Source: Flavobacterium inviolabile
GTDB taxonomy: Bacteria > Bacteroidota > Bacteroidia > Flavobacteriales > Flavobacteriaceae
Length of the DNA stretch: 64,000 nt
Reading direction: 5' to 3'
Assembly: GCF_013389455.1 (NCBI RefSeq)
Contig: NZ_CP058278.1
Coordinates: 992,001 to 1,056,000 of the forward strand
Below, one piece after another: positions 1 through 64,000 of the stretch. Both the position numbers and the translations under genes were made by a program. The notes beneath the pieces are model-generated. The model searched no databases. It had not been told where the DNA came from and worked only from the letters and a program-made list of their open reading frames with translations. Numbering within the stretch: position 1 is the stretch's first letter; the number at the start of each line of letters is the position of its first letter.

Positions 1-2862
1 CGTAGTGCCGGCATCGTCAAAAGTAGCAACGATGTTTTGAATATCGGCATTGCTGCACGGACGGCTGTATAACTGTACCTGTGTTCCGGTCGGACTGATC
101 AGAGTTGCCGTTAAATCATTAATCCAGGTATGGGTCACATTCATCGTAATGTTTACGTCCGAAATAACGCCCCCGGAAGGGATATTTAAGGTGGAGTTGA
201 TAGTTGGTGCGCCGGTAGTAGAGATCGTTAAAGGAACGTTTGCTGATGCGTTTGTAGTACAGGTTATCTGTCCGGTTGTAAACCTGAACGGACTGCTGTA
301 AGTACCAATGCAGGCATCGTTTTTAGGCTGTACTCTCCAGAAATAATTAGTCGCTTCTGCTAATCCCGATACGGTATAGCTGGCAGTAGTTGTGTTTCCG
401 GTGCTAACAATGTTCGTGAACGCATTATCGGTAGCTACCTGTACATCATAGGATGTGGCATTGCTATTTGCTGTCCAGGTTAAATTCAGGGTCGTGTTTT
501 GTCCGACAGCTAAATTAGCCGGTGCGGTCAGAGTCATCGTACCAAAATTAGAATTTAAAAGATTCAGATAGTAGTTAACATTCTTAGTAGTAGCTCCGGA
601 AGTAGCCGTTACAGCTAAGGTATAGAAGCCCGGAGTGGCTGCTGTAGTATTGCTCACGGTCATTGTAACGGTTCCGTTGGCATTTATTGAAGCCGGTGAA
701 AAGGTAACCGTTGTTCCCGGTGGATTTCCGGCTACGCTAAACGTTGTACTTCCGCTGAAACCTCCCAAAGCAGTATATGCAATGCTGTAGGCAATATTAG
801 AGCCGGTACAGATTGTTTTGTTCTGCTCTCCTGATACCCCGTTGAAAGCAGCTGTATGTGTGCTGCCAGGTGCGGTAATCGTGAAATTGGTGTTGGATAG
901 ATCGTAGAAAATATTGTCATATCCTTTAACCATTATTCTGTTTTGTGTTCCCGGAGTATTCGGAACGGTTATTATTTCCGAACCGTCATTAGGAACTTTG
1001 CTGGCTAATAATGTAGGAAAAGAAGTTCCGCCATTTGTAGATAAATAAATGTCAACATAAGCCGCATTTACCCCGTTGGCAGTGGTACCGGCTACATCCC
1101 AGGTTACTGTCTGGTTCGTTCCGGCCTGCCAGGATACATTTGTGTTTGGGACGCTAACCAGGAATGGTCCGGCAGTTCCGTTTACGGTAACTTTCATCAG
1201 GTCGGAAGCCGTTTGTCCGCCGCCCGCTTTATTGTCTCTTACTGTTAAAGAGAAATTTAAGGTTCTGCCTATAGAAGGGCATACTTCCCATGTATTTGCC
1301 GTATTACCGGCTAAAACAGTATTTAAGCTCGGCATGTAACGCACCGGTGAGCCGGTTCCTTTAACCGAACGGAACATTGGTCCGTTAGCTCTTGTAGGTG
1401 TCGGGGCAGCCGTAGTATTTGGATTCTGAGGATCGTTTTGCTCCCAGGTATAGGTCAGGGCATCGCCATCGGCATCTGTTCCGGAACCCGTAAGCATAAA
1501 AGCGGTAGATTTTGGAATTACATAATCCCTTCCGGCATCTGCTGTTGGTGGATTGTTGGTGATATTCGTTATTTGGGCACAGCTGGAGCTCACACCGGAT
1601 TTTACATTGTTTAAGATATCACGGATGTTCACATAAGCAAAATAATCATCACTGTTCGCCTGTACATTGGCAGCGCAAATCCCGGCATAACCCATGATCG
1701 AAGAACCGGATCCCGGCTCTACTTCCGTTAAACCGCTTCCGGAACGGCAGCCTGAACTACTTTGCACGTGGTAGCCTCCAAACTGGTGTCCCATTTCATG
1801 GGCAACATAATCAATATCAAAAGCATCGCCTGTTGGATTTGATCTTCCGGTCATTCCGGTTCCTTTGTGGTTTCCGCTGTTTGGATTGGAGTTGGTGCTG
1901 CATACACACCCGATACAACCCGCATTTCCACCACCGGAAGTGTTGAAGTTGTGGCCAATATCATAGCTTCCGAAGCCAACATTAGCATCAATGGTTACCC
2001 CAGTCTGAACGTTGTATTCTCCGTTCCACGGGTCGCTGGTAGTGCTTCCGAAATAGATCAGTAAATCATTATTGGCAATGAATACCAAAGTAATCGCTAA
2101 ATCTTTTTCATAAACACCGTTCACACGGGTCATGGTAATGGCCATCTGTGCCTGGATATTTGCTTTTTTCTGAGCATCGGTTCCGGTTCCGGCAAATATA
2201 TTTCCGTATTCGGCAGTACACGATTGTGCTAAACGGTATGTTCTTAGCTTTTTGTCGTCTGTATTAAGGGCGCTTTCCGGAGATACAATTTTGTCATTGG
2301 TTAAAGAAGGCAGTTTAATTCCCGCATCTGTTAAACAGGTAAAGTCTTCGTTTTCCTTGTTTAAGGACTGTCGGCTGTACACGATATAATGTTGTCTGTC
2401 CTCTGTGTACGGATCAATGTAAACCGTACTTTTTTCTCCGGACATGGTCATGCTGTGCAGTCCGAATTGCGTTACCGAAAATCGGGCAACCGCAGTAGGA
2501 TCTTCAATTCCCTGAGCGGCATACGATTTTATCATCGGATATTTGGCGGCAAGTGCCGGCTCCATGATCGGGGTTTCCATCACACGGTAATGTTCCAGAA
2601 TTCCGTCCGCATTTGGCAATTCAATAATCAGATTGGATTTGCCCTGAAAGACTCCCCTAACCGGGGCTCCGGCTAAATTGTTTTTTAAAGTGGTAAGATC
2701 CAGCTGGTATAAAGCATAAGATCTTGGAAAAGAACTACGATTGACTTTTTTGCTGGAGGCGAGCTGATTCCCGTCTACCGGTTTCCATAAATTTTTCGAC
2801 TGGGAAAAACCTACGGAAAATGAAAAAAGCAATAGTAATGCTAGTTGTAGTTGTTTTTTCAT
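1..2862 (-). CDS. Reprolysin-like secreted zinc metallopeptidase, 3' end outside window
   Basis: The frame is open for 954 codons from an ATG at 2862 and runs off the window at position 1, so the C-terminus is missing. An N-terminal signal peptide ends near VGFSQ. The zinc site HEMGHQFGGYH has its first His at about residue 355, and the Met-turn SIMGYAG follows about 35 residues later; both mark a metzincin of the reprolysin/M12B-like type. A beta-sandwich region follows, then a fibronectin type III domain (about residues 774-860), then the start of a proprotein-convertase P-like domain with a FDDAGT motif. It is a paralogue of the complete gene at 58743-61445, which has the same layout without the FnIII domain. 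A type IX secretion sorting domain is likely in the missing part (inference). It is an extracellular protease of unknown substrate. Confidence 0.9.
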   Translation of the reverse strand, partial: MKKQLQLALLLLFSFSVGFSQSKNLWKPVDGNQLASSKKVNRSSFPRSYALYQLDLTTLKNNLAGAPVRGVFQGKSNLIIELPNADGILEHYRVMETPIMEPALAAKYPMIKSYAAQGIEDPTAVARFSVTQFGLHSMTMSGEKSTVYIDPYTEDRQHYIVYSRQSLNKENEDFTCLTDAGIKLPSLTNDKIVSPESALNTDDKKLRTYRLAQSCTAEYGNIFAGTGTDAQKKANIQAQMAITMTRVNGVYEKDLAITLVFIANNDLLIYFGSTTSDPWNGEYNVQTGVTIDANVGFGSYDIGHNFNTSGGGNAGCIGCVCSTNSNPNSGNHKGTGMTGRSNPTGDAFDIDYVAHEMGHQFGGYHVQSSSGCRSGSGLTEVEPGSGSSIMGYAGICAANVQANSDDYFAYVNIRDILNNVKSGVSSSCAQITNITNNPPTADAGRDYVIPKSTAFMLTGSGTDADGDALTYTWEQNDPQNPNTTAAPTPTRANGPMFRSVKGTGSPVRYMPSLNTVLAGNTANTWEVCPSIGRTLNFSLTVRDNKAGGGQTASDLMKVTVNGTAGPFLVSVPNTNVSWQAGTNQTVTWDVAGTTANGVNAAYVDIYLSTNGGTSFPTLLASKVPNDGSEIITVPNTPGTQNRIMVKGYDNIFYDLSNTNFTITAPGSTHTAAFNGVSGEQNKTICTGSNIAYSIAYTALGGFSGSTTFSVAGNPPGTTVTFSPASINANGTVTMTVSNTTAATPGFYTLAVTATSGATTKNVNYYLNLLNSNFGTMTLTAPANLAVGQNTTLNLTWTANSNATSYDVQVATDNAFTNIVSTGNTTTASYTVSGLAEATNYFWRVQPKNDACIGTYSSPFRFTTGQITCTTNASANVPLTISTTGAPTINSTLNIPSGGVISDVNITMNVTHTWINDLTATLISPTGTQVQLYSRPCSNADIQNIVATFDDAGTT

Positions 2863-2893
2863 TATTATTTTTGGTTTAATGTTAAATAGTTTT

Positions 2894-2901
2894 CAAAATT
2901 A
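2894..2901 (-). promoter_or_regulatory. Bacteroidota -7 box for the metallopeptidase gene
   Basis: The minus strand reads TAATTTTG, matching the Bacteroidota TAnnTTTG box. Transcription would start near 2887, leaving a leader of about 25 nt before the ATG at 2862. No clear -33 TTTG was found. Confidence 0.4.
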
Positions 2902-3001
2902 AGTAAATTTTACATTAAAAAATGCATTTTACTGTTTTAGTCCTGATTTATAAAATATTGCGGTATACCTGGTTGCTGGAAGGGTGTCTATAATGCCGGC
3001 A

Positions 3002-3035
3002 GTTGTAAAAGGAGAAAAAAAGATGCCTACTTTTG
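3002..3035 (+). promoter_or_regulatory. Promoter of the bioF operon
   Basis: GTTG at 3002-3005 and TACTTTTG at 3028-3035 fit the Bacteroidota -33/-7 pair with 22-bp spacing. The predicted start of transcription (about 3042) falls on the bioF start codon at 3040, so the mRNA would be essentially leaderless unless another promoter is used. Confidence 0.5.
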
Positions 3036-3039
3036 CTTT

Positions 3040-4182
3040 ATGAAAGCATTTCCCTCATCATTATCTGCCAGGCTGCAGTTAAGAACCGAAGCGAATTCAC
3101 TGCGAAAGCTGCCCGGGCAACATTGTCCGGTTGATTTTTCATCGAATGATTATTTAGGATTTTCGAAATCAGCGGTGCTTTTTCAGGAAGTACACCAGTT
3201 TTTAACGGGCAGGAACATCATGGCAAACGGAGCAACCGGATCGCGATTGCTTTCCGGAAACCATATCCTTTGTGAAGAAGTGGAACAGCAAATTGCCGCA
3301 TTCCATAAAGCGGAAAGTGCTTTGCTGTTTAATTCCGGCTATGATGCCAATGTTGGTTTTTTGAGTAGTGTGCCGCAAAGAGGCGACATCATTTTATTTG
3401 ATGAACTGAGTCATGCTTCCATCCGGGACGGGATACAGCTTTCGAATGCCAGGGCTTATAAATTTAAGCATAACGACCTGGAAGACCTGGAACGGCTGAT
3501 CATTCGGTTTCAGGAAAACCAACCGACTATTTATATCGTAACGGAAAGTGTTTTTTCGATGGATGGCGATTCGCCGGAATTGGAACAAATGGTACTGCTT
3601 GCGGAACAATATAATTGTTATTTAGTAATCGATGAAGCTCATGCTTTAGGCGTTTTTGGAACCAATGGGGCAGGGTTGGTCCAGTTTCTGGATTTGCACG
3701 AAAGGGTTTTTGCCCGGATCATGACTTTCGGGAAAGGACTGGGTTGCCATGGAGCCGTTGTACTGGGCTGTAAAAAGCTACAGGAATACCTGGTGAATTT
3801 TTCCCGAAGCTTTATTTACACGACAGCCTTGTCTCCGCATGCCGTGGCGACAATCGGGATTGCTTATGGCAAGCTGAATGAAGAAACGGCTTTGCCTGAA
3901 AAGCTGAAAGAGAATATTATTCATTTCAATCAGGAAAAGAATTTACAGAGCTTAAAACCCTTGTTTATCCGGAGTAAATCGGCGATTCAGTCGGCGGTTA
4001 TTCCCGGGAATGAACGGGTTAAATCGATAGCAAAGCAATTTGAACAAAGAGGATTTGATGTTAAGGCCATTTTGTCGCCAACCGTTCCGGAAGGGCAGGA
4101 GCGTTTGCGCTTTTGCATTCACAGTTATAATTCGAAAGAAGAAATTTCGGATGTTTTAAGAATTTTAAAGGATTTAGTATAA
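3040..4182 (+). CDS. bioF: 8-amino-7-oxononanoate synthase (KAPA synthase)
   Basis: PLP enzyme of biotin synthesis that condenses pimeloyl-ACP/CoA with L-alanine to 8-amino-7-oxononanoate. At 380 aa it has normal family length. Visible alpha-oxoamine synthase motifs are the early FSSNDYLGF segment, the cofactor-binding DEAHALGVFG (Asp198, His201), and the Schiff-base lysine Lys232 in FGKGLGCHG. It is the first gene of a three-gene unit: its stop overlaps the next start by one base, and bioD follows. Of the related fold members (Kbl, serine palmitoyltransferase), BioF is chosen because of the bioD, bioA and bioB neighbours. Confidence 0.93.
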   Translation: MKAFPSSLSARLQLRTEANSLRKLPGQHCPVDFSSNDYLGFSKSAVLFQEVHQFLTGRNIMANGATGSRLLSGNHILCEEVEQQIAAFHKAESALLFNSGYDANVGFLSSVPQRGDIILFDELSHASIRDGIQLSNARAYKFKHNDLEDLERLIIRFQENQPTIYIVTESVFSMDGDSPELEQMVLLAEQYNCYLVIDEAHALGVFGTNGAGLVQFLDLHERVFARIMTFGKGLGCHGAVVLGCKKLQEYLVNFSRSFIYTTALSPHAVATIGIAYGKLNEETALPEKLKENIIHFNQEKNLQSLKPLFIRSKSAIQSAVIPGNERVKSIAKQFEQRGFDVKAILSPTVPEGQERLRFCIHSYNSKEEISDVLRILKDLV

Positions 4183-4598
4183 TGGGTGAAAAACCATTGT
4201 TTAGGAAAATAGCAAGCTTTCAGTATTCATCGGAAGCAATCATCTATAAAGGCAGGCTGGAATCGGAAGGAATTGCAGTTTTTATGCGGGATAATTTTAC
4301 GATTGATACCGATCCGCTCGTTAGTAATGCTGTTGGCGGTGTAAAACTGTTTGTCAGAGAAGAGGACTTTGCGGCAGCCGAAGAAATTCTGTCGGAGATT
4401 AGTAAATATTCGATGACGAATGAAGGAGCGCTGATTAAATGCCCGGATTGCGGGGCAGAAAAAGTGCAGCTGTTAACGGTAGTGGACGATGCCAGATCGA
4501 TTTTCTCGTTTGTTTTGAGTCTGCTCTTTTTGATTTTGCCTTTTTATGCGAAGTATAAATATAAATGCGATAATTGTAATTTTGAATTTAAAAAATGA
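4182..4598 (+). CDS. DUF2007-domain protein with split zinc ribbon and membrane segment
   Basis: A 138-aa protein. Residues 1-75 resemble the DUF2007 'putative signal transducing' domain (KIASFQYSSEA ... RLESEGI ... VREEDFAAAEEIL). A CPDCG pair follows near residue 87, then one hydrophobic segment (about 108-123), then a second pair CDNC near residue 131. The two CxxC pairs could form one zinc ribbon bridged by a membrane hairpin or anchor. The start overlaps the bioF stop by one base, and the end overlaps the bioD start as ATGA, so it is translationally coupled inside the biotin unit. Its role there is unknown; no catalytic motif was seen. Confidence 0.8.
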   Translation: MGEKPLFRKIASFQYSSEAIIYKGRLESEGIAVFMRDNFTIDTDPLVSNAVGGVKLFVREEDFAAAEEILSEISKYSMTNEGALIKCPDCGAEKVQLLTVVDDARSIFSFVLSLLFLILPFYAKYKYKCDNCNFEFKK

Positions 4599-5218
4599 TG
4601 AAACTATTTGTAACAGGTATCGGGACTGATGTAGGGAAAACAATTGCTTCAGCCATACTAACCGAAGCGCTGGAAGCGGATTACTGGAAGCCGGTACAGG
4701 CCGGTGATCTGGATAACTCCGACAGTCATAAGATTAAGGATAAAATATCCAATTCCAAAACGCATATTTTTGATAATGCGTATGCTTTGAATACTCCGGC
4801 GAGTCCGCATCTTGCAGCGAAAATTGACGGGCTAACGATTGATATGGCAACGATAAAAGAGCCTAAAACCAAGAATCATCTGGTTATTGAAGGTGCCGGC
4901 GGTGTTTTTGTTCCGCTGAATGATAACGATAGTATTATCGATTTGATCCGGTCGGACTATAAAGTAATCGTGGTGTCGCGTCATTATCTGGGAAGTATCA
5001 ATCATACTTTGCTGACGATAGAAGCTTTAAAAGCTAAAGGACTGAAAGTAGCCGGAATTATTTTTAACGGGGCAGAAAATACCGATACGGAATCGCTTAT
5101 TTTAAACCGCACCGGAATTAACTGTATCGGTCGTATTGATGAAGAACCGTATTTTGATAAAAATGTGGTTAAGGAATATGCAGAGGTATTCCGGCATGCT
5201 TTACTGGAATTGAAATAA
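4595..5218 (+). CDS. bioD: ATP-dependent dethiobiotin synthetase
   Basis: Closes the ureido ring of dethiobiotin from 7,8-diaminopelargonate, CO2 and ATP, the penultimate step to biotin. The 207-aa protein opens with the family P-loop FVTGIGTDVGKT, has KPVQAG about 20 residues later and the VEGAGGVFVPL-type motif (VIEGAGGVFVPLND) near residue 100, all typical of BioD. Two in-frame ATGs lie at 4595 and 4598, and the first overlaps the previous stop. It is the last gene of the bioF unit and is followed at once by a hairpin terminator. Confidence 0.93.
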   Translation: MMKLFVTGIGTDVGKTIASAILTEALEADYWKPVQAGDLDNSDSHKIKDKISNSKTHIFDNAYALNTPASPHLAAKIDGLTIDMATIKEPKTKNHLVIEGAGGVFVPLNDNDSIIDLIRSDYKVIVVSRHYLGSINHTLLTIEALKAKGLKVAGIIFNGAENTDTESLILNRTGINCIGRIDEEPYFDKNVVKEYAEVFRHALLELK

Positions 5219-5220
5219 TA

Positions 5221-5252
5221 AAAAAAAGGCTCTTTTTAAGGAGCCTTTTTTA
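5221..5252. terminator. Bidirectional intrinsic terminator
   Basis: AAGGCTC and GAGCCTT flank a short loop, with an A-run on the left and a T-run on the right. It ends bioD from the left and the convergent lipoprotein gene from the right. Confidence 0.8.
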
Positions 5253-6074
5253 TTAGATATTGATTGTTAACTGTGTTCCGTCCGGTAATGTAAGAATAGC
5301 AACGTTGTCGCAGGCACCGCTGCCATAGTTAAGAATGTAGGTCTGCAAGTTTCTTACCAGGGTCTTTTTCCCTTTTGTAATATTGCCACAGCTTAAGTCT
5401 CTGATTAGCGGTTCTGTAATTTCCATTTGCAGTAGTGTTCCGTTAGCCATTGTAGTAGTAGCCGTTCCGTCAATACTGAAAACATCGTCTGTGAAAACCA
5501 AAGGTGTTGATGCCCCGGCAATTTTTTCAATCGTGAAGTCACCGGTTCTGTGAATGGTTCCTCCGTTTGCAGGCTGGATAATACTGATATCGGTATTTCT
5601 TGTATGCGTAGGGATATTGTCGATGACTTGTCTTGTAACATCAATAGTGCCTTCCACTTTATTACTGTTAATGTAGTAATTGTCAAAAGTTATAGCCGCA
5701 TTGATTATGCCGGTAGTCGTGTTGTTGTGAACCACAATATAAATAATGCCTGTCCGGTTATTTCCTTGTGTGTCAATACAGCCGGTGCCATAATCAACTT
5801 TGAATTTCTTACCGCCGTCTGTTAAGGTTTCCTGTGTTATTGTTCTGCAGTTTGACGGAGGAAGCTGCAATTCGTTTTTGGAAGCATAATAACCGTTCGC
5901 GGAAAGTACTTCTTCTTTTATTCCGTCTACATCTTCTTCTATGATCTGCGCTTTTACATCTGCGCTAATAGAGGTATCCTGATTGTTTCCGTTGTTGTTG
6001 GTAACGTCGGAATCGCTATTACAGGAAATAGCCATAAAAGCAGTAATAGCTAATAGTTTAATAGTCGTTTTCAT
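5253..6074 (-). CDS. Lipoprotein of unknown function
   Basis: A 273-aa protein with a lipoprotein signal: positively charged start, hydrophobic core and lipobox AISC (Cys19). An Asn/Asp-rich linker with NNNGNN follows. The mature part has two comparable halves, each with a Cys-bounded segment of the form C-x-ITQ...VDYGTGC and C-x-ITK...LNYGSGAC, suggesting an internal duplication of a beta-rich domain. It is not recognised as a named family. It lies between bioD and bioA on the opposite strand, so it is not part of the biotin transcripts and is probably a surface or periplasmic lipoprotein. Confidence 0.75.
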   Translation of the reverse strand: MKTTIKLLAITAFMAISCNSDSDVTNNNGNNQDTSISADVKAQIIEEDVDGIKEEVLSANGYYASKNELQLPPSNCRTITQETLTDGGKKFKVDYGTGCIDTQGNNRTGIIYIVVHNNTTTGIINAAITFDNYYINSNKVEGTIDVTRQVIDNIPTHTRNTDISIIQPANGGTIHRTGDFTIEKIAGASTPLVFTDDVFSIDGTATTTMANGTLLQMEITEPLIRDLSCGNITKGKKTLVRNLQTYILNYGSGACDNVAILTLPDGTQLTINI

Positions 6075-6145
6075 AATTTTGTTTTGATTAGGTTCTATTT
6101 TTAGACAAATAAAAAGATAAATGGTTTAATGTTAAAGTTTTTTTG

Positions 6146-6181
6146 TTTGGAAAAATAGAAGGGCATCTGTTTTTATCTTTG
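6146..6181 (+). promoter_or_regulatory. Promoter of bioA
   Basis: TTTG at 6146-6149 and TATCTTTG at 6174-6181 match the Bacteroidota -33/-7 boxes, with 24 bp between them (slightly long). Transcription would begin near 6188, leaving a leader of about 27 nt before the GTG at 6215. Confidence 0.5.
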
Positions 6182-6214
6182 TACTACCGGATTTCTAACT
6201 TTAAAAACGATTAA

Positions 6215-7495
6215 GTGGAAAATAATTATTTGCAAAAAGCGGATGAAAAACACCTTTGGCATCCTTATACTCAGCATAAAACAGCACAACCTCATATAGC
6301 AATAACGAAAGGAAAAGGAACTTTATTATGGGATGAAAATGGTAAAGAATACATTGATGCCATTGCTTCCTGGTGGGTTAATCCATACGGGCATTCGAAT
6401 ACTCATATTGCAGATGCCATTTACAGACAGCTTACAACCTTAGAACATGTTTTGTTTGGCGGATTTACACACGAACCTGCCATAGTGCTTGCGGAGAAGT
6501 TAATGAAGCTGCTTCCGGATAATCAACAGAAAATATTTTTCTCCGATAACGGTTCGACCGCGGTTGAAGTAGCGATAAAAGTAGCCTTGCAGTTTTACTA
6601 TAACAAAGGGGAAAAAAGAACGAAAATCATCGCTTTCGAAAATGCGTTTCACGGCGATACCTTTGCAGCGATGGCTGCCAGCGGGATTTCCTTTTTTACC
6701 GAGGCTTTTCAGGGTGCGATGATCCATGTGGAACGGATTCCGGTTCCGACAGCGGGCAATGAAGACCGCTGTTTTGAGGCGATCTCGAAATTAATTGCTA
6801 CAAAAGAATTTGCCGGATTTATCTTTGAACCTTTGGTTCAGGGTGCGGCGGGAATGGTGATGTATGCACCGGAACAACTGGACCGGCTTATAAAATTGTG
6901 TAAGGAAAACGGCGTGTTTACAATAGCCGATGAAGTAATGACCGGTTTTGGAAAGACCGGTAAAAACTTTGCCTGCGATTACCTGCAACAGCAGCCGGAT
7001 ATGATGTGTTTGTCGAAAGCGCTTACCGGAGGAACGATCCCGATGGCACTAACGACTTTTACGGCAGCGCTTTTTGATGGTTTTTATGATGAAGATGTTA
7101 ATAAAGCATTGTTTCACGGACATACTTTTACAGCTAATCCTACCGGATGTGCTGCGGCCCTTGCCGGTTTGGAATTATTGGAAAGCGAAGCGGTAAAGAG
7201 CGGCATTAAAAGAATTAATGAACAGCATTTGTCTTTTCAGAAGCGTATTGAAAATCACCCGAGAGTAAAAACGACCCGTATTCTGGGGGTTATTTTTGCC
7301 CTGGAATTTATAAGAGATGATGCCGATAGTTATTATGGTGATTTCAGGAATAAGCTGTATGCCTTTTTTATTGAAAAAGGGGTTATTATGCGTCCTGTAG
7401 GAAATATCGTTTATATTTTGCCGCCGTATGTTATTTCAGCGGAAGAACTGGAAAAAGTTTATGAAATTATAGCGGAAGCTTTGGATAAGTTTTAA
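6215..7495 (+). CDS. bioA: Adenosylmethionine-8-amino-7-oxononanoate aminotransferase
   Basis: PLP-dependent class III aminotransferase that converts KAPA to 7,8-diaminopelargonate with SAM as amino donor. The 426-aa length fits. Visible features are the N-terminal HLWHPYTQH segment, the BioA-type SWWVNPYGHSN, cofactor Asp239 in ADEVMTGFGKTG, and Schiff-base Lys268 in LSKALTGG. The start is GTG; no ATG lies near enough to include the conserved N-terminus. The beta-ketoacyl synthase gene begins 20 bp downstream, so the two are probably cotranscribed. Confidence 0.93.
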   Translation: MENNYLQKADEKHLWHPYTQHKTAQPHIAITKGKGTLLWDENGKEYIDAIASWWVNPYGHSNTHIADAIYRQLTTLEHVLFGGFTHEPAIVLAEKLMKLLPDNQQKIFFSDNGSTAVEVAIKVALQFYYNKGEKRTKIIAFENAFHGDTFAAMAASGISFFTEAFQGAMIHVERIPVPTAGNEDRCFEAISKLIATKEFAGFIFEPLVQGAAGMVMYAPEQLDRLIKLCKENGVFTIADEVMTGFGKTGKNFACDYLQQQPDMMCLSKALTGGTIPMALTTFTAALFDGFYDEDVNKALFHGHTFTANPTGCAAALAGLELLESEAVKSGIKRINEQHLSFQKRIENHPRVKTTRILGVIFALEFIRDDADSYYGDFRNKLYAFFIEKGVIMRPVGNIVYILPPYVISAEELEKVYEIIAEALDKF

Positions 7496-7515
7496 TTTTA
7501 CTGCGTAATACTATT

Positions 7516-8673
7516 GTGTTGAAAAATAAAATTGCAATAACGGCTTTGGCTTCCGTTTCTCCTTTGGGCGATTCGCCGGAATCTGTCTGGAAGGAATATC
7601 TTCGTCCGGAAAGTTTAATACAGGAAACGAAAATCGGAGAACAGTCGTTTCCGGTTTCTGTTTTATCAGCTGCCTTGTTAGCAAAAATAGAGGCGCTGCG
7701 GAGTTCGGATATCAAGTATAAAGCTTTGGATAATTCGGTACTGTATGCACTTTTAGCTTCGAGAAATGCGGTAGCGATGGCCGGTTGGAAAGACCATGTG
7801 TTCGGAGTCAATATCGGATCGTCCCGTGGCGCTACGCAATTGTTTGAAAAGCATCATAAAGAGTTTTTGGAAACCGGAAGAACACAAACGCTTACATCGC
7901 CTACCACTACTCTTGGCAATATTTCTTCCTGGGTTGCCAATGATTTGAGAAGTGTTGGTCCGGATATTTCCCATTCCATTACCTGTTCTACGGCATTGCA
8001 TGCGCTTTTAAACGGCGTGGCCTGGCTGCAATCGGGTATGGCGGATAAATTCCTGGTGGGAGGGAGTGAAGCGCCGTTAACGCCCTTTACAATGGCACAG
8101 ATGAAGGCGCTTAAAATATATGCAACAACAACCGATGCGTTTCCCTGTAAAGCATTGGATCCCGATAAAAAAAGCAATACCATGGTTCTGGGTGAAGGAG
8201 CGGCAATTGCCTGTCTTGAAACCGGTGAAAGAGCAAATGCCCTGGCTTATGTGGAAGGAATTGGTTATGCTACGGAAGTTTTAAAACACAATATTTCGAT
8301 ATCATCAGATGCTGATTGTTTTCAGAAGTCGATGAAAATGGCTTTGAATGGTGCGCCACCCGAATCGGTAGATGTTATCGTGATGCACGCACCGGGAACG
8401 ATAAAAGGCGATACATCGGAACTGAACGCGATCGCGAAAGTTTTCGGTGATGCAAAGCCTTTGTTGACGACCAATAAATGGAAGATCGGGCATACTTTCG
8501 GTTCTTCCGGAATACTGAGTGTTGAGCTGGCGTTACTGATGATGGAAAAGCAGCAGTTTATAGGCGTTCCTTATGTGCATGAACCTTATACAAGAACGGC
8601 TAAAATCCGGAAAGTACTGGTCAATGCTGTTGGATTTGGCGGGAATGCGGTTAGTGTTTTGCTGTCAAAATAA
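7516..8673 (+). CDS. Beta-ketoacyl synthase (KAS I/II-like), biotin-linked
   Basis: A 385-aa thiolase-fold condensing enzyme. The Cys-His-His triad of elongating KAS enzymes is visible: Cys157 in ITCSTALHALL, His291 in VMHAPGT and His326 in WKIGHTFGSSG. The C-terminus ends with the usual GFGGNAVSVLL. GTG start. It follows bioA by 20 bp and is therefore likely to work with biotin synthesis, perhaps in making or handling the pimeloyl chain, since no bioC, bioH or bioW gene is visible in the window. That role is inference; a general FabF/FabB-like or polyketide-type function cannot be excluded. The sequence is divergent from housekeeping FabF, having no long gap-free similarity in the N-terminal part that I can recognise. 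Confidence 0.8.
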   Translation: MLKNKIAITALASVSPLGDSPESVWKEYLRPESLIQETKIGEQSFPVSVLSAALLAKIEALRSSDIKYKALDNSVLYALLASRNAVAMAGWKDHVFGVNIGSSRGATQLFEKHHKEFLETGRTQTLTSPTTTLGNISSWVANDLRSVGPDISHSITCSTALHALLNGVAWLQSGMADKFLVGGSEAPLTPFTMAQMKALKIYATTTDAFPCKALDPDKKSNTMVLGEGAAIACLETGERANALAYVEGIGYATEVLKHNISISSDADCFQKSMKMALNGAPPESVDVIVMHAPGTIKGDTSELNAIAKVFGDAKPLLTTNKWKIGHTFGSSGILSVELALLMMEKQQFIGVPYVHEPYTRTAKIRKVLVNAVGFGGNAVSVLLSK

Positions 8674-8695
8674 AACCAGGATTTAATCCTGGTTT
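8673..8695. terminator. Hairpin between convergent KAS and recX genes
   Basis: AAACCAGGAT and ATCCTGGTTT form a perfect stem across the KAS stop and the last codons of recX. The T-run is short, so it is a weak but plausible two-way terminator. Confidence 0.55.
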
Positions 8696-9165
8696 GCTAA
8701 GTCTGAGAGTTTCTCGTATATTAAGTTTGATTCGTATCCTTTTCGGAGCATGAAATCACAAAATTTCTTTTTCTTTTTGGCGCTATTGGTTTCTTTTATA
8801 GTGTTCCATGTTGCGACTGCTAATGTTTCAAATGTTTCGAAATATTCTTCGGGTGTAAATTCCTTAAGCGCTGTATCGATATTGTATTTAGAGATATTCC
8901 GGAATTTTAATTCGTTAATGATCCTGATTTTTCCCCATTTTTTTATCCGGTGTTTTCCTCTGGCAAAACTACAGGCAAAACGTTCTTCATTGAGGAATTT
9001 ATGCTCAATTAAATGAACGGTTATTACATCAATAGCCTGCGGGATCATGTTCATTTCCCGAAGTTTTTTGACTACTTCGTCATGACAACGATCCTGATAA
9101 CTGCAATAGTATTCCAGTTTTTTCGTAGCATCTTCAATTGTGTAGGATTTGTGATTGTTCTGCAT
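8683..9165 (-). CDS. recX: RecX family regulator of RecA
   Basis: A 160-aa helical protein with the three tandem three-helix RecX repeats. Recognisable segments are LEYYCSYQDRCHDEVVKKL near residue 20, FLNEERFACSFARGK near 60, and the C-terminal KKFCDFMLRKGYESNLIYE. RecX modulates RecA filament assembly in the cytoplasm. An ATG at 9165 is preferred; a TTG directly upstream at 9168 is also in frame. It lies 26 bp downstream of the JmjC/cupin gene on the same strand, so the two are probably cotranscribed. Confidence 0.88.
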   Translation of the reverse strand: MQNNHKSYTIEDATKKLEYYCSYQDRCHDEVVKKLREMNMIPQAIDVITVHLIEHKFLNEERFACSFARGKHRIKKWGKIRIINELKFRNISKYNIDTALKEFTPEEYFETFETLAVATWNTIKETNSAKKKKKFCDFMLRKGYESNLIYEKLSDLANQD

Positions 9166-9191
9166 CAATTTTAGCTGCTTTGAGGTTAGTT

Positions 9192-10064
9192 TTAAACGTT
9201 TATGTTGAGTTTTTTGTGTGTCTGGATAACAGCCTGTTCGTTTTTGTAATCAATCCATTCCTGTCCTTTCCATTTGCGCATAAAGTTATCAAAATGGCGC
9301 ATTACAAAAACATTGTAAGCGGCTTTGGATAAATTGGTTATTTTGCGTGGAAAAGCTCTTAAACTCATCGAGAATCCGGGAGTTAAGTACTTCATGTAAT
9401 GCCAGTATCCTTCCGGCATATACAGCATTTCCCCGTGATTAAGGTTGCAAATAAGTCCTTTAGCCTGTTTTAAAGCCGGCCATTTTTCCAAATCAGGATT
9501 GTCAAAATCGATATCTTCCCTGGAGATCAGTGCGTGCGGTACTTTGTACAGATACGGCGTCTGGTCCGGATCAAACAGGATACATTGTTTTTTTCCGTGA
9601 AAATGGAAATGCAAAATGTTAGAGTAATCAATATCGTAATGAATGAAAACCTTGGAGTTTTCTCCTCCGAAAAACAGCATTGGCAATTGTTTTACAAGGC
9701 GTAAACCAATATCTGGCCATTTGAAATCATTTCGAAGTGAAGGAACTTCCTTCATTAAGTTGTATAGGAAAATACGGTAATTTGTGGGTTTGGATTGTAA
9801 TAAGTCAATGTAGTCTGCCATTTTCATTTTGGCATGAGCCTCATTAAATCCATCTTCGTGGGAAACGGGTCTGTCATCATAAAGTGGCACCGTTTTGTCT
9901 CCCGCTATGTCTTTAATATAATTTAACTTCCATTTTTCATAAGCCGGCCAATCTTTGGTGAGCTGTTCAATGACTAAAGGTTTCTGTTTTTTTACGTAGT
10001 TGTTGTAAAAGTCTTCTTTTGAAATAGTTTTTACGCGCTCAATTTCTGTTAAATGTAAAGCCAT
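9192..10064 (-). CDS. Cupin-like / JmjC-type 2-oxoglutarate oxygenase-like protein
   Basis: A 290-aa protein of the cupin_8 (FIH/JmjC-like) type. An N-terminal segment PLVIEQLTKDWPAYEKW leads into the double-stranded beta-helix. Candidate Fe(II) ligands are His and Asp in FIHYDIDYSN, with the distal His in EGYWHYMKYL. A Lys in KKQCILFDP is placed as in 2-oxoglutarate-binding relatives. Members hydroxylate proteins or other substrates; the substrate here is unknown. It lies between bioB and recX on the minus strand. The start codon ATG at 10064 follows a leader with its own promoter box and hairpin. Confidence 0.8.
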   Translation of the reverse strand: MALHLTEIERVKTISKEDFYNNYVKKQKPLVIEQLTKDWPAYEKWKLNYIKDIAGDKTVPLYDDRPVSHEDGFNEAHAKMKMADYIDLLQSKPTNYRIFLYNLMKEVPSLRNDFKWPDIGLRLVKQLPMLFFGGENSKVFIHYDIDYSNILHFHFHGKKQCILFDPDQTPYLYKVPHALISREDIDFDNPDLEKWPALKQAKGLICNLNHGEMLYMPEGYWHYMKYLTPGFSMSLRAFPRKITNLSKAAYNVFVMRHFDNFMRKWKGQEWIDYKNEQAVIQTHKKLNINV

Positions 10065-10094
10065 AAGAAATGTTTATATTACTTATAAAAAGAT

Positions 10095-10130
10095 GCTCCT
10101 ATTTTATGCTATTAAACAGGAGCAAAGTTA
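10095..10130 (-). promoter_or_regulatory. Promoter box and leader hairpin of the cupin-recX unit
   Basis: The minus strand has TAACTTTG at 10130-10123 (fits TAnnTTTG). Just downstream, GCTCCT (10095-10100) and AGGAGC (10118-10123) can pair across a 17-nt loop, at the start of the predicted mRNA. There is no clear -33 box. Confidence 0.4.
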
Positions 10131-10200
10131 AGAAAGCTTTATCTTATCGTAAAATTATTTTAAATTAAAATAAATTAAAAATTTAAAAAGTTTTCCAGGT

Positions 10201-11292
10201 TTATTTTTTTGCTGAGGCTTCCAGATTCCGTTCTATAGTGTGTCCTGGTCTTGACCATTTTGGTTTTTCTCCTAAGGCCTGGAATTTAGAATCTTCGGCT
10301 TCAACCGTTTCCGGCTGCATTAATTTTATAAATGGTTTCTGTGGTTGTAAGCCAAGCATTTCAAACATTTTCATGTCTTCGTTTACATCCGGGTTTGGCG
10401 TGGTTAACAGCTTGTCTCCGGCAAAGATAGAGTTTGCTCCGGCAAAGAAACACATGGCCTGTCCTTCTCTTGACATTTGTGTTCTTCCTGCAGAAAGACG
10501 TACCTGTGTTTCCGGCATGATGATTCTGGTTGTGGCAACCATTCGGATCATTTCCCAGATTTCTACCGGTTTTTCTTCTTCCATTGGTGTTCCTTCAACG
10601 GCTACTAAGGCATTGATCGGAACAGATTCCGGTTGTGGGTTCAAGGTGGACAGTGCTACCAGCATTCCGGCTCTGTCTTCGATACTTTCTCCCATTCCGA
10701 TGATTCCGCCGCTGCAAACAGTAACGTTGGTTTTTCTTACGTTTTCAATGGTTTGTAAACGGTCTTCAAAACCTCTGGTTGAAATAACTTCTTTATAGTA
10801 TTCTTCCGAAGTATCCAGGTTGTGGTTGTAAGCATATAAACCTGCTTCGGCCAAACGATGTGCCTGATTTTCGGTAAGCATTCCCAGCGTACAGCAAACT
10901 TCCATGTCCAGTTTGTTGATGGTTCTTACCATTTCCAGAACCTGGTCAAATTCCGGTCCGTCTTTAACGTTTCTCCATGCTGCTCCCATGCAAACACGGG
11001 ATGATCCGCTTGACTTTGCTCTTAAAGCCTGTGCTTTTACCTGCTGAACAGTCATTAAGTCATTTCCTTCAACACTAGTGTGGTATCGTGCTGCCTGAGG
11101 ACAATAACCACAGTCTTCAGGACAACCTCCTGTTTTGATCGATAATAGTGTGGAAACTTGTACTGTATTTGGGTCGTGATTTTTTCGGTGTATTGTTGCT
11201 GCTTCGAAAAGCAAATCCATTAAAGGCTTATTGTAAATATCAATAATCTCTTCTTTTGTCCAATTGTGTTTTGTTGCGCTCATCCTTAGCAT
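10201..11292 (-). CDS. bioB: Biotin synthase (radical SAM)
   Basis: Inserts sulfur into dethiobiotin, the last step of biotin synthesis. The radical-SAM cluster motif GGCPEDCGYCPQ provides Cys57, Cys61 and Cys64. YNHNLDTSEE and the C-terminal FAGANSIFAGDKLLTT segment are BioB signatures carrying ligands of the second Fe-S cluster. The 363-aa length is normal. Two in-frame ATGs exist (11292 and 11283); MSATKHNW from 11283 may be the true start because the predicted transcript begins near 11299. It has its own promoter and is separate from the bioF and bioA units. Confidence 0.95.
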   Translation of the reverse strand: MLRMSATKHNWTKEEIIDIYNKPLMDLLFEAATIHRKNHDPNTVQVSTLLSIKTGGCPEDCGYCPQAARYHTSVEGNDLMTVQQVKAQALRAKSSGSSRVCMGAAWRNVKDGPEFDQVLEMVRTINKLDMEVCCTLGMLTENQAHRLAEAGLYAYNHNLDTSEEYYKEVISTRGFEDRLQTIENVRKTNVTVCSGGIIGMGESIEDRAGMLVALSTLNPQPESVPINALVAVEGTPMEEEKPVEIWEMIRMVATTRIIMPETQVRLSAGRTQMSREGQAMCFFAGANSIFAGDKLLTTPNPDVNEDMKMFEMLGLQPQKPFIKLMQPETVEAEDSKFQALGEKPKWSRPGHTIERNLEASAKK

Positions 11293-11305
11293 TTTTTTGA
11301 TGCTT

Positions 11306-11313
11306 CAAAAGTA
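11306..11313 (-). promoter_or_regulatory. Bacteroidota -7 box for bioB
   Basis: The minus strand reads TACTTTTG, the same box sequence as at bioF. Transcription would start near 11299, giving a leader of 7 or 16 nt. No -33 TTTG is visible at the right distance. I saw no palindromic biotin operator shared with bioF or bioA. Confidence 0.45.
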
Positions 11314-11707
11314 GGGAATTTGATTATAAGTATGAAATTTTGTTTGTTTCTGAATTTTGATGCGATTGGTGAATTTTTTTATTTTTTATTACTTGTTTTG
11401 AGATGCTGACTTTTTGTAGGATTCACAAGGGTTTTAGGATACTTTTTGTAGTGTTTTTTCTAAAAAATAACATTTTAGTATTATAATTTTTACACAAGAG
11501 GCTTTTTTCTTAGAAAGAAAATTTTATTTTTGTGAGAATTTTAACAAGTAATACTACGTGCTTTAACATGGGTGTAGTAACTAATGCCTTAGTTGTGAAA
11601 AGGTAAAGGGGTGTTTTTTAGGCACTTTAACACTAAGGAAGAAGAATTTTAGATAAGAAATCAATGGTGATTCGAAATGAAATACATAGTTTGTCTAAAT
11701 AAAAAAT
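11314..11707. other. Intergenic region upstream of the Rhs operon
   Basis: AT-rich spacer between divergent bioB and the Rhs operon. TATTTTTG at 11525-11532 fits the Bacteroidota -7 box on the plus strand and would give a leader of about 170 nt. I see no RNA gene or repeat. The long leader could hold regulation, but no riboswitch is recognised. Confidence 0.4.
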
Positions 11708-12313
11708 ATGCGGGTGTATAAAAAACTACTTTTCATATTTTTTGTTTTTTCACTGTTTTCTTGTAAAAAAGAAAAGACAACAACGGGCAGGGATGATTCA
11801 GAAATCCGCTCCCGTTATTTTCAGTTAGAGAAAATCGGCTGGAAATCGCGCGAATATTCCCAAAAAGTAGACGATATCAATTTTACGGCTACCGAAGTGC
11901 CAATTCAATATTACATTTTAAAAGACCAGGGAACGACTGATCTGTTTAAAGTGGACTCCCTGTATGAAGCTAACAAACAGGAACGGGTAGTTGAGTTTAC
12001 GTTTCGTCAGGATCAGGAAAAAGATCTTTTGTCCGATCAATTTACCGGATTGCCTTATGCCGATGCGGTTAAATATATGGCGTTTGCCATCAATAACGAT
12101 TTTTATGTGGTTACTTCCAAAAATGATACGATACCATGTAACGGCGTTTCCTTCGAGCGCAATTATAAAATAGCACCTTTCCAGAAAGTTGTGTTGTTTT
12201 TCTCCGGTATCGATCCCAATGAGAAAATTCAATTGGTTTATAAAGACAAGTTATTCCGTAAAGGAACATTGAAGTTTAAGTTTAAAGACACATTTACAGA
12301 AATATTATTATGA
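11708..12313 (+). CDS. Small lipoprotein, first gene of the Rhs operon
   Basis: A 201-aa protein with signal MRVYKKLLFIFFVFSLFSC; the lipobox LFSC gives lipidated Cys19, followed by a charged KKEK stretch that favours inner or outer membrane retention. The mature part is beta-rich with no recognised domain. The stop overlaps the start of the 1860-aa Rhs-like gene by four bases (ATGA), which implies coupled translation. It may be an assembly or anchoring factor for the large surface proteins (inference). Confidence 0.75.
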   Translation: MRVYKKLLFIFFVFSLFSCKKEKTTTGRDDSEIRSRYFQLEKIGWKSREYSQKVDDINFTATEVPIQYYILKDQGTTDLFKVDSLYEANKQERVVEFTFRQDQEKDLLSDQFTGLPYADAVKYMAFAINNDFYVVTSKNDTIPCNGVSFERNYKIAPFQKVVLFFSGIDPNEKIQLVYKDKLFRKGTLKFKFKDTFTEILL

Positions 12314-15300
12314 TTCAAAAAATCAGAACGAGTAAGGTTACAAAAGTCGTTGCTATTTATTTAGCGATGATGTTGTTTTTAGAAATGGTTCAGCCAATGG
12401 CAGCGTATGCTTTAACCAATGGTCCTTCACAACCGGAGTTTGAATCGTTTACACCTATTGATACTTCCGATATGGTCGATCTGGCCAGCGGTGATCTTAA
12501 CTACAATATCCCGATTATGGATGTAGGAGGGTATCCGTTAAACCTGGCATACAATACCGGAATTACCATGGATCAGGAAGCTTCATGGGTTGGTTTAGGC
12601 TGGGATTTGAATGTCGGGCAGATTAACCGACAAATGCGCGGTTTGCCGGATGATTTCAAAGGAGATGAGATGATCTATGAAAACAATATGAAAGACAATG
12701 TGACCATCGGGTCGAATGCAAACTTCTTCCTGGCTGGATTTGGCATTGGCGAGATGGCCATTCCAAGTATCGGACTTGGGGTGAAGTATAACAATTACGA
12801 CGGTTTTGGATTCTCAGTTAATGGTGGTCTGAGTTATCAGATCAGTGATAACCTTTCTGTAGGGATGAATATGGAGTCTTCGTCTTCTGAAGGTGTTTCG
12901 GTATCACCAAGTGTGTCGTTCGATAAAAAGAAAACCGATAAAGATAAAAAGGATTATACATTAACCGGAAGTGTCGGAGTGAGCTTAAACAGCCGAAAAG
13001 GACTGGAAACACTATCGATGTCGTATAAGTCGACTAAGAATAACACCAATCTTAAAAATATAAAAGATAAGCGTGATGAATTGTCAGGCTCATTGTCGTT
13101 TGGGGATGCGTCTTTTACACCAACAAAACGCGTTGGAATGGTGTCGTCTAACTATATGTTTGGTGTGAATGTGGAAGGTGAGTTTTGGGGAGTGGAACCG
13201 GGAATGAAGTTTTCCGGATACCGAACCAGTCAGGGTATTAAAAGTTCTGAAAAATATAAAATAGAAAGAGGCTATGGTTATGAAAACAGCTATAGTGCAG
13301 GAAGTACTGATATCTTAGATTTTAACAGAGAAAAAGACAGAACGTTTAATAAAAATACAACCTCATTACCGGTTACCAATAATACATACGATTTGTATAG
13401 TATTCAGGGACAAGGAGTGTCGGGAATGTATCGTCCGTATAAATCACAAGTAGGTTTTGTATATGATAATTATGTACAGGACGATACAAATGGAGGAAGT
13501 TTAGGTCTTGAATTTGGAGCCGGTGGCGGTGTTCACTTTGGTTTCGATGCCACGATTACAAAAGGGAACAGTGCGACAGGATTGTGGGTGAGCAGTAATC
13601 CTGCTTTGGCACGATTTAGAGAGAAAGTGAATGGTAACCGATTGGATTATGAAAAAGTGTTTTTCAAAAACATCGGTGGAAACCATGTTGATAAAGAATT
13701 AAACTTATTCGATAGCGAATTGGGAGCTTATGATCCGATTAAACTTGAAATCGGAGGATCTAAGTTTTCAAGAAATACGATGCTGAACTATTCCAGAAAC
13801 GGCAGTTATTTACCGGGAGCCAGCTATGTGAAAAGACAAGGGCGTTTGGGTAGAAATCAGGTTATCCAAAAATTAACCCGTACGGAAGCACAAAAATTTG
13901 GTTTTAAAACCCAATTTAGCCCGTACTCATTAGCTGGAAAACACGATCATCATACTTCAGAAGTACGAGTTATAAAAGAAGGTGGTGAACGCTATATCTA
14001 CGGACGAGCAGCGTATAACTCCATTAAGAGAGAAGCTACGTTTGACGTGGGAAGTAATCCGGGGGTAAACTGTTCTAAAGGAATGGTAAATTATAACCCG
14101 GGTAGTGATAACTCAGCCAATAACAGTAAAGATGGTGATCAGTATTTTAACCGGGTTACAACTCCGGCCTATGCGCACACGTATCTGTTAACATCTGTTT
14201 TGTCGTCCGATTATCAGGATTTAAAAGATGACGGTCCTACGGATGACGATTTAGGAACCTATACCAAGTTTACCTATAATAATACACAACCGTATAAATG
14301 GCGTATTCCGTTTAAAGAAAATGTAGCCAATTATGACGAAGGTTTACGTTCCAGTAAAAAGGATAATAAAGGAAACTATCAGTATGGTGAAAAAGAAATG
14401 CTTTATATCAAAAAAATTGAAACGAAAACACACGTTGCTATTTTTGAGATTTCACCACGTAAAGATGCCTATGGTGTAAAAGGTGAAAACGGAGGTATTG
14501 GACTGGATTCCAAATCGTATAAACTGGATAAAATTTCATTGTATTCGAAACCGGAATACCTGGCGAATCCGACTGGTGCAACACCTATTAAAGTGGCGCA
14601 TTTCGAATATGACTACAGTTTGTGTCAGGGGGTTGAAAACCACGAAAACGCAAACATGTCGGGTGGCGCGTACGACGGTCAAAAAGGAAAACTGACGCTA
14701 AAAAAACTATACTTTACCTATAAGAAATCCAATATGGGTAAATACGCACCGTATACTTTTAATTACGGGTATAATCCTTCTTACGATATGAAGGCTTATG
14801 ATATCTGGGGGAATTACAAACCGACTGCCGCAAATGTGGGCTGCGGAACAAACGATGCGTTGTCGAATACCGAATACGGATATGTGGATCAAAAAGACAG
14901 AGCTGCTGCCAATCAATATGCATCGGCCTGGTTAATCAATAATATTAGTTTGCCATCCGGCGGTAGAATTGAAATGAATTATGAGGCCGACGATTATGGC
15001 CATGTCCAGGATCGCGATGTGATGGAAATGTTTAAAGTAGTAGGAGCCGGTAGTGCGCCATTAACATCCCTAAGCCAGTTAAACAATACAAAACTATATG
15101 AATCATTTAATCCTTCGCGTTATTTGTACATCAAATTAGACGACTCTAATTTTCAAGACTTCCATGAGCGTTATATCAAGCCAATACAAAATGACCCGGT
15201 TTATTTTAGGTTTTTAGTGAATATGGCGCAAAATGATAATAACAAATACGATTATGTGACGGGGTATCTAAACGTGGTCAAAAATCAAACCTATAACTTT

Positions 15301-17892
15301 ATTCAGGATGGTAACGGTGATAGTTATGTGTCTATCAAAATCGAAATGGTAAACCAGGGCGACGGTGGTAATCCGGAAGTGAATCCGATATCGAAAGCGG
15401 GTTGGTATTTCGGAAGACAAAACCTGAACCGCGTGGTGTATAGTATGAACAATGAAGAGGACACTAACAATCTTGAAGGGGTTGTTATGGAACTTATCGG
15501 TTGGATGCCAACGTTGTTGGATATTTTCAAAAGTCCAAATGGAAAACTAAAAGAGAAAGGAATTGCCAGCAAATTTATCTCCGGAAAATCATGGATTCGT
15601 TTAATGCAGCCGAACCGTGAAAAAATCGGTGGCGGTAGTCGTGTAAAAGAAGTTAAAATGCATGACGAATGGCAGATAATGACCGATAATCCAAGTGATG
15701 AGCTATACAAACAGCATTACGGTCAGGTATATACCTACAAAACAGAGCAAGGGAAGACATCCGGAGTGGCGAGTTATGAGCCGATTGGGGCAAAAGACAA
15801 TCCTTTTGTGGAGCCTTTCTACGATAAAACCACTAAGAGTTTATTGTTAGGTCCTGAAACCGAAAACTATATCGAAAAACCTTTTGGGGAATCGTTTTTC
15901 CCATCGCCAAAAGTTACCTATAGTCGGGTGACGGTTAAAAACCTTGAAAGAGGAAAAGCATTAGGACCGCGTGATCCTGCTATGGTAAAACGACACGCTA
16001 CAGGACATGTGGTAACCGAATTCTATACGACTTACGATTATCCTACCGTGGTGAGTTATACCCCGATGTCATCGCGTTATGATAAATCGGATATCCTGGC
16101 GAGTTTGTTAAAAATCAATGTTAGAGATCATTTAACATTGTCTCAGGGATACTCGATTCATACCAATGATATGGATGGTAAAATGAAGAGCCAGCGTATT
16201 TATGCCGAAGGACAAACGGCCTTTATTTCCGGAGTGGATTATAAATACAAGGAATCGCCAAATACGCCTAAGAATCTGGGGAAACTAAACAATGTGGTGA
16301 CTACGATTGACGGTTCCGGAAAGATCGGTTTAAAACTGGTAGGTGTGGATTACGATGTGATCAACGACTTTAGAGAAAGTAAATCGGTAACACAAACGGC
16401 CGGAATTCACTTTAATACCGCTGGTATTCCGTTGTTTATGGTTTTTGTGATTATACCGGTTCCGCTACCGAGTTATTCGAAACACGAAAATCAGATCCGA
16501 ACTGCGGTAACGACAAAAGTGATTCATACAAGTGGTATTCTGTCTGAAAAAATTGCCTATGATGCCGGCGCGAAAGTGTCTACTAGAAATACGGCATGGG
16601 ATGCCGATACCGGACAGGTATTGTTGACACAAACGACCAATGAATATAACGATAATTACCACAGTTTTACCTTCCCGGCATACTGGGCATATAAAGGAAT
16701 GGGGCAGGTAGCGAAAAATATCGGATTGGAATGTAGTATTTCTACTAACGACAACACCGATAGATATAAAATAGATGGTTATTATGCCGCCGATTATTTA
16801 ATGGATGGTGATGAAGTATGGATTACTGGTATGAATAGAATGGAACAGGATAAAACCCTTTTTGCCTGGGTGGTTAAAACGAGCGGAGATAAATTTATGC
16901 TGATCGATCGAAACGGTTTGCGTGTAACGCGAGATCACATCCTGTTTGGTAAAATGAAGGTAATCCGATCCGGTTATCGAAACATGTTGGAAGATCCTAT
17001 GGCTGGAGTAACGTCGATTAGAAATCCGCTTTATAAATATAGCGGAAATGATCCGGAGTTTGCAATATTGAGATCAAACATAGGACCGACTCCGTATCTC
17101 TCAGCAGACTATAATAAGCACAGAATCATCGCGGCCTCGGCAGTAGAATACAATAATATCTGGGCGGCGCAATGTGAATGTGATTTGCCAAGAATGACTT
17201 ATGAAAACGGAAACCTTGTTTTTGAATATGAAAAAGACAACAATACCGGTGACCCGGATGATATTGCCGCCAACTCGTATAACCCGTATTTGTATAATGT
17301 ATTAGGAAACTGGAGAGCTAATAAATCGTATGCGTATTTGACCGGAAGAAATTTCACGCCAAATGCGAATGATCTGAATCCAACGCTTCGAAAAACAGGT
17401 TTCTTTAACAATTTTGATCCGTTCTATGTTTACAGTGCAGCAACGGGCAAGTGGGAGAAGAATTTAATCTATGCCGGTTTTGGTAAATGGACTTTTGCTT
17501 CCCAAGTGACGCAATATAATCCATATGGCCAGGAAGTGGAAAATAAAGATGCCTTAAATCGTTATTCGTCGGCACTTTACGGTTATAATAATCGTTTCCC
17601 AATGGCGGTGGCATCCAATGCAAAATATAAAGAAATGGCTTTTGACGGCTTTGAAGATTATGATTTCTCTACCTGTCTGACGTCGGCCCATTTTAATTTC
17701 CATGGACTACTTAAACCAAATGAAGTAACCGTTTCGTCGAAACAATCACATACCGGTAGAAAGAGTTTGAAAATTGAGGCAGGGAAAAAAGCGCTGCTTA
17801 AAAAACAGGTGGTTTCCTGTGTGGAAGTACAAAGTCCTACAGCGAAAGTGAAACCGGCAGATAAAGTATTAGCTAAAGACATTAAAAAATAG
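12310..17892 (+). CDS. Giant SpvB/Rhs-like exported protein
   Basis: An 1860-aa protein. A hydrophobic N-terminal segment (about residues 12-37) acts as a signal or anchor. It is followed by the Rhs/SpvB-type opening VDLASGDLNYNIPI and WVGLGWDLNVGQINRQMRG. A Gly/Ser-rich beta-barrel-like stretch (about 150-330) with many aromatic-alternating strands resembles outer-membrane or shell beta structure. The middle and end are beta-rich, with a late TGRKSLKIEAGK module resembling the sugar-binding-like segments in Rhs partners. Canonical YD repeats are absent. It lies in one operon with the VWA protein and the YD-repeat Rhs, and may supply the N-terminal part of a split Rhs shell or Tc-like cage (inference). 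Function unproven. Confidence 0.75.
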   Translation: MIQKIRTSKVTKVVAIYLAMMLFLEMVQPMAAYALTNGPSQPEFESFTPIDTSDMVDLASGDLNYNIPIMDVGGYPLNLAYNTGITMDQEASWVGLGWDLNVGQINRQMRGLPDDFKGDEMIYENNMKDNVTIGSNANFFLAGFGIGEMAIPSIGLGVKYNNYDGFGFSVNGGLSYQISDNLSVGMNMESSSSEGVSVSPSVSFDKKKTDKDKKDYTLTGSVGVSLNSRKGLETLSMSYKSTKNNTNLKNIKDKRDELSGSLSFGDASFTPTKRVGMVSSNYMFGVNVEGEFWGVEPGMKFSGYRTSQGIKSSEKYKIERGYGYENSYSAGSTDILDFNREKDRTFNKNTTSLPVTNNTYDLYSIQGQGVSGMYRPYKSQVGFVYDNYVQDDTNGGSLGLEFGAGGGVHFGFDATITKGNSATGLWVSSNPALARFREKVNGNRLDYEKVFFKNIGGNHVDKELNLFDSELGAYDPIKLEIGGSKFSRNTMLNYSRNGSYLPGASYVKRQGRLGRNQVIQKLTRTEAQKFGFKTQFSPYSLAGKHDHHTSEVRVIKEGGERYIYGRAAYNSIKREATFDVGSNPGVNCSKGMVNYNPGSDNSANNSKDGDQYFNRVTTPAYAHTYLLTSVLSSDYQDLKDDGPTDDDLGTYTKFTYNNTQPYKWRIPFKENVANYDEGLRSSKKDNKGNYQYGEKEMLYIKKIETKTHVAIFEISPRKDAYGVKGENGGIGLDSKSYKLDKISLYSKPEYLANPTGATPIKVAHFEYDYSLCQGVENHENANMSGGAYDGQKGKLTLKKLYFTYKKSNMGKYAPYTFNYGYNPSYDMKAYDIWGNYKPTAANVGCGTNDALSNTEYGYVDQKDRAAANQYASAWLINNISLPSGGRIEMNYEADDYGHVQDRDVMEMFKVVGAGSAPLTSLSQLNNTKLYESFNPSRYLYIKLDDSNFQDFHERYIKPIQNDPVYFRFLVNMAQNDNNKYDYVTGYLNVVKNQTYNFIQDGNGDSYVSIKIEMVNQGDGGNPEVNPISKAGWYFGRQNLNRVVYSMNNEEDTNNLEGVVMELIGWMPTLLDIFKSPNGKLKEKGIASKFISGKSWIRLMQPNREKIGGGSRVKEVKMHDEWQIMTDNPSDELYKQHYGQVYTYKTEQGKTSGVASYEPIGAKDNPFVEPFYDKTTKSLLLGPETENYIEKPFGESFFPSPKVTYSRVTVKNLERGKALGPRDPAMVKRHATGHVVTEFYTTYDYPTVVSYTPMSSRYDKSDILASLLKINVRDHLTLSQGYSIHTNDMDGKMKSQRIYAEGQTAFISGVDYKYKESPNTPKNLGKLNNVVTTIDGSGKIGLKLVGVDYDVINDFRESKSVTQTAGIHFNTAGIPLFMVFVIIPVPLPSYSKHENQIRTAVTTKVIHTSGILSEKIAYDAGAKVSTRNTAWDADTGQVLLTQTTNEYNDNYHSFTFPAYWAYKGMGQVAKNIGLECSISTNDNTDRYKIDGYYAADYLMDGDEVWITGMNRMEQDKTLFAWVVKTSGDKFMLIDRNGLRVTRDHILFGKMKVIRSGYRNMLEDPMAGVTSIRNPLYKYSGNDPEFAILRSNIGPTPYLSADYNKHRIIAASAVEYNNIWAAQCECDLPRMTYENGNLVFEYEKDNNTGDPDDIAANSYNPYLYNVLGNWRANKSYAYLTGRNFTPNANDLNPTLRKTGFFNNFDPFYVYSAATGKWEKNLIYAGFGKWTFASQVTQYNPYGQEVENKDALNRYSSALYGYNNRFPMAVASNAKYKEMAFDGFEDYDFSTCLTSAHFNFHGLLKPNEVTVSSKQSHTGRKSLKIEAGKKALLKKQVVSCVEVQSPTAKVKPADKVLAKDIKK

Positions 17893-17900
17893 TAGTAGAG

Positions 17901-20900
17901 ATGATTCGTATAAAATTGAAAAATTTAGTTTTAATAGTGTTTTTGCTATGGTCGGGTGTCACGGTCTTGGCTCAGGTTTCTCCGGAAGAGAGACAGGCAC
18001 TGATCGATATATATCACAGTACTAACGGTAGCAAATGGAAGAACAATAAAGGTTGGGATGTTAACAATCCTAAATCGGTGGTGACTTCCTGGGATGCTGC
18101 AAAGAAAACAGGATGGTATGGGGTAACGGTTAAAGACGGCCATGTTACCGATATTGTTTTAAGTGACAATAATCTGGAAGGGGAATTAAAAGCCGACCCG
18201 GATGCTTTCCAGGCGTTGACTCGTTTTTTAATTAACGGTAATAAAGTAACCGGCGAATTAGCTGAGGATTTGCTGGAACCTATGGGGGATTTACCTGTGT
18301 TTAAGGACGATGCTCTTTCAGTGACAATAGCAAAAGGTACTACAACTAAGAGTGCTGCGAATACAAAAACAACGGGGGAAAAGGTTGCGGTTGCGGATAA
18401 AGCAACGACTGTAACAAACGATAGAGTAAAATGGAGTTCATGTACCAAAGACAATATCTATACTCCTACCGTAAAAACGATATTCCTGAATTTTATAAAA
18501 TATTTGGTTAATGCCAAAAATAGTGGTGTGCCTGATTATATGATCGAGGGGACTAACCCGCCGGAATTTAACGCATTAAAACCGTTTATAACGGATCCGT
18601 ATCCTAAAATTACGCACTTCGGTACCGATGTAGACCCTTCGAATAATCGTTTAAGGGAGATGCGTTTCTCTTTTACAGGGGACCATGGTGAGCACGATGT
18701 TCGACTTTACGGTGATTTTTCGGATATCGCTCTTGTTAACTTTGACATCGATTTAGGGGGATATACCGATTCCGATCATTATTTGAATTTGCAAGGAGAT
18801 TATTCAGACAATTATCCAGGCTATAGAATCCATTTAAAGGAATTTGAGGTCATGCATATTAATTTCTGTCCGGATAAATTGCCGATCTGTGACGAAAAAA
18901 CAAGAATTCAGTTGTTGAGTTCTACCAATCAGGCAACCTTATGTGCCGGACAATTTATTAAAGTGGTCGTATATCCTTATATGTCCGCTGCCGAGTACAA
19001 CATCCGAATTGTGAAATCGGACGGAACAGTTATCGATTTGAATACGATATATGGTACGAATGAGATATATATCAATTCGCTGGATGCAGGTACTTATACC
19101 ATTATTGTAAATGGAGTGAATTATGACGGAGGGTGTACGTTTTCCGGTCAGTTAGATGATGTAACCGTGCAAAATTGTACAACGTTTTGTGCGTCGAATA
19201 ATACAACATCGCCTATTGTAAAACAGTTGTATCTTAATTTATTGAATCATTTGATTTCAAAAATGCAGACCGACGGGTATATCGCCAATGGTTATGCACC
19301 TTCACAACTGATTTCATTATCGCCTTATATCTCTGATCCAAATCCTAAAATTTATAATGCGCATTTTGCAAATAACGGAGAGTATTTCCGATTCTCATTT
19401 GCGAATCATGGAAGCGATTATGATGTTTCGCTTCGTTATACACCTTATACAACCGTAACCGGTTTGGATATGTCCGGATATGTGTCGACTGCTTCAGTCA
19501 CGACTTTGCCGGTACTTTTAAACACAAGTGTATACCAGCCGAATCACACGGTTAAACATGTTAATTTTTGTCCTCCGGCACCGGTTTACTGTACAACAGT
19601 TAATCCAAATGCTCCGGTGATCAAAAACTTGTTCCTTAATTTGATCAATAAATTAAGAACGCTTCCTAATGCAAGTGTGCCGAATGGTTTTACCTGTACG
19701 GAATTAACCGTTTTGGCACCGTACATTACCGATGTTAATGCTAAAATCTACAACTTTAATAATACAGGTGCTGCGATTTCATTCTCGTTTAACCCGCATG
19801 GAGCGCAATATGACGTGGTAGTTCCGCTTCTAAGTAATTTAAATATTACCAATGTGGAATTCAACAATTATTTTTTCCCGGATACACAGGCGACGTTTAA
19901 AACAACGTTCAGTAATGGTTCGGTGATTAACACAGGAACGGTAAAGCATATCAATTTATGTCCGGATGAGTTGTACTGTGAGTCGCACGTGGCTATTGTT
20001 GTAGATGAGTCGGGATCGTTGGACGATACTGAAATCCGAAAAATCAAAAAACAACTAAAAGCATTTGTACAGCAACAGGCTGATACGAATGATAATTTAG
20101 GAACGAATATCTATATTTCCCTGATCGGTATGTCTGACAGTGATACTTATAACAGAGGCGATGCAATCATGCAGGTTAAAGTTACGAATGGGTCTACTTT
20201 AAATCAGTTTAATAACTGGATTAACGGTTTTGGTGCCCGATACGGTCAACCGGGAATCAGTCATGGTTCGGATTACTGGAATGGTGCCTTGCAAAAAGCA
20301 TTGCAGGCTTCGATGAAACCTAAAGCGGTGATTATGATTACCGATGGTTGTCAGACAGCCAATGTTTCGACGTTGGTAAGTACAATGAAATCATTCGATA
20401 ATTATAGAAATCCGGCGAACCCAACCACGCCATTAACACCAAACGGTCCGCACTTATATGTATTGGGAATTGAGAATGGTTTCTATGTAGATTCGGAAAC
20501 GGTTGTAAGTCAGCGAATGGCGCAAAACCAGGATCCTAATCTGAATCCTGCTTTGGTAGCACCTACTTTGCAAACGAACGATTTCGCCCGAATTGCCGCG
20601 GTTGAACATACCGATGTGATTCAAACGCAAGCCGAGTCACGCCTTAGAAAATCATTAAAATTCTTATTGGGTTATCCTGCAGATCAATTCCCGGTAGCCA
20701 GTATGGATTATTTTAAACCGGCTGATTATTATGGACATGATAACTTTACTATTCTGGGATCTGACGATCGTTATATTTCAGAAAAATTAGTCGATAGCCA
20801 AATCTCATGTGGAATCTCCATTACGAAAGATTTTTGTGAAGATTGTTATTCGTTCCAACCGGAACCCGGACAGGAATATATTTTAAGTGCCTGGGCAAAA

Positions 20901-21365
20901 GAAGAAACGAACGAACAGCTTAAAACATTTACGAACCCTGCAATTACGCTGATTTTTTATCACAATAAGCAGGCATTGCCACAACACGAAATAGGAAGAG
21001 TTACAGCAATTCCTTCGGGTGAAATTATCGATGGATGGCAACGCATTTTTACCAAGTTTAAAATTCCGTATTCGTCAACAAGTGCCATCAATAATACTAT
21101 TTCAATTGGAGTGGAGTTGGCGAATAACAGTCCGAGTATCCCGGTTTATTTTGATGATATACGCGTGCATCCGCTAAAAGGTAGTATGAAATCATTTGTA
21201 TACGATCCGGAAACCTTTAAGCTGATGTCGGAATTAGACGATAACAACTACGCTACTTTTTATGAGTATGACAACGAAGGTGGATTGGTACGTATTAAAA
21301 AAGAAACGGAAAGAGGTGTGAAAACCATTCAGGAAACCCGTTCCGGAAGTGTAATTAAAAACTAA
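17901..21365 (+). CDS. LRR and von Willebrand A domain protein with Rhs-type tail
   Basis: An 1154-aa exported protein. After the signal peptide (ends near VLAQ) comes a leucine-rich-repeat cap (DNNLEGELK ... INGNKVTGEL). Three copies of an unnamed approximately 120-aa module follow (about residues 185-330, 435-560 and 570-695), each with a helix like LYLNLLNHL and ending in a KHxNxCP motif. A VWA domain has the MIDAS DESGS (Asp702, Ser704, Ser706) and ITDG near residue 814. The last 60 residues (YDPETFKLMSELDDNNYATF) resemble the segment preceding Rhs cores. Starts 8 bp after the 1860-aa gene. VWA and LRR suggest metal-dependent binding to partner or target. Confidence 0.78.
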   Translation: MIRIKLKNLVLIVFLLWSGVTVLAQVSPEERQALIDIYHSTNGSKWKNNKGWDVNNPKSVVTSWDAAKKTGWYGVTVKDGHVTDIVLSDNNLEGELKADPDAFQALTRFLINGNKVTGELAEDLLEPMGDLPVFKDDALSVTIAKGTTTKSAANTKTTGEKVAVADKATTVTNDRVKWSSCTKDNIYTPTVKTIFLNFIKYLVNAKNSGVPDYMIEGTNPPEFNALKPFITDPYPKITHFGTDVDPSNNRLREMRFSFTGDHGEHDVRLYGDFSDIALVNFDIDLGGYTDSDHYLNLQGDYSDNYPGYRIHLKEFEVMHINFCPDKLPICDEKTRIQLLSSTNQATLCAGQFIKVVVYPYMSAAEYNIRIVKSDGTVIDLNTIYGTNEIYINSLDAGTYTIIVNGVNYDGGCTFSGQLDDVTVQNCTTFCASNNTTSPIVKQLYLNLLNHLISKMQTDGYIANGYAPSQLISLSPYISDPNPKIYNAHFANNGEYFRFSFANHGSDYDVSLRYTPYTTVTGLDMSGYVSTASVTTLPVLLNTSVYQPNHTVKHVNFCPPAPVYCTTVNPNAPVIKNLFLNLINKLRTLPNASVPNGFTCTELTVLAPYITDVNAKIYNFNNTGAAISFSFNPHGAQYDVVVPLLSNLNITNVEFNNYFFPDTQATFKTTFSNGSVINTGTVKHINLCPDELYCESHVAIVVDESGSLDDTEIRKIKKQLKAFVQQQADTNDNLGTNIYISLIGMSDSDTYNRGDAIMQVKVTNGSTLNQFNNWINGFGARYGQPGISHGSDYWNGALQKALQASMKPKAVIMITDGCQTANVSTLVSTMKSFDNYRNPANPTTPLTPNGPHLYVLGIENGFYVDSETVVSQRMAQNQDPNLNPALVAPTLQTNDFARIAAVEHTDVIQTQAESRLRKSLKFLLGYPADQFPVASMDYFKPADYYGHDNFTILGSDDRYISEKLVDSQISCGISITKDFCEDCYSFQPEPGQEYILSAWAKEETNEQLKTFTNPAITLIFYHNKQALPQHEIGRVTAIPSGEIIDGWQRIFTKFKIPYSSTSAINNTISIGVELANNSPSIPVYFDDIRVHPLKGSMKSFVYDPETFKLMSELDDNNYATFYEYDNEGGLVRIKKETERGVKTIQETRSGSVIKN

Positions 21366-21373
21366 AGGAAGTT

Positions 21374-22096
21374 ATGGTACATAAAATCATCACATCCGTT
21401 TCCATCCTACTGATGGGGTGTCTGGTTCAGGCACAAACTGTAGGAGAGGTTTTTAAGAAAATTACAGCCGGATACAGTATCGCACAACCGCTACAGTATA
21501 AAACCGACTATAAACTGTTTAAAGATTATAAGTCGACTAAGGTAGAAGAAAACTATAAAGGTGTCTTTTATAAAAATGCGGCAAACGAAGTTTACATCAA
21601 AATCAACGATACGGAGATTATTAATACGAAAAAAACCAATATAAAAATCAGCCACTCCGAAAATGCAATGGTCGTTTCGAATCCGGTTAATAATTATTTT
21701 GGGGAAGCCGATTTTAATAAAGTATTCGAATTGTGTAAGCTGAATTCGTTTAAAGATTTTAAAACCTATTGGGAAATTATTCTGGAACCGAAAGCGCATT
21801 CCGGACTGACCTATTCCAAGATCGTCTTAAACGTGTCGAAGACCTATTTTATACAAAAACAGATCTTTTACTATAACACGGGAATTAATTTTTCCAAAGA
21901 GTATAAAGGAACAGATGTTAACTATCCGAGACTGGAAGTGGTTTATAGCGATTATAGCAGAAAAGCAATTCCTCCTTCGGTTTTTAATACACAAAACTAC
22001 CTTTCTTTCTCCGGTAAGAATAGCATTGTTTTGGCTCAGCGGTTTAAAAAATACGAAATAATTGATGAACGAATTATTTCTAATAATATAAAATAA
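21374..22096 (+). CDS. Small exported protein between the Rhs genes
   Basis: A 240-aa protein with a signal peptide ending near VQAQ (a lipobox-like LMGC also occurs within the hydrophobic stretch). The mature part alternates short hydrophobic strands and Lys/Tyr-rich segments and is faintly reminiscent of LolA/MucB-like half-barrels ([17 protein letters not shown]), but no motif settles this. It is placed 8 bp after the VWA gene and 11 bp before the YD-repeat Rhs gene, so it is most likely a dedicated periplasmic helper for those proteins. Function unknown. Confidence 0.65.
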
Positions 22097-22107
22097 AAAT
22101 CAGATAT

Positions 22108-25100
22108 ATGTATATCCCTAAGCGTTTATTTATTTTAGTATTTACACTATTTACAGCGTTTGTTTTTGGACAACAGGAAGAAACTTTGGGCACGATTAGT
22201 TCGGGTAGCCAGTTGCATAGCCTACCTATGCTACAGATTACCGATCCGAAGTATGCCTCTTTGAATCAGCAGAATGTGCTGACTTCTATTGATCCTGCTG
22301 TATATATTCATTTTGGTTTCAAGGATCTTGCAAGTGATCTAACGGCTTATCAGGCGCAATATTCTTGTGAGGTGAAATTGAGAGTTGTACCCTATAACAA
22401 CCAAAATGGAACTTTGGCACCTTATGCTGTCAAGTTGAGAATTGTGCACGATAACCTAACCGAAAATGTAAAATTCGACGATTATTCGATTTATAAGTTG
22501 CCGGGCATCCATAAAGCGGATGTAGCGGTAGATGAAGTCGTGTATAGAGATTTATCGGGACAAATTATTCCTACCGTTACTAATTCTACAGCGTTCCTTC
22601 AGCTTCGTTTTAAAACGGACCGCTATTACAATATCAAAAATACAACGGTGAATCCGGTTTCCAGAAGACTTATTAAGTACAATGGTTTGACGGAAATGGT
22701 GGTTAACAATGTAAGTGACGGTGCCGAAGAACTGGAAATCAACTGGACACGTTATATCGATGCGCCAGCGACAGAATATGAACTGGAATGGACCTGGGTG
22801 GATAACTATGGGCCAAACGGAAATAAATTGATGCCCAATCAGATTGCTTTAACAGAGCAGGATTTTAAACTGAATAGTACAAGAATACAAACCAAAGAAT
22901 TAAAATATAGAATTCCATTGGTATTCTCAAAGGGGTATTTGGTATACCGGGTAAGACCGGTAGGACGATTCCTGGACGATACGAAAAAGAGTTATTACGG
23001 AACCTGGTCTTCTGGATTGGCGGGTAACTTTCAAAATGTAGGTAACTGGGGGACTTTCCTGGAAATTGATGCCGATCATGAAGTAGGTAAAAAGAACTGG
23101 CAATACCAGGCTTCTTTTGCCGAAGATGGTAAGAAAAAAGAAGTGGTAAGTTATTTCGATGGTACGTTGCGTAATCGTCAAACGGTTACTAAAACCAATA
23201 CGAATAATAAAGCCGTTGTTGGAGAATCGGTTTATGATAATCAGGGACGTGTTGCTGTTGAAGTGTTGCCAACACCTATCGAAGCTTCCGGTATTCGCTA
23301 TTACAGGGACTTAAATAAAAATGATAACAATCAGGTTTATACCCATCATGATTTCGACTGGGATCGACTGAATGGATTAATCTGTGAGCCGATATTGCCG
23401 CCGGGAATGTCAAAAAGTTCCGGAGCCAGTAAATATTATTCGGAACAAAGTGCACCTGTAGCAAACTATCAGGATTTTGTGCCAAATGCGAATAAATATC
23501 CTTTTTCTCAGATTGAATATACGCCGGATAATACCGGAAGAATCCGAAGAAAAGGTGGTGTAGGACAAGAACTTCAATTGGGTACCGGTCACGAGATGAG
23601 CTATTTTTACCTGCAACCGGACCAGGAAGAATTAAACCGACTTTTTGGATATAAAGTAGGAGATTTCAAACGTTATAAAAAGAATATAGTTGTCGATCCG
23701 AACAAACAGGTTAGTGTTAGTTATCTGGACCCTCAGGGAAGAACGATTGCTACAGCACTGGCTGGTGACAACCGGAAAGACGAGCCAATGATGTCGTTAG
23801 AGGATGAAACCAATAACGCATTACACGAAATGACAACAACCAATATGATGTCGAATAACGATGCCTATACTACCGGAATAAACGGGATATTACAGGATGG
23901 CGTACGATTAAATAGTCAGGTGGGAGTTGTGAAGGAAGAAGCGTTAACTCTTAACTATGGTTTGACGCATGCTACGAATACCTATAACGACTACTGTATG
24001 GGTGGCAAATACTATCCTTTTGTGTTTGACTGGAAGATGAGTCTTTTGGACGATTGTGGTAATGACATGCTGGTTGATTCGAATGGGGGTGGAATCGCTC
24101 AGATAGGAATGATAAATCTGAATTCCTATACACCGAATGCGCCAGCGATTTCATTCAATAAAAGTTTAACATCCAGTGTGTTGAAAATCGGATCGTATAC
24201 TTTAAATAAGGATATCCGCGTGAATCAGGTTGCTGTCGAGCAATATGCAGACGATTATATCGCACAAATAAGACAGTCAAGCAATCCGTGTTTTCCGAGT
24301 TTAGCAGGTTCTACAATCGATATTAGCGAAGAAGACTGTCATGTGACGTGTAGAAGTTGTGAGGAAGCACTGATTTGTAGTTATTTAGCACTACAGACAT
24401 GTCAGTCATTTAGAATGACCTTCCCTGCCGGCACAGATGAAAGTGTATTGGGAGATGTTGGGAATAGAGAATATTACGTTTTATTGGCAGAACAAAAATA
24501 TGTAATCGATAACCTGAACAGCAATTTTGCCGGAAGTTGGTTTGTCTATAACGGATCACTATATGTGGATCAGAACGGACTTATTTCACAGTATCTAATC
24601 AATTCCTATGTAGTTCGTTTTAAAAAGGAGTTTAGAGGATTATTAGAGGGTTGTAGAGAATTGTGTATACAGCCGGGCGATACCTGTAATATCAATACGA
24701 GCATGTTACTGTCGGATGTTAGTCCGCACGGTCAATACGGATCCATTGCAGGAATCGATTTTCCAACGGCGCAACCAGGTGGAATAAACGCGCCTGCTGG
24801 TAATGTTGACGATACCCTAAGTTTGTTTAATGAAAACAATCAATTGTTATATGGCGGTTCTTCTGTTCAGACGTTTATCGATTTGGATACCGGATTAACC
24901 GTTACACAAAATGTATCGAACTATAACTGGAGACGACCGGCTACGCCATATATGGATGATAATGGTGATTTTGCGAAGGTAAAAGTCGAAAGAATTAATT
25001 ACAATACTTATATCCCTGAAATTATGCCTTCGGCGAGTGTCGAAGATGATCCATTGGATCCGACTTCATCCAATAAATATGTGCGCCCGCAATATTTAAG

Positions 25101-28100
25101 AAATGTAACCGACTTTGTTAATAACTGGCAAGCAAGCTGGGCGGAATCGTTACTACCTTACCACCCGGAATACCAGTATCTGAAATACAATAAAGCCATT
25201 TGTGCCAAAACAAATTCGGCTGGTGATAACTCCGATAGCTTTGACGAGAAACTTAAAAATACCGATTATACCAATGTCTTTACGACAAATGGATTGGTTC
25301 AGAATTTAATTGCCCTTTCAGCTAATGATCCTTTCTATAACGGACAAATTACAGCGACGCCATCATCGGGGATTAACTACGATGCCGAAACTACGAATGA
25401 TTTTAGTCTGAGAAAAAATTTATTGCTGGAAGCGATGAATACGAATTACGAAGGTATTAAATTGGCGAATAACGCCCGATTAAATATGCTTCAGACAGCT
25501 TATTATACCACTGTCTTCGGTAATGGAATTGCACCGGCTTCTACTTATCAAAGTTTGGTGACCACTCCGGTTAACCAATTACTTCCAATTCTTAATGCGC
25601 TGAATCCAACGGAAAAAGAGCGTGTTTGGAAGAGCTTTATGAACAACTATATCGCGTTTAAACAAAAAACAAGAACGGTATTCTCTCATATTTATGCTTT
25701 ACGTAATAGTGGGTATAACGGTTGTATCGGCGACGTACAGAACGTTGATACTTTTGTAACGCTGTTCGAAAAATATAATACAACAGGTAATTATAGTAAC
25801 CTGTTACAACGAATCAACCAGGCTTTTGCAACTCCGGTTCCGACAACGCCTGCCGGTACGATACTAGCTTGTTCGACTACTACCGTTGGATACTATAAAA
25901 ACAAAGAAAAACGATTTATATCGGCCGATTATGGCTTTAACTCCGGTGTTCCGGGAGCACAGGCCATTGCCGATGCTACTGCCGATGCCGATGCAAATAC
26001 CTATTACCAAACTGGAAAATGTCCATTATTATTAGACACCGAAAGTTTGTTAAAAGGATTGATCAATCCTTCTTTCCAGAATCAGGGATTATTGCTGTAC
26101 GGTTTTAATGCCTATAGTATGCCGATGCTAACACCGGATTTATTTAATTCGGTATTGTTAGACCCGACTGCTTATGCAGCAAACCCACAAAATGTGACTA
26201 TTAATGGAAGTGTTGTAAATGGAGGTGCAAGTTTGAACCTTACGTTTAATACGGCTAGTGGTAGTATTGCAGAGCCAATCGAACTTAAGATTCTAACACA
26301 GTCTTTATCTATAGGGTACTATATGAATGGTTGTAACGAAACGGTACCAGCTCCTACATGGACGACCTATAATACAAACTTTAAGATTGTTGATTTCAAG
26401 AATATTTATTATGTACCGGGATCGTTTAATCCGTTAAACAATACGTATAAATTCCAGATTGTTGCGGTTCTAAAACGACTTACGGGAACAAGTTGCCCGG
26501 CGTTAGAAGAGGTGGTTCTTGAAGGAACGATTAAAGCAGCTATCGGACAATGTAGTTTTGGGGATGCAGCTGGTGAAACAGGTGAAAATTGCGACAAACG
26601 AGTGCGCTTTGAAAAAGCATTGGTACGCGTTATGAATGCGTTAAAAGGAACGAATCCAAATATTCCGGGACAATTGTTTACGTCTGGGATAGCATTAAAA
26701 GGAGCTCCGAATGATAATTATACCTATGGTAGCAGTGTTATGCCGGAGGTGTTAAATGATCTTGCCTTAAATTCGTCTTGGTCGTGTAGTCCGAATACCA
26801 GTTTTACCGTTAACGGTCCAAGTCCGTTTACGATTTATAATCTGGTGAACGAATTTGGAAATCCATCTTTCCTTCCGGGAACTTTTTATAGAGTAACGGG
26901 AATAAAGATTGAGAAAAATATGGTGAATGGTGTTGTAAGTGGAGATGATAAAATAACAATCAGTTATCTGGATCTGAAAGATCAGGTGTTTACCCTAAAT
27001 GGACGTATCACACCATTAAATTATAGTTGTATCTGTACGGAAGAAGTTTCTCAGACAGAAGCTATAGGAGCGAACTTCTTAAACCTGACGAATCATCTTT
27101 GGAGCGCAGGAGGTCCTATTTCACATGGCTTTTTAGATGGATATAATCCTGTTCAGATGCAGGCTGTAGCTCCATATATTGCTGGAAATAATCCAACGGT
27201 AAATCAATATGCGACACACTGGTCGGATGGACTATCGACTTATGATGGTATCAAGTTTAATTTCTTTTCGGGTTCTCAGGAATGTCAGTTTATGTTGCCA
27301 CTTTATGCTTATCCGGGAAGAGGTTCTACTACGACGAATTATGCTTCACAGATTACACATTTCTCGAATTTTAAAATACTTGAAAATTTAGGTAATAATA
27401 CGTATGCTTTTAGTGTTTTTGTTCACCATGGTTCTTATAGAGTTAGTAGTGGCCGATTTAATATGGTCTATCCGGCTGGAATTCAGGAGGCTCGTGGCAC
27501 GATAAGCTGCCTTCAGCAAACGTTCTGTGAAGAGGAATTCGGGGTTACGAATGCACTGACATCCGTGTTAAAGGATCTTATACAGCAGCAAACAGTAGCC
27601 GACGGTGCTACTGCCAATGGATTACCGGCTTTAAATACGTATGTTCAGTTATCTGGAGCGGCTCCGTCAGCCAGTATCAATAACTTTTACAAAGTAGAAA
27701 ATACGGCCAGTTCTCAAATTGGATTTACGTTTGCCAAAGAATCGGAATGTGAGGTAGTGTTTACGGTACCGGGTGTTTCATTTGCAAATGTTACGAATAT
27801 TTCGGGATTGTCATTTACCAATACACAATCGGGTAATTTTACGGCTACGGTTACCACCAATACAGGGGCGCAAATTATTGCCAACGGTACTAGTAAATGT
27901 ATCACTGCACGAAAATGTAATGCTGTAATTCAGGTGCCTTGTACCTCTTGTATACCGCCAGCAGTTGCTCCGTCGGTTTGTGTGCAAAAATGGCTGGAGT
28001 TTCGCGATATTATGGACATCGTACAAGGTTATCAAATGCCGGATCATCTGGCTCAAGATGCGAAATATTTCTGTGAAGCTAACTTAGGATATCTGGTTAC

Positions 28101-31100
28101 AGATTATATCCATTATTTGAATATAACGGGAGCTTACGATGTTAGTATGCCGAGCTTTATAACGATAAGTGAATTTGGAGCAACCAAATTGAATTATGGT
28201 TATAATGGTACACAAATGGTTATCAATGCCTATGCAGCGTATTTGCCGACGCATCCTTCTGTTACATGGAGTGAGTTCGTAGACCTGTATATGACGGAAA
28301 ATAAAATTTGTCCTCCGGCACCAATGGTTCCGACCATCGATATGCAAGTAGATAATATTCCTACTGCTTGTGAGATTTTTGTAAACTCGGTACAACAGAC
28401 TTATATACAAGAATTAAGAGAGGAATATTTTATTGCAAAACGAGAAGAATTTAAACAAAAATATATTCAGGCCGCTATCAACGGGTTACAAGAATCGTTG
28501 AATAAAGTGTCTTATGATAAAGAATACCAGTATACTTTATACTATTATGATCAGGCAGGAAACTTAGTACAAACGGTTCCGCCTCAGGGGGTATCCCGAT
28601 TAACACCGGCTACCGACAGTACGATTAATGAGATTAGAAATATATTCCCTAACGAAGAACAAGGGATGGTGAATGGTCTTGTTGTCGATCCAAATCACAC
28701 GATGAAAACGCTATATCGTTATAACTCGTTGAATCAGTTGGTATGGCAGCAAACACCGGATGGTGGTGAAACGCGATTTGCATATGATCAGTTAGGGCGT
28801 ATTATTGCCTCGCAAAATGCAAAACAGGCGGCGATGCCGAAACCAAGATTCAGTTATACACGATATGATGGTCTGGGACGAATTGTGGAAGCTGGGGAAT
28901 ATATTCCTGGACAAGCGTATATTAACGATGAAGGGAATGTTATGATAGGAGGTTCTCCGGTAAGTGATCTGGGAACACACGATTATACCCGCTATGAGGT
29001 GACGCGAACACTTTATGATACTCCGGTTGCGAATAGTACCAGTTGGTTTGAATCGTATTCCGGAAACAATAATCACAAAAGGGTTACGGCTGTATTAGTG
29101 TACAGTGTTCTGGATGAAGGGGTAGACCTGGATAGAATGGACATTATCGCGAACGACCGTTATGATAATGCGATTTTATATGATTATGATATCCACGGAA
29201 ACGTAAAAGAACTTATTTATCATACGAATAAAGAGATCTTAAAAGAATTAAATCAGGATGTCAAAAAAGTGATCTACGATTACGATCTGGTTAGTGGAAA
29301 CGTGAATAGTGTAACCTACCAACCTAAAAAAGCAGATCAGTTTATTCACCGTTATGAGTATGATGCGGATAACCGAATCACACAGGTTTATACCAGTAAG
29401 GATAAAATCGTTTGGGAAAAAGAAGCGAAGTACGACTATTACGAGCATGGACCTTTAGCACGTCTTGTTGTTGGAGATAAGCAGGTTCAGGGATTGGATT
29501 ACTTCTATACGCTTCAAGGTTGGTTAAAAGGAGTGAACTCAGAACGTCTAGGTACAATCACACTTAGAGGCGCCTTCACCAACTACGATATCGGTGGCGA
29601 TGGAGAGATTTTCAGTGGAGCCGCTAAAGATGCTTTTGGATTTGGATTGAATTATTTTAGAGGGGATTACCAGTCGAGACACCATGTTAACAATGGTGCG
29701 GATAATATGCCTTTAAGTTATAGTTTAACAAACGATCTTGAAAGAGATAGGAATTTGTATAACGGAAACATTAAAGAGATGGTTACTTCTTTAATGGATT
29801 TGAGGCAGACAAATTTATCATCGCAGTATAATTATTATTCATACGATCAGTTAAACAGAATTAAGGGTATGAATTCCCTTAATATTAATGATTTGTTAGG
29901 ATTGTTTACAGAGGAATCGTATCGATCGCAATATTCGTATGACAGAAATGGTAACTTATTGACATTAAATCGTTGGGCGCCTACCCAAAAAAATTCTGGA
30001 AGAAACCAGTTAATGGATGAATTAAGTTATACGTATCAGGATGGGACGAATAAGTTGACGCATATTAATGATACTGTTCCTAACGGAGCGTTTACCAATG
30101 ATCCGTCGAATCCGAATGATACTTCTCTGGATATTGATAATCAGGAGCGAGATAACTATCAGTACGATGAGATTGGTCAGTTGATCCGTGATGAAAAAGA
30201 AGGCTTGAATATTGTTTGGAGAGTCGATGGAAAAGTGAAAACGGTAAACAAAGCCAATGGAACCGTAATCGATTTCGAATATGACGGTTTAGGAAAAAGA
30301 ATTGCTAAAAGCGTTACCAAAGGAAGCAATGCAACGACTACTTTCTACCAACGCGATGCACAAGGAAATGTATTGAGTACCTATGAGATGGTGAAGAAAG
30401 CTGGGGAAGGGATTAGATATTACCTGGTGGAACAGGATATTTACGGAAGCAGTCGTCTTGGGGTTGAAAAAGGAAGAAAAGAGCTTAATGCAGAAAGTGG
30501 AAGAGGAATTGCGTTACGAATGGATGCGATGATTGCTTCGGCACAGATTGCAGATAATGTCTCGCAGGCTTTATTAACAACACCGTCTTCAATTTGGGGA
30601 TTATCGTTTAGTGGAAATAACAATGTTACTTGGGGCGATGGCGACAAGAGTATCAATTTCTTTGATCAATCTGGAGCGAAAACACAGGACTTTGAAATCA
30701 GAACGAATTTCAAAATTGTTGGAGGTTCAGCGATGACAGTAAATCAAAATCATGCGTTAGTAACTTTAGATGGTGCCAGAAGACCGGAATACAAGCAATG
30801 GGACAATAGTGTGGCACGTATCGTGATTAAGAGAAATGGCAATGGTGCTTATGTGCCGGCATTAGAAATTGAAAAGTATACGAAAAGGTTCCACCGTTAT
30901 AAACCGTTCTTTGTTTTCCACAGACGTTGGAATTATAGAAACTATAAAACCGTTTGGACGTATGAGTTGCGAAATGCGATACCGGAAACCGAATGGAATT
31001 TCCATGCGAAGGTATCGGTGAATGGCGATAATTTTAGTCCAGAGTTTACGATTAACGGAAATGTTTACACGTCGAGAGATTTTATCGGTAATGTAACGCA

Positions 31101-32019
31101 AGAGTTAAACGGACCGGAATCGGACGATTACAGAGATTTCCCGGAACCAAATGCGGTTTGGAATACTTTGGGTAAAACCACAAAAGAGTATGGAAATGTG
31201 GAAGGAAACAATCTTAGAAATTCTTTCCAGGGGGTTCCTGTTGAAATGTGTGATTTCACCTATACTGTGAATAATGGTCAAGGGTCGGATAATACACCGG
31301 TATATGTCTTTCCGTTTGATGAAGGACCGGTTGGGCAACCAACGGCAACCAACAATTTGTTGAGCATGACACGAAATGGAGTTCCGTATACACAATCGTA
31401 TTGTGGACCTACGGCATTAGATTCTGATGGTGACGGAATTCCGGATGCAGTGGATAACTGTCCGAATAAATTTAACCCGAATCAGAGTGATGTGGATGGC
31501 GATGGCGTTGGAGATGTTTGTGACAACTGTGTGTACACCTATAATCCAAACCAGGCTGATACAGATGGTGATGGTAGAGGAGATGTTTGTGACAACTGTA
31601 TCAATAATCCGAATTACAATCAGATTGATACGGATGGTGATGGAAGAGGTGATGCTTGTGACAATTGTAGAACAATTTACAACCCGGGTCAGGAAGATGC
31701 TGATGGCGATGGTATTGGAGATGTTTGTGAAGGATTGGATCAGGGGCAAGGTACATCTGCGGAAGTTGGAACACCGGTTACAGCCTATCGTTTTGTAGGA
31801 GATAAAAACTACGAATTGTCGAACCATTTAGGGAACGTTCTTTCTGTAGTGACCGACCGTAAATTGTTAGGAATTTATGGACGAGGACGACTGCTAATTC
31901 CAGACGTAGTTTCATACAATGATTACTATCCGTTTGGGATGCTGGTACCTAATCGCCACATGAAGCCTCAGAATCATATCGTTACGGGTTTAATGGAATG
32001 GAGATGGATAACGAGTTAA
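22108..32019 (+). CDS. Giant YD-repeat Rhs protein, frame broken at its C-terminal core
   Basis: 3303 codons with an N-terminal signal (ends near VFG). The first two-thirds are beta-rich, with Cys-containing segments and three copies of a module shared with the VWA gene. YD/Rhs repeats run about residues 2140-2755 (e.g. [32 protein letters not shown]). Thrombospondin type 3 Ca-binding repeats (about 3105-3205) precede the Rhs core [15 protein letters not shown] ... [12 protein letters not shown]. After His3284 two extra bases (31960-31961) shift the frame and the ORF stops 19 codons later. Removing them restores the core through [11 protein letters not shown]. Either a real frameshift or a consensus error. 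Such proteins encapsulate and deliver a variable C-terminal toxin. Confidence 0.85.
31423..31730 (+). repeat. Thrombospondin type 3 repeats within the Rhs gene
   Basis: Four tandem Asp/Asn/Cys-rich units of the form DxDGDGxGDxCDNC. They are calcium-binding spacers commonly placed near the C-termini of surface proteins. Here they sit between the YD repeats and the switching point of the tip. Confidence 0.85.
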
Positions 32020-32111
32020 AAGGCGGTGAAGGTGATAGTTATGACTTTGGAGCGAGGATGTATGACCCTAGAGTTAGTAGATGGTTTGCTCCTGATCCAT
32101 TAGAAAAAAAT
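31921..32111 (+). repeat. Rhs core junction, copy A (attached to the full Rhs gene)
   Basis: Encodes [12 protein letters not shown] then, after skipping 2 bp, the conserved core to [19 protein letters not shown]. It is the only copy joined to a complete upstream Rhs gene. It is best preserved and serves as the reference for copies B-E. Confidence 0.85.
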
Positions 32112-33589
32112 ACCAGATTTCTCATCATTAATTTTCGTTTTGAATAGTCCCTATCCTTTTTTTTGTTGATCCGGATGGAGAAGATCCAATTCGGCTATAT
32201 TTGAAAAAATTGTTGTTGCTTTTTTACTGGAAACCCATTATGGTTTAGATTTATGATAATATGGAATCGTTAATGCAGATAGAGTTTTTGATAAAATTAA
32301 AATGGAAAGCTGCTTGAAGGAGCTAAAGAACGGTTTACCTGCGTTTACTGGAGTTGCAAAAATTGAAAGGCTTAGAACGAAGATTGGTTCAAAAATCAAC
32401 TGTTGATAAAAAAGGTAAAAACAATTCCAAAAAAGTTTGAAAAATGGAACGTTACTGGATTTAAATGGTGATTTTAAAAAATTTTTAAAAAAGATGGAGG
32501 AACATTCAAAGTGGCTATGTTAGACCGTTTCCACAAGAACAAATGAATTGGTTTTTGTGATCGGGCATAATATAAAAATGTTGAAAAGATCTAAAGGAAC
32601 GGAAAATCACAAAAAGAAACTAGCGATCAATCCAAAATATCAAATTCGGAAGGGAAAAAGTAGGTATTGAAATGGAAAAAATGGTAGGTATTCCAAGAAC
32701 AATAAAACGGGGCAATTTATTAAAATTATCAAAAACACAAAAATAAAACTGGTGTTAATAAATTAATGAAGTAGCCCTATTGGCGCATCAAAAAGAGGTT
32801 ATGAAAGAATGTTTTTTTGAATTTGGCCAAAACGTTTGATTTTAAACGGAAAAAAATCGAAAAAACTAGGTAAAAAATTAATAAAAATGGCATTTTGATG
32901 ACAAGTATTGATTTACGTTTTGCTTTTTTTTTAACTATGGATAACCTATTTCTACTTTAAATATTTTGGGTTTTATTTTTAGGATTATTAATTGCTTGAC
33001 TTTATTGACAGAGATTCGGTTTTGTTCAAATAAAACAAAATAAATTCCATAAAGATAAAGGAGTTTTTTTTTAGGTTTTATTTAATGTCATAAAAAATCA
33101 GTTATAGCTTTTTATAAATAATCTATTTCTATCCGTTTAAATAAATAAATTTTCGCGAATTCTCAATAGAGACTTTTTTTAACTTAAATGTTTAATAACT
33201 TTGAAATTTTATTGTCACAGATTTATTTGGGAAAACATCATTTATGCAAAGGATCAATATTTGTTCTGTCCTTTATATAAAAAAATCAAGCAAATTTCTG
33301 GCCCCGATTGTTTTGACAAATATTATTTTAAAAAAATTGATTTTAAAATTGGTAAAAAATAAAATTAGTTCTATTTTGAGACTAACCTTTTTTTTATAAT
33401 ATTCTATATAAAAATGGTATTTTTTTTAATATAATAAAATATAATTGTAAACAAATAAGGTGTCGCAATTATAGACTTCAATTCTTTTGAAGCGTAATCT
33501 TTTTTTTAAAAACTAAATGCAATGATTCAATCGAATTATATGATTTTCAATAATCCACTTTTGAAAAAATGGATTCATTTATTTTTTAA
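32112..33589 (+). pseudogene. Rhs toxin tip and immunity segment A, disrupted
   Basis: Follows copy A. A short readable PxxFVDPDGEDPI piece marks the normal start of an Rhs tip. After that every frame is interrupted. It shares stretches such as GGTGTCGCAATTATAGAC and TTCAATAATCCACTTTTGAA with the inverted segment at 40230-41841, so the two are diverged or corrupted copies of the same toxin/immunity pair. Toxin activity cannot be named. Confidence 0.55.
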
Positions 33590-33623
33590 AAAATCCCAAC
33601 CATAATCGTTGGGATTTTTTTTA
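33590..33623 (+). terminator. Hairpin terminator after tip A
   Basis: AATCCCAAC and GTTGGGATT form a 9-bp stem followed by a T-run. It would end the tip A/immunity transcript and marks where segment A meets the opposing segment B. Confidence 0.65.
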
Positions 33624-33639
33624 TTGCGCCTGTTATTTT

Positions 33640-34800
33640 TTTAAATCCCCATGTTTAAATTCATTAACTTTTATCAGATATTTTGCTCATTTTATTATAT
33701 ATAAAACATTCAAATATATAGGCTTTTTTTAAAGAAGAAAATCCGTTTTTAAATTTCAAAAAAAACTCCAACTGAATACGATTTTTTTCTAATGTAAAAA
33801 ACTTCTTAAACATTTTTATAAGCGTCCATTATTACAACAATTAGAATCAATTATCGTAGCTATAATTTCTTTTTTTTGATGGAATAATAATGTTGAAAGT
33901 TGATTTGTCTTTAAGACATTCTCGAAATAAATCAATGGAAAACTAAAAAAGAAATTGCTAAAAAAAACCTATTGTTTTTTTCGTTATCGCTTTAAATAAT
34001 AAAAATCGCAATACTAATAAGTGTTATTTTATTTGATCCATTTTTTTTGTAATCTTTTTTTTTTCGTTTTTTTTTTTTTTGCTTCACCAGGTCTGGCCAA
34101 AATCAAAATGTTTTTGAACCATCATACAGACCGTTTGTTTTCCATTTGTAAATTCCCATTCATGTTTTTGGATTACCAATTTATCTCCTTTAATTTTCCC
34201 GACTATTATTTTCCTATTTTACCCCTTTTTTTTGATCTTTTTTTGGATAATTTAGCCTTATTTGATCCTTTTTCATTTGATGTTGGGCTTTCCTATTAAA
34301 ATCAGATTCATCAATTTTAGGCCCCTTTCGACAATGCAATTGCAAGATGTTTCCATGTTAAACAGATTTCATAACTATAGCCAGTCTTTAAAGGCTTTCG
34401 CCATCTTTTAACAATTTCAAATCACCTTAACAATTATTCTCTTCCCCAATCCTAAATTACTTCATAAAAGTTTATTCTTTTTGCAAATTATTTGGATTTT
34501 TAAAAACTTTTCCATCTGCATTTTCAAAATGTTTTTTGAAAAATCCTCTTGGATCGTCCTGAAAAAACTCCTTATTTCTTTGGTTAACAAAAATATCGAA
34601 TTTTACCATTTGGCATAACAATTCCAAAATCTTTTATTCCCAAATATCATCCATATTGATTTAAATCTGCCATACATTTAATGGAAATTTTTGAAATCAT
34701 TACCATCTTTAACAAAATAAACGCGTCTTCCATCCCATTCCAATCATGCATTTGTAGGGCTATTCAAACAAAAAATGTATGGTGACCATCCCGTATATTT
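33640..34800 (-). pseudogene. Rhs toxin tip and immunity segment B, disrupted
   Basis: Reads leftwards from core copy B. Broken frames share pieces with segment D on the other strand (ACGGTCTGTAT followed by TTCAAAAACATTT, and a 24-bp stretch around TTGCTAAAAAAAACCTATTG). Poly-T runs on the plus strand dominate. The 92-codon frame at 34021-34299 on the plus strand is an artefact of these runs. Toxin type not recognised. Confidence 0.5.
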
Positions 34801-34989
34801 TTTTTTCTAATGGATCAGGAGCAAACCATCTACTAACTCTAGGGTCATACATCCTATTCTCCAAATCATAACTATCCCTTCACCGCCTTTTAACTCGTTA
34901 TCCATCTCCATTCCATTAAACCCGTAACGATATGATTCTGAGGCTTCATGTCGGTTAGGTACCAGCATCCCAAACGGATAGTAATCATT
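34801..34989 (-). repeat. Rhs core junction, copy B (inverted)
   Basis: Reverse complement of copy A with several single-base indels (for example in the stretch encoding DSYDFGARM). It carries the CGACATGAAGCC version of the NRHEA codons, which keeps the frame there. Confidence 0.85.
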
Positions 34990-35149
34990 TTATGTAATTC
35001 TGAAAATAATTTCAATCAGTAATTAATTGAGATATTAATATTTTTTGATAAAAATGCTGATTATGGTAAAAAAAGGCCTTTAAAAATGTACTGATTTCAA
35101 AGCAATTATAGTCTAAAAAGAACGTAATTATGGGTTAAAATTTAATTTA

Positions 35150-35815
35150 AAGATAGGAGAACGTATTACAAATAGTTTCCATTTGAAAATTTAACAAGTA
35201 AAACCGTGTTCGAAAATAAATTCCGTTTTTTAATCATTACAAACATTGTTTTTTGTTTTTTTGTTGATCGTCAAAATTGGATAAACTAGAATTACAATAT
35301 AAAAACTACTGGAAAAATAGCCCTAAAATTTAAAGTTTTTTATACAATGTTAGGCTTTTTTTTGATGGCTTTAACATGACTAAAGAATTGAAAAAAAAAA
35401 AGGTGATTCGGAATTTTTTTAATTCCCGAAAAAAAAAAAAGTTTTAGATAGTTTATATGTTGTTTGCAACAGGAAGGCGCTTCCGAAATACAAAAATTGA
35501 AGCGATTACCCGTGATTTGATCGCCAAAAAAAGGAGTTCGAAGCTTTTAACCAGAATTTGCCACTGAAGAATCGGCTAAAATCTGGTCCAGAATTAATGG
35601 TTATACGACCGGTTTTTTCAAAAGATAAAAAACTACGACTTTATCTTAGGATCCGAAAACAAACGATCTGTCCTTTTTTTTGCTAAAAATAAAAACTTTA
35701 GAAAAACTAACGAAAATGATCATCTATATTAAAAAAAAATACGAAGGCAATCAATAGTCTTTAGCTAGATTAAACTCCCGGATTCCTTTATTGATTAATA
35801 AACATTTTGGAAATT
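35150..35815 (+). pseudogene. Tyrosine recombinase fragment (N-terminal and middle part)
   Basis: Recognised by similarity to the recombinase on the opposite strand. Both contain TCAAAATTGxATAAAC-AGAATTACAAT and, later, GATCCGAAAACAAA followed by a TTTTTTTGCT stretch. The copy ends near 35815, before the catalytic HxxR region, facing the 3' end of the other copy. Frames are broken. It is a partial inverted duplicate of the integrase. Confidence 0.55.
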
Positions 35816-35834
35816 AAAAAAAATGTGCATTACT

Positions 35835-36906
35835 TTGCATACTATTTTCCAGCTTTAGATGTACTTTTTAATTTCTTTGTCAATAAATACCTGAAACATA
35901 GTGTAATAGCGATTTTACGAACCGCTGGCATGACTATGTCCGCTTATTTTTCGAACCAGATGTTCCGGCATACCTAAAATAAGTAATGTTGTAATTGCTG
36001 TTCTCCGCATCATATGAGAACTCATTTTTACCATCCATCTTTTCAGAAAAAAGCGATTAGCAGCCTTGTTGTTTTGTTTTGTCAGAACATTCCTTGCTTT
36101 TCCCGAAAAACAGAAGCTGTAAAATTGGCTAATTCACCTATTTGTTTGAGGCTTTTATTAAAAGTTAAACAGACTTGTACTTCTAAATACCGGATTTTTT
36201 TACATTTCTAGACTGATAATTTTGGTTAAATCAATAAAGCGTAAGCCGGGAGTTTGATATGGCTAAAGGTTTTGGTTTTCTTCGATTTTAGTTTTAAATA
36301 CCAGTCATTTTCTACTTTTTTCAAAGTTTTTTTCGTCAGCAAAAAAAATATCGGAGTTTTGTTTTCGGATCGTAATCCTTTTGTACATTGAAAAACAAAA
36401 ATATCTTTGATCCGACCATTATTTCCGATAAGTTATTTTCAAATTCTTTATCGTGAATCAGAAACTTTAACTCTCCGTTTTTTGAGACAAGACCAAGATT
36501 TCAATTTCTTTTTTGTTTTCGGACATAAAACCGTTGGAAATCGCCGGTAAAGAAATCTTTATTTTTAGGTAGTTAAAAAAAAGACCCGAATGACTTTAAT
36601 GTTAGAGCCGACATAATTGTCATGGCAGCCTTTTTTTTTGTATAAAAATCTGTAAATTTCTGATAGAATTTTTTTAGTAGTTTTTCTCCGATTGTAATTC
36701 TCGTTTATTCAATTTTGAGGCATCACAAATCCGTAATTCAAAACTGGTATCGATTAAAACTGAATCAAGTTTTGTAAAACATAATACTAATTTTTTCATG
36801 GAATCCGGTTTGATCCGTTCGCCGTTCTTTTTTAAACGTTTTAACCTGTTTCGGTCTTTTTATAAATTGTTTAAACAGTGAAGTTATAGGGGCCGTTTTT
36901 TTTCAT
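35835..36906 (-). pseudogene. Tyrosine-type site-specific recombinase, frame-disrupted
   Basis: The C-terminal catalytic region is readable on the minus strand around 35900-36060: HMMRRTAITTLLILGMPEHL then VRKISGHSHAS and, a few residues later, RYYTMFQ. It contains the Arg of the HxxR box, the late His (GHS) and a Tyr nucleophile candidate. An ATG at 36906 could be the start; about 355 codons, slightly short for flavobacterial integrases of roughly 400. Several frameshifts and A/T runs break the frame. It sits in the middle of the inverted Rhs tip array, as Rci sits beside a shufflon. Whether it is functional depends on whether the indels are real. Confidence 0.7.
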
Positions 36907-36990
36907 GGTAATTTTTCTCCAAAAAATATTAATTCTCAATGGAAAATAAGCACTGATTGCTAATATATTTCGTCAAAAATCCGTTATATT

Positions 36991-37170
36991 CCTATCCGTT
37001 TGGGATGCTGGTACCTAATCGCCACGAAGCCTCAGAATCATATCGTTACGGGTTTACGGAATGGAGATGGATAACGAGTTAAAAGGCGGTGAAGGAAATG
37101 GAATTAACTTGACAAAAGATTCTATGATCCCTAGAATTGGCCGATTCTTTCTATTGATCCATTAGAAAAA
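36991..37170 (+). repeat. Rhs core junction, copy C
   Basis: Begins TATCCGTTTGGGATGCTGG and carries the CGCCACGAAGCC version of the NRHEA codons (in frame). A base is lost in the FNGMEM stretch, and it diverges after GGCGGTGAAGG. Confidence 0.85.
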
Positions 37171-38038
37171 AAACCCATGGTATCTCCTTATCAGTTTGCG
37201 GGGAATACTCCTATTCAGGCAATTGATTTGGATGGCGCAGAGGAATATCACTACACTTTAAAAAAAATCGTTAAAGGAAAAACTCATTTTATATTGACAA
37301 ATACAAAATAAAAGTTTAATCATGTTGTATTACTGTGGGGATTAATTGATCGATATTATAAAATTCCAGTAAAAAAAAATATTTGGTTACTCATGAAAAA
37401 AAAAAAAGGAAATACTATATCGGTTTCTGCGGGTTACTTATGGAAGTGGTAATCAAGATAAAGCTGAGCTCTTCGAACTTTTTTTAGAGATTCGGAATCT
37501 CACTGGACTTTAAATGATTTTAAAGAGTCTTTCAATTCTGAAGGCCAATCAAATAATATGGCAATGGCTCAGACGGCTGTTAATCTTCAGAATAACACTC
37601 TTATGTACGGGCCTATTAATGGAAAAGCCTGGTATACTCGAGGGATTATCAAAGAGGAAACTCACAGATAAATAGCAGACATTATTTAAGTTCTGATGCT
37701 ATTGCAAAAGCCAAAAAAACAGCCCCTGCGACTATGGCTCCTAGAGCAATTTTAGACGCGGATATTGAGGCTTATAATACCGGAGATTTCAAAATTAAAA
37801 GGAGGTGACGTTTTGATTAATGGTCGAACTTATAGCACTAAGAACGAAGGAAAAACACTTTATCCGAAAAGATGGCGGTGCCAAAGAATTCATTTTAAAC
37901 GTAAGTCAAGGTCAAATTAAAGCAATCCAACTAATTAAAACAGTTCCTCGTGAAAGACTGGATGCTGCAGTAAAATATTCTAAAATTTCAAATGAAGATT
38001 ATAAATTTGCCCAAGACTTTGTTAAAAAAAAATATTAA
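37171..38038 (+). pseudogene. Rhs toxin tip C, disrupted
   Basis: The best readable tip. It opens with SPYQFAGNTPIQAIDLDGAE, the normal Rhs core-to-toxin boundary, and has a readable middle (AMAQTAVNLQNNTLMYGPIN). It ends in an open 72-codon frame (37820-38038) whose final part reads VSQGQIKAIQLIKTVPRERL then a basic KYSKISNEDYKFAQDFVKKKY-like tail. Several indels separate the blocks. A GPINGK piece recurs in segment E, so C and E tips are related. Fold and activity are not recognised. Confidence 0.55.
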
Positions 38039-38040
38039 TC

Positions 38041-38577
38041 ATGGCGATTCTAGTTTGTTACTATAAGAAGAAATAAGAATTGATAGGATATTAAATGCTT
38101 TGGCTACCATATTTAATACATCCAAAAAATCGAATAAATGAACTGAAAAATTTTGATGAATCTGCTACAATTAATTTTGAGATAACACAGCTTAATGTGA
38201 TTCGTGCAATTTTAATTTTCAATTAGAGGTCTTCCTTTTAAAAGAAAATATTTTATCAGCGGAAATATATAATAACTTACTGTTGGTTATTGAACTAAAA
38301 AAAAAAATAATTGGTCTGGATTTTTCATTACATGATTTTTTAAACCCATATAGTTGGTTACTATTAAAAGATCATAAATTATTTTTAAACAAGATTCTGA
38401 TTTTGATGATGGAATTGATATTAACACTAATAATCAAATGGAATTGGATATGAAAAAAAGTATTGAATATATTACCTCAAAAAAAAAGATATATTAAATA
38501 ATTCTTTTGAAGTTCCATATTTTTTTAAGGACTCAAATTCATGGATAAAATGCTCTATATAGATTGAATAGAACAAT
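38041..38577 (+). pseudogene. Putative immunity gene of tip C, disrupted
   Basis: Starts three bases after the tip C stop with an ATG. Broken frames hold acidic, Leu-rich pieces (LLKDHKLFL, DFDDGIDINTNNQMELDMKK) typical in composition of immunity proteins. The position directly after the toxin tip is the main argument. No domain recognised. Confidence 0.4.
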
Positions 38578-38612
38578 CCAGTAAATTGCATTCAATTTTA
38601 AATGTTCAAAAC

Positions 38613-38648
38613 AAAAAAACCTAACTTTTAAAAATTTAGGTTTTTTTA
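38613..38648 (+). terminator. Intrinsic terminator after tip C unit
   Basis: AACCTAA and TTAGGTT pair around a short A/T loop, followed by a T-run. It ends the tip C/immunity transcript. Confidence 0.65.
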
Positions 38649-38994
38649 TTTTCCATCCCTAACTGATTTTTTTTTTTTTTTTCTTGAAGAAATATTACAA
38701 AAAACCTTTCTTAAAACAATTTATAAAAATCGATATCGAAAAATAAGTAAATTTCTATCAGAAGAAAATCATTTTTTGAAAAAAGTTAAATAAGAAGTCC
38801 TCTAATTATTTGTAAAGAGCCTATATTTGAATCGAATTTCACCTCATTATTACGTTCATTTTTTCCATAATTGCAATCAAAATCATCCCGTTTTTTTTTT
38901 TTGAGGTGTTTTTTTTACTCTGATTAGTATTTTTAAAAAAGTTTTAAATTCCATTTAAATTACTGTAAATTACTTAATTACATAAATATAATTT
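38649..38994. other. AT-rich spacer without recognisable gene
   Basis: Poly-A and poly-T runs and no readable frame. It separates the tip C unit from core copy D. Confidence 0.4.
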
Positions 38995-39190
38995 CTATCC
39001 GTTTGGGATGCTGGTACCTAACCGACATGAAGCCTCAGAATCATATCGTTACGGGTTTAACGGAAAGGAAAAAGACGATGAGTTTAAAAGGTGGCGAAGG
39101 GAATCATATCGCTTTTTTTTTTTTTCAGAAAGAGGCTATGATCCACGTTTAGTAGATGGTTTATCACTATTGATCCTATCGCAAAAAAAA
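38995..39190 (+). repeat. Rhs core junction, copy D
   Basis: Contains the intact reading [20 protein letters not shown], which shows the correct frame of the core. It diverges to KEKDDEFK instead of MEMDNELK, so it is a different allele of the core rather than an identical copy. A T-run replaces part of the segment before RGYDPRLVDG. Confidence 0.85.
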
Positions 39191-40210
39191 ATCAGTATCC
39201 TTCTCAAAGTCCATTTGCCTTTGCATAAACAGCCCTATTGAACTTATTGATGTACTTGGAATGGGACCTGGTGACCCGAAAAAAAATCATTTTTGTTAAA
39301 GATGATAATTTGACAAAAATTTCCAAGAAATATGGCGTTTCCATTGATGATATAGTAAAATGAATGGAATTGTAGACAAAAATAAACTTTTTAACGATTG
39401 GTCAGAATTTGATAACAATTAACCCTGAGGCTGATTTTTTTGTTAATCCAAGAGGAGGTTATCAAAATCTTTTTAATGCAGATGGAAAGGAAGTTTTTCA
39501 AATAATATTGCAAGTGTTGGTTTTGACTAACTTTGTATTAGGATTGGGCGAAAGAAACTTAATTGTTATCGGAGGTGATTTGAAAAAAAAATCTGTTCAA
39601 AACTGGAAGGTCGTAAAAGGCCTTTTTATAAAGAACATCATCAATGGAAATGGTAGATGAAATTATTAACGATGGAAAAGTCAATCCTGGAGAAATAGCC
39701 TATAGAAATTTTAGACCAGGAAATCTTCCGTCCAATGTAAAAAAAACGGGACTCAAAGAGGCTTTTGAAAGATTAAAAAGGAGAAAAATGGAAAGATAAT
39801 AGTCAAAATAGTCCAATACATGTTCTCGGATCATTTAACATGTCTATACGGGTAAATGCAAATGGAACAACAGCAACGGTCTGTATTTATGATTCAAAAA
39901 CATTTAAATCATTTATTCTGAGGTAATGCTGGTGAAGAAAAAAAAAAAAAAAGAAAAGATTCAAAATATAAATTTTTAACTAATACTTATCAGTAATTTA
40001 AATGGAACGTAAACATTCCAAAAAAAACAATAGGTTTTTTTTAGCAATTCTCTTTTAAAAACGGGCTATTTTGAATTTCATACAGAATATCAAAAAAAAA
40101 AATAATGGGAAATATTCTGATTCAAAAACAGGAGAATATGGACGTAAATGTTTTTACTTTTTTTAATCGGATGAGATCTATTCAGTTATAGTTGAGGATT
40201 GTAAAACAGT
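39191..40210 (+). pseudogene. Rhs toxin tip D with LysM-like start, disrupted
   Basis: The first readable block, DDNLTKISKKYGVSIDDIVK followed by MNGIVDKNKL, looks like a LysM peptidoglycan-binding motif placed at the head of the toxin. Later blocks read NPRGGYQNLFNADGKEVFQ and SFNMSIRVNANGTTATVC then IYDSKTFKSF. Frames are broken between blocks. Related to segment B on the other strand. The toxin activity is unknown; a cell-wall-directed role is only suggested by the LysM-like motif. Confidence 0.5.
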
Positions 40211-40229
40211 CTATTAATTAATCAAGAAA

Positions 40230-41841
40230 AAAAAAAAATTTGAAGGTTTTTTAATAATAGTAATGATAAATATTATAAAAAAAAAACATTATTGATGGGG
40301 ATAATAAAAAAAACCTAACAGGCGCAATAAAAAAAAAGAGACGATTACTAAGGCTTGACTTTTAAAATTGAAAAAAAAAAGGATCCATCTTTTTCAAAAG
40401 TGGATTATTGAAAATACATTTTATCCATTGAATCGCATTTAGTTCTTAAAAAATTGGAACTTTAAAAGATTTAGTCTATAATTGCGACACCTTTTTTGAT
40501 CCTGTTTACAATTATAATTTTATTATATGGTAGTCCATTTTTTTAAGTTAATATTCCATCAAAAAAAATCAGTCTTGTTCAAAATAAGACTAACCTTTTT
40601 TTCTTTTAATAGTAACCAATTTTCCATCTGTTTTTTTTTAATAAGGTATTTGTGAAAAAAATCCAGGGCCAAAATTATTTTATACAGGTCAATAACAAAC
40701 ATTGATCCTTCTGCTGGTAAATTTCCGTGTTTTCCCAAATAAATTTTCAATAAAGATAGCAAAGCATAAACCCTAAGTTAAAAAAAATGAGAATCACTAA
40801 AGGTTTATTTTTTAATAATAAAATTAATTTAAAGCATAAGAAAAAAAAAAAGCACTTTTAAAGTTCAACCATTTTTTAACAACCTCCAAAAATATGGTCC
40901 ATAAGCATTTAATATCCTGCTCCAATAATATTTCTTTGCTTTATAAGAAACAAAACCGAATCGCCAAAAGTAATCAATTTTTTTTAACAAGCATTAAAAG
41001 GGTCAATACTATTTCTTTTTGAAATTTTAAATATAAATCAAAATCGTAGAATCTTACTTGTCATCGTGTTTATTTTTATTAATTCTTTACCTAGTTTTAC
41101 TTTTTTTGATCTTCATAACGTTTAAAATTTTTTACCTCCACTTTTCAAAACATTTTTTTCATAACCTTCGTTCTCTGATGCGCAATAGGGCTACCATTAA
41201 TTTATTAACACCAGCAATTTTTTTTTGTTAAATCACCTCGATAATTTTAATAAATTCCTGAACTTTTGATTGTTCAAATTCTACCATTTTATAATCCATA
41301 TCAATACCTACTTTTTTTGCCCTTCGAATGATTGAACTTAAATTTGTCGTCGGTATTTATCTGGTAAGTTTTCCGTCATCCAATAGATCTTTTGCATTTT
41401 TTTTTTTTCCATTAATAGGCCCAAAAAAGTCATTTCCTTCTTGAAGGAATCAGTCTACTTTACGACATTGAGAAAATTTGATTCCATCAGAATTTCTGTA
41501 CCTTTAAAATCATTTAAATCCAGTAACGATTCTGCAGCTCCAAACCATTTGGAATTGATTCCTTTTTTTGATTACTGCACTTGTTTTGAACCCAAACGTA
41601 TATAGTATTTGGTTTTAAACCGTTCTATAAGCAAATCAGCTTTTTTTGTTGTACTATTTTATAAAAAATCTGCTGCATTAATGCTTATTATCATAAATTC
41701 CTGCTGTACCATACCATTGTTTGGTTTTAATTTGTAATATAAAACGAGTTTTTTTTTAACGATAAGTAAACTGGTTCTTCCATCAGCCATCAACAAAAAA
41801 ATAGGACTATTTCCCATCGATGAATAAGATGACCAATGGGG
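40230..41841 (-). pseudogene. Rhs toxin tip and immunity segment E, disrupted
   Basis: Reads leftwards from core copy E. Starts with a YPHWSSYSSMGNSPIFL-like boundary. Further blocks include KWFGAAESLLDLNDFKGTEI and KKVGIDMDYKMVEFEQSKVQ. A 67-codon open frame at 40559-40762 lies in the distal, possibly immunity, part. It shares many short stretches with segment A in inverted orientation and a GPINGK piece with tip C. No named toxin family recognised. Confidence 0.5.
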
Positions 41842-42028
41842 TATTTTTTTCTAATGGATCAGGAGCAAACCATCTACTAACTCTAGGGTCATACATCCTT
41901 TGCTCCAAAGTCATAACTATCACCTTCACCGCCTTTTAACTCGTTATCCATCTCCATTCCATTAAACCCGTAACGATATGATTCTGAGGCTTCATGATTA
42001 GGTACCCAGCATCCCAAACGGATAGGAA
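41842..42028 (-). repeat. Rhs core junction, copy E (inverted)
   Basis: Reverse complement of copy A with an extra G in the CTGGTACC stretch, a 4-base loss at the NRHE codons and an extra base in the FGAR stretch. It marks the right-hand end of the array. Confidence 0.85.
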
Positions 42029-42239
42029 TTATAGTAGTATAAAAATCTTATTAATAATAACTTACAGGTTTGTGTAAAATTTAAAAATTGCCTATTATGG
42101 TGAAAAACGACCCTTTTTTAACGCTGAAAAAGATACAGGCTTAGGGTTGAATTTAACTAAATTTTTTAAAAAAGAATCGTACAAAAAGGTTTTTTCTGGT
42201 TTTTGAAAAAGTACTATATTGCGACGATTAAAAAAATAA

Positions 42240-43022
42240 TTGAATCCCTTGAAAACAAAGACTTTATTTCGTTTTTTTTGCATATCCTTAGTAGTAATAT
42301 TCTTTTCTTTTACAGATCCGTATCTGATAAAGCGCGTTTCCGATGCGAACTTCCGCTATGAATTCTATGTAACGGATAAAAAAGTAAAACCCAAATCGGA
42401 AAAAACCTACTATTGGTTTAAAGGCGGAACCATACATAATGCACAAGGCGGTACAGCTGGTGAATTGCTGGATGATGCCTTTACTAAAATGTACCACAGC
42501 AACCAACTGGCAGAACAGGGGCAATTTGAAAAAGGACTAAAGATAGGTTTGTGGAAAACCTGGTATCCGAACGGAACATTGGAAACAACTCAATACTGGA
42601 GCAGTGGTCTGAAAACGGGAAACTTTTACCGCTATGATGATAAAGGAGTGCTGATTGAAAAAGGATATTATAAAAGCCATATCAAACACGGGGAGTGGAT
42701 TGACCATATCAAAAAAGATACTACCGTTTATAAAAACGGAAAAGTATTTGTGGCGCCTCCTAAGTTGACTAAAGAAGAAAAAGCAAAAGTAAAAGAAGAC
42801 GAAAAAGTAGCAAAAGCTGCTAAAAAAGCTCAGGAGAAACTGGACAAAGAGAAAAAAGCCCTTGAGAAAGAAAATAAGAAAAAGCAAAAAGAGCTGGACA
42901 AACAACAAAAGGCGAATCAGCCACAAAGAGTGAACCAGCCACAGGAACAAAAAGAAAGTTTCTTTAAAAGGCTGTTTAAGAAAAAAGAACCAAAAGAGAA
43001 CACGAATGGTAAAGGCGCATAG
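42240..43022 (+). CDS. YwqK/MORN-like repeat protein
   Basis: A 260-aa protein with an N-terminal hydrophobic segment (about residues 9-25). Residues 95-155 hold MORN/YwqK-type repeats (GLKIGLWKTWYPNGTLETT, GLKTGNFYRYDDKG, HGEWIDH), followed by a highly charged Lys/Glu coiled-coil tail ending FKRLFKKKE. The only nearby start is TTG at 42240. The 3' end overlaps the next gene by 17 bp, so it may be the first gene of the filament operon rather than part of the Rhs array. The first 30 bp abut the corrupted region, so the true start could lie upstream. Confidence 0.7.
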   Translation: MNPLKTKTLFRFFCISLVVIFFSFTDPYLIKRVSDANFRYEFYVTDKKVKPKSEKTYYWFKGGTIHNAQGGTAGELLDDAFTKMYHSNQLAEQGQFEKGLKIGLWKTWYPNGTLETTQYWSSGLKTGNFYRYDDKGVLIEKGYYKSHIKHGEWIDHIKKDTTVYKNGKVFVAPPKLTKEEKAKVKEDEKVAKAAKKAQEKLDKEKKALEKENKKKQKELDKQQKANQPQRVNQPQEQKESFFKRLFKKKEPKENTNGKGA

Positions 43023-44220
43023 TCTTTTATATGCGGTTTATATTTGCCTGATTGTATCCATAATCTGCGGCGCATTGCTGTATTTCTCCGGTTTGTACAA
43101 TCAGCTGAATTTGTATTACAATTTACAGGAGGAATTATACATTCATAACCAGTCGGTGGTGAATTATGCTTTGGGGAATAAACTGGCTGCAGAAGAATTT
43201 CCGGCAGACGAAGCCTCCGGAGTTCAGGGAAATTATGAAGTAAGACAATACGGATTACTGAATGTGCTGCTGGCAAAAACATCCCTAAGGAATGATACTG
43301 TTGTTTCGGCGCATATTGTAGGAAGTTATTCCAATGATAAAACAGCGATTCATTTGGCGAACCTTACCAAATCGCTTCGTTATTCGGGAACGGTCAGGCT
43401 GAATGGCGATAATAAATTACCGTCAACATTTATAGAAACGTCGTATCTCACGAACAAAGCAAGCCAGTTGACGGTTACCGGGAAAAATACTGTTTCGGAG
43501 ATCAAACTTCCGGAGATCAATGAAAACTTTAAGAAGATCTTTGAAGGAATCAAAACAGAAAAAGTAGCCTTATCCCAGTTTGAAAAAACAAAAGACTCCC
43601 TGTATTTCAATTCCTTTCTGAAAGAAACTAAGGAAATACTGTTAACGAATACGCTCCTGGCCAATGTTATATTCAAAGGGAATTTCGTACTTCGTTCGAA
43701 TGATTCGATAGTGATCAGGAAAAATACGGTTTTGGAAGATGTCATACTGATAGCCCCGAAAATAACTTTCGAGGAAGGATTTAAAGGAACGGTTCAGGCT
43801 TTTGCGACCAAAAGAATAGAGCTTCAGGAAAAAGTGAATCTGCAATACCCGTCTGTAGTTTGCGTGTATAACGACACGGAAGGGGAGAGTAAGCTCAAAA
43901 TAAAAAAGGAATGTAAAATAGAAGGCGCAATAGTCCTGTTTGGAAGCTCGATATTGACAATCAATAAAAACATTATGGAGCTTGATGAAAAAAGTTTCGT
44001 ACTGGGCGATATCTATTGTACCGGAAAACTGGACTTAAAAAGCGATGTACGCGGTTCGGTGTACACCAACTATTTTTTCTATAAAAACGGTTCTTCCGTC
44101 AATGATAATATGATTGTAGACATCGAAATAGATCCTTTAAAGCGGCCGGAGTACTTTATGGCGATTCCGTTATTTGAGGCTAAAAAAAACAATTATGGTG
44201 TTATTAAAAAAGTATTGTAA
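43006..44220 (+). CDS. Membrane-anchored beta-helix-like protein of the filament operon
   Basis: A 404-aa protein with one N-terminal membrane segment (about residues 8-30), then an extracytoplasmic domain. Residues 215-370 have repeating short strands (FKGNFVLRSNDSIVIRKNT, KKECKIEGAIVLFGSSI, LDLKSDVRGSVYTNYFF) like a bactofilin-type or other right-handed beta-helix. It resembles in placement the PilX-type or large accessory pseudopilin-linked proteins of type IV filament operons. It overlaps both neighbours. Not a recognised family; an accessory or tip component is an inference. Confidence 0.6.
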   Translation: MVKAHSLLYAVYICLIVSIICGALLYFSGLYNQLNLYYNLQEELYIHNQSVVNYALGNKLAAEEFPADEASGVQGNYEVRQYGLLNVLLAKTSLRNDTVVSAHIVGSYSNDKTAIHLANLTKSLRYSGTVRLNGDNKLPSTFIETSYLTNKASQLTVTGKNTVSEIKLPEINENFKKIFEGIKTEKVALSQFEKTKDSLYFNSFLKETKEILLTNTLLANVIFKGNFVLRSNDSIVIRKNTVLEDVILIAPKITFEEGFKGTVQAFATKRIELQEKVNLQYPSVVCVYNDTEGESKLKIKKECKIEGAIVLFGSSILTINKNIMELDEKSFVLGDIYCTGKLDLKSDVRGSVYTNYFFYKNGSSVNDNMIVDIEIDPLKRPEYFMAIPLFEAKKNNYGVIKKVL

Positions 44221-44542
44221 TATTCCGGCAAACTCCATTCTGGAATCCGTAATTGCGCTGACAATAATTTCGGTATGCCTGTATATTGCGATCACGGTTT
44301 ATGCCGCGGTATTTACACCGCGCACATCTGCCAGGTTTTACAATACCCAGAATAAAGTCAATGAAATGTTTTATCTGATGCAGCTGCAAGGAGATTCTCT
44401 GCAATATGATAGTGAAGATAAGAACCTTGAAATAGAGGAAGAAGTCGTTAACCCCGGAGTGAAGAAAATATTCATACAGTATAAAGACAGTACTAATTTC
44501 AAATTTGAAAAAAGTTTTTACATACAAAGCAGCGGTGAATAA
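44195..44542 (+). CDS. Minor pseudopilin (prepilin-like)
   Basis: A 115-aa protein from the ATG at 44195 (a TTG at 44174 would add 7 residues). The class III-like leader ends at PA, followed by NSILESVIALTIISVCLYI; Glu is at position 5 of the mature protein and a hydrophobic helix follows, the hallmark of type IV prepilins. The short C-terminal domain is unassigned. It overlaps the gene before and the gene after. Confidence 0.7.
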   Translation: MVLLKKYCNIPANSILESVIALTIISVCLYIAITVYAAVFTPRTSARFYNTQNKVNEMFYLMQLQGDSLQYDSEDKNLEIEEEVVNPGVKKIFIQYKDSTNFKFEKSFYIQSSGE

Positions 44543-45020
44543 AACACAATTACAGGCCTTTTCAATGATAGAGGCCATTGTGGGTATGGCCATTACAGCA
44601 ATTATCATGAGTCTGATATTTGTTGTTTTTTCTATTGTCACCGAAAGACTGCTGGATTTTAAAAACCAGAACCAGCCGGTAAACGATCTGAACCGCCTGA
44701 CGTATTCGGTTAATAAAGATATTTTCGAAAATGATAAAATGCAGATCCGGCAGGAAGAACTTGTTTTTACCGGATATTCGGGAGAACTGGTCAGATATAG
44801 CGTTCAGGAAGACTATGCTTTACGCACCAAAGGCGAGTTTGTTGACACGTTTAAAATTCAGATAAAAGAAATGGTTATGGATTCTGTCTTTAGTCGCTCG
44901 AAACGATTAGCCTTCCGGAAACTGAAAATGAAGCTGGAAGTCAGCGAAAAAGAAATGGGGCTGAATTTTTATAAGCAGATTTATGCTAACGAACTATTAC
45001 AAGCAATACAGGAGAAATGA
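44535..45020 (+). CDS. Minor pseudopilin, GspJ/PilW-like
   Basis: A prepilin of about 161 aa from a GTG at 44535; a TTG at 44505 adds 10 residues. The leader ends QLQA, followed by FSMIEAIVGMAITAIIMSLI, with the +5 Glu and helix of pseudopilins. The globular part (VFTGYSGELVRYSV) is like GspJ in length and layout. The end overlaps the gspF-like start as ATGA. Confidence 0.7.
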   Translation: MNKTQLQAFSMIEAIVGMAITAIIMSLIFVVFSIVTERLLDFKNQNQPVNDLNRLTYSVNKDIFENDKMQIRQEELVFTGYSGELVRYSVQEDYALRTKGEFVDTFKIQIKEMVMDSVFSRSKRLAFRKLKMKLEVSEKEMGLNFYKQIYANELLQAIQEK

Positions 45021-46138
45021 GTTTTGATTTAAGTACCTATAAAAAAGAAAAAACGGAGAAAAAGGATTTCAGGATCGAAACCGGTCAGCTCCAGTTCTCA
45101 AAAAAACTATCCGATAAAAAGAAAGAAGTTTTCTATCGGGAATTGGGTATGCTTTTAAAGTCCGGGGTAGATTTTAAAAAAGCACTGGAAATTCTGAGCA
45201 ACCAGTCCAGTAATAAGCTGGAAAAAGAAATCATTATCGAAATCAAGGATAAAGTAGTAGAAGGCAGGAGTATCTATGAATCCATGAGGGAAACCAAGCA
45301 ATTTTCGCCCTATGAATATTACAGTATCCAGATTGGGGAAGAAACCCGGAAACTGGAAGAGGTTTTAACCGAACTGCAAAAATACTTCAACCGGAAAATC
45401 CAGATGCGCAGGCAGATCGTTTCGGTATTGACCTATCCGGCGATTGTAATGTGTGTGACCATACTGGTATTGTATTTTATGCTGAATAAAGTCGTGCCGA
45501 TGTTTAGCTCCGTTTTCAAACAATTCGGAAGTGAGCTGCCTAAAAGCACGCAGATCATTCTTAAGATATCGAATCATTCCGGAACCATTTTTACAATAGT
45601 GGCGATTGTGATTGCGGGACTGGTGTTAATCCATGTCCTCCTGAAAGGTAAAAACAGCTACAGGGCTTTTACGACCAACATGATCTTAAGAATACCCTAT
45701 TTTGGAAGCCTGATCCGTAAAATATACATCTCCAGGTTCTGTCAGGCCATGAACCTGCTGATAACCTCAAAAACAACACTCATCAATGCGCTGTCGTTAA
45801 CCTCCAAAATGATCGGATTCTATCCGATTGAAATTGCGATTGAAGAAATCAAGGAGGATATTACCAGAGGGGTTTCGCTTAGTGACAGTTTAAAGAAACA
45901 CCATGTTTTTGAAAATAAAATGGTTTCCATGGTTGAAGTGGCCGAACAGGTTAATCAGCTGGATACCATGTTTGAACGACTGGCCGAACAGTATAATGAA
46001 GAGATCAGTCACCAGACAAAAATGATTGGAGTAATCCTGGAACCGATGATTATTATTGTAATTGGCGTCATCGTTGGGGTGATCATGGTATCGATGTATG
46101 CGCCGATGTTTGATTTAAGTAAAATAATAAATAATTAA
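45017..46138 (+). CDS. Inner-membrane platform protein GspF/PilC-like
   Basis: 373 aa with two GspF domains. The first cytoplasmic domain has REL-GMLLKSGVDFKKALEIL and QIGEETRKLEEVLTEL. Membrane helices lie at about 135-160 and 190-212, and a C-terminal one at about 340-365 (IIIVIGVIVGVIMVSMYAPM). The second domain shows SLSDSLKKHHVFENKMVSMV. This polytopic protein couples the GspE ATPase to pilin extraction. Length is slightly short versus about 400 for PilC. Confidence 0.9.
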   Translation: MSFDLSTYKKEKTEKKDFRIETGQLQFSKKLSDKKKEVFYRELGMLLKSGVDFKKALEILSNQSSNKLEKEIIIEIKDKVVEGRSIYESMRETKQFSPYEYYSIQIGEETRKLEEVLTELQKYFNRKIQMRRQIVSVLTYPAIVMCVTILVLYFMLNKVVPMFSSVFKQFGSELPKSTQIILKISNHSGTIFTIVAIVIAGLVLIHVLLKGKNSYRAFTTNMILRIPYFGSLIRKIYISRFCQAMNLLITSKTTLINALSLTSKMIGFYPIEIAIEEIKEDITRGVSLSDSLKKHHVFENKMVSMVEVAEQVNQLDTMFERLAEQYNEEISHQTKMIGVILEPMIIIVIGVIVGVIMVSMYAPMFDLSKIINN

Positions 46139-46159
46139 GAATCATCTCATTAATGTTTG

Positions 46160-46167
46160 TATTTTTG
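46160..46167 (+). promoter_or_regulatory. Internal promoter before the major pseudopilin gene
   Basis: TATTTTTG matches the Bacteroidota -7 box and sits in the only gap (72 bp) inside the operon. It would allow extra expression of the major pseudopilin from a start near 46174. No clear -33. Confidence 0.45.
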
Positions 46168-46210
46168 CCGCCGTTAATTAACACTTTTTAATAAATAAAA
46201 TAGTATAAAG

Positions 46211-46645
46211 ATGTTTGCTACCACAAAAAAATATCTTCAAAAAATAAAGAAAGCCGCTGTTAAAGCCTACTCCTTAACGGAGATTCTAATCGTTTTATGT
46301 ATCATCGGAATTTTATTACTGATGGTATTGCCCAACCAGACCTCGGTAATCAGCCAGGCTAAGGCAATTGAAGCGCAGGCAATGCTCAATCAGGTATATG
46401 GCTTGCAGAAAAGTTATTTCTACAGACACTCAAAATATTCCAACAGTTTGGAGGAATTGGGCTTCGAACAGGAAAAAACCGTTCAGGAAGGTGGACAGGC
46501 TGTTTACAAAGTTGAAATCATTGAAGCGTCAAACGATTCTTTTATGGCAAGAGCGACCTCGGTTTCCGATTTGGATGGCGACGGTAATTTCAATACATGG
46601 GAAATAGACAGTAAAAAAGTGCTCACAGAAGTGACAAAAGAATAA
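46211..46645 (+). CDS. Major pseudopilin, GspG/PilA-like
   Basis: 144 aa. A Lys-rich leader ends AVKA, then YSLTEILIVLCIIGILLLMV, the canonical prepilin methylation/cleavage region with Glu5. The alpha/beta body is followed by DLDGDGNFNTWEID near the C-terminus, which resembles the calcium-binding loop of GspG. It is the only gene of the set with its own likely promoter, as expected for the most abundant subunit. Confidence 0.85.
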   Translation: MFATTKKYLQKIKKAAVKAYSLTEILIVLCIIGILLLMVLPNQTSVISQAKAIEAQAMLNQVYGLQKSYFYRHSKYSNSLEELGFEQEKTVQEGGQAVYKVEIIEASNDSFMARATSVSDLDGDGNFNTWEIDSKKVLTEVTKE

Positions 46646-46646
46646 C

Positions 46647-47135
46647 GTGTATATGTTGCCGGGAGTATTACTATGCTTATTGCTGATGGTTTTTCAGGAC
46701 TGGAAAAACAGGACCATTCACGTGGCTTTACCGCTGCTGGTCTTTGTATTGTCTTTGCTGTTGATAAAACAGGAATATAGCAGCGTGTGGATGATAACGG
46801 CCTATAATGCCGGTTTCTTCCTGGTCACCTTTGTGATATTAATACTCTATATGAGCTGGAAGAACAAACAGTTTTTAAACCCGTTTGAACACTATTTCGG
46901 ACTTGGTGACCTGCTGTTCTATTTAGCGATAACACCCTTATTCCTGCTTAAAAACTATGTGGTCTATTTTATTTTTTCCATGCTGTTTTCCATAGTACTA
47001 CAATTGGGATTAAAGAAAGTCATGAAACACAGGACAATACCTTTGGCTGGCTTTGCATCCCTTTTGCTATTGATACTGATGGCAGGCGATCTATTTTTAA
47101 ATTTTTATAAAATCACATTGATACCCAGAATATGA
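46647..47135 (+). CDS. Prepilin peptidase (A24), minimal form without methylase domain
   Basis: 162 aa, all membrane helices. The two catalytic aspartates of A24 aspartyl peptidases are visible: Asp18 in VFQDWKNRTI and Asp88 in the GxGD motif GLGDLLF. The N-terminal zinc-binding/methyltransferase half of PilD/GspO is absent, so it resembles TadV/CpaA-size enzymes. Starts with GTG (46647) or ATG (46653), one base after the pilin stop, and overlaps the ATPase gene by 4 bp. It should cleave the three pseudopilins encoded just upstream. Confidence 0.82.
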   Translation: MYMLPGVLLCLLLMVFQDWKNRTIHVALPLLVFVLSLLLIKQEYSSVWMITAYNAGFFLVTFVILILYMSWKNKQFLNPFEHYFGLGDLLFYLAITPLFLLKNYVVYFIFSMLFSIVLQLGLKKVMKHRTIPLAGFASLLLLILMAGDLFLNFYKITLIPRI

Positions 47136-48535
47136 ATGATATAATGGTCAATCCGGATATACAGCATATTATTTCAAGTGATATGGCAAATCATTACAGG
47201 GTTTTACCAAAAACTGTAAATGAAAATACAATCGAATTATATATTGATGGTTCCCACAATCATCAGGACATAAAAGACGAACTGGAATTGTTATTGGGGA
47301 AACAGATTTCATTTGAAATTTCGGATGCTTCCGAAATCGAAAAAGCACTGTCCATTCATTACCGGAAAGAACGTCATACCAGTAGTAATAAATCCCTGAA
47401 TATTGAAAAAGGCGATTTCCTGGAAAACCTTTTAGAAGAAGCAAAATCCTTAAAAAGCAGTGATATTCATTTTGAGGTTTATGAAGAGTCGTCCCGTATT
47501 CGTTTCAGGATCGACGGTCAGCTTATCGAACGCTACAAGGTAGAAAAGGATAACTACCTGGAATTAGTGAATAAGATCAAGATCAAGTCCAAGCTGAACA
47601 TTACCGAAAAGCGATTGCCGCAGGACGGAAGGATTACCAATGAATCATTTGATATCAGGGTTTCCATATTGCCGACCTTATTTGGCGAGAAAATCGTAAT
47701 GCGTTTATTGGGTCAGGATGCCTCAAATATAGATCTGAACACGTTAGGACTGGAAAAAGAAGAACTGAGAAGTTATCTGGAAGCAGTAAAAAAACCAAAC
47801 GGGATCATCCTGATCAGCGGTCCTACAGGTTCCGGTAAAACCACTACGCTGTATGCCACATTGCGATTGCTCAATGATTCCAAAAGAAATATTGTAACGG
47901 TAGAAGACCCGATCGAGTATACCTTAAAAGGAATTAACCAGGTGCAGCTGAAAGAAGATATCGGACTGACATTTGCGTCGGCCTTAAAATCGTTCCTGCG
48001 TCAGGATCCCGATGTCATTATGCTCGGGGAGATTCGTGACTCCGAAACCGCATTAATGGCAATACGTGCCTCATTAACGGGACACCTTGTGTTGTCCACA
48101 ATACACACCAACTCTGCAATCGGGACAATTTCCAGACTTGTAGATATGGGAGTGCCGTCCTATCTGATTGCGGAAACGCTCAATCTTTCGGTAGCACAGC
48201 GGCTTGTTCGGAAACTTTGCAATGACTGCAAAAAAGAAGCCGTTTGTAATAAAGAAGATTTTCCGTCCCATTTCGAATTTCCGTATGAAATCGAAACCTA
48301 TTATAAACCGGTTGGCTGCAACAAATGCTATCATACCGGATACAGAAGCAGAAGAGCTATTTATGAAGTTTTAAATATTAACCATAGTGTTTCCGAATCG
48401 ATAAAAAACAATACCATAGCGCAGTTTTTGGGTAATGATGAAAAACACAAATCATTATCTGAAAAAGCCTTTGATATATTAGCCGAAGGAGAAACTTCAT
48501 TAGAAGAAATATATTCTATTTTAATTAACGCCTAA
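47132..48535 (+). CDS. Assembly ATPase GspE/PilB
   Basis: 467-aa cytoplasmic secretion ATPase. The N-terminal domain is short. Walker A is ISGPTGSGKTTT (Lys236); the Asp box TVEDPIEYTL, the Walker B region VIMLGEIRDSETA and the His box LVLSTIHTNSA are all intact. A four-Cys zinc element of GspE/PilB type follows (CNDC ... CNKC) near residues 366-400. It drives pseudopilin polymerisation. Overlaps the peptidase gene; the secretin gene starts 3 bp later. Confidence 0.93.
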   Translation: MNDIMVNPDIQHIISSDMANHYRVLPKTVNENTIELYIDGSHNHQDIKDELELLLGKQISFEISDASEIEKALSIHYRKERHTSSNKSLNIEKGDFLENLLEEAKSLKSSDIHFEVYEESSRIRFRIDGQLIERYKVEKDNYLELVNKIKIKSKLNITEKRLPQDGRITNESFDIRVSILPTLFGEKIVMRLLGQDASNIDLNTLGLEKEELRSYLEAVKKPNGIILISGPTGSGKTTTLYATLRLLNDSKRNIVTVEDPIEYTLKGINQVQLKEDIGLTFASALKSFLRQDPDVIMLGEIRDSETALMAIRASLTGHLVLSTIHTNSAIGTISRLVDMGVPSYLIAETLNLSVAQRLVRKLCNDCKKEAVCNKEDFPSHFEFPYEIETYYKPVGCNKCYHTGYRSRRAIYEVLNINHSVSESIKNNTIAQFLGNDEKHKSLSEKAFDILAEGETSLEEIYSILINA

Positions 48536-48538
48536 GAA

Positions 48539-50452
48539 ATGTTTAAAAAGACCGTTTTTTTAATTATAAGTTTATTAATCACAGGATTACTGTCGGCTCA
48601 GGATATTGAGCTGGAAAAGAAATTTGACGAATTAGCCAAACAGAAAAAAGGACTGAACGAAATCATAAAAATTGATGTTTCAGGCTTAACATTGCACGAC
48701 TTTATTCTCTCCATTGCCGAAGAACATCAGTTGAATGTCAGTGCCGAAAGTGATCTGACCCAATCGGTTGTAAACAACTTTTTCGATGTAACGGTAAAAG
48801 ACGTGTTCCTTTTCCTGGCGCAGAAATACGATCTGGAAGTTGGTTTTATGAGTAATATCATCACTTTCAAGAAAAGAAAAGAAGTGAAGATCATAGAGCG
48901 GAAACAGCCTAAACTGGTCGATGTCAGCTATAACCCTCAGAACGATTTCCTGTCGGTGAAATTGGAAAACGATTCACTGCCGTCTGTTGCGAAGGCGATT
49001 ATTGATAAATCCAGTAAAAACCTGATCCTGGCACCGGATGTTAAAGGCCTTAAGGTATCTTCCTATATCCTGAACCGCCCGTTCGACCAGGTAATTGAAA
49101 TGATGGCCAAGTCAAATGATTTATTGGCGACCAAAGATGAAAACGGTTTCTACTTTATTGAAAAAAATAAGGATGCGAATAGCGGTGCTGCCGGAAATAC
49201 TTATGGCGGTAGCGGTCAAAAAACCAAACAGCCCAAAGCATCGGTCGGTGCAGCCGGATATTATGAAGTTGACCTGAATAAAGCCGGATTTTTAACGGTA
49301 AAAGCCTATGTTGCCGATGTTTCCGATTTGATTACCGAAGCGGCAGAAAAACTGCATGTAAACTACTTCCTGTACAACAAGCCGGAAAATGAAAAAACAA
49401 GTTTGTCGGCAGACAATATCACGTTTGACGACCTGTTGGAACATGTTTTTAAAGGAAAGAAATACATTTACAGAAAACAGGAAAACCTGTATCTGATCGG
49501 AGAACACGCTACAGAAGGATTGCGCGCTACAGAACTGATCCCGCTCGAAAACCGTTCCATAGAATCCGTATTGCCGTCATTGCCGAAAACGTTCTCCGAA
49601 AAATTAGAGATTAAAGAATTTGTGGAATTAAACGGACTTATCGTTTCCGGTTCCAGAAGCGCTATAGAAGAGCTGAAAGTATACATGAAGCAAATTGATA
49701 AAGTGGTTCCTTTGGTTCAGATTGAAGTGATCATTGCACAGTATAATAAATCATACGACATACAATCCGGGATTAAAGCGGGGATAGACAGTAAAAATAT
49801 CGCGCAGACAGGCGGTACATTATACCCGTCGGCAGATATGACCGTTAACGGATCTTCCGTTAACAGCTTGATCAATGCTTTTAACGGATTCGGACTTTTT
49901 AAACTGGGGAAAGTAACACAGTCGTTTTATATGAACTTGAAATTACTGGAAAACAACTCCATTGTAAAAATTGAGTCCACACCTAAAATTGCAACAATCA
50001 GCGGACATGAAGCGAAATTGGCAATAGGGGAAACCAGCTATTATTTTGAACAAAACAACCGATTGCTGACCAATAGTATTGGAAACGATATTTTACAGTC
50101 CGGTACGTGGAAATCGACCGATGCAAACCTGAGTGTTTCGATCAAGCCGTTTGTGTCAACAGACGAAAATGTAACGCTGACAATATCTGTGGAAAAAAGT
50201 TCTTTCTTAGGTAGAGCGGGCGATACGGCACCTCCGGGTAAGGCAACGCAGAAATTTGAATCCTTGGTGCGAGTGAAAAACAACGAAATGATTTTGTTGG
50301 GAGGTCTGGACGAACTGAAAAAAGAAAACTCCGGTTCGGGTGTGCCGTTGCTTTCCCGTATTCCGATCCTGAAATGGTTTTTCAGCAGTAGAAAAAAAGG
50401 TAAGAACGATTCGAAGTTGCACATTTTTATTAAACCTACCATTATTTACTAA
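48539..50452 (+). CDS. Secretin-like outer-membrane channel GspD/PilQ
   Basis: 637 aa with a signal peptide ending LLSAQ. The N-terminal half has STN/N0-like and other ring-building domains (LHDFILSIAEEHQLNVSAES near 55). A Gly/Lys/Ala-rich linker lies at about 220-235. The C-terminal secretin domain (about 400-637) shows VPLVQIEVIIAQYNKS, ESTPKIATISGHEAKLAIG, VRVKNNEMILLGGL and VPLLSRIPILKWFF, standard GspD/PilQ signatures. It forms the exit pore. The stop overlaps the next ATG. Confidence 0.9.
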   Translation: MFKKTVFLIISLLITGLLSAQDIELEKKFDELAKQKKGLNEIIKIDVSGLTLHDFILSIAEEHQLNVSAESDLTQSVVNNFFDVTVKDVFLFLAQKYDLEVGFMSNIITFKKRKEVKIIERKQPKLVDVSYNPQNDFLSVKLENDSLPSVAKAIIDKSSKNLILAPDVKGLKVSSYILNRPFDQVIEMMAKSNDLLATKDENGFYFIEKNKDANSGAAGNTYGGSGQKTKQPKASVGAAGYYEVDLNKAGFLTVKAYVADVSDLITEAAEKLHVNYFLYNKPENEKTSLSADNITFDDLLEHVFKGKKYIYRKQENLYLIGEHATEGLRATELIPLENRSIESVLPSLPKTFSEKLEIKEFVELNGLIVSGSRSAIEELKVYMKQIDKVVPLVQIEVIIAQYNKSYDIQSGIKAGIDSKNIAQTGGTLYPSADMTVNGSSVNSLINAFNGFGLFKLGKVTQSFYMNLKLLENNSIVKIESTPKIATISGHEAKLAIGETSYYFEQNNRLLTNSIGNDILQSGTWKSTDANLSVSIKPFVSTDENVTLTISVEKSSFLGRAGDTAPPGKATQKFESLVRVKNNEMILLGGLDELKKENSGSGVPLLSRIPILKWFFSSRKKGKNDSKLHIFIKPTIIY

Positions 50453-51642
50453 TGCTGCCGATACTGTCTAAAATAATAAAGATTAACAGTCTTAATATCG
50501 TTGGGGTTTCCAAAACGGAAAACGGTGACGTTTTTAACCTGCTTGTTGTAAAACGAAAAGGCAATAAAATCGATATCGTGGCAACGGAAACCTACGATTC
50601 TTTTGACGGTTTGGAGAAAAAGATAGATGCCAAATTACCGGTTATCATCGTGGTTGACGGGAAAGGTGTTTTGAATAAGAAAATCGATTTTAATAATGAA
50701 GCCGATGTAAACTGGCAGAAAAATGTCGATTATAATGCGATCTATTTTACAGCCTATAAGACCGGGACAAGCAACTATATCAGTTTTTGCAGAAAAAATG
50801 CCGTTGAGGAAGTCCTGCAAAAATTTATAAACCATAAATTACAGGTAATAGATGTATATGTTGGTGCTTTCCTGACAGCGCTGTTGCAGCCCGCTATTAA
50901 CGAAAAGAAAATACTTTCCGGCGATTTGATGCTGGAATTTGAAGATGCTGAATTTGTTGGCTTTACGAAGCAGTTTGCGGAAATACCGATGAAACTGAAA
51001 TACAAGATCAACGAAGACCAGATAAGCAGTGATTTTGTACCGCTTTATGGTGTTTTGGTTCATTTTTTTCTGCGGCAAAAAGAAGTTACAAAAACAGAAA
51101 GCGATGCCTTAAATATTGAAGAGATCATCTATAAAAAGGCCTTTACGCTTTTTGGAGCAGTAATGCTGGTCGGGTTTCTGCTAAGCCTTTTGGTAAGCTA
51201 TTTCCTGATACAATATTACGGGACTAAAAATGCCGAATTGAACCTTCAGAATGTCTATTCCAACCAATCGTATCAGCTGGTGCTGGATCTGGAGAAACAA
51301 AAAGAAAACAAACAGAATATTCTCAGAGACTCGGGATTTTCCTCTTCAAGATTCTTGTCTTTTTATTCGTATGAACTGATTAAGATCATTCCGGGCGATA
51401 TATTGCTTAACGAACTGAATATAGTACCGGTGGCCAAAGAGATTAAATCGAATGAAAAAGTATTGTTCGATCCGGGAACCATACTGTTAAAAGGGGAAAC
51501 CTATAATGAAACCTCTTTTAATAATTGGATGAGTAGTTTGAAGAATGTGAAGTGGATTAAAAAGTTTGAAATAACAACTTTAAAAAAGGATAAGAAAAAC
51601 AAGTCCCAGTTTGAAGTGAAAATTACGATTAAAGATGTTTGA
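50452..51642 (+). CDS. PilM-PilN/GspL-like inner-membrane platform protein
   Basis: 396 aa. An N-terminal cytoplasmic actin-like region (about 1-225) is degenerate but laid out like PilM/GspL. One membrane helix at about 230-252 (VGFLLSLLVSYFLIQYY) is followed by a coiled coil and a periplasmic PilN/GspL-C domain (IIPGDILLNELNIV ... FEITTLKK). It looks like a natural PilM-PilN fusion, i.e. a GspL-type protein linking ATPase to pseudopilus base. Assignment rests on position and topology rather than on a strong motif. Confidence 0.7.
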   Translation: MLPILSKIIKINSLNIVGVSKTENGDVFNLLVVKRKGNKIDIVATETYDSFDGLEKKIDAKLPVIIVVDGKGVLNKKIDFNNEADVNWQKNVDYNAIYFTAYKTGTSNYISFCRKNAVEEVLQKFINHKLQVIDVYVGAFLTALLQPAINEKKILSGDLMLEFEDAEFVGFTKQFAEIPMKLKYKINEDQISSDFVPLYGVLVHFFLRQKEVTKTESDALNIEEIIYKKAFTLFGAVMLVGFLLSLLVSYFLIQYYGTKNAELNLQNVYSNQSYQLVLDLEKQKENKQNILRDSGFSSSRFLSFYSYELIKIIPGDILLNELNIVPVAKEIKSNEKVLFDPGTILLKGETYNETSFNNWMSSLKNVKWIKKFEITTLKKDKKNKSQFEVKITIKDV

Positions 51643-52159
51643 GAATTACTCGTATAAACAAAAATGCGGTGCTTTGATCGTCATTTTTATAATGCTGTCC
51701 GTGACGGCTTATAAGCGGTCTTTTAGCTCACTGTTCCAGGTGGTAAAAGAGTATAAAGAACTCTCGGCACGTGTGGGTGATATTAATAAAAAGGCAAAGA
51801 ATGCCGATGAGTTAAGACGCGAAATAGCCTATCTGGATCAGATGCTTGGTAAAGAAGGTGTCACAAAAGAAATGGTACAGCAGGGAATGGTTAGTTTTGC
51901 AACACAGTCACAGCCGCATGTTTCCATAAATGAGCTGGCGCCGATTCATAGTTTTGCTGATGAAAATTATACGGTTTATACCAATCAGCTGGATGTCGTT
52001 GGGAATACCAACCAGCTCTTGCAGATGGCTTACGACTTTGAAAAGAAATACGACTATTCCAGAATGGTTGGAATGAAATTTTTTGCGACAAAAAAGAATA
52101 ATAAAGAAGAAGTTTTACATTTAAAAATGATATTTCAAAATTATGAAAACAATAAATAA
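51635..52159 (+). CDS. PilO/GspM-like inner-membrane protein
   Basis: 174 aa. An N-terminal membrane helix (about 10-28) is followed by a coiled coil (EYKELSARVGDINKKAKNAD) and a small ferredoxin-like periplasmic domain (NQLDVVGNTNQLLQMAYDFE), the PilO/GspM layout. It overlaps the PilM/N-like gene by 8 bp and the lipoprotein gene by 17 bp. Confidence 0.7.
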   Translation: MFENYSYKQKCGALIVIFIMLSVTAYKRSFSSLFQVVKEYKELSARVGDINKKAKNADELRREIAYLDQMLGKEGVTKEMVQQGMVSFATQSQPHVSINELAPIHSFADENYTVYTNQLDVVGNTNQLLQMAYDFEKKYDYSRMVGMKFFATKKNNKEEVLHLKMIFQNYENNK

Positions 52160-53102
52160 AATTATCATCGTACTATTGGCTGTTTTTATGTCTTCCTGTG
52201 AAGATATTTTGGAAAAAGATATTTCGAACAGTTCGGTTCAGGCTACCTATCCTTTAAACGGAGCGGTTATCCAGAGTAACGTCGTTAATTTTCAATGGAA
52301 CAAAATGGATGGTGCGAAGACCTATCGTGTTCAGGTTTTTGATATGAACCAGTCGCTGATCGCAGAAAAAGAATCGGAAGATACGCATTTAGAGCAGGAA
52401 TTGCCGTCCGGTCACTACCAGTGGCGTGTACGGGCAGAAAATTTTGCGTACCAGTCGCAATATACCTTTCCGATAGCGTTCTCAACGGAAATTTCGGAAG
52501 ATTTAACGAACCAATCGGTGATTTTATCAAGTCCGGACATTGATGCCTATACGAATTTGACAGCCCTGACCCTTAGCTGGCAAAGCCTTCAGGCAGCGAC
52601 ACACTATGTGGTTGAGGTGATCAATACAACTACCGGTCAGTCGGTATATTCAAATACAAACCAGACAACAACCATAGTGCAGTTAAATAATGTTGCTTTA
52701 TCGGCAGAAGGTGTTTACCAGTGGAAAGTTCAGGCGGTAAACAGTGATAATGATACACAAACACAATACAGTACCCGTAAGTTTTCGATAGACCGTGTGA
52801 ATCCGAACCAGCCGCAAAATGTAGCGCCGGCTAATAATGCAACGTTAACCGTTAACCAGCAAATTACCTTTTCGTGGACTATTCCTCAGGATTCCGGAAC
52901 GGTTCAGTCGCCTATAAGCTATGTGTTGCAGTTTTCAGACAATGTTAACTTTACAAATGTCACACAGCAGTTCGATGTGAGCGGTACATCATTACAGCAA
53001 ACTTTTACGAATCCCGGAACGTATTACTGGAGAGTTAAAGCCAAAGATAAAGCCGGTAATGAAGGAGTGTATAGCGGAGGATATAAATTTGTTTTAAACT
53101 AA
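52143..53102 (+). CDS. Lipoprotein with three fibronectin-like domains
   Basis: 319 aa; signal and lipobox MSSC (Cys19). Three immunoglobulin/FnIII-like units of about 95 residues, each with a W core and an ending YQWRVRAEN, YQWKVQAVN or YYWRVKAKD motif. Likely an outer-membrane or surface lipoprotein that assists the secretin (pilotin-like role) or binds a ligand; neither is shown. Encoded inside the filament operon, overlapping the PilO-like gene. Confidence 0.75.
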   Translation: MKTINKIIIVLLAVFMSSCEDILEKDISNSSVQATYPLNGAVIQSNVVNFQWNKMDGAKTYRVQVFDMNQSLIAEKESEDTHLEQELPSGHYQWRVRAENFAYQSQYTFPIAFSTEISEDLTNQSVILSSPDIDAYTNLTALTLSWQSLQAATHYVVEVINTTTGQSVYSNTNQTTTIVQLNNVALSAEGVYQWKVQAVNSDNDTQTQYSTRKFSIDRVNPNQPQNVAPANNATLTVNQQITFSWTIPQDSGTVQSPISYVLQFSDNVNFTNVTQQFDVSGTSLQQTFTNPGTYYWRVKAKDKAGNEGVYSGGYKFVLN

Positions 53103-53106
53103 GATC

Positions 53107-53619
53107 ATGGCAAAGAAGAAAATAAATATTGTGTTGATTATTGTTGTTTTGGGGCTTTGGGGAACCGTAGGCTATAAGGCGCTTGCGCAATATTTTTTTT
53201 CAAATGAAACGGTCGAGGCGAATAGTGTTGCCAGTTATAGCAGCAGCGGAAGACAGGTTGAACGGGATACTTTTGTGCTGGAGAAAATCCACCGGGATCC
53301 GTTTTTAAATAAAACGCTGGTAAGAAGTGAAAGTGCCGCTGTTGCCGGTACTATAAACAGAGGTGTCAAACGACACACTGCTCCTGTGAAAACAGTTGTT
53401 GAAAAACCAAAGGAAGTTAAAAACTGGCCTTCGGTTGCTTATTACGGTTTTATCAAATCGGGTGAGAAAAAAGATGAACTGGTAATGCTTAAAGTAGGGA
53501 ACAGTATTCACCGCCTTCGAAAAGGACAGGAAGTGGAAGGGCTGGTACTGAATAAAGTCTATAAAGATTCTGTAGAATTGAGCTTTAATAAAGAAAAGAG
53601 AATGCTGAGAAGAGGATAA
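53107..53619 (+). CDS. PilP/GspC-like protein
   Basis: 170 aa. An N-terminal membrane helix (about 7-25) is followed by a Pro/Val/Lys-rich linker and a small C-terminal beta domain (KVGNSIHRLRKGQEVEGLVL ... SVELSFNKEKRML) like the homology region of PilP/GspC that contacts the secretin. An RDPFLNK motif, typical of PilP/GspC relatives just before the linker, is present. Last gene of the operon, followed by a strong terminator. Confidence 0.75.
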   Translation: MAKKKINIVLIIVVLGLWGTVGYKALAQYFFSNETVEANSVASYSSSGRQVERDTFVLEKIHRDPFLNKTLVRSESAAVAGTINRGVKRHTAPVKTVVEKPKEVKNWPSVAYYGFIKSGEKKDELVMLKVGNSIHRLRKGQEVEGLVLNKVYKDSVELSFNKEKRMLRRG

Positions 53620-53630
53620 ATACTCATAAA

Positions 53631-53662
53631 AATGCCCTGTATTAATTACAGGGCATTTTTTT
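53631..53662 (+). terminator. Intrinsic terminator of the filament operon
   Basis: ATGCCCTGTA and TACAGGGCAT form a 10-bp stem with a TTAAT loop and a T8 tail. Confidence 0.9.
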
Positions 53663-53682
53663 TGGGATGTGTTCTAAAAAAT

Positions 53683-53715
53683 AAAACCCTGAATGTCAAA
53701 CATTCAGGGTTTTGT
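53683..53715. terminator. Second hairpin, likely two-way terminator
   Basis: AACCCTGAATG and CATTCAGGGTT pair around TCAAA, with A-rich and T-rich flanks. It would also stop transcripts of the ankyrin gene from the right. The 115 bp that follow hold three GCACTT units and no gene. Confidence 0.7.
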
Positions 53716-53831
53716 ATCCACTGTGGTGCCAATATCGAACCCGATCTTGGACAAATAAAGGCACTTAGAAGCACTTTCGCGTATAAACTAGAATTAATGC
53801 ACTTGCAAAAACCCTTGTTGGCTGTAGCTAT

Positions 53832-54905
53832 TTAACGGTTATAATCTGTTACAGTAAGACTTTTAGGAATTGGATTATTAAGCACCCACTTTACTCCTAA
53901 TTCACTCATTAAATATATGTTTTCAGTATTTCTAGCTTTCACTTCACTTGTAATAATAGCCAGTTCTTCTATTTCTTCCTGGGAAAGTTGATTTTCTTGC
54001 TGAATATATTTGAAATAACTGTCCACCATTTTTTTAAATTCAATGTCCCAATTACCGCCTCCGTTATCTAATAATTCCCGGGCTACTTTTCCTGTGATAC
54101 GAATAACTTCTCCCTGTACGGTTTGGGCAGCACCACGTCCGGGAACCAAAAGCTCCCATAATTCTTCGTGTTGCTTCTGCCAGGTTGTAGCTTTGACGGT
54201 AATAGGCGATTTGCCGTCATACACTATCCGTCTTGGGACAGGTTCAACCTCAAAGATGCTGTAAAGTTCATCTAAATCATTGCTTATTTGTTCCGTTGAT
54301 TCATCATAAAAATTCGGTCTGTGTTGTTCAAACGTTTTTCCGATTTCAGTAACGAACCCTTTCATTTTTTCTGTTTTCTGAGCACCAGCGTTCAACAATA
54401 TTTTGGAAATTTCAAGGGTATCTTTTATATCGATGTTGCAACAAGCCCTTAAAGTCAGCTCCAACGCTGTGTAATCTCCTCTTTTTTCTCCATAACCGTC
54501 CGAAACTAAAGCCTCAACTTCTGCGCCGTATTCTAGCAGTATTTTTATGTTTTCCGTGTTATGGTTTTTTGCTGCACAATGTAACGCTGTTCCTCTATGG
54601 GTGTTTGTGTTTACGTTTGCTCCCAATTCTAATAAACTCCTGATGTTGCCCGAAAAACGCTTCCCGGAACGCTCCTGAAGTGGGGTATAGCTATAGTCAT
54701 TAAGCGCCTCTATGTCTGTCCCCTGTTCAACCAGCCATTTGGCTAATTCGTGCGGACATTCTGCAAACGACAATGCAGTTCCTTTGCTGTATCCACCACG
54801 AGCTTCTATCTCGCATTTGTCAAATAGTTGAATAAGTTCTTGAATATCCCCTTTCTTTAGAAGTTCCTCAAAGTCTTTCGGTAATGTTTTTCTTTTTTTT
54901 GCCAT
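53832..54905 (-). CDS. Ankyrin-repeat protein
   Basis: 357 aa, no signal peptide. Ankyrin repeats run from about residue 10 to 180, the clearest being RGTALHCAAKNHNTENIKIL then LEYGAEVEAL and the preceding SLLELGANVNT. The C-terminal half (about 190-357) is unassigned, with no catalytic motif seen. It is likely a cytoplasmic protein-binding protein. The gene stands alone, reading against the filament operon, and is bracketed by near-identical 10-bp sequences (TGTTGGCTGT at 53816, TGTTAGCTGT at 55098), which suggests a transferred cassette. Confidence 0.8.
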   Translation of the reverse strand: MAKKRKTLPKDFEELLKKGDIQELIQLFDKCEIEARGGYSKGTALSFAECPHELAKWLVEQGTDIEALNDYSYTPLQERSGKRFSGNIRSLLELGANVNTNTHRGTALHCAAKNHNTENIKILLEYGAEVEALVSDGYGEKRGDYTALELTLRACCNIDIKDTLEISKILLNAGAQKTEKMKGFVTEIGKTFEQHRPNFYDESTEQISNDLDELYSIFEVEPVPRRIVYDGKSPITVKATTWQKQHEELWELLVPGRGAAQTVQGEVIRITGKVARELLDNGGGNWDIEFKKMVDSYFKYIQQENQLSQEEIEELAIITSEVKARNTENIYLMSELGVKWVLNNPIPKSLTVTDYNR

Positions 54906-54919
54906 ATCGTTTTTTAATT

Positions 54920-55107
54920 ACAGCTAACAGTTCGGCAGCTTGGCGAAGTGGCAGATAAATTGGACGGGAAGTTCAATTTGCCAGAAACGCAGGAGCCGTT
55001 GACTAAAATAATAAAAAAGCCAAAGAGAACAGTATTGGCGACAAAAAAATGTGCAAACTTTCAATTTTTCCAAAACCCGCCATTTTGCCAAACGGCTTGT
55101 TAGCTGT
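54920..55107. repeat. 188-bp intergenic element with 10-bp terminal inverted repeats
   Basis: ACAGCTAACA at 54920-54929 is the exact inverse of TGTTAGCTGT at 55098-55107. Adjacent inner parts also pair partly (TTCGGCAGCTTGGCG near the left end, GCCAAACGG near the right). It contains no gene. It lies directly upstream of the ankyrin start codon. The layout is like an attC-type or other cassette-associated recombination site, but the core does not match the integron GTTRRRY consensus exactly. Confidence 0.65.
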
Positions 55108-55546
55108 CGTTTCTTATCTTTTCAATATTTTTGGTCATTGTATGGCTAACGATATTTTGAAAAATAAACTTATCAAAGACATTTAATCTTTATTGAGGAC
55201 TGTTTTACGAAAAGAGAATGGTTCAATCTGCAAATATTTAAATAGCATCGTTTACCTAAAGAAAATAACCTTATTGGTCATTAGAGGGCAAAATGAATTT
55301 TTTGAATTCGTTTTTATTTGTAAATCAGTGTGTTGTGTGGTTCGATTCCTGTCAACCTAGTTGCAGGGAAGGTAGTTTGAAAATGATTGAAAAATCCGAT
55401 TTTTTTATTGTAACAACTTGAAATATAGTAACTTATGTTTTGCTGTTTTAGTTCGATATGGAGAAATGGTGATTTTTGAGAGAAAGAGAATTTTAAATCA
55501 ATTTTACTTTGTGGATTATTGATTTTCAGGCTGTTGTAAATAAAAA
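55108..55546. other. Gene-free spacer with a tRNA-like fragment
   Basis: No supported gene. At 55335-55360 the plus strand reads GTGTGGTTCGATTCC then ACCTAG, close to the T-arm and acceptor end of the nearby tRNA-Leu but in the opposite orientation. It may be a remnant of integration or duplication; the match is short. Confidence 0.35.
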
Positions 55547-55574
55547 AAAGCTCCAAACTATGTTTGGAGCTTTT
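55547..55574. terminator. Terminator after tRNA-Leu
   Basis: AAAGCTCCAAAC and GTTTGGAGCTTT pair around TAT; on the minus strand a T-run follows, placed directly after the 3' end of the tRNA. Confidence 0.8.
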
Positions 55575-55575
55575 G

Positions 55576-55655
55576 TACCTAGGGTGGGAATCGAACCCAC
55601 ACACCGAAGTACACGAGTTTGAGTCGTGCGCGTCTACCAATTCCGCCACCTAGGC
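55576..55655 (-). tRNA. tRNA-Leu (anticodon CAA)
   Basis: The minus strand folds as a class II tRNA: acceptor GCCTAGG/CCTAGGT with discriminator A, D arm GCGGAATTGGTAGACGC, anticodon stem CACGA/TCGTG with loop CTCAAAC (anticodon CAA), a variable arm of about 10 nt and T arm GTGGG-TTCGATT-CCCAC. CCA is not encoded. Confidence 0.95.
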
Positions 55656-55682
55656 ATGAATTATCTCATTCAATTGTGGGTG

Positions 55683-55715
55683 CAAATGTAAATAAAAAAA
55701 ATATAAATAATCAAA
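55683..55715 (-). promoter_or_regulatory. Promoter of tRNA-Leu
   Basis: Minus-strand TTTG (55715-55712) and TACATTTG (55690-55683), separated by 21 bp, match the Bacteroidota -33/-7 consensus very well. Start of transcription near 55676. Confidence 0.6.
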
Positions 55716-55756
55716 AAAATAGATGAAAATATTCTTTATGTGTGGAATTTAATTTC

Positions 55757-55764
55757 TAAATTTG
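55757..55764 (+). promoter_or_regulatory. Bacteroidota -7 box for prs
   Basis: TAAATTTG fits TAnnTTTG; transcription would start near 55771, leaving a leader of about 45 nt to the prs ATG. The -33 is weak (TTTATG near 55735). Confidence 0.5.
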
Positions 55765-55815
55765 CACCTCGTTAAAACGATACAACACTAACTAACTACA
55801 AAACAACGAATTAAA

Positions 55816-56757
55816 ATGTCACATATAGAACCGGAGGCAAAAATATTTGCATGTTCCCAAAGTGTGTACCTGGCAGAGCAGATAGCAAAGCACTATGGCG
55901 TAACGCTTGGTAAGGTTACCATATCAAAATACAGCGATGGAGAATTCCAGCCGTCTTTTGAGGAATCAATACGTGGATTACGCGTATTTTTAGTGTGTTC
56001 GACATTTCCAAGTTCTGATAATTTAATGGAACTTTTGTTAATGATTGATGCTGCAAAAAGAGCTTCGGCACGTCACATCACGGCGGTTATTCCTTATTTC
56101 GGATGGGCACGCCAGGATAGAAAAGACAAACCAAGGGTTCCGATAGGAGCTAAATTGGTAGCGAAACTTCTGGAATCTGCAGGAGCAACCCGAATCATGA
56201 CGATGGATTTACATGCGGATCAGATTCAGGGATTCTTTGAAAAACCGGTTGACCATTTATTTGCGTCTACAATATTCTTGCCTTACGTGAGAAGTTTAAA
56301 CCTGGATAACCTGACGATTGCATCTCCGGATATGGGCGGTTCGAAAAGAGCGTATGCTTATTCAAAATTCTTACAATCGGATGTGGTAATCTGTTACAAA
56401 CAGAGAAAGCAGGCGAATGTAATTGATACCATGGAATTGATTGGAGATGTTACCGGCCGAAATGTTATCCTTGTTGACGATATGGTTGATACCGGAGGAA
56501 CTTTGGCGAAAGCGGCAGACATGATGATGGAAAGAGGCGCTTTAAGCGTAAGAGCAATTTGTACGCATGCCATTTTATCGGGTGATGCTTATGAAAAAAT
56601 AGAGAACTCTAAAATTCTGGAATTAATCGTTACCGATTCGATTCCGTTGAAAAAAGAGAGTAAGAAAATTAAAGTTGTTAGCTGTGCACAACTATTTGCA
56701 GATGTAATGCACATGGTTCAGAATAATAATTCGATCAGCAGCAAATTTATTGTTTAA
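55816..56757 (+). CDS. prs: Ribose-phosphate pyrophosphokinase
   Basis: Makes PRPP from ribose 5-phosphate and ATP, the entry point for purine, pyrimidine, His, Trp and NAD synthesis. 313 aa, normal length. Motifs seen: SKYSDGEFQPSF near 37, the ATP-binding loop PYFGWARQDRKDKPR near 94-108, MDLHADQIQGFF near 130, and the PRPP loop VDDMVDTGGTL at about 220-230. In this family's Bacteroidota form the usual RQDRK is kept. It precedes rplY by 30 bp and they are probably cotranscribed. Confidence 0.97.
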   Translation: MSHIEPEAKIFACSQSVYLAEQIAKHYGVTLGKVTISKYSDGEFQPSFEESIRGLRVFLVCSTFPSSDNLMELLLMIDAAKRASARHITAVIPYFGWARQDRKDKPRVPIGAKLVAKLLESAGATRIMTMDLHADQIQGFFEKPVDHLFASTIFLPYVRSLNLDNLTIASPDMGGSKRAYAYSKFLQSDVVICYKQRKQANVIDTMELIGDVTGRNVILVDDMVDTGGTLAKAADMMMERGALSVRAICTHAILSGDAYEKIENSKILELIVTDSIPLKKESKKIKVVSCAQLFADVMHMVQNNNSISSKFIV

Positions 56758-56787
56758 GAATTTTTTATTAATTTAATTATATTTCAA

Positions 56788-57399
56788 ATGAAATCAATTA
56801 CGATCAAAGGATCTGAAAGAGAAAGCGTAGGCAAGTCGGCAACGAAAGCGGTACGTAATGCTGGAATGGTACCTTGCGTGTTATACGGAGGAGATCAACC
56901 AGTACATTTTATCGCTGAAGAAAAAGCGTTTAAAAATTTAGTTTACACTCCAAACGTACACACAGTGGTAATTGAATTGGAAAACGGTAAAACTCTTAAC
57001 GCGATTTTACAAGATATCCAAATTCACCCGGTGTCTGATAAAATCCTACACATTGACTTTTATCAATTACACAACGATAAAGAAATCACTATGGAAGTTC
57101 CTGTGAAAATCGTTGGTAACTCTAAAGGTGTTATGGCTGGTGGTGTTTTACGTTTAAACCAACGTAAATTAAAAGTAAGAGCTTTACCTGCAAACTTACC
57201 TGACTTTGTTGAGGCTGATATTACTGAATTAGAGATGGGTAACAAATTGTATGTAACTAAATTACCTACAAATAACTTCAAGTTATTGCACCCGGACAAC
57301 ACTGTAGTATGTCAGGTGAGAATTTCACGTGCTGCTATGAAAGCTGCTCAGGAGGCTGCAAAAGCTGCAAAAGCACCTGCAAAAGGAAAGAAAAAATAA
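56788..57399 (+). CDS. rplY: 50S ribosomal protein L25 / general stress protein Ctc
   Basis: 203 aa, the long Ctc form. The N-terminal 5S rRNA-binding L25 domain ([29 protein letters not shown] region, about 1-92) is followed by the TL5/Ctc C-terminal beta domain ([18 protein letters not shown]). It ends in an Ala/Lys-rich basic tail. Codon use is noticeably skewed towards common codons in the second half, in line with high expression. The prs-rplY-pth order is common in Flavobacteriia. Confidence 0.95.
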
Positions 57400-57419
57400 T
57401 TTTATTTTTTACCTATATC

Positions 57420-57449
57420 AAAAGCACCGATTTTTCGGTGCTTTTTTTA
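57420..57449 (+). terminator. Terminator after rplY
   Basis: AAAGCACCGA and TCGGTGCTTT pair around TTT, followed by a T-run. Confidence 0.85.
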
Positions 57450-57472
57450 TGTTTGCAGGTGAAGGACTGGTT

Positions 57473-57507
57473 TTTGAAGCAGATCCGTTTGAAAAAGATT
57501 ATTTTTG
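57473..57507 (+). promoter_or_regulatory. Promoter of pth
   Basis: TTTG at 57473-57476 and TATTTTTG at 57500-57507 with 23-bp spacing match the consensus. The predicted transcript start (about 57514) lies just inside the longest ORF, which bears on the choice of pth start. Confidence 0.45.
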
Positions 57508-57510
57508 CGC

Positions 57511-58134
57511 ATGAAATTATTTGAGAGATTTTTTAGTAAGAAAGAGATAATAGAAAATACAGATCCCATGAAAAAGTTTTTAATTGTCGGTTTGGGTAAT
57601 ATTGGAGCAGAATATGCCAATACAAGACATAATATAGGGTTTAAGGTTTTGGACCATCTGGCAAGAAAAGAAAGCCTGTCGTTTGAAACGGTTAAACTCG
57701 GATCCCTTACGGAGTACCGGATAAAAGGAAGAACGCTTTTGCTGCTTAAGCCGAACACTTATATGAATCTGAGCGGTAAGGCTGTGCAGTATTGGATGGG
57801 TAAGGAAAAAATTGCAAAAGAAAACGTTTTGGTAATCACGGATGATCTGAACCTGTCGTTTGGAACGATACGCATTAAAGCCAAAGGAAGTGACGGAGGA
57901 CATAACGGACTTAAAAATATTCAGCTGATATTGAACTCTGTTGAATATCCCCGGTTTCGCTTCGGGATAAGCGACCAGTTTAAAAAAGGGCAGCAGGTTG
58001 ATTATGTTTTAGGAGAATGGAGTGAGGAGGAAAAAGCAAAACTGCCGGAGCGTTTGGATATGGCTGTTGAGGTGATACAATCGTTTGCGTTATCCGGATT
58101 GGCAAATACGATGAATACTTTTAACGGGAAGTAA
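57511..58134 (+). CDS. pth: Peptidyl-tRNA hydrolase
   Basis: Releases peptides from stalled peptidyl-tRNA. The family core begins MKKFLIVGLGNIGAEY at 57568, with the catalytic His in NTRHNIGF (residue 40 from the 57511 start), NTYMNLSGKAV near 90, the conserved Asp in DDLNLSFGTIRIK, and GSDGGHNGLKNI. Two starts are possible: ATG 57511 gives an extra charged 19-residue N-terminus (KLFERFFSKKE), and ATG 57568 gives the canonical 188-aa enzyme and agrees better with the promoter. The longer form is listed because such extensions are my recollection for this group. Confidence 0.93.
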   Translation: MKLFERFFSKKEIIENTDPMKKFLIVGLGNIGAEYANTRHNIGFKVLDHLARKESLSFETVKLGSLTEYRIKGRTLLLLKPNTYMNLSGKAVQYWMGKEKIAKENVLVITDDLNLSFGTIRIKAKGSDGGHNGLKNIQLILNSVEYPRFRFGISDQFKKGQQVDYVLGEWSEEEKAKLPERLDMAVEVIQSFALSGLANTMNTFNGK

Positions 58135-58173
58135 TTGGTTTTGACTATCTTTAAAGATGAAAAATAAGTAATT

Positions 58174-58689
58174 ATGAAAAAATTGTTGTTTGTTCCGCTG
58201 ATTTTCGCGGTGTCATTTTGTAATACTGCAAAAACAAAAAAAACCGATATGGCTGTTACTATTGAATCTGTTTGTCCTGATAACGGGAAATGTTCTGTTC
58301 AGTTGATTAAAAATAAGAGCGTAGATATTAAAATGGACGGACTGGGTTCGACATACTACCAGTTAGCTGACGATAGTAGTAAATCGGTTGTTATTTACGA
58401 GTATAACCGCGATGTGCCGGAAGGTTTGCAGGACGGGCAGCACAAGGAAGAAATTATTTTTGAAATAGATAATAAAGCTTCGGAAATTGCTTTTAGCGAT
58501 GGGGATTTGAGTAATGTGAAGATGTTGTTTGGCAGACACTGTTTTTGCAGGGGTCAGGCGGGTTATTTCAGGGTTAACAAAGGAAACCTTAAACTGACGC
58601 AAAAAGATAATGTAGTGTCTTTTAATTTGAATTTTAAAGTCACAGAAGTACCGCAGCTGTTTACAGAAGTTAAAGCTGTCGTAAAATAA
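58174..58689 (+). CDS. Small lipoprotein of unknown function
   Basis: 171 aa with signal and lipobox VSFC (Cys16). The mature domain is beta-rich with conserved-looking Cys pairs (VCPDNGKC, HCFCRGQAGYFRV). No named family recognised. It follows pth by 39 bp and ends at a strong hairpin, so it may be cotranscribed with pth or stand alone. Confidence 0.75.
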   Translation: MKKLLFVPLIFAVSFCNTAKTKKTDMAVTIESVCPDNGKCSVQLIKNKSVDIKMDGLGSTYYQLADDSSKSVVIYEYNRDVPEGLQDGQHKEEIIFEIDNKASEIAFSDGDLSNVKMLFGRHCFCRGQAGYFRVNKGNLKLTQKDNVVSFNLNFKVTEVPQLFTEVKAVVK

Positions 58690-58690
58690 A

Positions 58691-58719
58691 AAGAGTCCCG
58701 GTTTTTCCGGGACTCTTTT
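58691..58719. terminator. Bidirectional terminator
   Basis: AAGAGTCCCGG and CCGGGACTCTT pair around a TTTTT loop with T-run; it serves both the lipoprotein gene and the convergent metallopeptidase gene. Confidence 0.85.
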
Positions 58720-58742
58720 GTTATAAAAGTATTTTGTTTTGA

Positions 58743-61445
58743 TTATTCAACAACAATCTTTCTTACTTCTTTTCGCTCTCCGTCAAGAACGGAAACGATA
58801 TAGATACCAGATTGTACCTGGTTTAATTGGATGTCCTGATTGAATAATCCTGAGTTTTGGTATGATTTGTTGAAAATCTCTCTTCCTCTGATATCGTGTA
58901 AAACAACTTTGATATCGTTGTTAGAGTTAGAGTTGAATTCAATTTTGAAATTACCATTGTTAGGGTTTGGATAGATATTGAAATCCTGTAATCCGAAACT
59001 TTCACTTCCCAGAGTTTCTGTTCTGGAACAAATGTTTACACCAAAGCTGTTTAAAGTACCGTTATTTGCGGCAGCAACGTCAGCGATAACCAATCTCCAG
59101 TTTCCTGCAGAACTCTGTCCGTTAAATACGTCTAATGAGTTTAATGGCTTGTAAGTGTTGTTTGCTCCGATTCCTGCACAGGCAAGCGCAACTCCTGCAT
59201 CATCAAAAGTAGTAACCATGTTGCTTGTTGTAAGGGCAGAACATCCTTGTTGGTAAACAATACGGATTTCTCCTACTGTAGTTGCTCCCGGTTTTAATAA
59301 ACCAATGTATAGATCATTGATTTTTGTATGTGAAATATTAACCGCAAGGTTTAAATCAGATATTGTTACGTTGTCCGGAACATTTACCTGTCCTAATATT
59401 TGCCATGCAATTGGATTTTGTGCAGCAATTGTAGTGTTAGGATTAGCAGTGTATGTGTTACAAGTTGTAGAAATAGTATATCCTATTGCGATATTTTTTG
59501 ATAAAGCATAGAAGATATTTCCAACTGCTTCTACCATAACTCTACATTTAGGAGAGGCAACGTTTGGTACAGTGATTACTTGTGAACCATCGTTTGGAGT
59601 GTTCGCTACCAAAGTAGTGAAGGTTGCTCCGTCGTCAGTAGATAATAAGATGTTTACGTTAGCGGTATTGATACCGTTTGCAGTTGTTCCTGCTACATCC
59701 CAGGTAACAGTTTGTGAAGAACCTTGTGTCCATGAAACATCAGCAGTACTTGGAGACGTGATTCTGAATGGTCCTGTATTAGCAAATGTAACAACCATGT
59801 TGTCACGGTTTGTCTGACCTCCGTTTGGTGTTTTGTTGTCTCTAACGGTTAGCGCAAAGTTCATTGTTCTTGCAGCATTAGGAACTACTTCCCATGTTGG
59901 TACAAGGTTTCCGGCTAAAACATCCTGGAATCTTGGCATATAACGGTTAGGATTCGAAGATGGAGGGAATGATCTGAAGTTAGGTCCGGTTGTAGCAGTA
60001 GCTACAGGAGGCTGTGTAGATATTTGTGTATCTGTTTGCTCCCAGCAGTAAGTAAGTGATTCTCCTGCAGTATCAGTAGCGCTTCCTTTAAGGATAAAAG
60101 CAGTTCCGTAAGGAATCGTGTAATCAGCTCCGGCATTTACAACCGGTGCTGCATTTCCGTTATTGGTTGTTACGGCACAGCTACCTGCTCCGTTAACGAA
60201 AGTTTGCATTTGTGCAATACTTACAGCGTGGAAATGTGAATCAGAATTGTTTTGTACGTCTACACCAGGGCAGATACCTGCATAACCCATAATCGTGTTA
60301 CCACTTCCTGGTTCTACAGCTGTAGCGTTGCTACGTGTACTTGTTGTACAGTTTCCTCCAATACCGTTGAAAGTGTGTGTGGCACCAAATTGGTGTCCCA
60401 TTTCGTGAGCTACATAGTCAATATCGTATGGATCTCCAACCGGAGCTGGTGAACCCGTGATTCCTCTTGCTTTGTTGTTTGTACATGGAGAGTTTAGCTG
60501 AGCCAGACCTCCACCACCTGTACTAACGGTGTGTCCGATATCGTAATTGGAAAGACCGATGTTTGCATCGATAACGGTTTGACTTTCGTTAATAAGCGTA
60601 TTGGCGTTGTCGTTAGTGAAGTTATCAGAATCGATAAAGATGATAAGGTCGTTATTAGCTACTAAATTCATGTGCATAGCCATGTCTCTTTCGTATAATC
60701 CGTTAACACGGTTCATGGTAACGTTCATTGCTGCTAAAACGGCTGCTTTTTTCTGAGCAAGAGTTCCGGTGCTAAGACCAGCTGCATTTACGTGGTAAGC
60801 GGCATACTCGATTGTACAGGCCATAGCCAAACGGAAAACACGGTATTTCCCGTCACTTGCCAATGCAAGAGAAGCATCCTGAATCATTTTTCCGGAAACT
60901 TGTTCGTGATCGTCTTCAATCATACAGCTGAAAGTGCGGTTGGTAGTCAATCCGTCTCTCGAGTAAACAATATAATTGTTTAAGTCTTTTGTATAGGTAT
61001 CAATATAGCTTGTTCCTGTTTTTGCAGACAATGTCATTGTGTGTAATCCGAATAGGGTTACTGTGAAATTGATTGTAGCAGTAGGATCTTCAATTCCTTT
61101 TCCGATATAGGATTTGATACCTGGGTATTTAGCTGCTAATGCAGCATCCATTACAGGGGATTCGAAAATACGATAGCTGTCTAAATTTCCTTGTGGGTTA
61201 GGAAAGGAAATAACTACATTGGAATTGCCATTGGAGTTGTCTCTAAGCGGTGCTGTTTGTAATTTTGTTTTTAAAGCAGCAAGATCAAGTGAAAATAATT
61301 CAAATTTTTGAGGCTGGGAAGCGCGTTCCGTTTTCTCATACATTCGAATTTTGTCCTCGCTAACTTTACTCCATAATGAACTTTGTGCATAGCCGGAAGC
61401 AAAAATACAAAAGGCCGATACAACAAAAAGTAATTGTCTTTTCAT
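58743..61445 (-). CDS. Reprolysin-like secreted metallopeptidase with T9SS sorting domain
   Basis: 900 aa. Signal peptide ending ASGYAQ. Metzincin zinc site HEMGHQFGATH with His347, Glu348, His351 and His357, and Met-turn TIMGYAG about 40 residues later. A beta-sandwich middle (about 440-640) and a proprotein-convertase P-like domain (about 650-790) are followed by a C-terminal type IX sorting domain (FNIYPNPNNGNFKIEF ... GIYIVSVLDGERKEVRKIVV). Paralogue of the gene at the left edge. Predicted to be secreted or attached at the surface through the T9SS. Confidence 0.93.
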   Translation of the reverse strand: MKRQLLFVVSAFCIFASGYAQSSLWSKVSEDKIRMYEKTERASQPQKFELFSLDLAALKTKLQTAPLRDNSNGNSNVVISFPNPQGNLDSYRIFESPVMDAALAAKYPGIKSYIGKGIEDPTATINFTVTLFGLHTMTLSAKTGTSYIDTYTKDLNNYIVYSRDGLTTNRTFSCMIEDDHEQVSGKMIQDASLALASDGKYRVFRLAMACTIEYAAYHVNAAGLSTGTLAQKKAAVLAAMNVTMNRVNGLYERDMAMHMNLVANNDLIIFIDSDNFTNDNANTLINESQTVIDANIGLSNYDIGHTVSTGGGGLAQLNSPCTNNKARGITGSPAPVGDPYDIDYVAHEMGHQFGATHTFNGIGGNCTTSTRSNATAVEPGSGNTIMGYAGICPGVDVQNNSDSHFHAVSIAQMQTFVNGAGSCAVTTNNGNAAPVVNAGADYTIPYGTAFILKGSATDTAGESLTYCWEQTDTQISTQPPVATATTGPNFRSFPPSSNPNRYMPRFQDVLAGNLVPTWEVVPNAARTMNFALTVRDNKTPNGGQTNRDNMVVTFANTGPFRITSPSTADVSWTQGSSQTVTWDVAGTTANGINTANVNILLSTDDGATFTTLVANTPNDGSQVITVPNVASPKCRVMVEAVGNIFYALSKNIAIGYTISTTCNTYTANPNTTIAAQNPIAWQILGQVNVPDNVTISDLNLAVNISHTKINDLYIGLLKPGATTVGEIRIVYQQGCSALTTSNMVTTFDDAGVALACAGIGANNTYKPLNSLDVFNGQSSAGNWRLVIADVAAANNGTLNSFGVNICSRTETLGSESFGLQDFNIYPNPNNGNFKIEFNSNSNNDIKVVLHDIRGREIFNKSYQNSGLFNQDIQLNQVQSGIYIVSVLDGERKEVRKIVVE

Positions 61446-61873
61446 TAGTTAAGGGTTTAAGTTATTAATTAGTTGGCCGTGAATATACTAATAATAAATT
61501 ATATGTTTATTTTTTTAACAAAAATCGCCGTTGTTTTTTGTGGGAACCGGTATGTTTGATGCGCTGAATAATTGGGTTAAATGAAGTTAAAATTTAAAAT
61601 ATTCCTACAATATGTTTTAAAATACAGCTAGTGATGCTTTATTGCGGAGATAATTTTTTATTTGAATTTTTTAATACTTTGTTGTTTAATTGTGTTTATT
61701 TTTTAACAAATAATATATGTTTTTGGTTTTAAATTATGTTTTTAGGTGTGAATAATTTATTAATGTATTCTCTCGTGAGCTGCTGAAAAATAAGGGGTTG
61801 GTGTTAAATTTAGGTAAACTTTTGATAAAAGATTTATATTTACCGAGATTAAAATTTAAACAACTAACAAATT
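61446..61873. other. AT-rich intergenic region between divergent peptidase genes
   Basis: 428 bp between divergent secreted-peptidase genes. I see no gene and no strong -33/-7 pair; TTTG at 61821 with TATATTTA at 61835 has too short a spacing. It must contain promoters for both genes. Confidence 0.4.
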
Positions 61874-64000
61874 ATGAAAAAAACTACATTGCAGATTTTT
61901 GCATTAATCGCAGTTGGAATGTTTTCCAATGCAGCGATGGCGCAGAATCCTACAAGAAAAGTTACTCATTTTGGTAAGGTGATTGAACTCCCAACGCAAG
62001 CACTAACGCCAAGTGGTCATATCAGATGTATGACGGATGAGAATGAGGCTTATTTGCGAGCGGAAAACCCAAAAAGAGCTACAAATGAGCAATTTGAAAC
62101 ATGGCTGGCTCCAAAGATCGCTCAGATAAAAGCAGATCGTGCTGCCGGGAAAAATGTTCAGCAAGTGTATAACATTCCTGTTGTAATTCACATTATCCAC
62201 AATGGAGATGCGATTGGTACCGGTGAGAATATTACCGATGCTCAGGCACGTTCCCAGATCAATGTGATGAATCAGGATTACAGAAAAATGGTTGGAACTC
62301 CGGGAGGAGCAAACTCAACCGGTTTGGCTGTAGATATTGAAATTAACTTCTGTCTGGCTCAGACAGATCCTTCCGGAAACTTAACGACAGGTATCATCAG
62401 ACATAATATTGCGCCTTACAGCAATAATATTACCAATGGTGCCGGTGGTCCTGACTGGGAAACCAGAGCAGATGTTGAGACGATGAAAGCAGCGACAATC
62501 TGGGATCCGAATCAATATTTGAATATGTGGACAATTCGTCCGGGTGGTAATCCTTTAAATCATCCAACAGCACCTGGATTAGACGGGTTGTTAGGTTATG
62601 CTCAGTTTCCTTCAAACTCTAACTTAGGAGGTCTGAATGTAAATGGTGGTGCAGCAAATACTGATGGTGTTGTTGCAGGTTACGATGCATTTGGAACAAT
62701 TGCTGAAAATGATGGTACATTCATGATGAATGGAACGTATAATTTAGGAAGAACCATGACACACGAAGTAGGTCACTGGTTAGGTTTACGTCACATTTGG
62801 GGAGATAGCTCCAGTTGTACTGTTGATGCAACAGACAGTTTTAATGACTATTGCTTGGATACTCCTGCAGCTGCGGCAGCAAACTATACTTGTGCTACCG
62901 TTAACTCTTGCCCGTTGTCTCCAGGAAACGATATGATCCAGAATTATATGGATTATACAAACGATGCGTGTATGGACACATTTACACAAAATCAAAAAGA
63001 CCGTATCGTTGCGGTTATGCAGAACTCACCAAGAAGAAACTCATTAAATGCTTCAACGAAGTGTCAGACCCCTACACCAATTATCCGTTTTGATAATTCT
63101 ACAGGTTCTGTAAATGAAGGTACAAACTGTAGTTATACAGAAGTTAATTTCCCGGTTTCTATCGGAAAAGCGCCTTCTGCTAATGCAGTTGTTACTTTTA
63201 ATGTGGCTGCTGGCGGAACAGCAACTCAGGGAGTAGATTACCAAATCATGACACCAACAGTAACTTTTGCTGCCGGTGCGGTAACTTCTCAGAACTTAAC
63301 AGTTCGTGTGTTTAATGACGGTTTAGTAGAAGCTAATGAAACGTTCACAGTGAACATGACATTAAATGCTAATGGTGGTGATGCTACCTTAAATACAGCT
63401 GCAAGCTCAATTGTTGTTACAATTATCGACAATGATGCTGCTCCTTCAGCTTCGCAAACAACTGTTTTATTAACGGAAGATTTCGAAGATGCAACAGGAT
63501 GGACTATCCTTGATGGTGACGGTGATGGTAAAAACTGGGGATTAATTTCTGGTTTATCAGGAGCTCCATGGACAGGTATTTCAGGTGCGTTTGCTTATTC
63601 TGCAACAGATAACCTTATTTTAACCGGTGGAGTAGGATCTAATCCTAACGCTGATAACTATATGATCAGCCCGCAATTCACAATTCCTGCAGGTGCTACT
63701 GCAGCAAGTGTTTCATACGCAATTGGAGGTTATAGCAGAACAGCTAACCCTACAGGTTATAAAGAACATTATTATGTGTACTTTACAACAAATAAAGCTA
63801 CAGCTGCAGCAATTCAGGCTGGTGCAGTTTTAGAAAATAACAGAGAAATTCCGGCGAGAGCTGCAGAAATGAGAACGCATAACCTTACGGCTTATGCAGG
63901 TCAGACAGGTTATTTGGTTTTCAGACACTTCCACAATCCAAATGGAAATGGAATGTTGATGCTGGATACAGTTGATGTTACTTCAACCGTTTCTACTGCT
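61874..64000 (+). CDS. M43 (cytophagalysin/pappalysin-like) metallopeptidase, 3' end outside window
   Basis: The frame stays open for 709 codons from ATG 61874 to the edge. Signal peptide ends NAAMAQ. Residues 90-390 form an M43 metzincin: zinc site HEVGHWLGLRH (His297, Glu298, His301, His307), conserved Cys in SSSCTVDATD, and Met-turn NYMDYTND. A Calx-beta-like domain (about 420-530, GVDYQIMTPTVTFAAG ... DGLVEANETF) follows, then a cleaved-adhesin/choice-of-anchor J domain from about 535 (EDFEDATGWTILDGDGDG). More domains and a T9SS tail are expected beyond the window. Extracellular protease, probably gelatin- or protein-degrading. Confidence 0.92.
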   Translation, partial: MKKTTLQIFALIAVGMFSNAAMAQNPTRKVTHFGKVIELPTQALTPSGHIRCMTDENEAYLRAENPKRATNEQFETWLAPKIAQIKADRAAGKNVQQVYNIPVVIHIIHNGDAIGTGENITDAQARSQINVMNQDYRKMVGTPGGANSTGLAVDIEINFCLAQTDPSGNLTTGIIRHNIAPYSNNITNGAGGPDWETRADVETMKAATIWDPNQYLNMWTIRPGGNPLNHPTAPGLDGLLGYAQFPSNSNLGGLNVNGGAANTDGVVAGYDAFGTIAENDGTFMMNGTYNLGRTMTHEVGHWLGLRHIWGDSSSCTVDATDSFNDYCLDTPAAAAANYTCATVNSCPLSPGNDMIQNYMDYTNDACMDTFTQNQKDRIVAVMQNSPRRNSLNASTKCQTPTPIIRFDNSTGSVNEGTNCSYTEVNFPVSIGKAPSANAVVTFNVAAGGTATQGVDYQIMTPTVTFAAGAVTSQNLTVRVFNDGLVEANETFTVNMTLNANGGDATLNTAASSIVVTIIDNDAAPSASQTTVLLTEDFEDATGWTILDGDGDGKNWGLISGLSGAPWTGISGAFAYSATDNLILTGGVGSNPNADNYMISPQFTIPAGATAASVSYAIGGYSRTANPTGYKEHYYVYFTTNKATAAAIQAGAVLENNREIPARAAEMRTHNLTAYAGQTGYLVFRHFHNPNGNGMLMLDTVDVTSTVSTA

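Follow-up and report, generated by a model that had tools for sequence, protein, structure and literature searches.

A probable site-specific inversion system for exchanging the toxin tips of a very long Rhs protein in Flavobacterium

The C-terminal tips of Rhs proteins differ between strains, and their change has so far been attributed to recombination with cassettes. Gene-altering programmed inversions, including invertible surface loci of Bacteroides, were reportedly described by Milman et al. in NAR in 2023, and their targets are said to be surface proteins, restriction specificity, and phage tail genes. Rhs/CDI polymorphic toxins are described in the text of Zhang et al. (2012, PMC3482391) as having a Rhs-associated core, polymorphic C-terminal toxins, and standalone cassettes; XerC/D-type recombinases beside polyimmunity loci are mentioned, and the word “inversion” does not occur in the first 300,000 of its 354,187 characters. 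In the Rci shufflon of R64/ColIb-P9, as presented in parts of PMC3414803, the pilV gene has a constant start and alternative 3′ ends with sites between them, and inversion is carried out by an array-encoded tyrosine recombinase; matches to “rhs” in those parts are strings of catalytic residues. Among the literature matches listed, none concerns Rhs tip inversion.

We analyzed a locus within a 64,000-nucleotide stretch (hereafter, the window) of the genome of Flavobacterium inviolabile, a relative of F. supellecticarium. The locus very probably belongs to a site-specific inversion system, or shufflon in the broad sense, which exchanges the toxin carried at the C-terminus of a very long Rhs protein. 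The finding at this locus is confirmed and extends past the window.

Layout and sequence quality of the window array

The constant body of the Rhs protein (22108..31958, plus strand) is encoded by an open reading frame carrying DUF6443 (E 4.6e-12) and YD repeats (27.3 bits, cut-off 15.8). By eye, the start of the body looks like a signal peptide. The preliminary description had reported five core junctions oriented +, −, +, +, −, of which the first alone is joined to a full Rhs gene, and both statements are borne out. The common site TATCCGTTTGGGATGCTGG starts at 31927 (+), 34980 (−), 36993 (+), 38996 (+), and 42024 (−), and only junction A continues the full Rhs frame (22108-32019, 3303 aa).

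Junction A (31921..32053, plus strand) consists of the site GATTACTATCCGTTTGGGATGCT and the beginning of the Rhs-associated core; the sequence after GATTACTATCCGTTTGGGATGCT appears to be a composite of two spellings found at other copies. It leads into tip A with a presumed immunity region (31990..33590, plus strand, end approximate). On the minus strand lie tip B with its presumed immunity region (33600..34876, limits approximate) and junction B (34877..34989); frames are broken in both tip regions. Junction C (36988..37110) precedes tip C (37111..38640) and junction D (38991..39114) precedes tip D (39115..40434), all on the plus strand, whereas tip E (40435..41901) and junction E (41902..42028), the outer end of the array, are on the minus strand; the limits of these three tips are approximate. 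The orphan flank on the junction E side and the next gene align with contig C7 of F. supellecticarium. This first gene 3′ of the array (42240..43022, plus strand), whose alignment is at the DNA level, has a counterpart recognizable by eye after the arrays of G136, G133, and F. supellecticarium.

The inverted arms of about 3.05 kb, which had been described as imperfect copies, stand as inverted homologues rather than near-copies. Their interior identity is 0.545, compared to 0.35-0.43 in 12 block shuffles. Tips A and E are 68% identical over 1.7 kb, tips B and D are 68-82% identical in blocks and 89% identical at the junction end, and junctions A and E have 95 bp in common at 100%. A near-identical 3-kb inverted repeat was ruled out because the arms are only ~68% identical. 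In tip C, the interval 37219-37644 is similar (tblastn E 1.2e-13) to part of the relative G383's complement, namely an intact tip with a C-terminal WHH/colicin-type nuclease domain, and tip D contains a LysM-like piece (39229-39360) that scores slightly under the cut-off.

A tyrosine recombinase gene had also been placed at the center of the array, and it is indeed found there (35864..36915, minus strand) by alignment to the intact gene of F. supellecticarium (C15:825-1862). The tblastn match (E 4e-41) runs from about 36915 to 35864 with frames changing along it, and one piece (35918-36133) matches Phage_integrase at E 8e-6 and 26.2 bits, slightly under the cut-off of 27.1.

As deposited, the window recombinase and tips are without an open frame, and no stop-to-stop frame between the end of the Rhs gene and 42240 is above 94 aa. 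A stretch of low-quality consensus is coextensive with the array (31958..42300) and contains 9.2 runs of at least seven equal bases per kb, compared to 0.65 in the rest of the window. Relative to F. supellecticarium, the recombinase gene shows 21 gaps that break the frame over 1,006 aligned bases and the adjacent Rhs body shows 0 over 3,933, at identities of 0.839 and 0.850, respectively. The array most likely looks dead because its sequence is bad (about 21 frame-breaking gaps per kb, versus 0 in the body), the broken frames being sequence errors that plausibly arose from merged reads of several arrangements. Given this low-quality consensus, the frames, the lengths, and perhaps the copy order within the array are unreliable.

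Recombinases, junction sites, and tips among relatives

Collections with one genome per species were searched for the recombinase, including 398 genomes of the window's genus, 26 of which have a full-length match at 61% identity or more. (Of the 29 recombinase rows, three lie outside these 26 genomes: the copy of the window itself, a fragmentary gene in G159, and a remote homologue in G092.) Further carriers are four more genomes of the genus, one of another genus, and one of another family; F. supellecticarium and F. humi also carry the gene. Matches to the tyrosine recombinase profile PF00589 (Phage_integrase) lie above the cut-off, at E 7e-12 and 5e-13. Residues R183, K210, H296, R299, H322, and Y332, which we take to be the catalytic R-K-HxxR-H-Y set, are invariant in 33 rows aligned with G240, G159, G092, and the window's own copy left out; the rows were chosen by a motif covering H296-R299, such that the invariance of those two residues is partly built in. 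No NCBIfam match reaches its cut-off, and PDB searches returned only weak Int chains (best E 0.0025).

By our own count, the recombinase lies no more than 10 kb from a core junction of its contig in all 34 relatives that bear it, and opposed junctions flank it within about 15 kb in 28 of the 34. Exceptions include G383, where the recombinase lies slightly outside the opposed pair, G240, where it is decayed and two nearby sites point in the same direction, and G233, where the opposed site is 29 kb away; in G024, G134, and F. supellecticarium (C15), the contig is too short, or covers one side only, for flanking to be judged. The locus is clean in relatives, where a long Rhs gene is accompanied by one to several orphan tips of about 300-350 aa and the recombinase is intact. 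In F. supellecticarium, for example, the body and six sites occur together with an intact recombinase and the downstream gene seen in the window, and G353 and G256 have clean five-junction arrays. One constant start with alternative 3′ ends in both orientations is seen in the window, G353, G256, G273, and F. supellecticarium. Inverted repeats by the recombinase inside five loci were also inspected: that of G183 is a partial duplicate of the recombinase end, and the others are terminator-like or of other kinds.

The preliminary description had advised a search for a short shared recombination site, and a candidate is present at each junction. This site, GATTACTATCC[T/G]TTTGG plus following bases, lies where the Rhs-associated core begins. 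In the Rhs proteins of G136 and G133, Rhs_assc_core scores above the cut-off and starts at the site; in G136, the domain begins at residue 331 and the Asp of the site is at about residue 330. Among sites matching the pattern, the silent spelling TACTAT is present at 44 of 46 recombinase-linked sites compared to 12 of 45 unlinked sites, two of these 12 being in the G233 array. Counted per genome and spelling, the proportions are 22 of 24 and 8 of 26 (Fisher p 1e-5); eight sites on other contigs of recombinase genomes, all TACTAT, were set aside from this test. For the spelling from the site to YRYGF, values are 0.888 within loci (85 pairs) and 0.569 between loci (1837 pairs).

The site also opens the spare tips, most of which are 290-350 aa long, and is read there in the same frame as in the body; 74 of 75 complete tip frames reach at least 280 aa. 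Five of 30 intact tips scanned from relatives score above Pfam cut-offs, and the antibacterial domains recognized are muramidase, phage lysozyme, CdiA-type tRNase, WHH/colicin DNase, and AHH; the remaining 25 have no Pfam domain above its cut-off. In G136 and G133, every tip has a small gene after it, and no function was recognized in the two such genes that were scanned. The characteristics of a Rhs polymorphic toxin that were found are YD repeats, a Rhs-associated core, a variable tip, and toxin domains in relatives' tips, the last represented in the window by the homology of tip C.

Proposed tip exchange by inversion and its alternatives

The constant body gene terminates in the short DNA site where the Rhs core begins, and spare tips lie on the other side of a tyrosine recombinase gene, in opposite orientation or, for some, in the same one. 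We propose that this gene is dedicated to tip exchange: recombination between the body site and an opposed orphan site would flip the intervening DNA and join a different tip in frame to the body, and the previous tip and its neighbor gene would be retained. The recombinase encoded there presumably acts at the junction site, only the tip joined to the body would be produced, and the small genes after the tips may be immunity genes.

Both orientations are present in G133, in which the first and last 42 kb of the contig are one sequence, with a 4,558-bp segment between two junctions inverted at 99.9% identity. Three further cases point the same way. In G256, one tip end of the array contig is shared, over exactly 127 bases, with the body contig and also with the orphan-flank contig, and the other end of the array contig overlaps neither. 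In G317, the tip that ends the body contig is joined to the orphan flank on another contig. In F. supellecticarium, a single tip terminates the body contig as well as the flank contig (126 and 127 of 127 bases identical). These three joins could also arise from another tip with the same first ~127 bases. A second contig of G233 was considered as an alternative isomer and rejected as a circular-looking extra copy, whose head-to-head join falls about 0.1 kb into a tip.

The tip switch proposed in the preliminary description is supported by these results, with an intact version in many relatives, and the window strain may well switch tips by the action of this enzyme. Among other explanations, the one that survives best is that the recombinase mainly inserts and excises tip cassettes in an integron-like manner, with inversion as one product. 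This would be partly compatible with an inversion switch. It could explain the same-direction runs of orphan tips in G256, G353, and G273, a distant recombinase (36-37%) beside two same-direction orphan tips in another family (G809, L154), and separate circular-looking records with such sites (G233 C2, NZ_CP109997.1). However, we consider it unlikely given that opposed junctions so commonly flank the enzyme and that the G133 isomers differ by a clean inversion.

Far less probable is ordinary tip displacement, wherein old tips accumulate downstream and become exchanged or inverted through homologous recombination of the RecA type at the repeated core, with the recombinase as a bystander. Junctions within one locus do often share from tens of bases to over 100 bp, and same-direction orphan tips without a nearby recombinase exist at L047 and at the second Rhs locus of the window's own genome (L052). 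Yet one junction pair in G112 (L045) has only 17 unbroken bases in common, located at the site, every counted recombinase adjoins a core junction, and TACTAT is concentrated at linked sites. Moreover, both isomers in one G133 assembly suggest frequent exchange. Least likely is that the locus in the window is a relic in decay, or an artefact of assembly, instead of a working array: long open frames are lacking, the sequence is homopolymer-rich, and the A/E and B/D homologies could partly reflect one segment assembled twice, but the relic reading was rejected because decay should raise substitutions as well as gaps, with no clear rise seen here, and the clean arrays of F. supellecticarium, G353, and G256 also argue against it.

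Implications and comparison with known systems

Rhs tip change by inversion looks programmed at these loci, and so frequent that a single assembly can contain both states. With the window's own genome added to the 26 of 398, about 7% of the genomes sampled within the genus carry the locus. The sequence DYSPFGVELDG marks a second Rhs junction type, found in the same genus and in another family. We think it probable that a dedicated lineage of Bacteroidota tyrosine recombinases shuffles Rhs toxin ends at a site embedded in the coding sequence where the Rhs core begins, and that a distant branch (36-37%) serves the second junction type. Clonal cells would then be stochastically armed with different antibacterial tips while keeping all neighbor (immunity) genes, as a bet-hedged arsenal. 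Sister cells may thus carry different weapons, and within-clone diversity of antibacterial weapons would become directly testable. Tip switching may also explain broken draft assemblies and spoiled long-read consensus at such loci.

Gene-altering programmed inversions resemble this system in their use of site-specific recombinases, also in Bacteroidota. The Rhs/CDI orphan-tip systems, as described in the text of PMC3482391, share the Rhs-associated core, polymorphic C-terminal toxins, and standalone toxin cassettes; tips there change by cassette recombination, whereas a dedicated recombinase and opposed sites are present here. The Rci shufflon (PMC3414803) likewise has a constant gene start, several alternative 3′ ends, and a tyrosine recombinase encoded with the array, a likeness at the level of architecture. 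In contrast to that shufflon, which acts on a pilus tip, the target here is a Rhs toxin, the enzyme usually lies within the invertible segment, and the spare ends that were read are followed by a small gene.

Inverted tips in related genomes

Tip swapping by inversion between opposed cores, as proposed in the preliminary description, is reflected in one relative (G133) by two orientations in a single assembly. The first 42,293 and the last ~42,340 bases of its contig are one sequence that extends to both contig ends, and the contig is evidently an untrimmed circle. The two copies of this sequence carry the 4,558-bp segment bounded by the two junctions in opposite orientations (99.9% identity), and the constant part of the long Rhs gene (the body) is joined to different tips at the two contig ends.

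Three other genomes carry joins of a related kind. For G256, one tip of the array contig starts with 127 bases that recur without a mismatch at the ends of both the body contig and a contig carrying the flank of an orphan junction (a spare tip); at its other end, the array contig overlaps neither. For G317, the tip that ends the body contig is the same tip that is joined to an orphan flank on another contig. The same tip follows both body and flank in F. supellecticarium, where the body differs at 1 of 127 bases. These joins would not be given by a single fixed order, unless another tip shares the first ~127 bases. This escape does not apply to the inversion in G133.

Two unusual contigs were also noted. 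One (L129, G233:C2, 11,289 bp) repeats the invertible segment of C1 and contains a head-to-head join ~0.1 kb inside one tip; it may be an assembly artefact or an excised circle. The other (L150, NZ_CP109997.1, a 26,892-bp “plasmid” of Flavobacterium sp. N1861) carries the recombinase, secretion genes, and two Rhs junctions that share the G233 spelling; assembly may have made a circle of what is a segment of the chromosome.

Relatives also provide clean counterparts of the array. An orphan junction with an intact tip lies 3′ of their long Rhs gene, either inverted and 4.3-4.6 kb away (G136, G183, G157, G112, G038, G133), inverted and 9 kb away (G054), or in the same direction and 8-9 kb away (two G170 loci, one also having an opposed site at 20 kb from the body). 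Clean multi-tip arrays are found in G353 and G256 (five junctions each), in G273 (four junctions on each of two contigs), and in F. supellecticarium (six sites over four contigs). Among 78 junctions from 36 retrieved loci, a few of which overlap, 75 have complete tips, and 74 of these 75 tips are at least 280 aa long. The FG motif of the site is in the tip's frame at 74 junctions with full context on the contig.

The junction site and the recombinase

The short shared site that the preliminary description proposed to look for at the core edges emerged as a consensus, GAtTACTATCCTTTTGGaAtgcT at expressed, body-joined junctions (n = 25) and CTTTtGGaA at orphan junctions (n = 49), where capitals denote at least 90% and small letters 70% agreement. 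The junction pair of G112 has 17 unbroken bases in common at the site. From the site to the YRYGF motif, agreement averages 0.888 within a locus (lowest 0.60) versus 0.569 between loci (highest 0.93), counting equal-length pairs only. The crossover is somewhere from the site to the first tip-specific base. The Rhs-associated core domain of G136 starts at residue 331, with the Asp of the site at about residue 330, so that nearly the whole core would travel with the tip.

At sites that match GAYTAYTAYCCNTTYGGN, the pair of Tyr codons reads TACTAT in 44 of 46 sites linked to the recombinase (within 15 kb) versus 12 of 45 unlinked sites. With one vote per genome and spelling, the counts are 22/24 versus 8/26 (p 1e-5, uncorrected for kinship). 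Eight sites, all TACTAT, that lie in recombinase-bearing genomes but on a different contig were set aside.

Searches from the recombinase matched 29 of the 398 genomes examined in the genus at E 1e-40; three of these matches are the damaged copy of the window strain, a fragment (G159), and a distant homologue (G092). The order search matched 9 of 395 at E 1e-80, three met before and the new ones including another genus (G554) and another family (G404). The phylum search matched 5 of 395 at E 1e-60, of which two are distant (36-40%) and the other three had been met before. We counted as relatives the 34 with at least 61% identity, F. supellecticarium and F. humi included. In all 34, the contig with the recombinase carries a core junction no more than 10 kb from it, and in 28 the gene is flanked by opposed junctions within ~15 kb (for G521, the second is a site at the contig end). 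Contig limits account for three of the other six (G024, G134, F. supellecticarium); the gene is just outside the pair in G383, the opposed site is 29 kb off in G233, and G240 has a decayed gene with sites all in one direction.

The recombinase reached no named NCBIfam cut-off, and a PDB search returned weak relatives only. In G183, an inverted partial duplicate of its 3′ end adjoins the gene (L043:15112-15338 and 16219-16446). Distant homologues (36-37%) in G092 of the same genus (L112:78-3076) and G809 of another family (L154:4324-10376) have orphan Rhs tips beside them whose junction is of another type, SPCVGIRTCSDYSPFGVELDG; no such junction was found within 20 kb of a third (G885, 40%).

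The array of the window strain

The window strain's genome is one contig of 3.91 Mb, with the window at C1:992001-1056000. Its plus-strand Rhs open reading frame (22108-32019) leads into a 10-kb stretch in which the five core junctions first described were recovered in the same order (+, -, +, +, -), together with the tyrosine recombinase reported among them, a minus-strand sequence match between junctions B and C. Named relatives of the body, among four loci, are F. supellecticarium (84%) and F. humi (45%). Domain matches downstream of the array (45017-50452) identify T2SSF, leader peptidase, T2SSE, and secretin genes, a type II secretion or type IV pilus-like set that may export the Rhs protein. 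Separately, prepilin-like and T2SSF-like ORFs, similar by eye, were noted 3′ of the array in G136 and F. supellecticarium.

From the Rhs end to 42240, the longest stop-to-stop frame is at most 94 aa. Homopolymers of at least 7 bases number 9.2 per kb in 31958-42030 versus 0.65 in the remaining window; clean invertible segments of relatives (n = 16) have 1.2-3.8. The T11/A11 pattern has 35 overlapping matches in the whole genome, 32 inside the array stretch and 3 within a single run outside it. The genome's sole homopolymer of at least 11 A or T outside the array consists of 13 T (G000:C1:2088339-2088351). Aligned with F. supellecticarium, the recombinase gene contains 21 frame-breaking gaps in 1,006 bases (identity 0.839) and the whole, partly noncoding array centre 36 in 1,729 (0.823), compared with none in 3,933 for the body (0.850). 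The next downstream gene has 1 in 607, and a pair of clean recombinases none in 1,038. Because gaps are in excess in the array and not in the body, at similar identities, the broken frames appear to be a consensus defect confined to the array. We infer that reads of mixed arrangements would account for a defect ending at the array edges. The spelling of junction A resembles a merger of two spellings, and its merged codon is, by count, the codon of the single body/flank difference in F. supellecticarium.

An internal control is provided by a second Rhs locus of this genome (L052, C1:1051000-1070500), which lies about 31-45 kb 3′ of the array. It ends in a 1.4-kb direct repeat (94%) and has two same-direction tips and a site spelling different from the array's, and the recombinase search of the genome gave no match nearby. 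This locus looks like ordinary tip displacement.

Tip domains and comparison with the shufflon

Five of 30 intact tips scanned (77 listed) passed Pfam cut-offs, as N-acetylmuramidase, phage lysozyme, CdiA-type tRNase, WHH/colicin DNase, and AHH nuclease; judged by family, their targets would be bacterial walls or nucleic acids. Tip C of the window shows likeness to the WHH tip of G383, and tip D has a LysM-like piece just under the cut-off. Inversion of Rhs tips was not found in the literature searched, which covered few subscription papers and not Milman et al. 2023. By analogy, the parts of the array would work like a shufflon.
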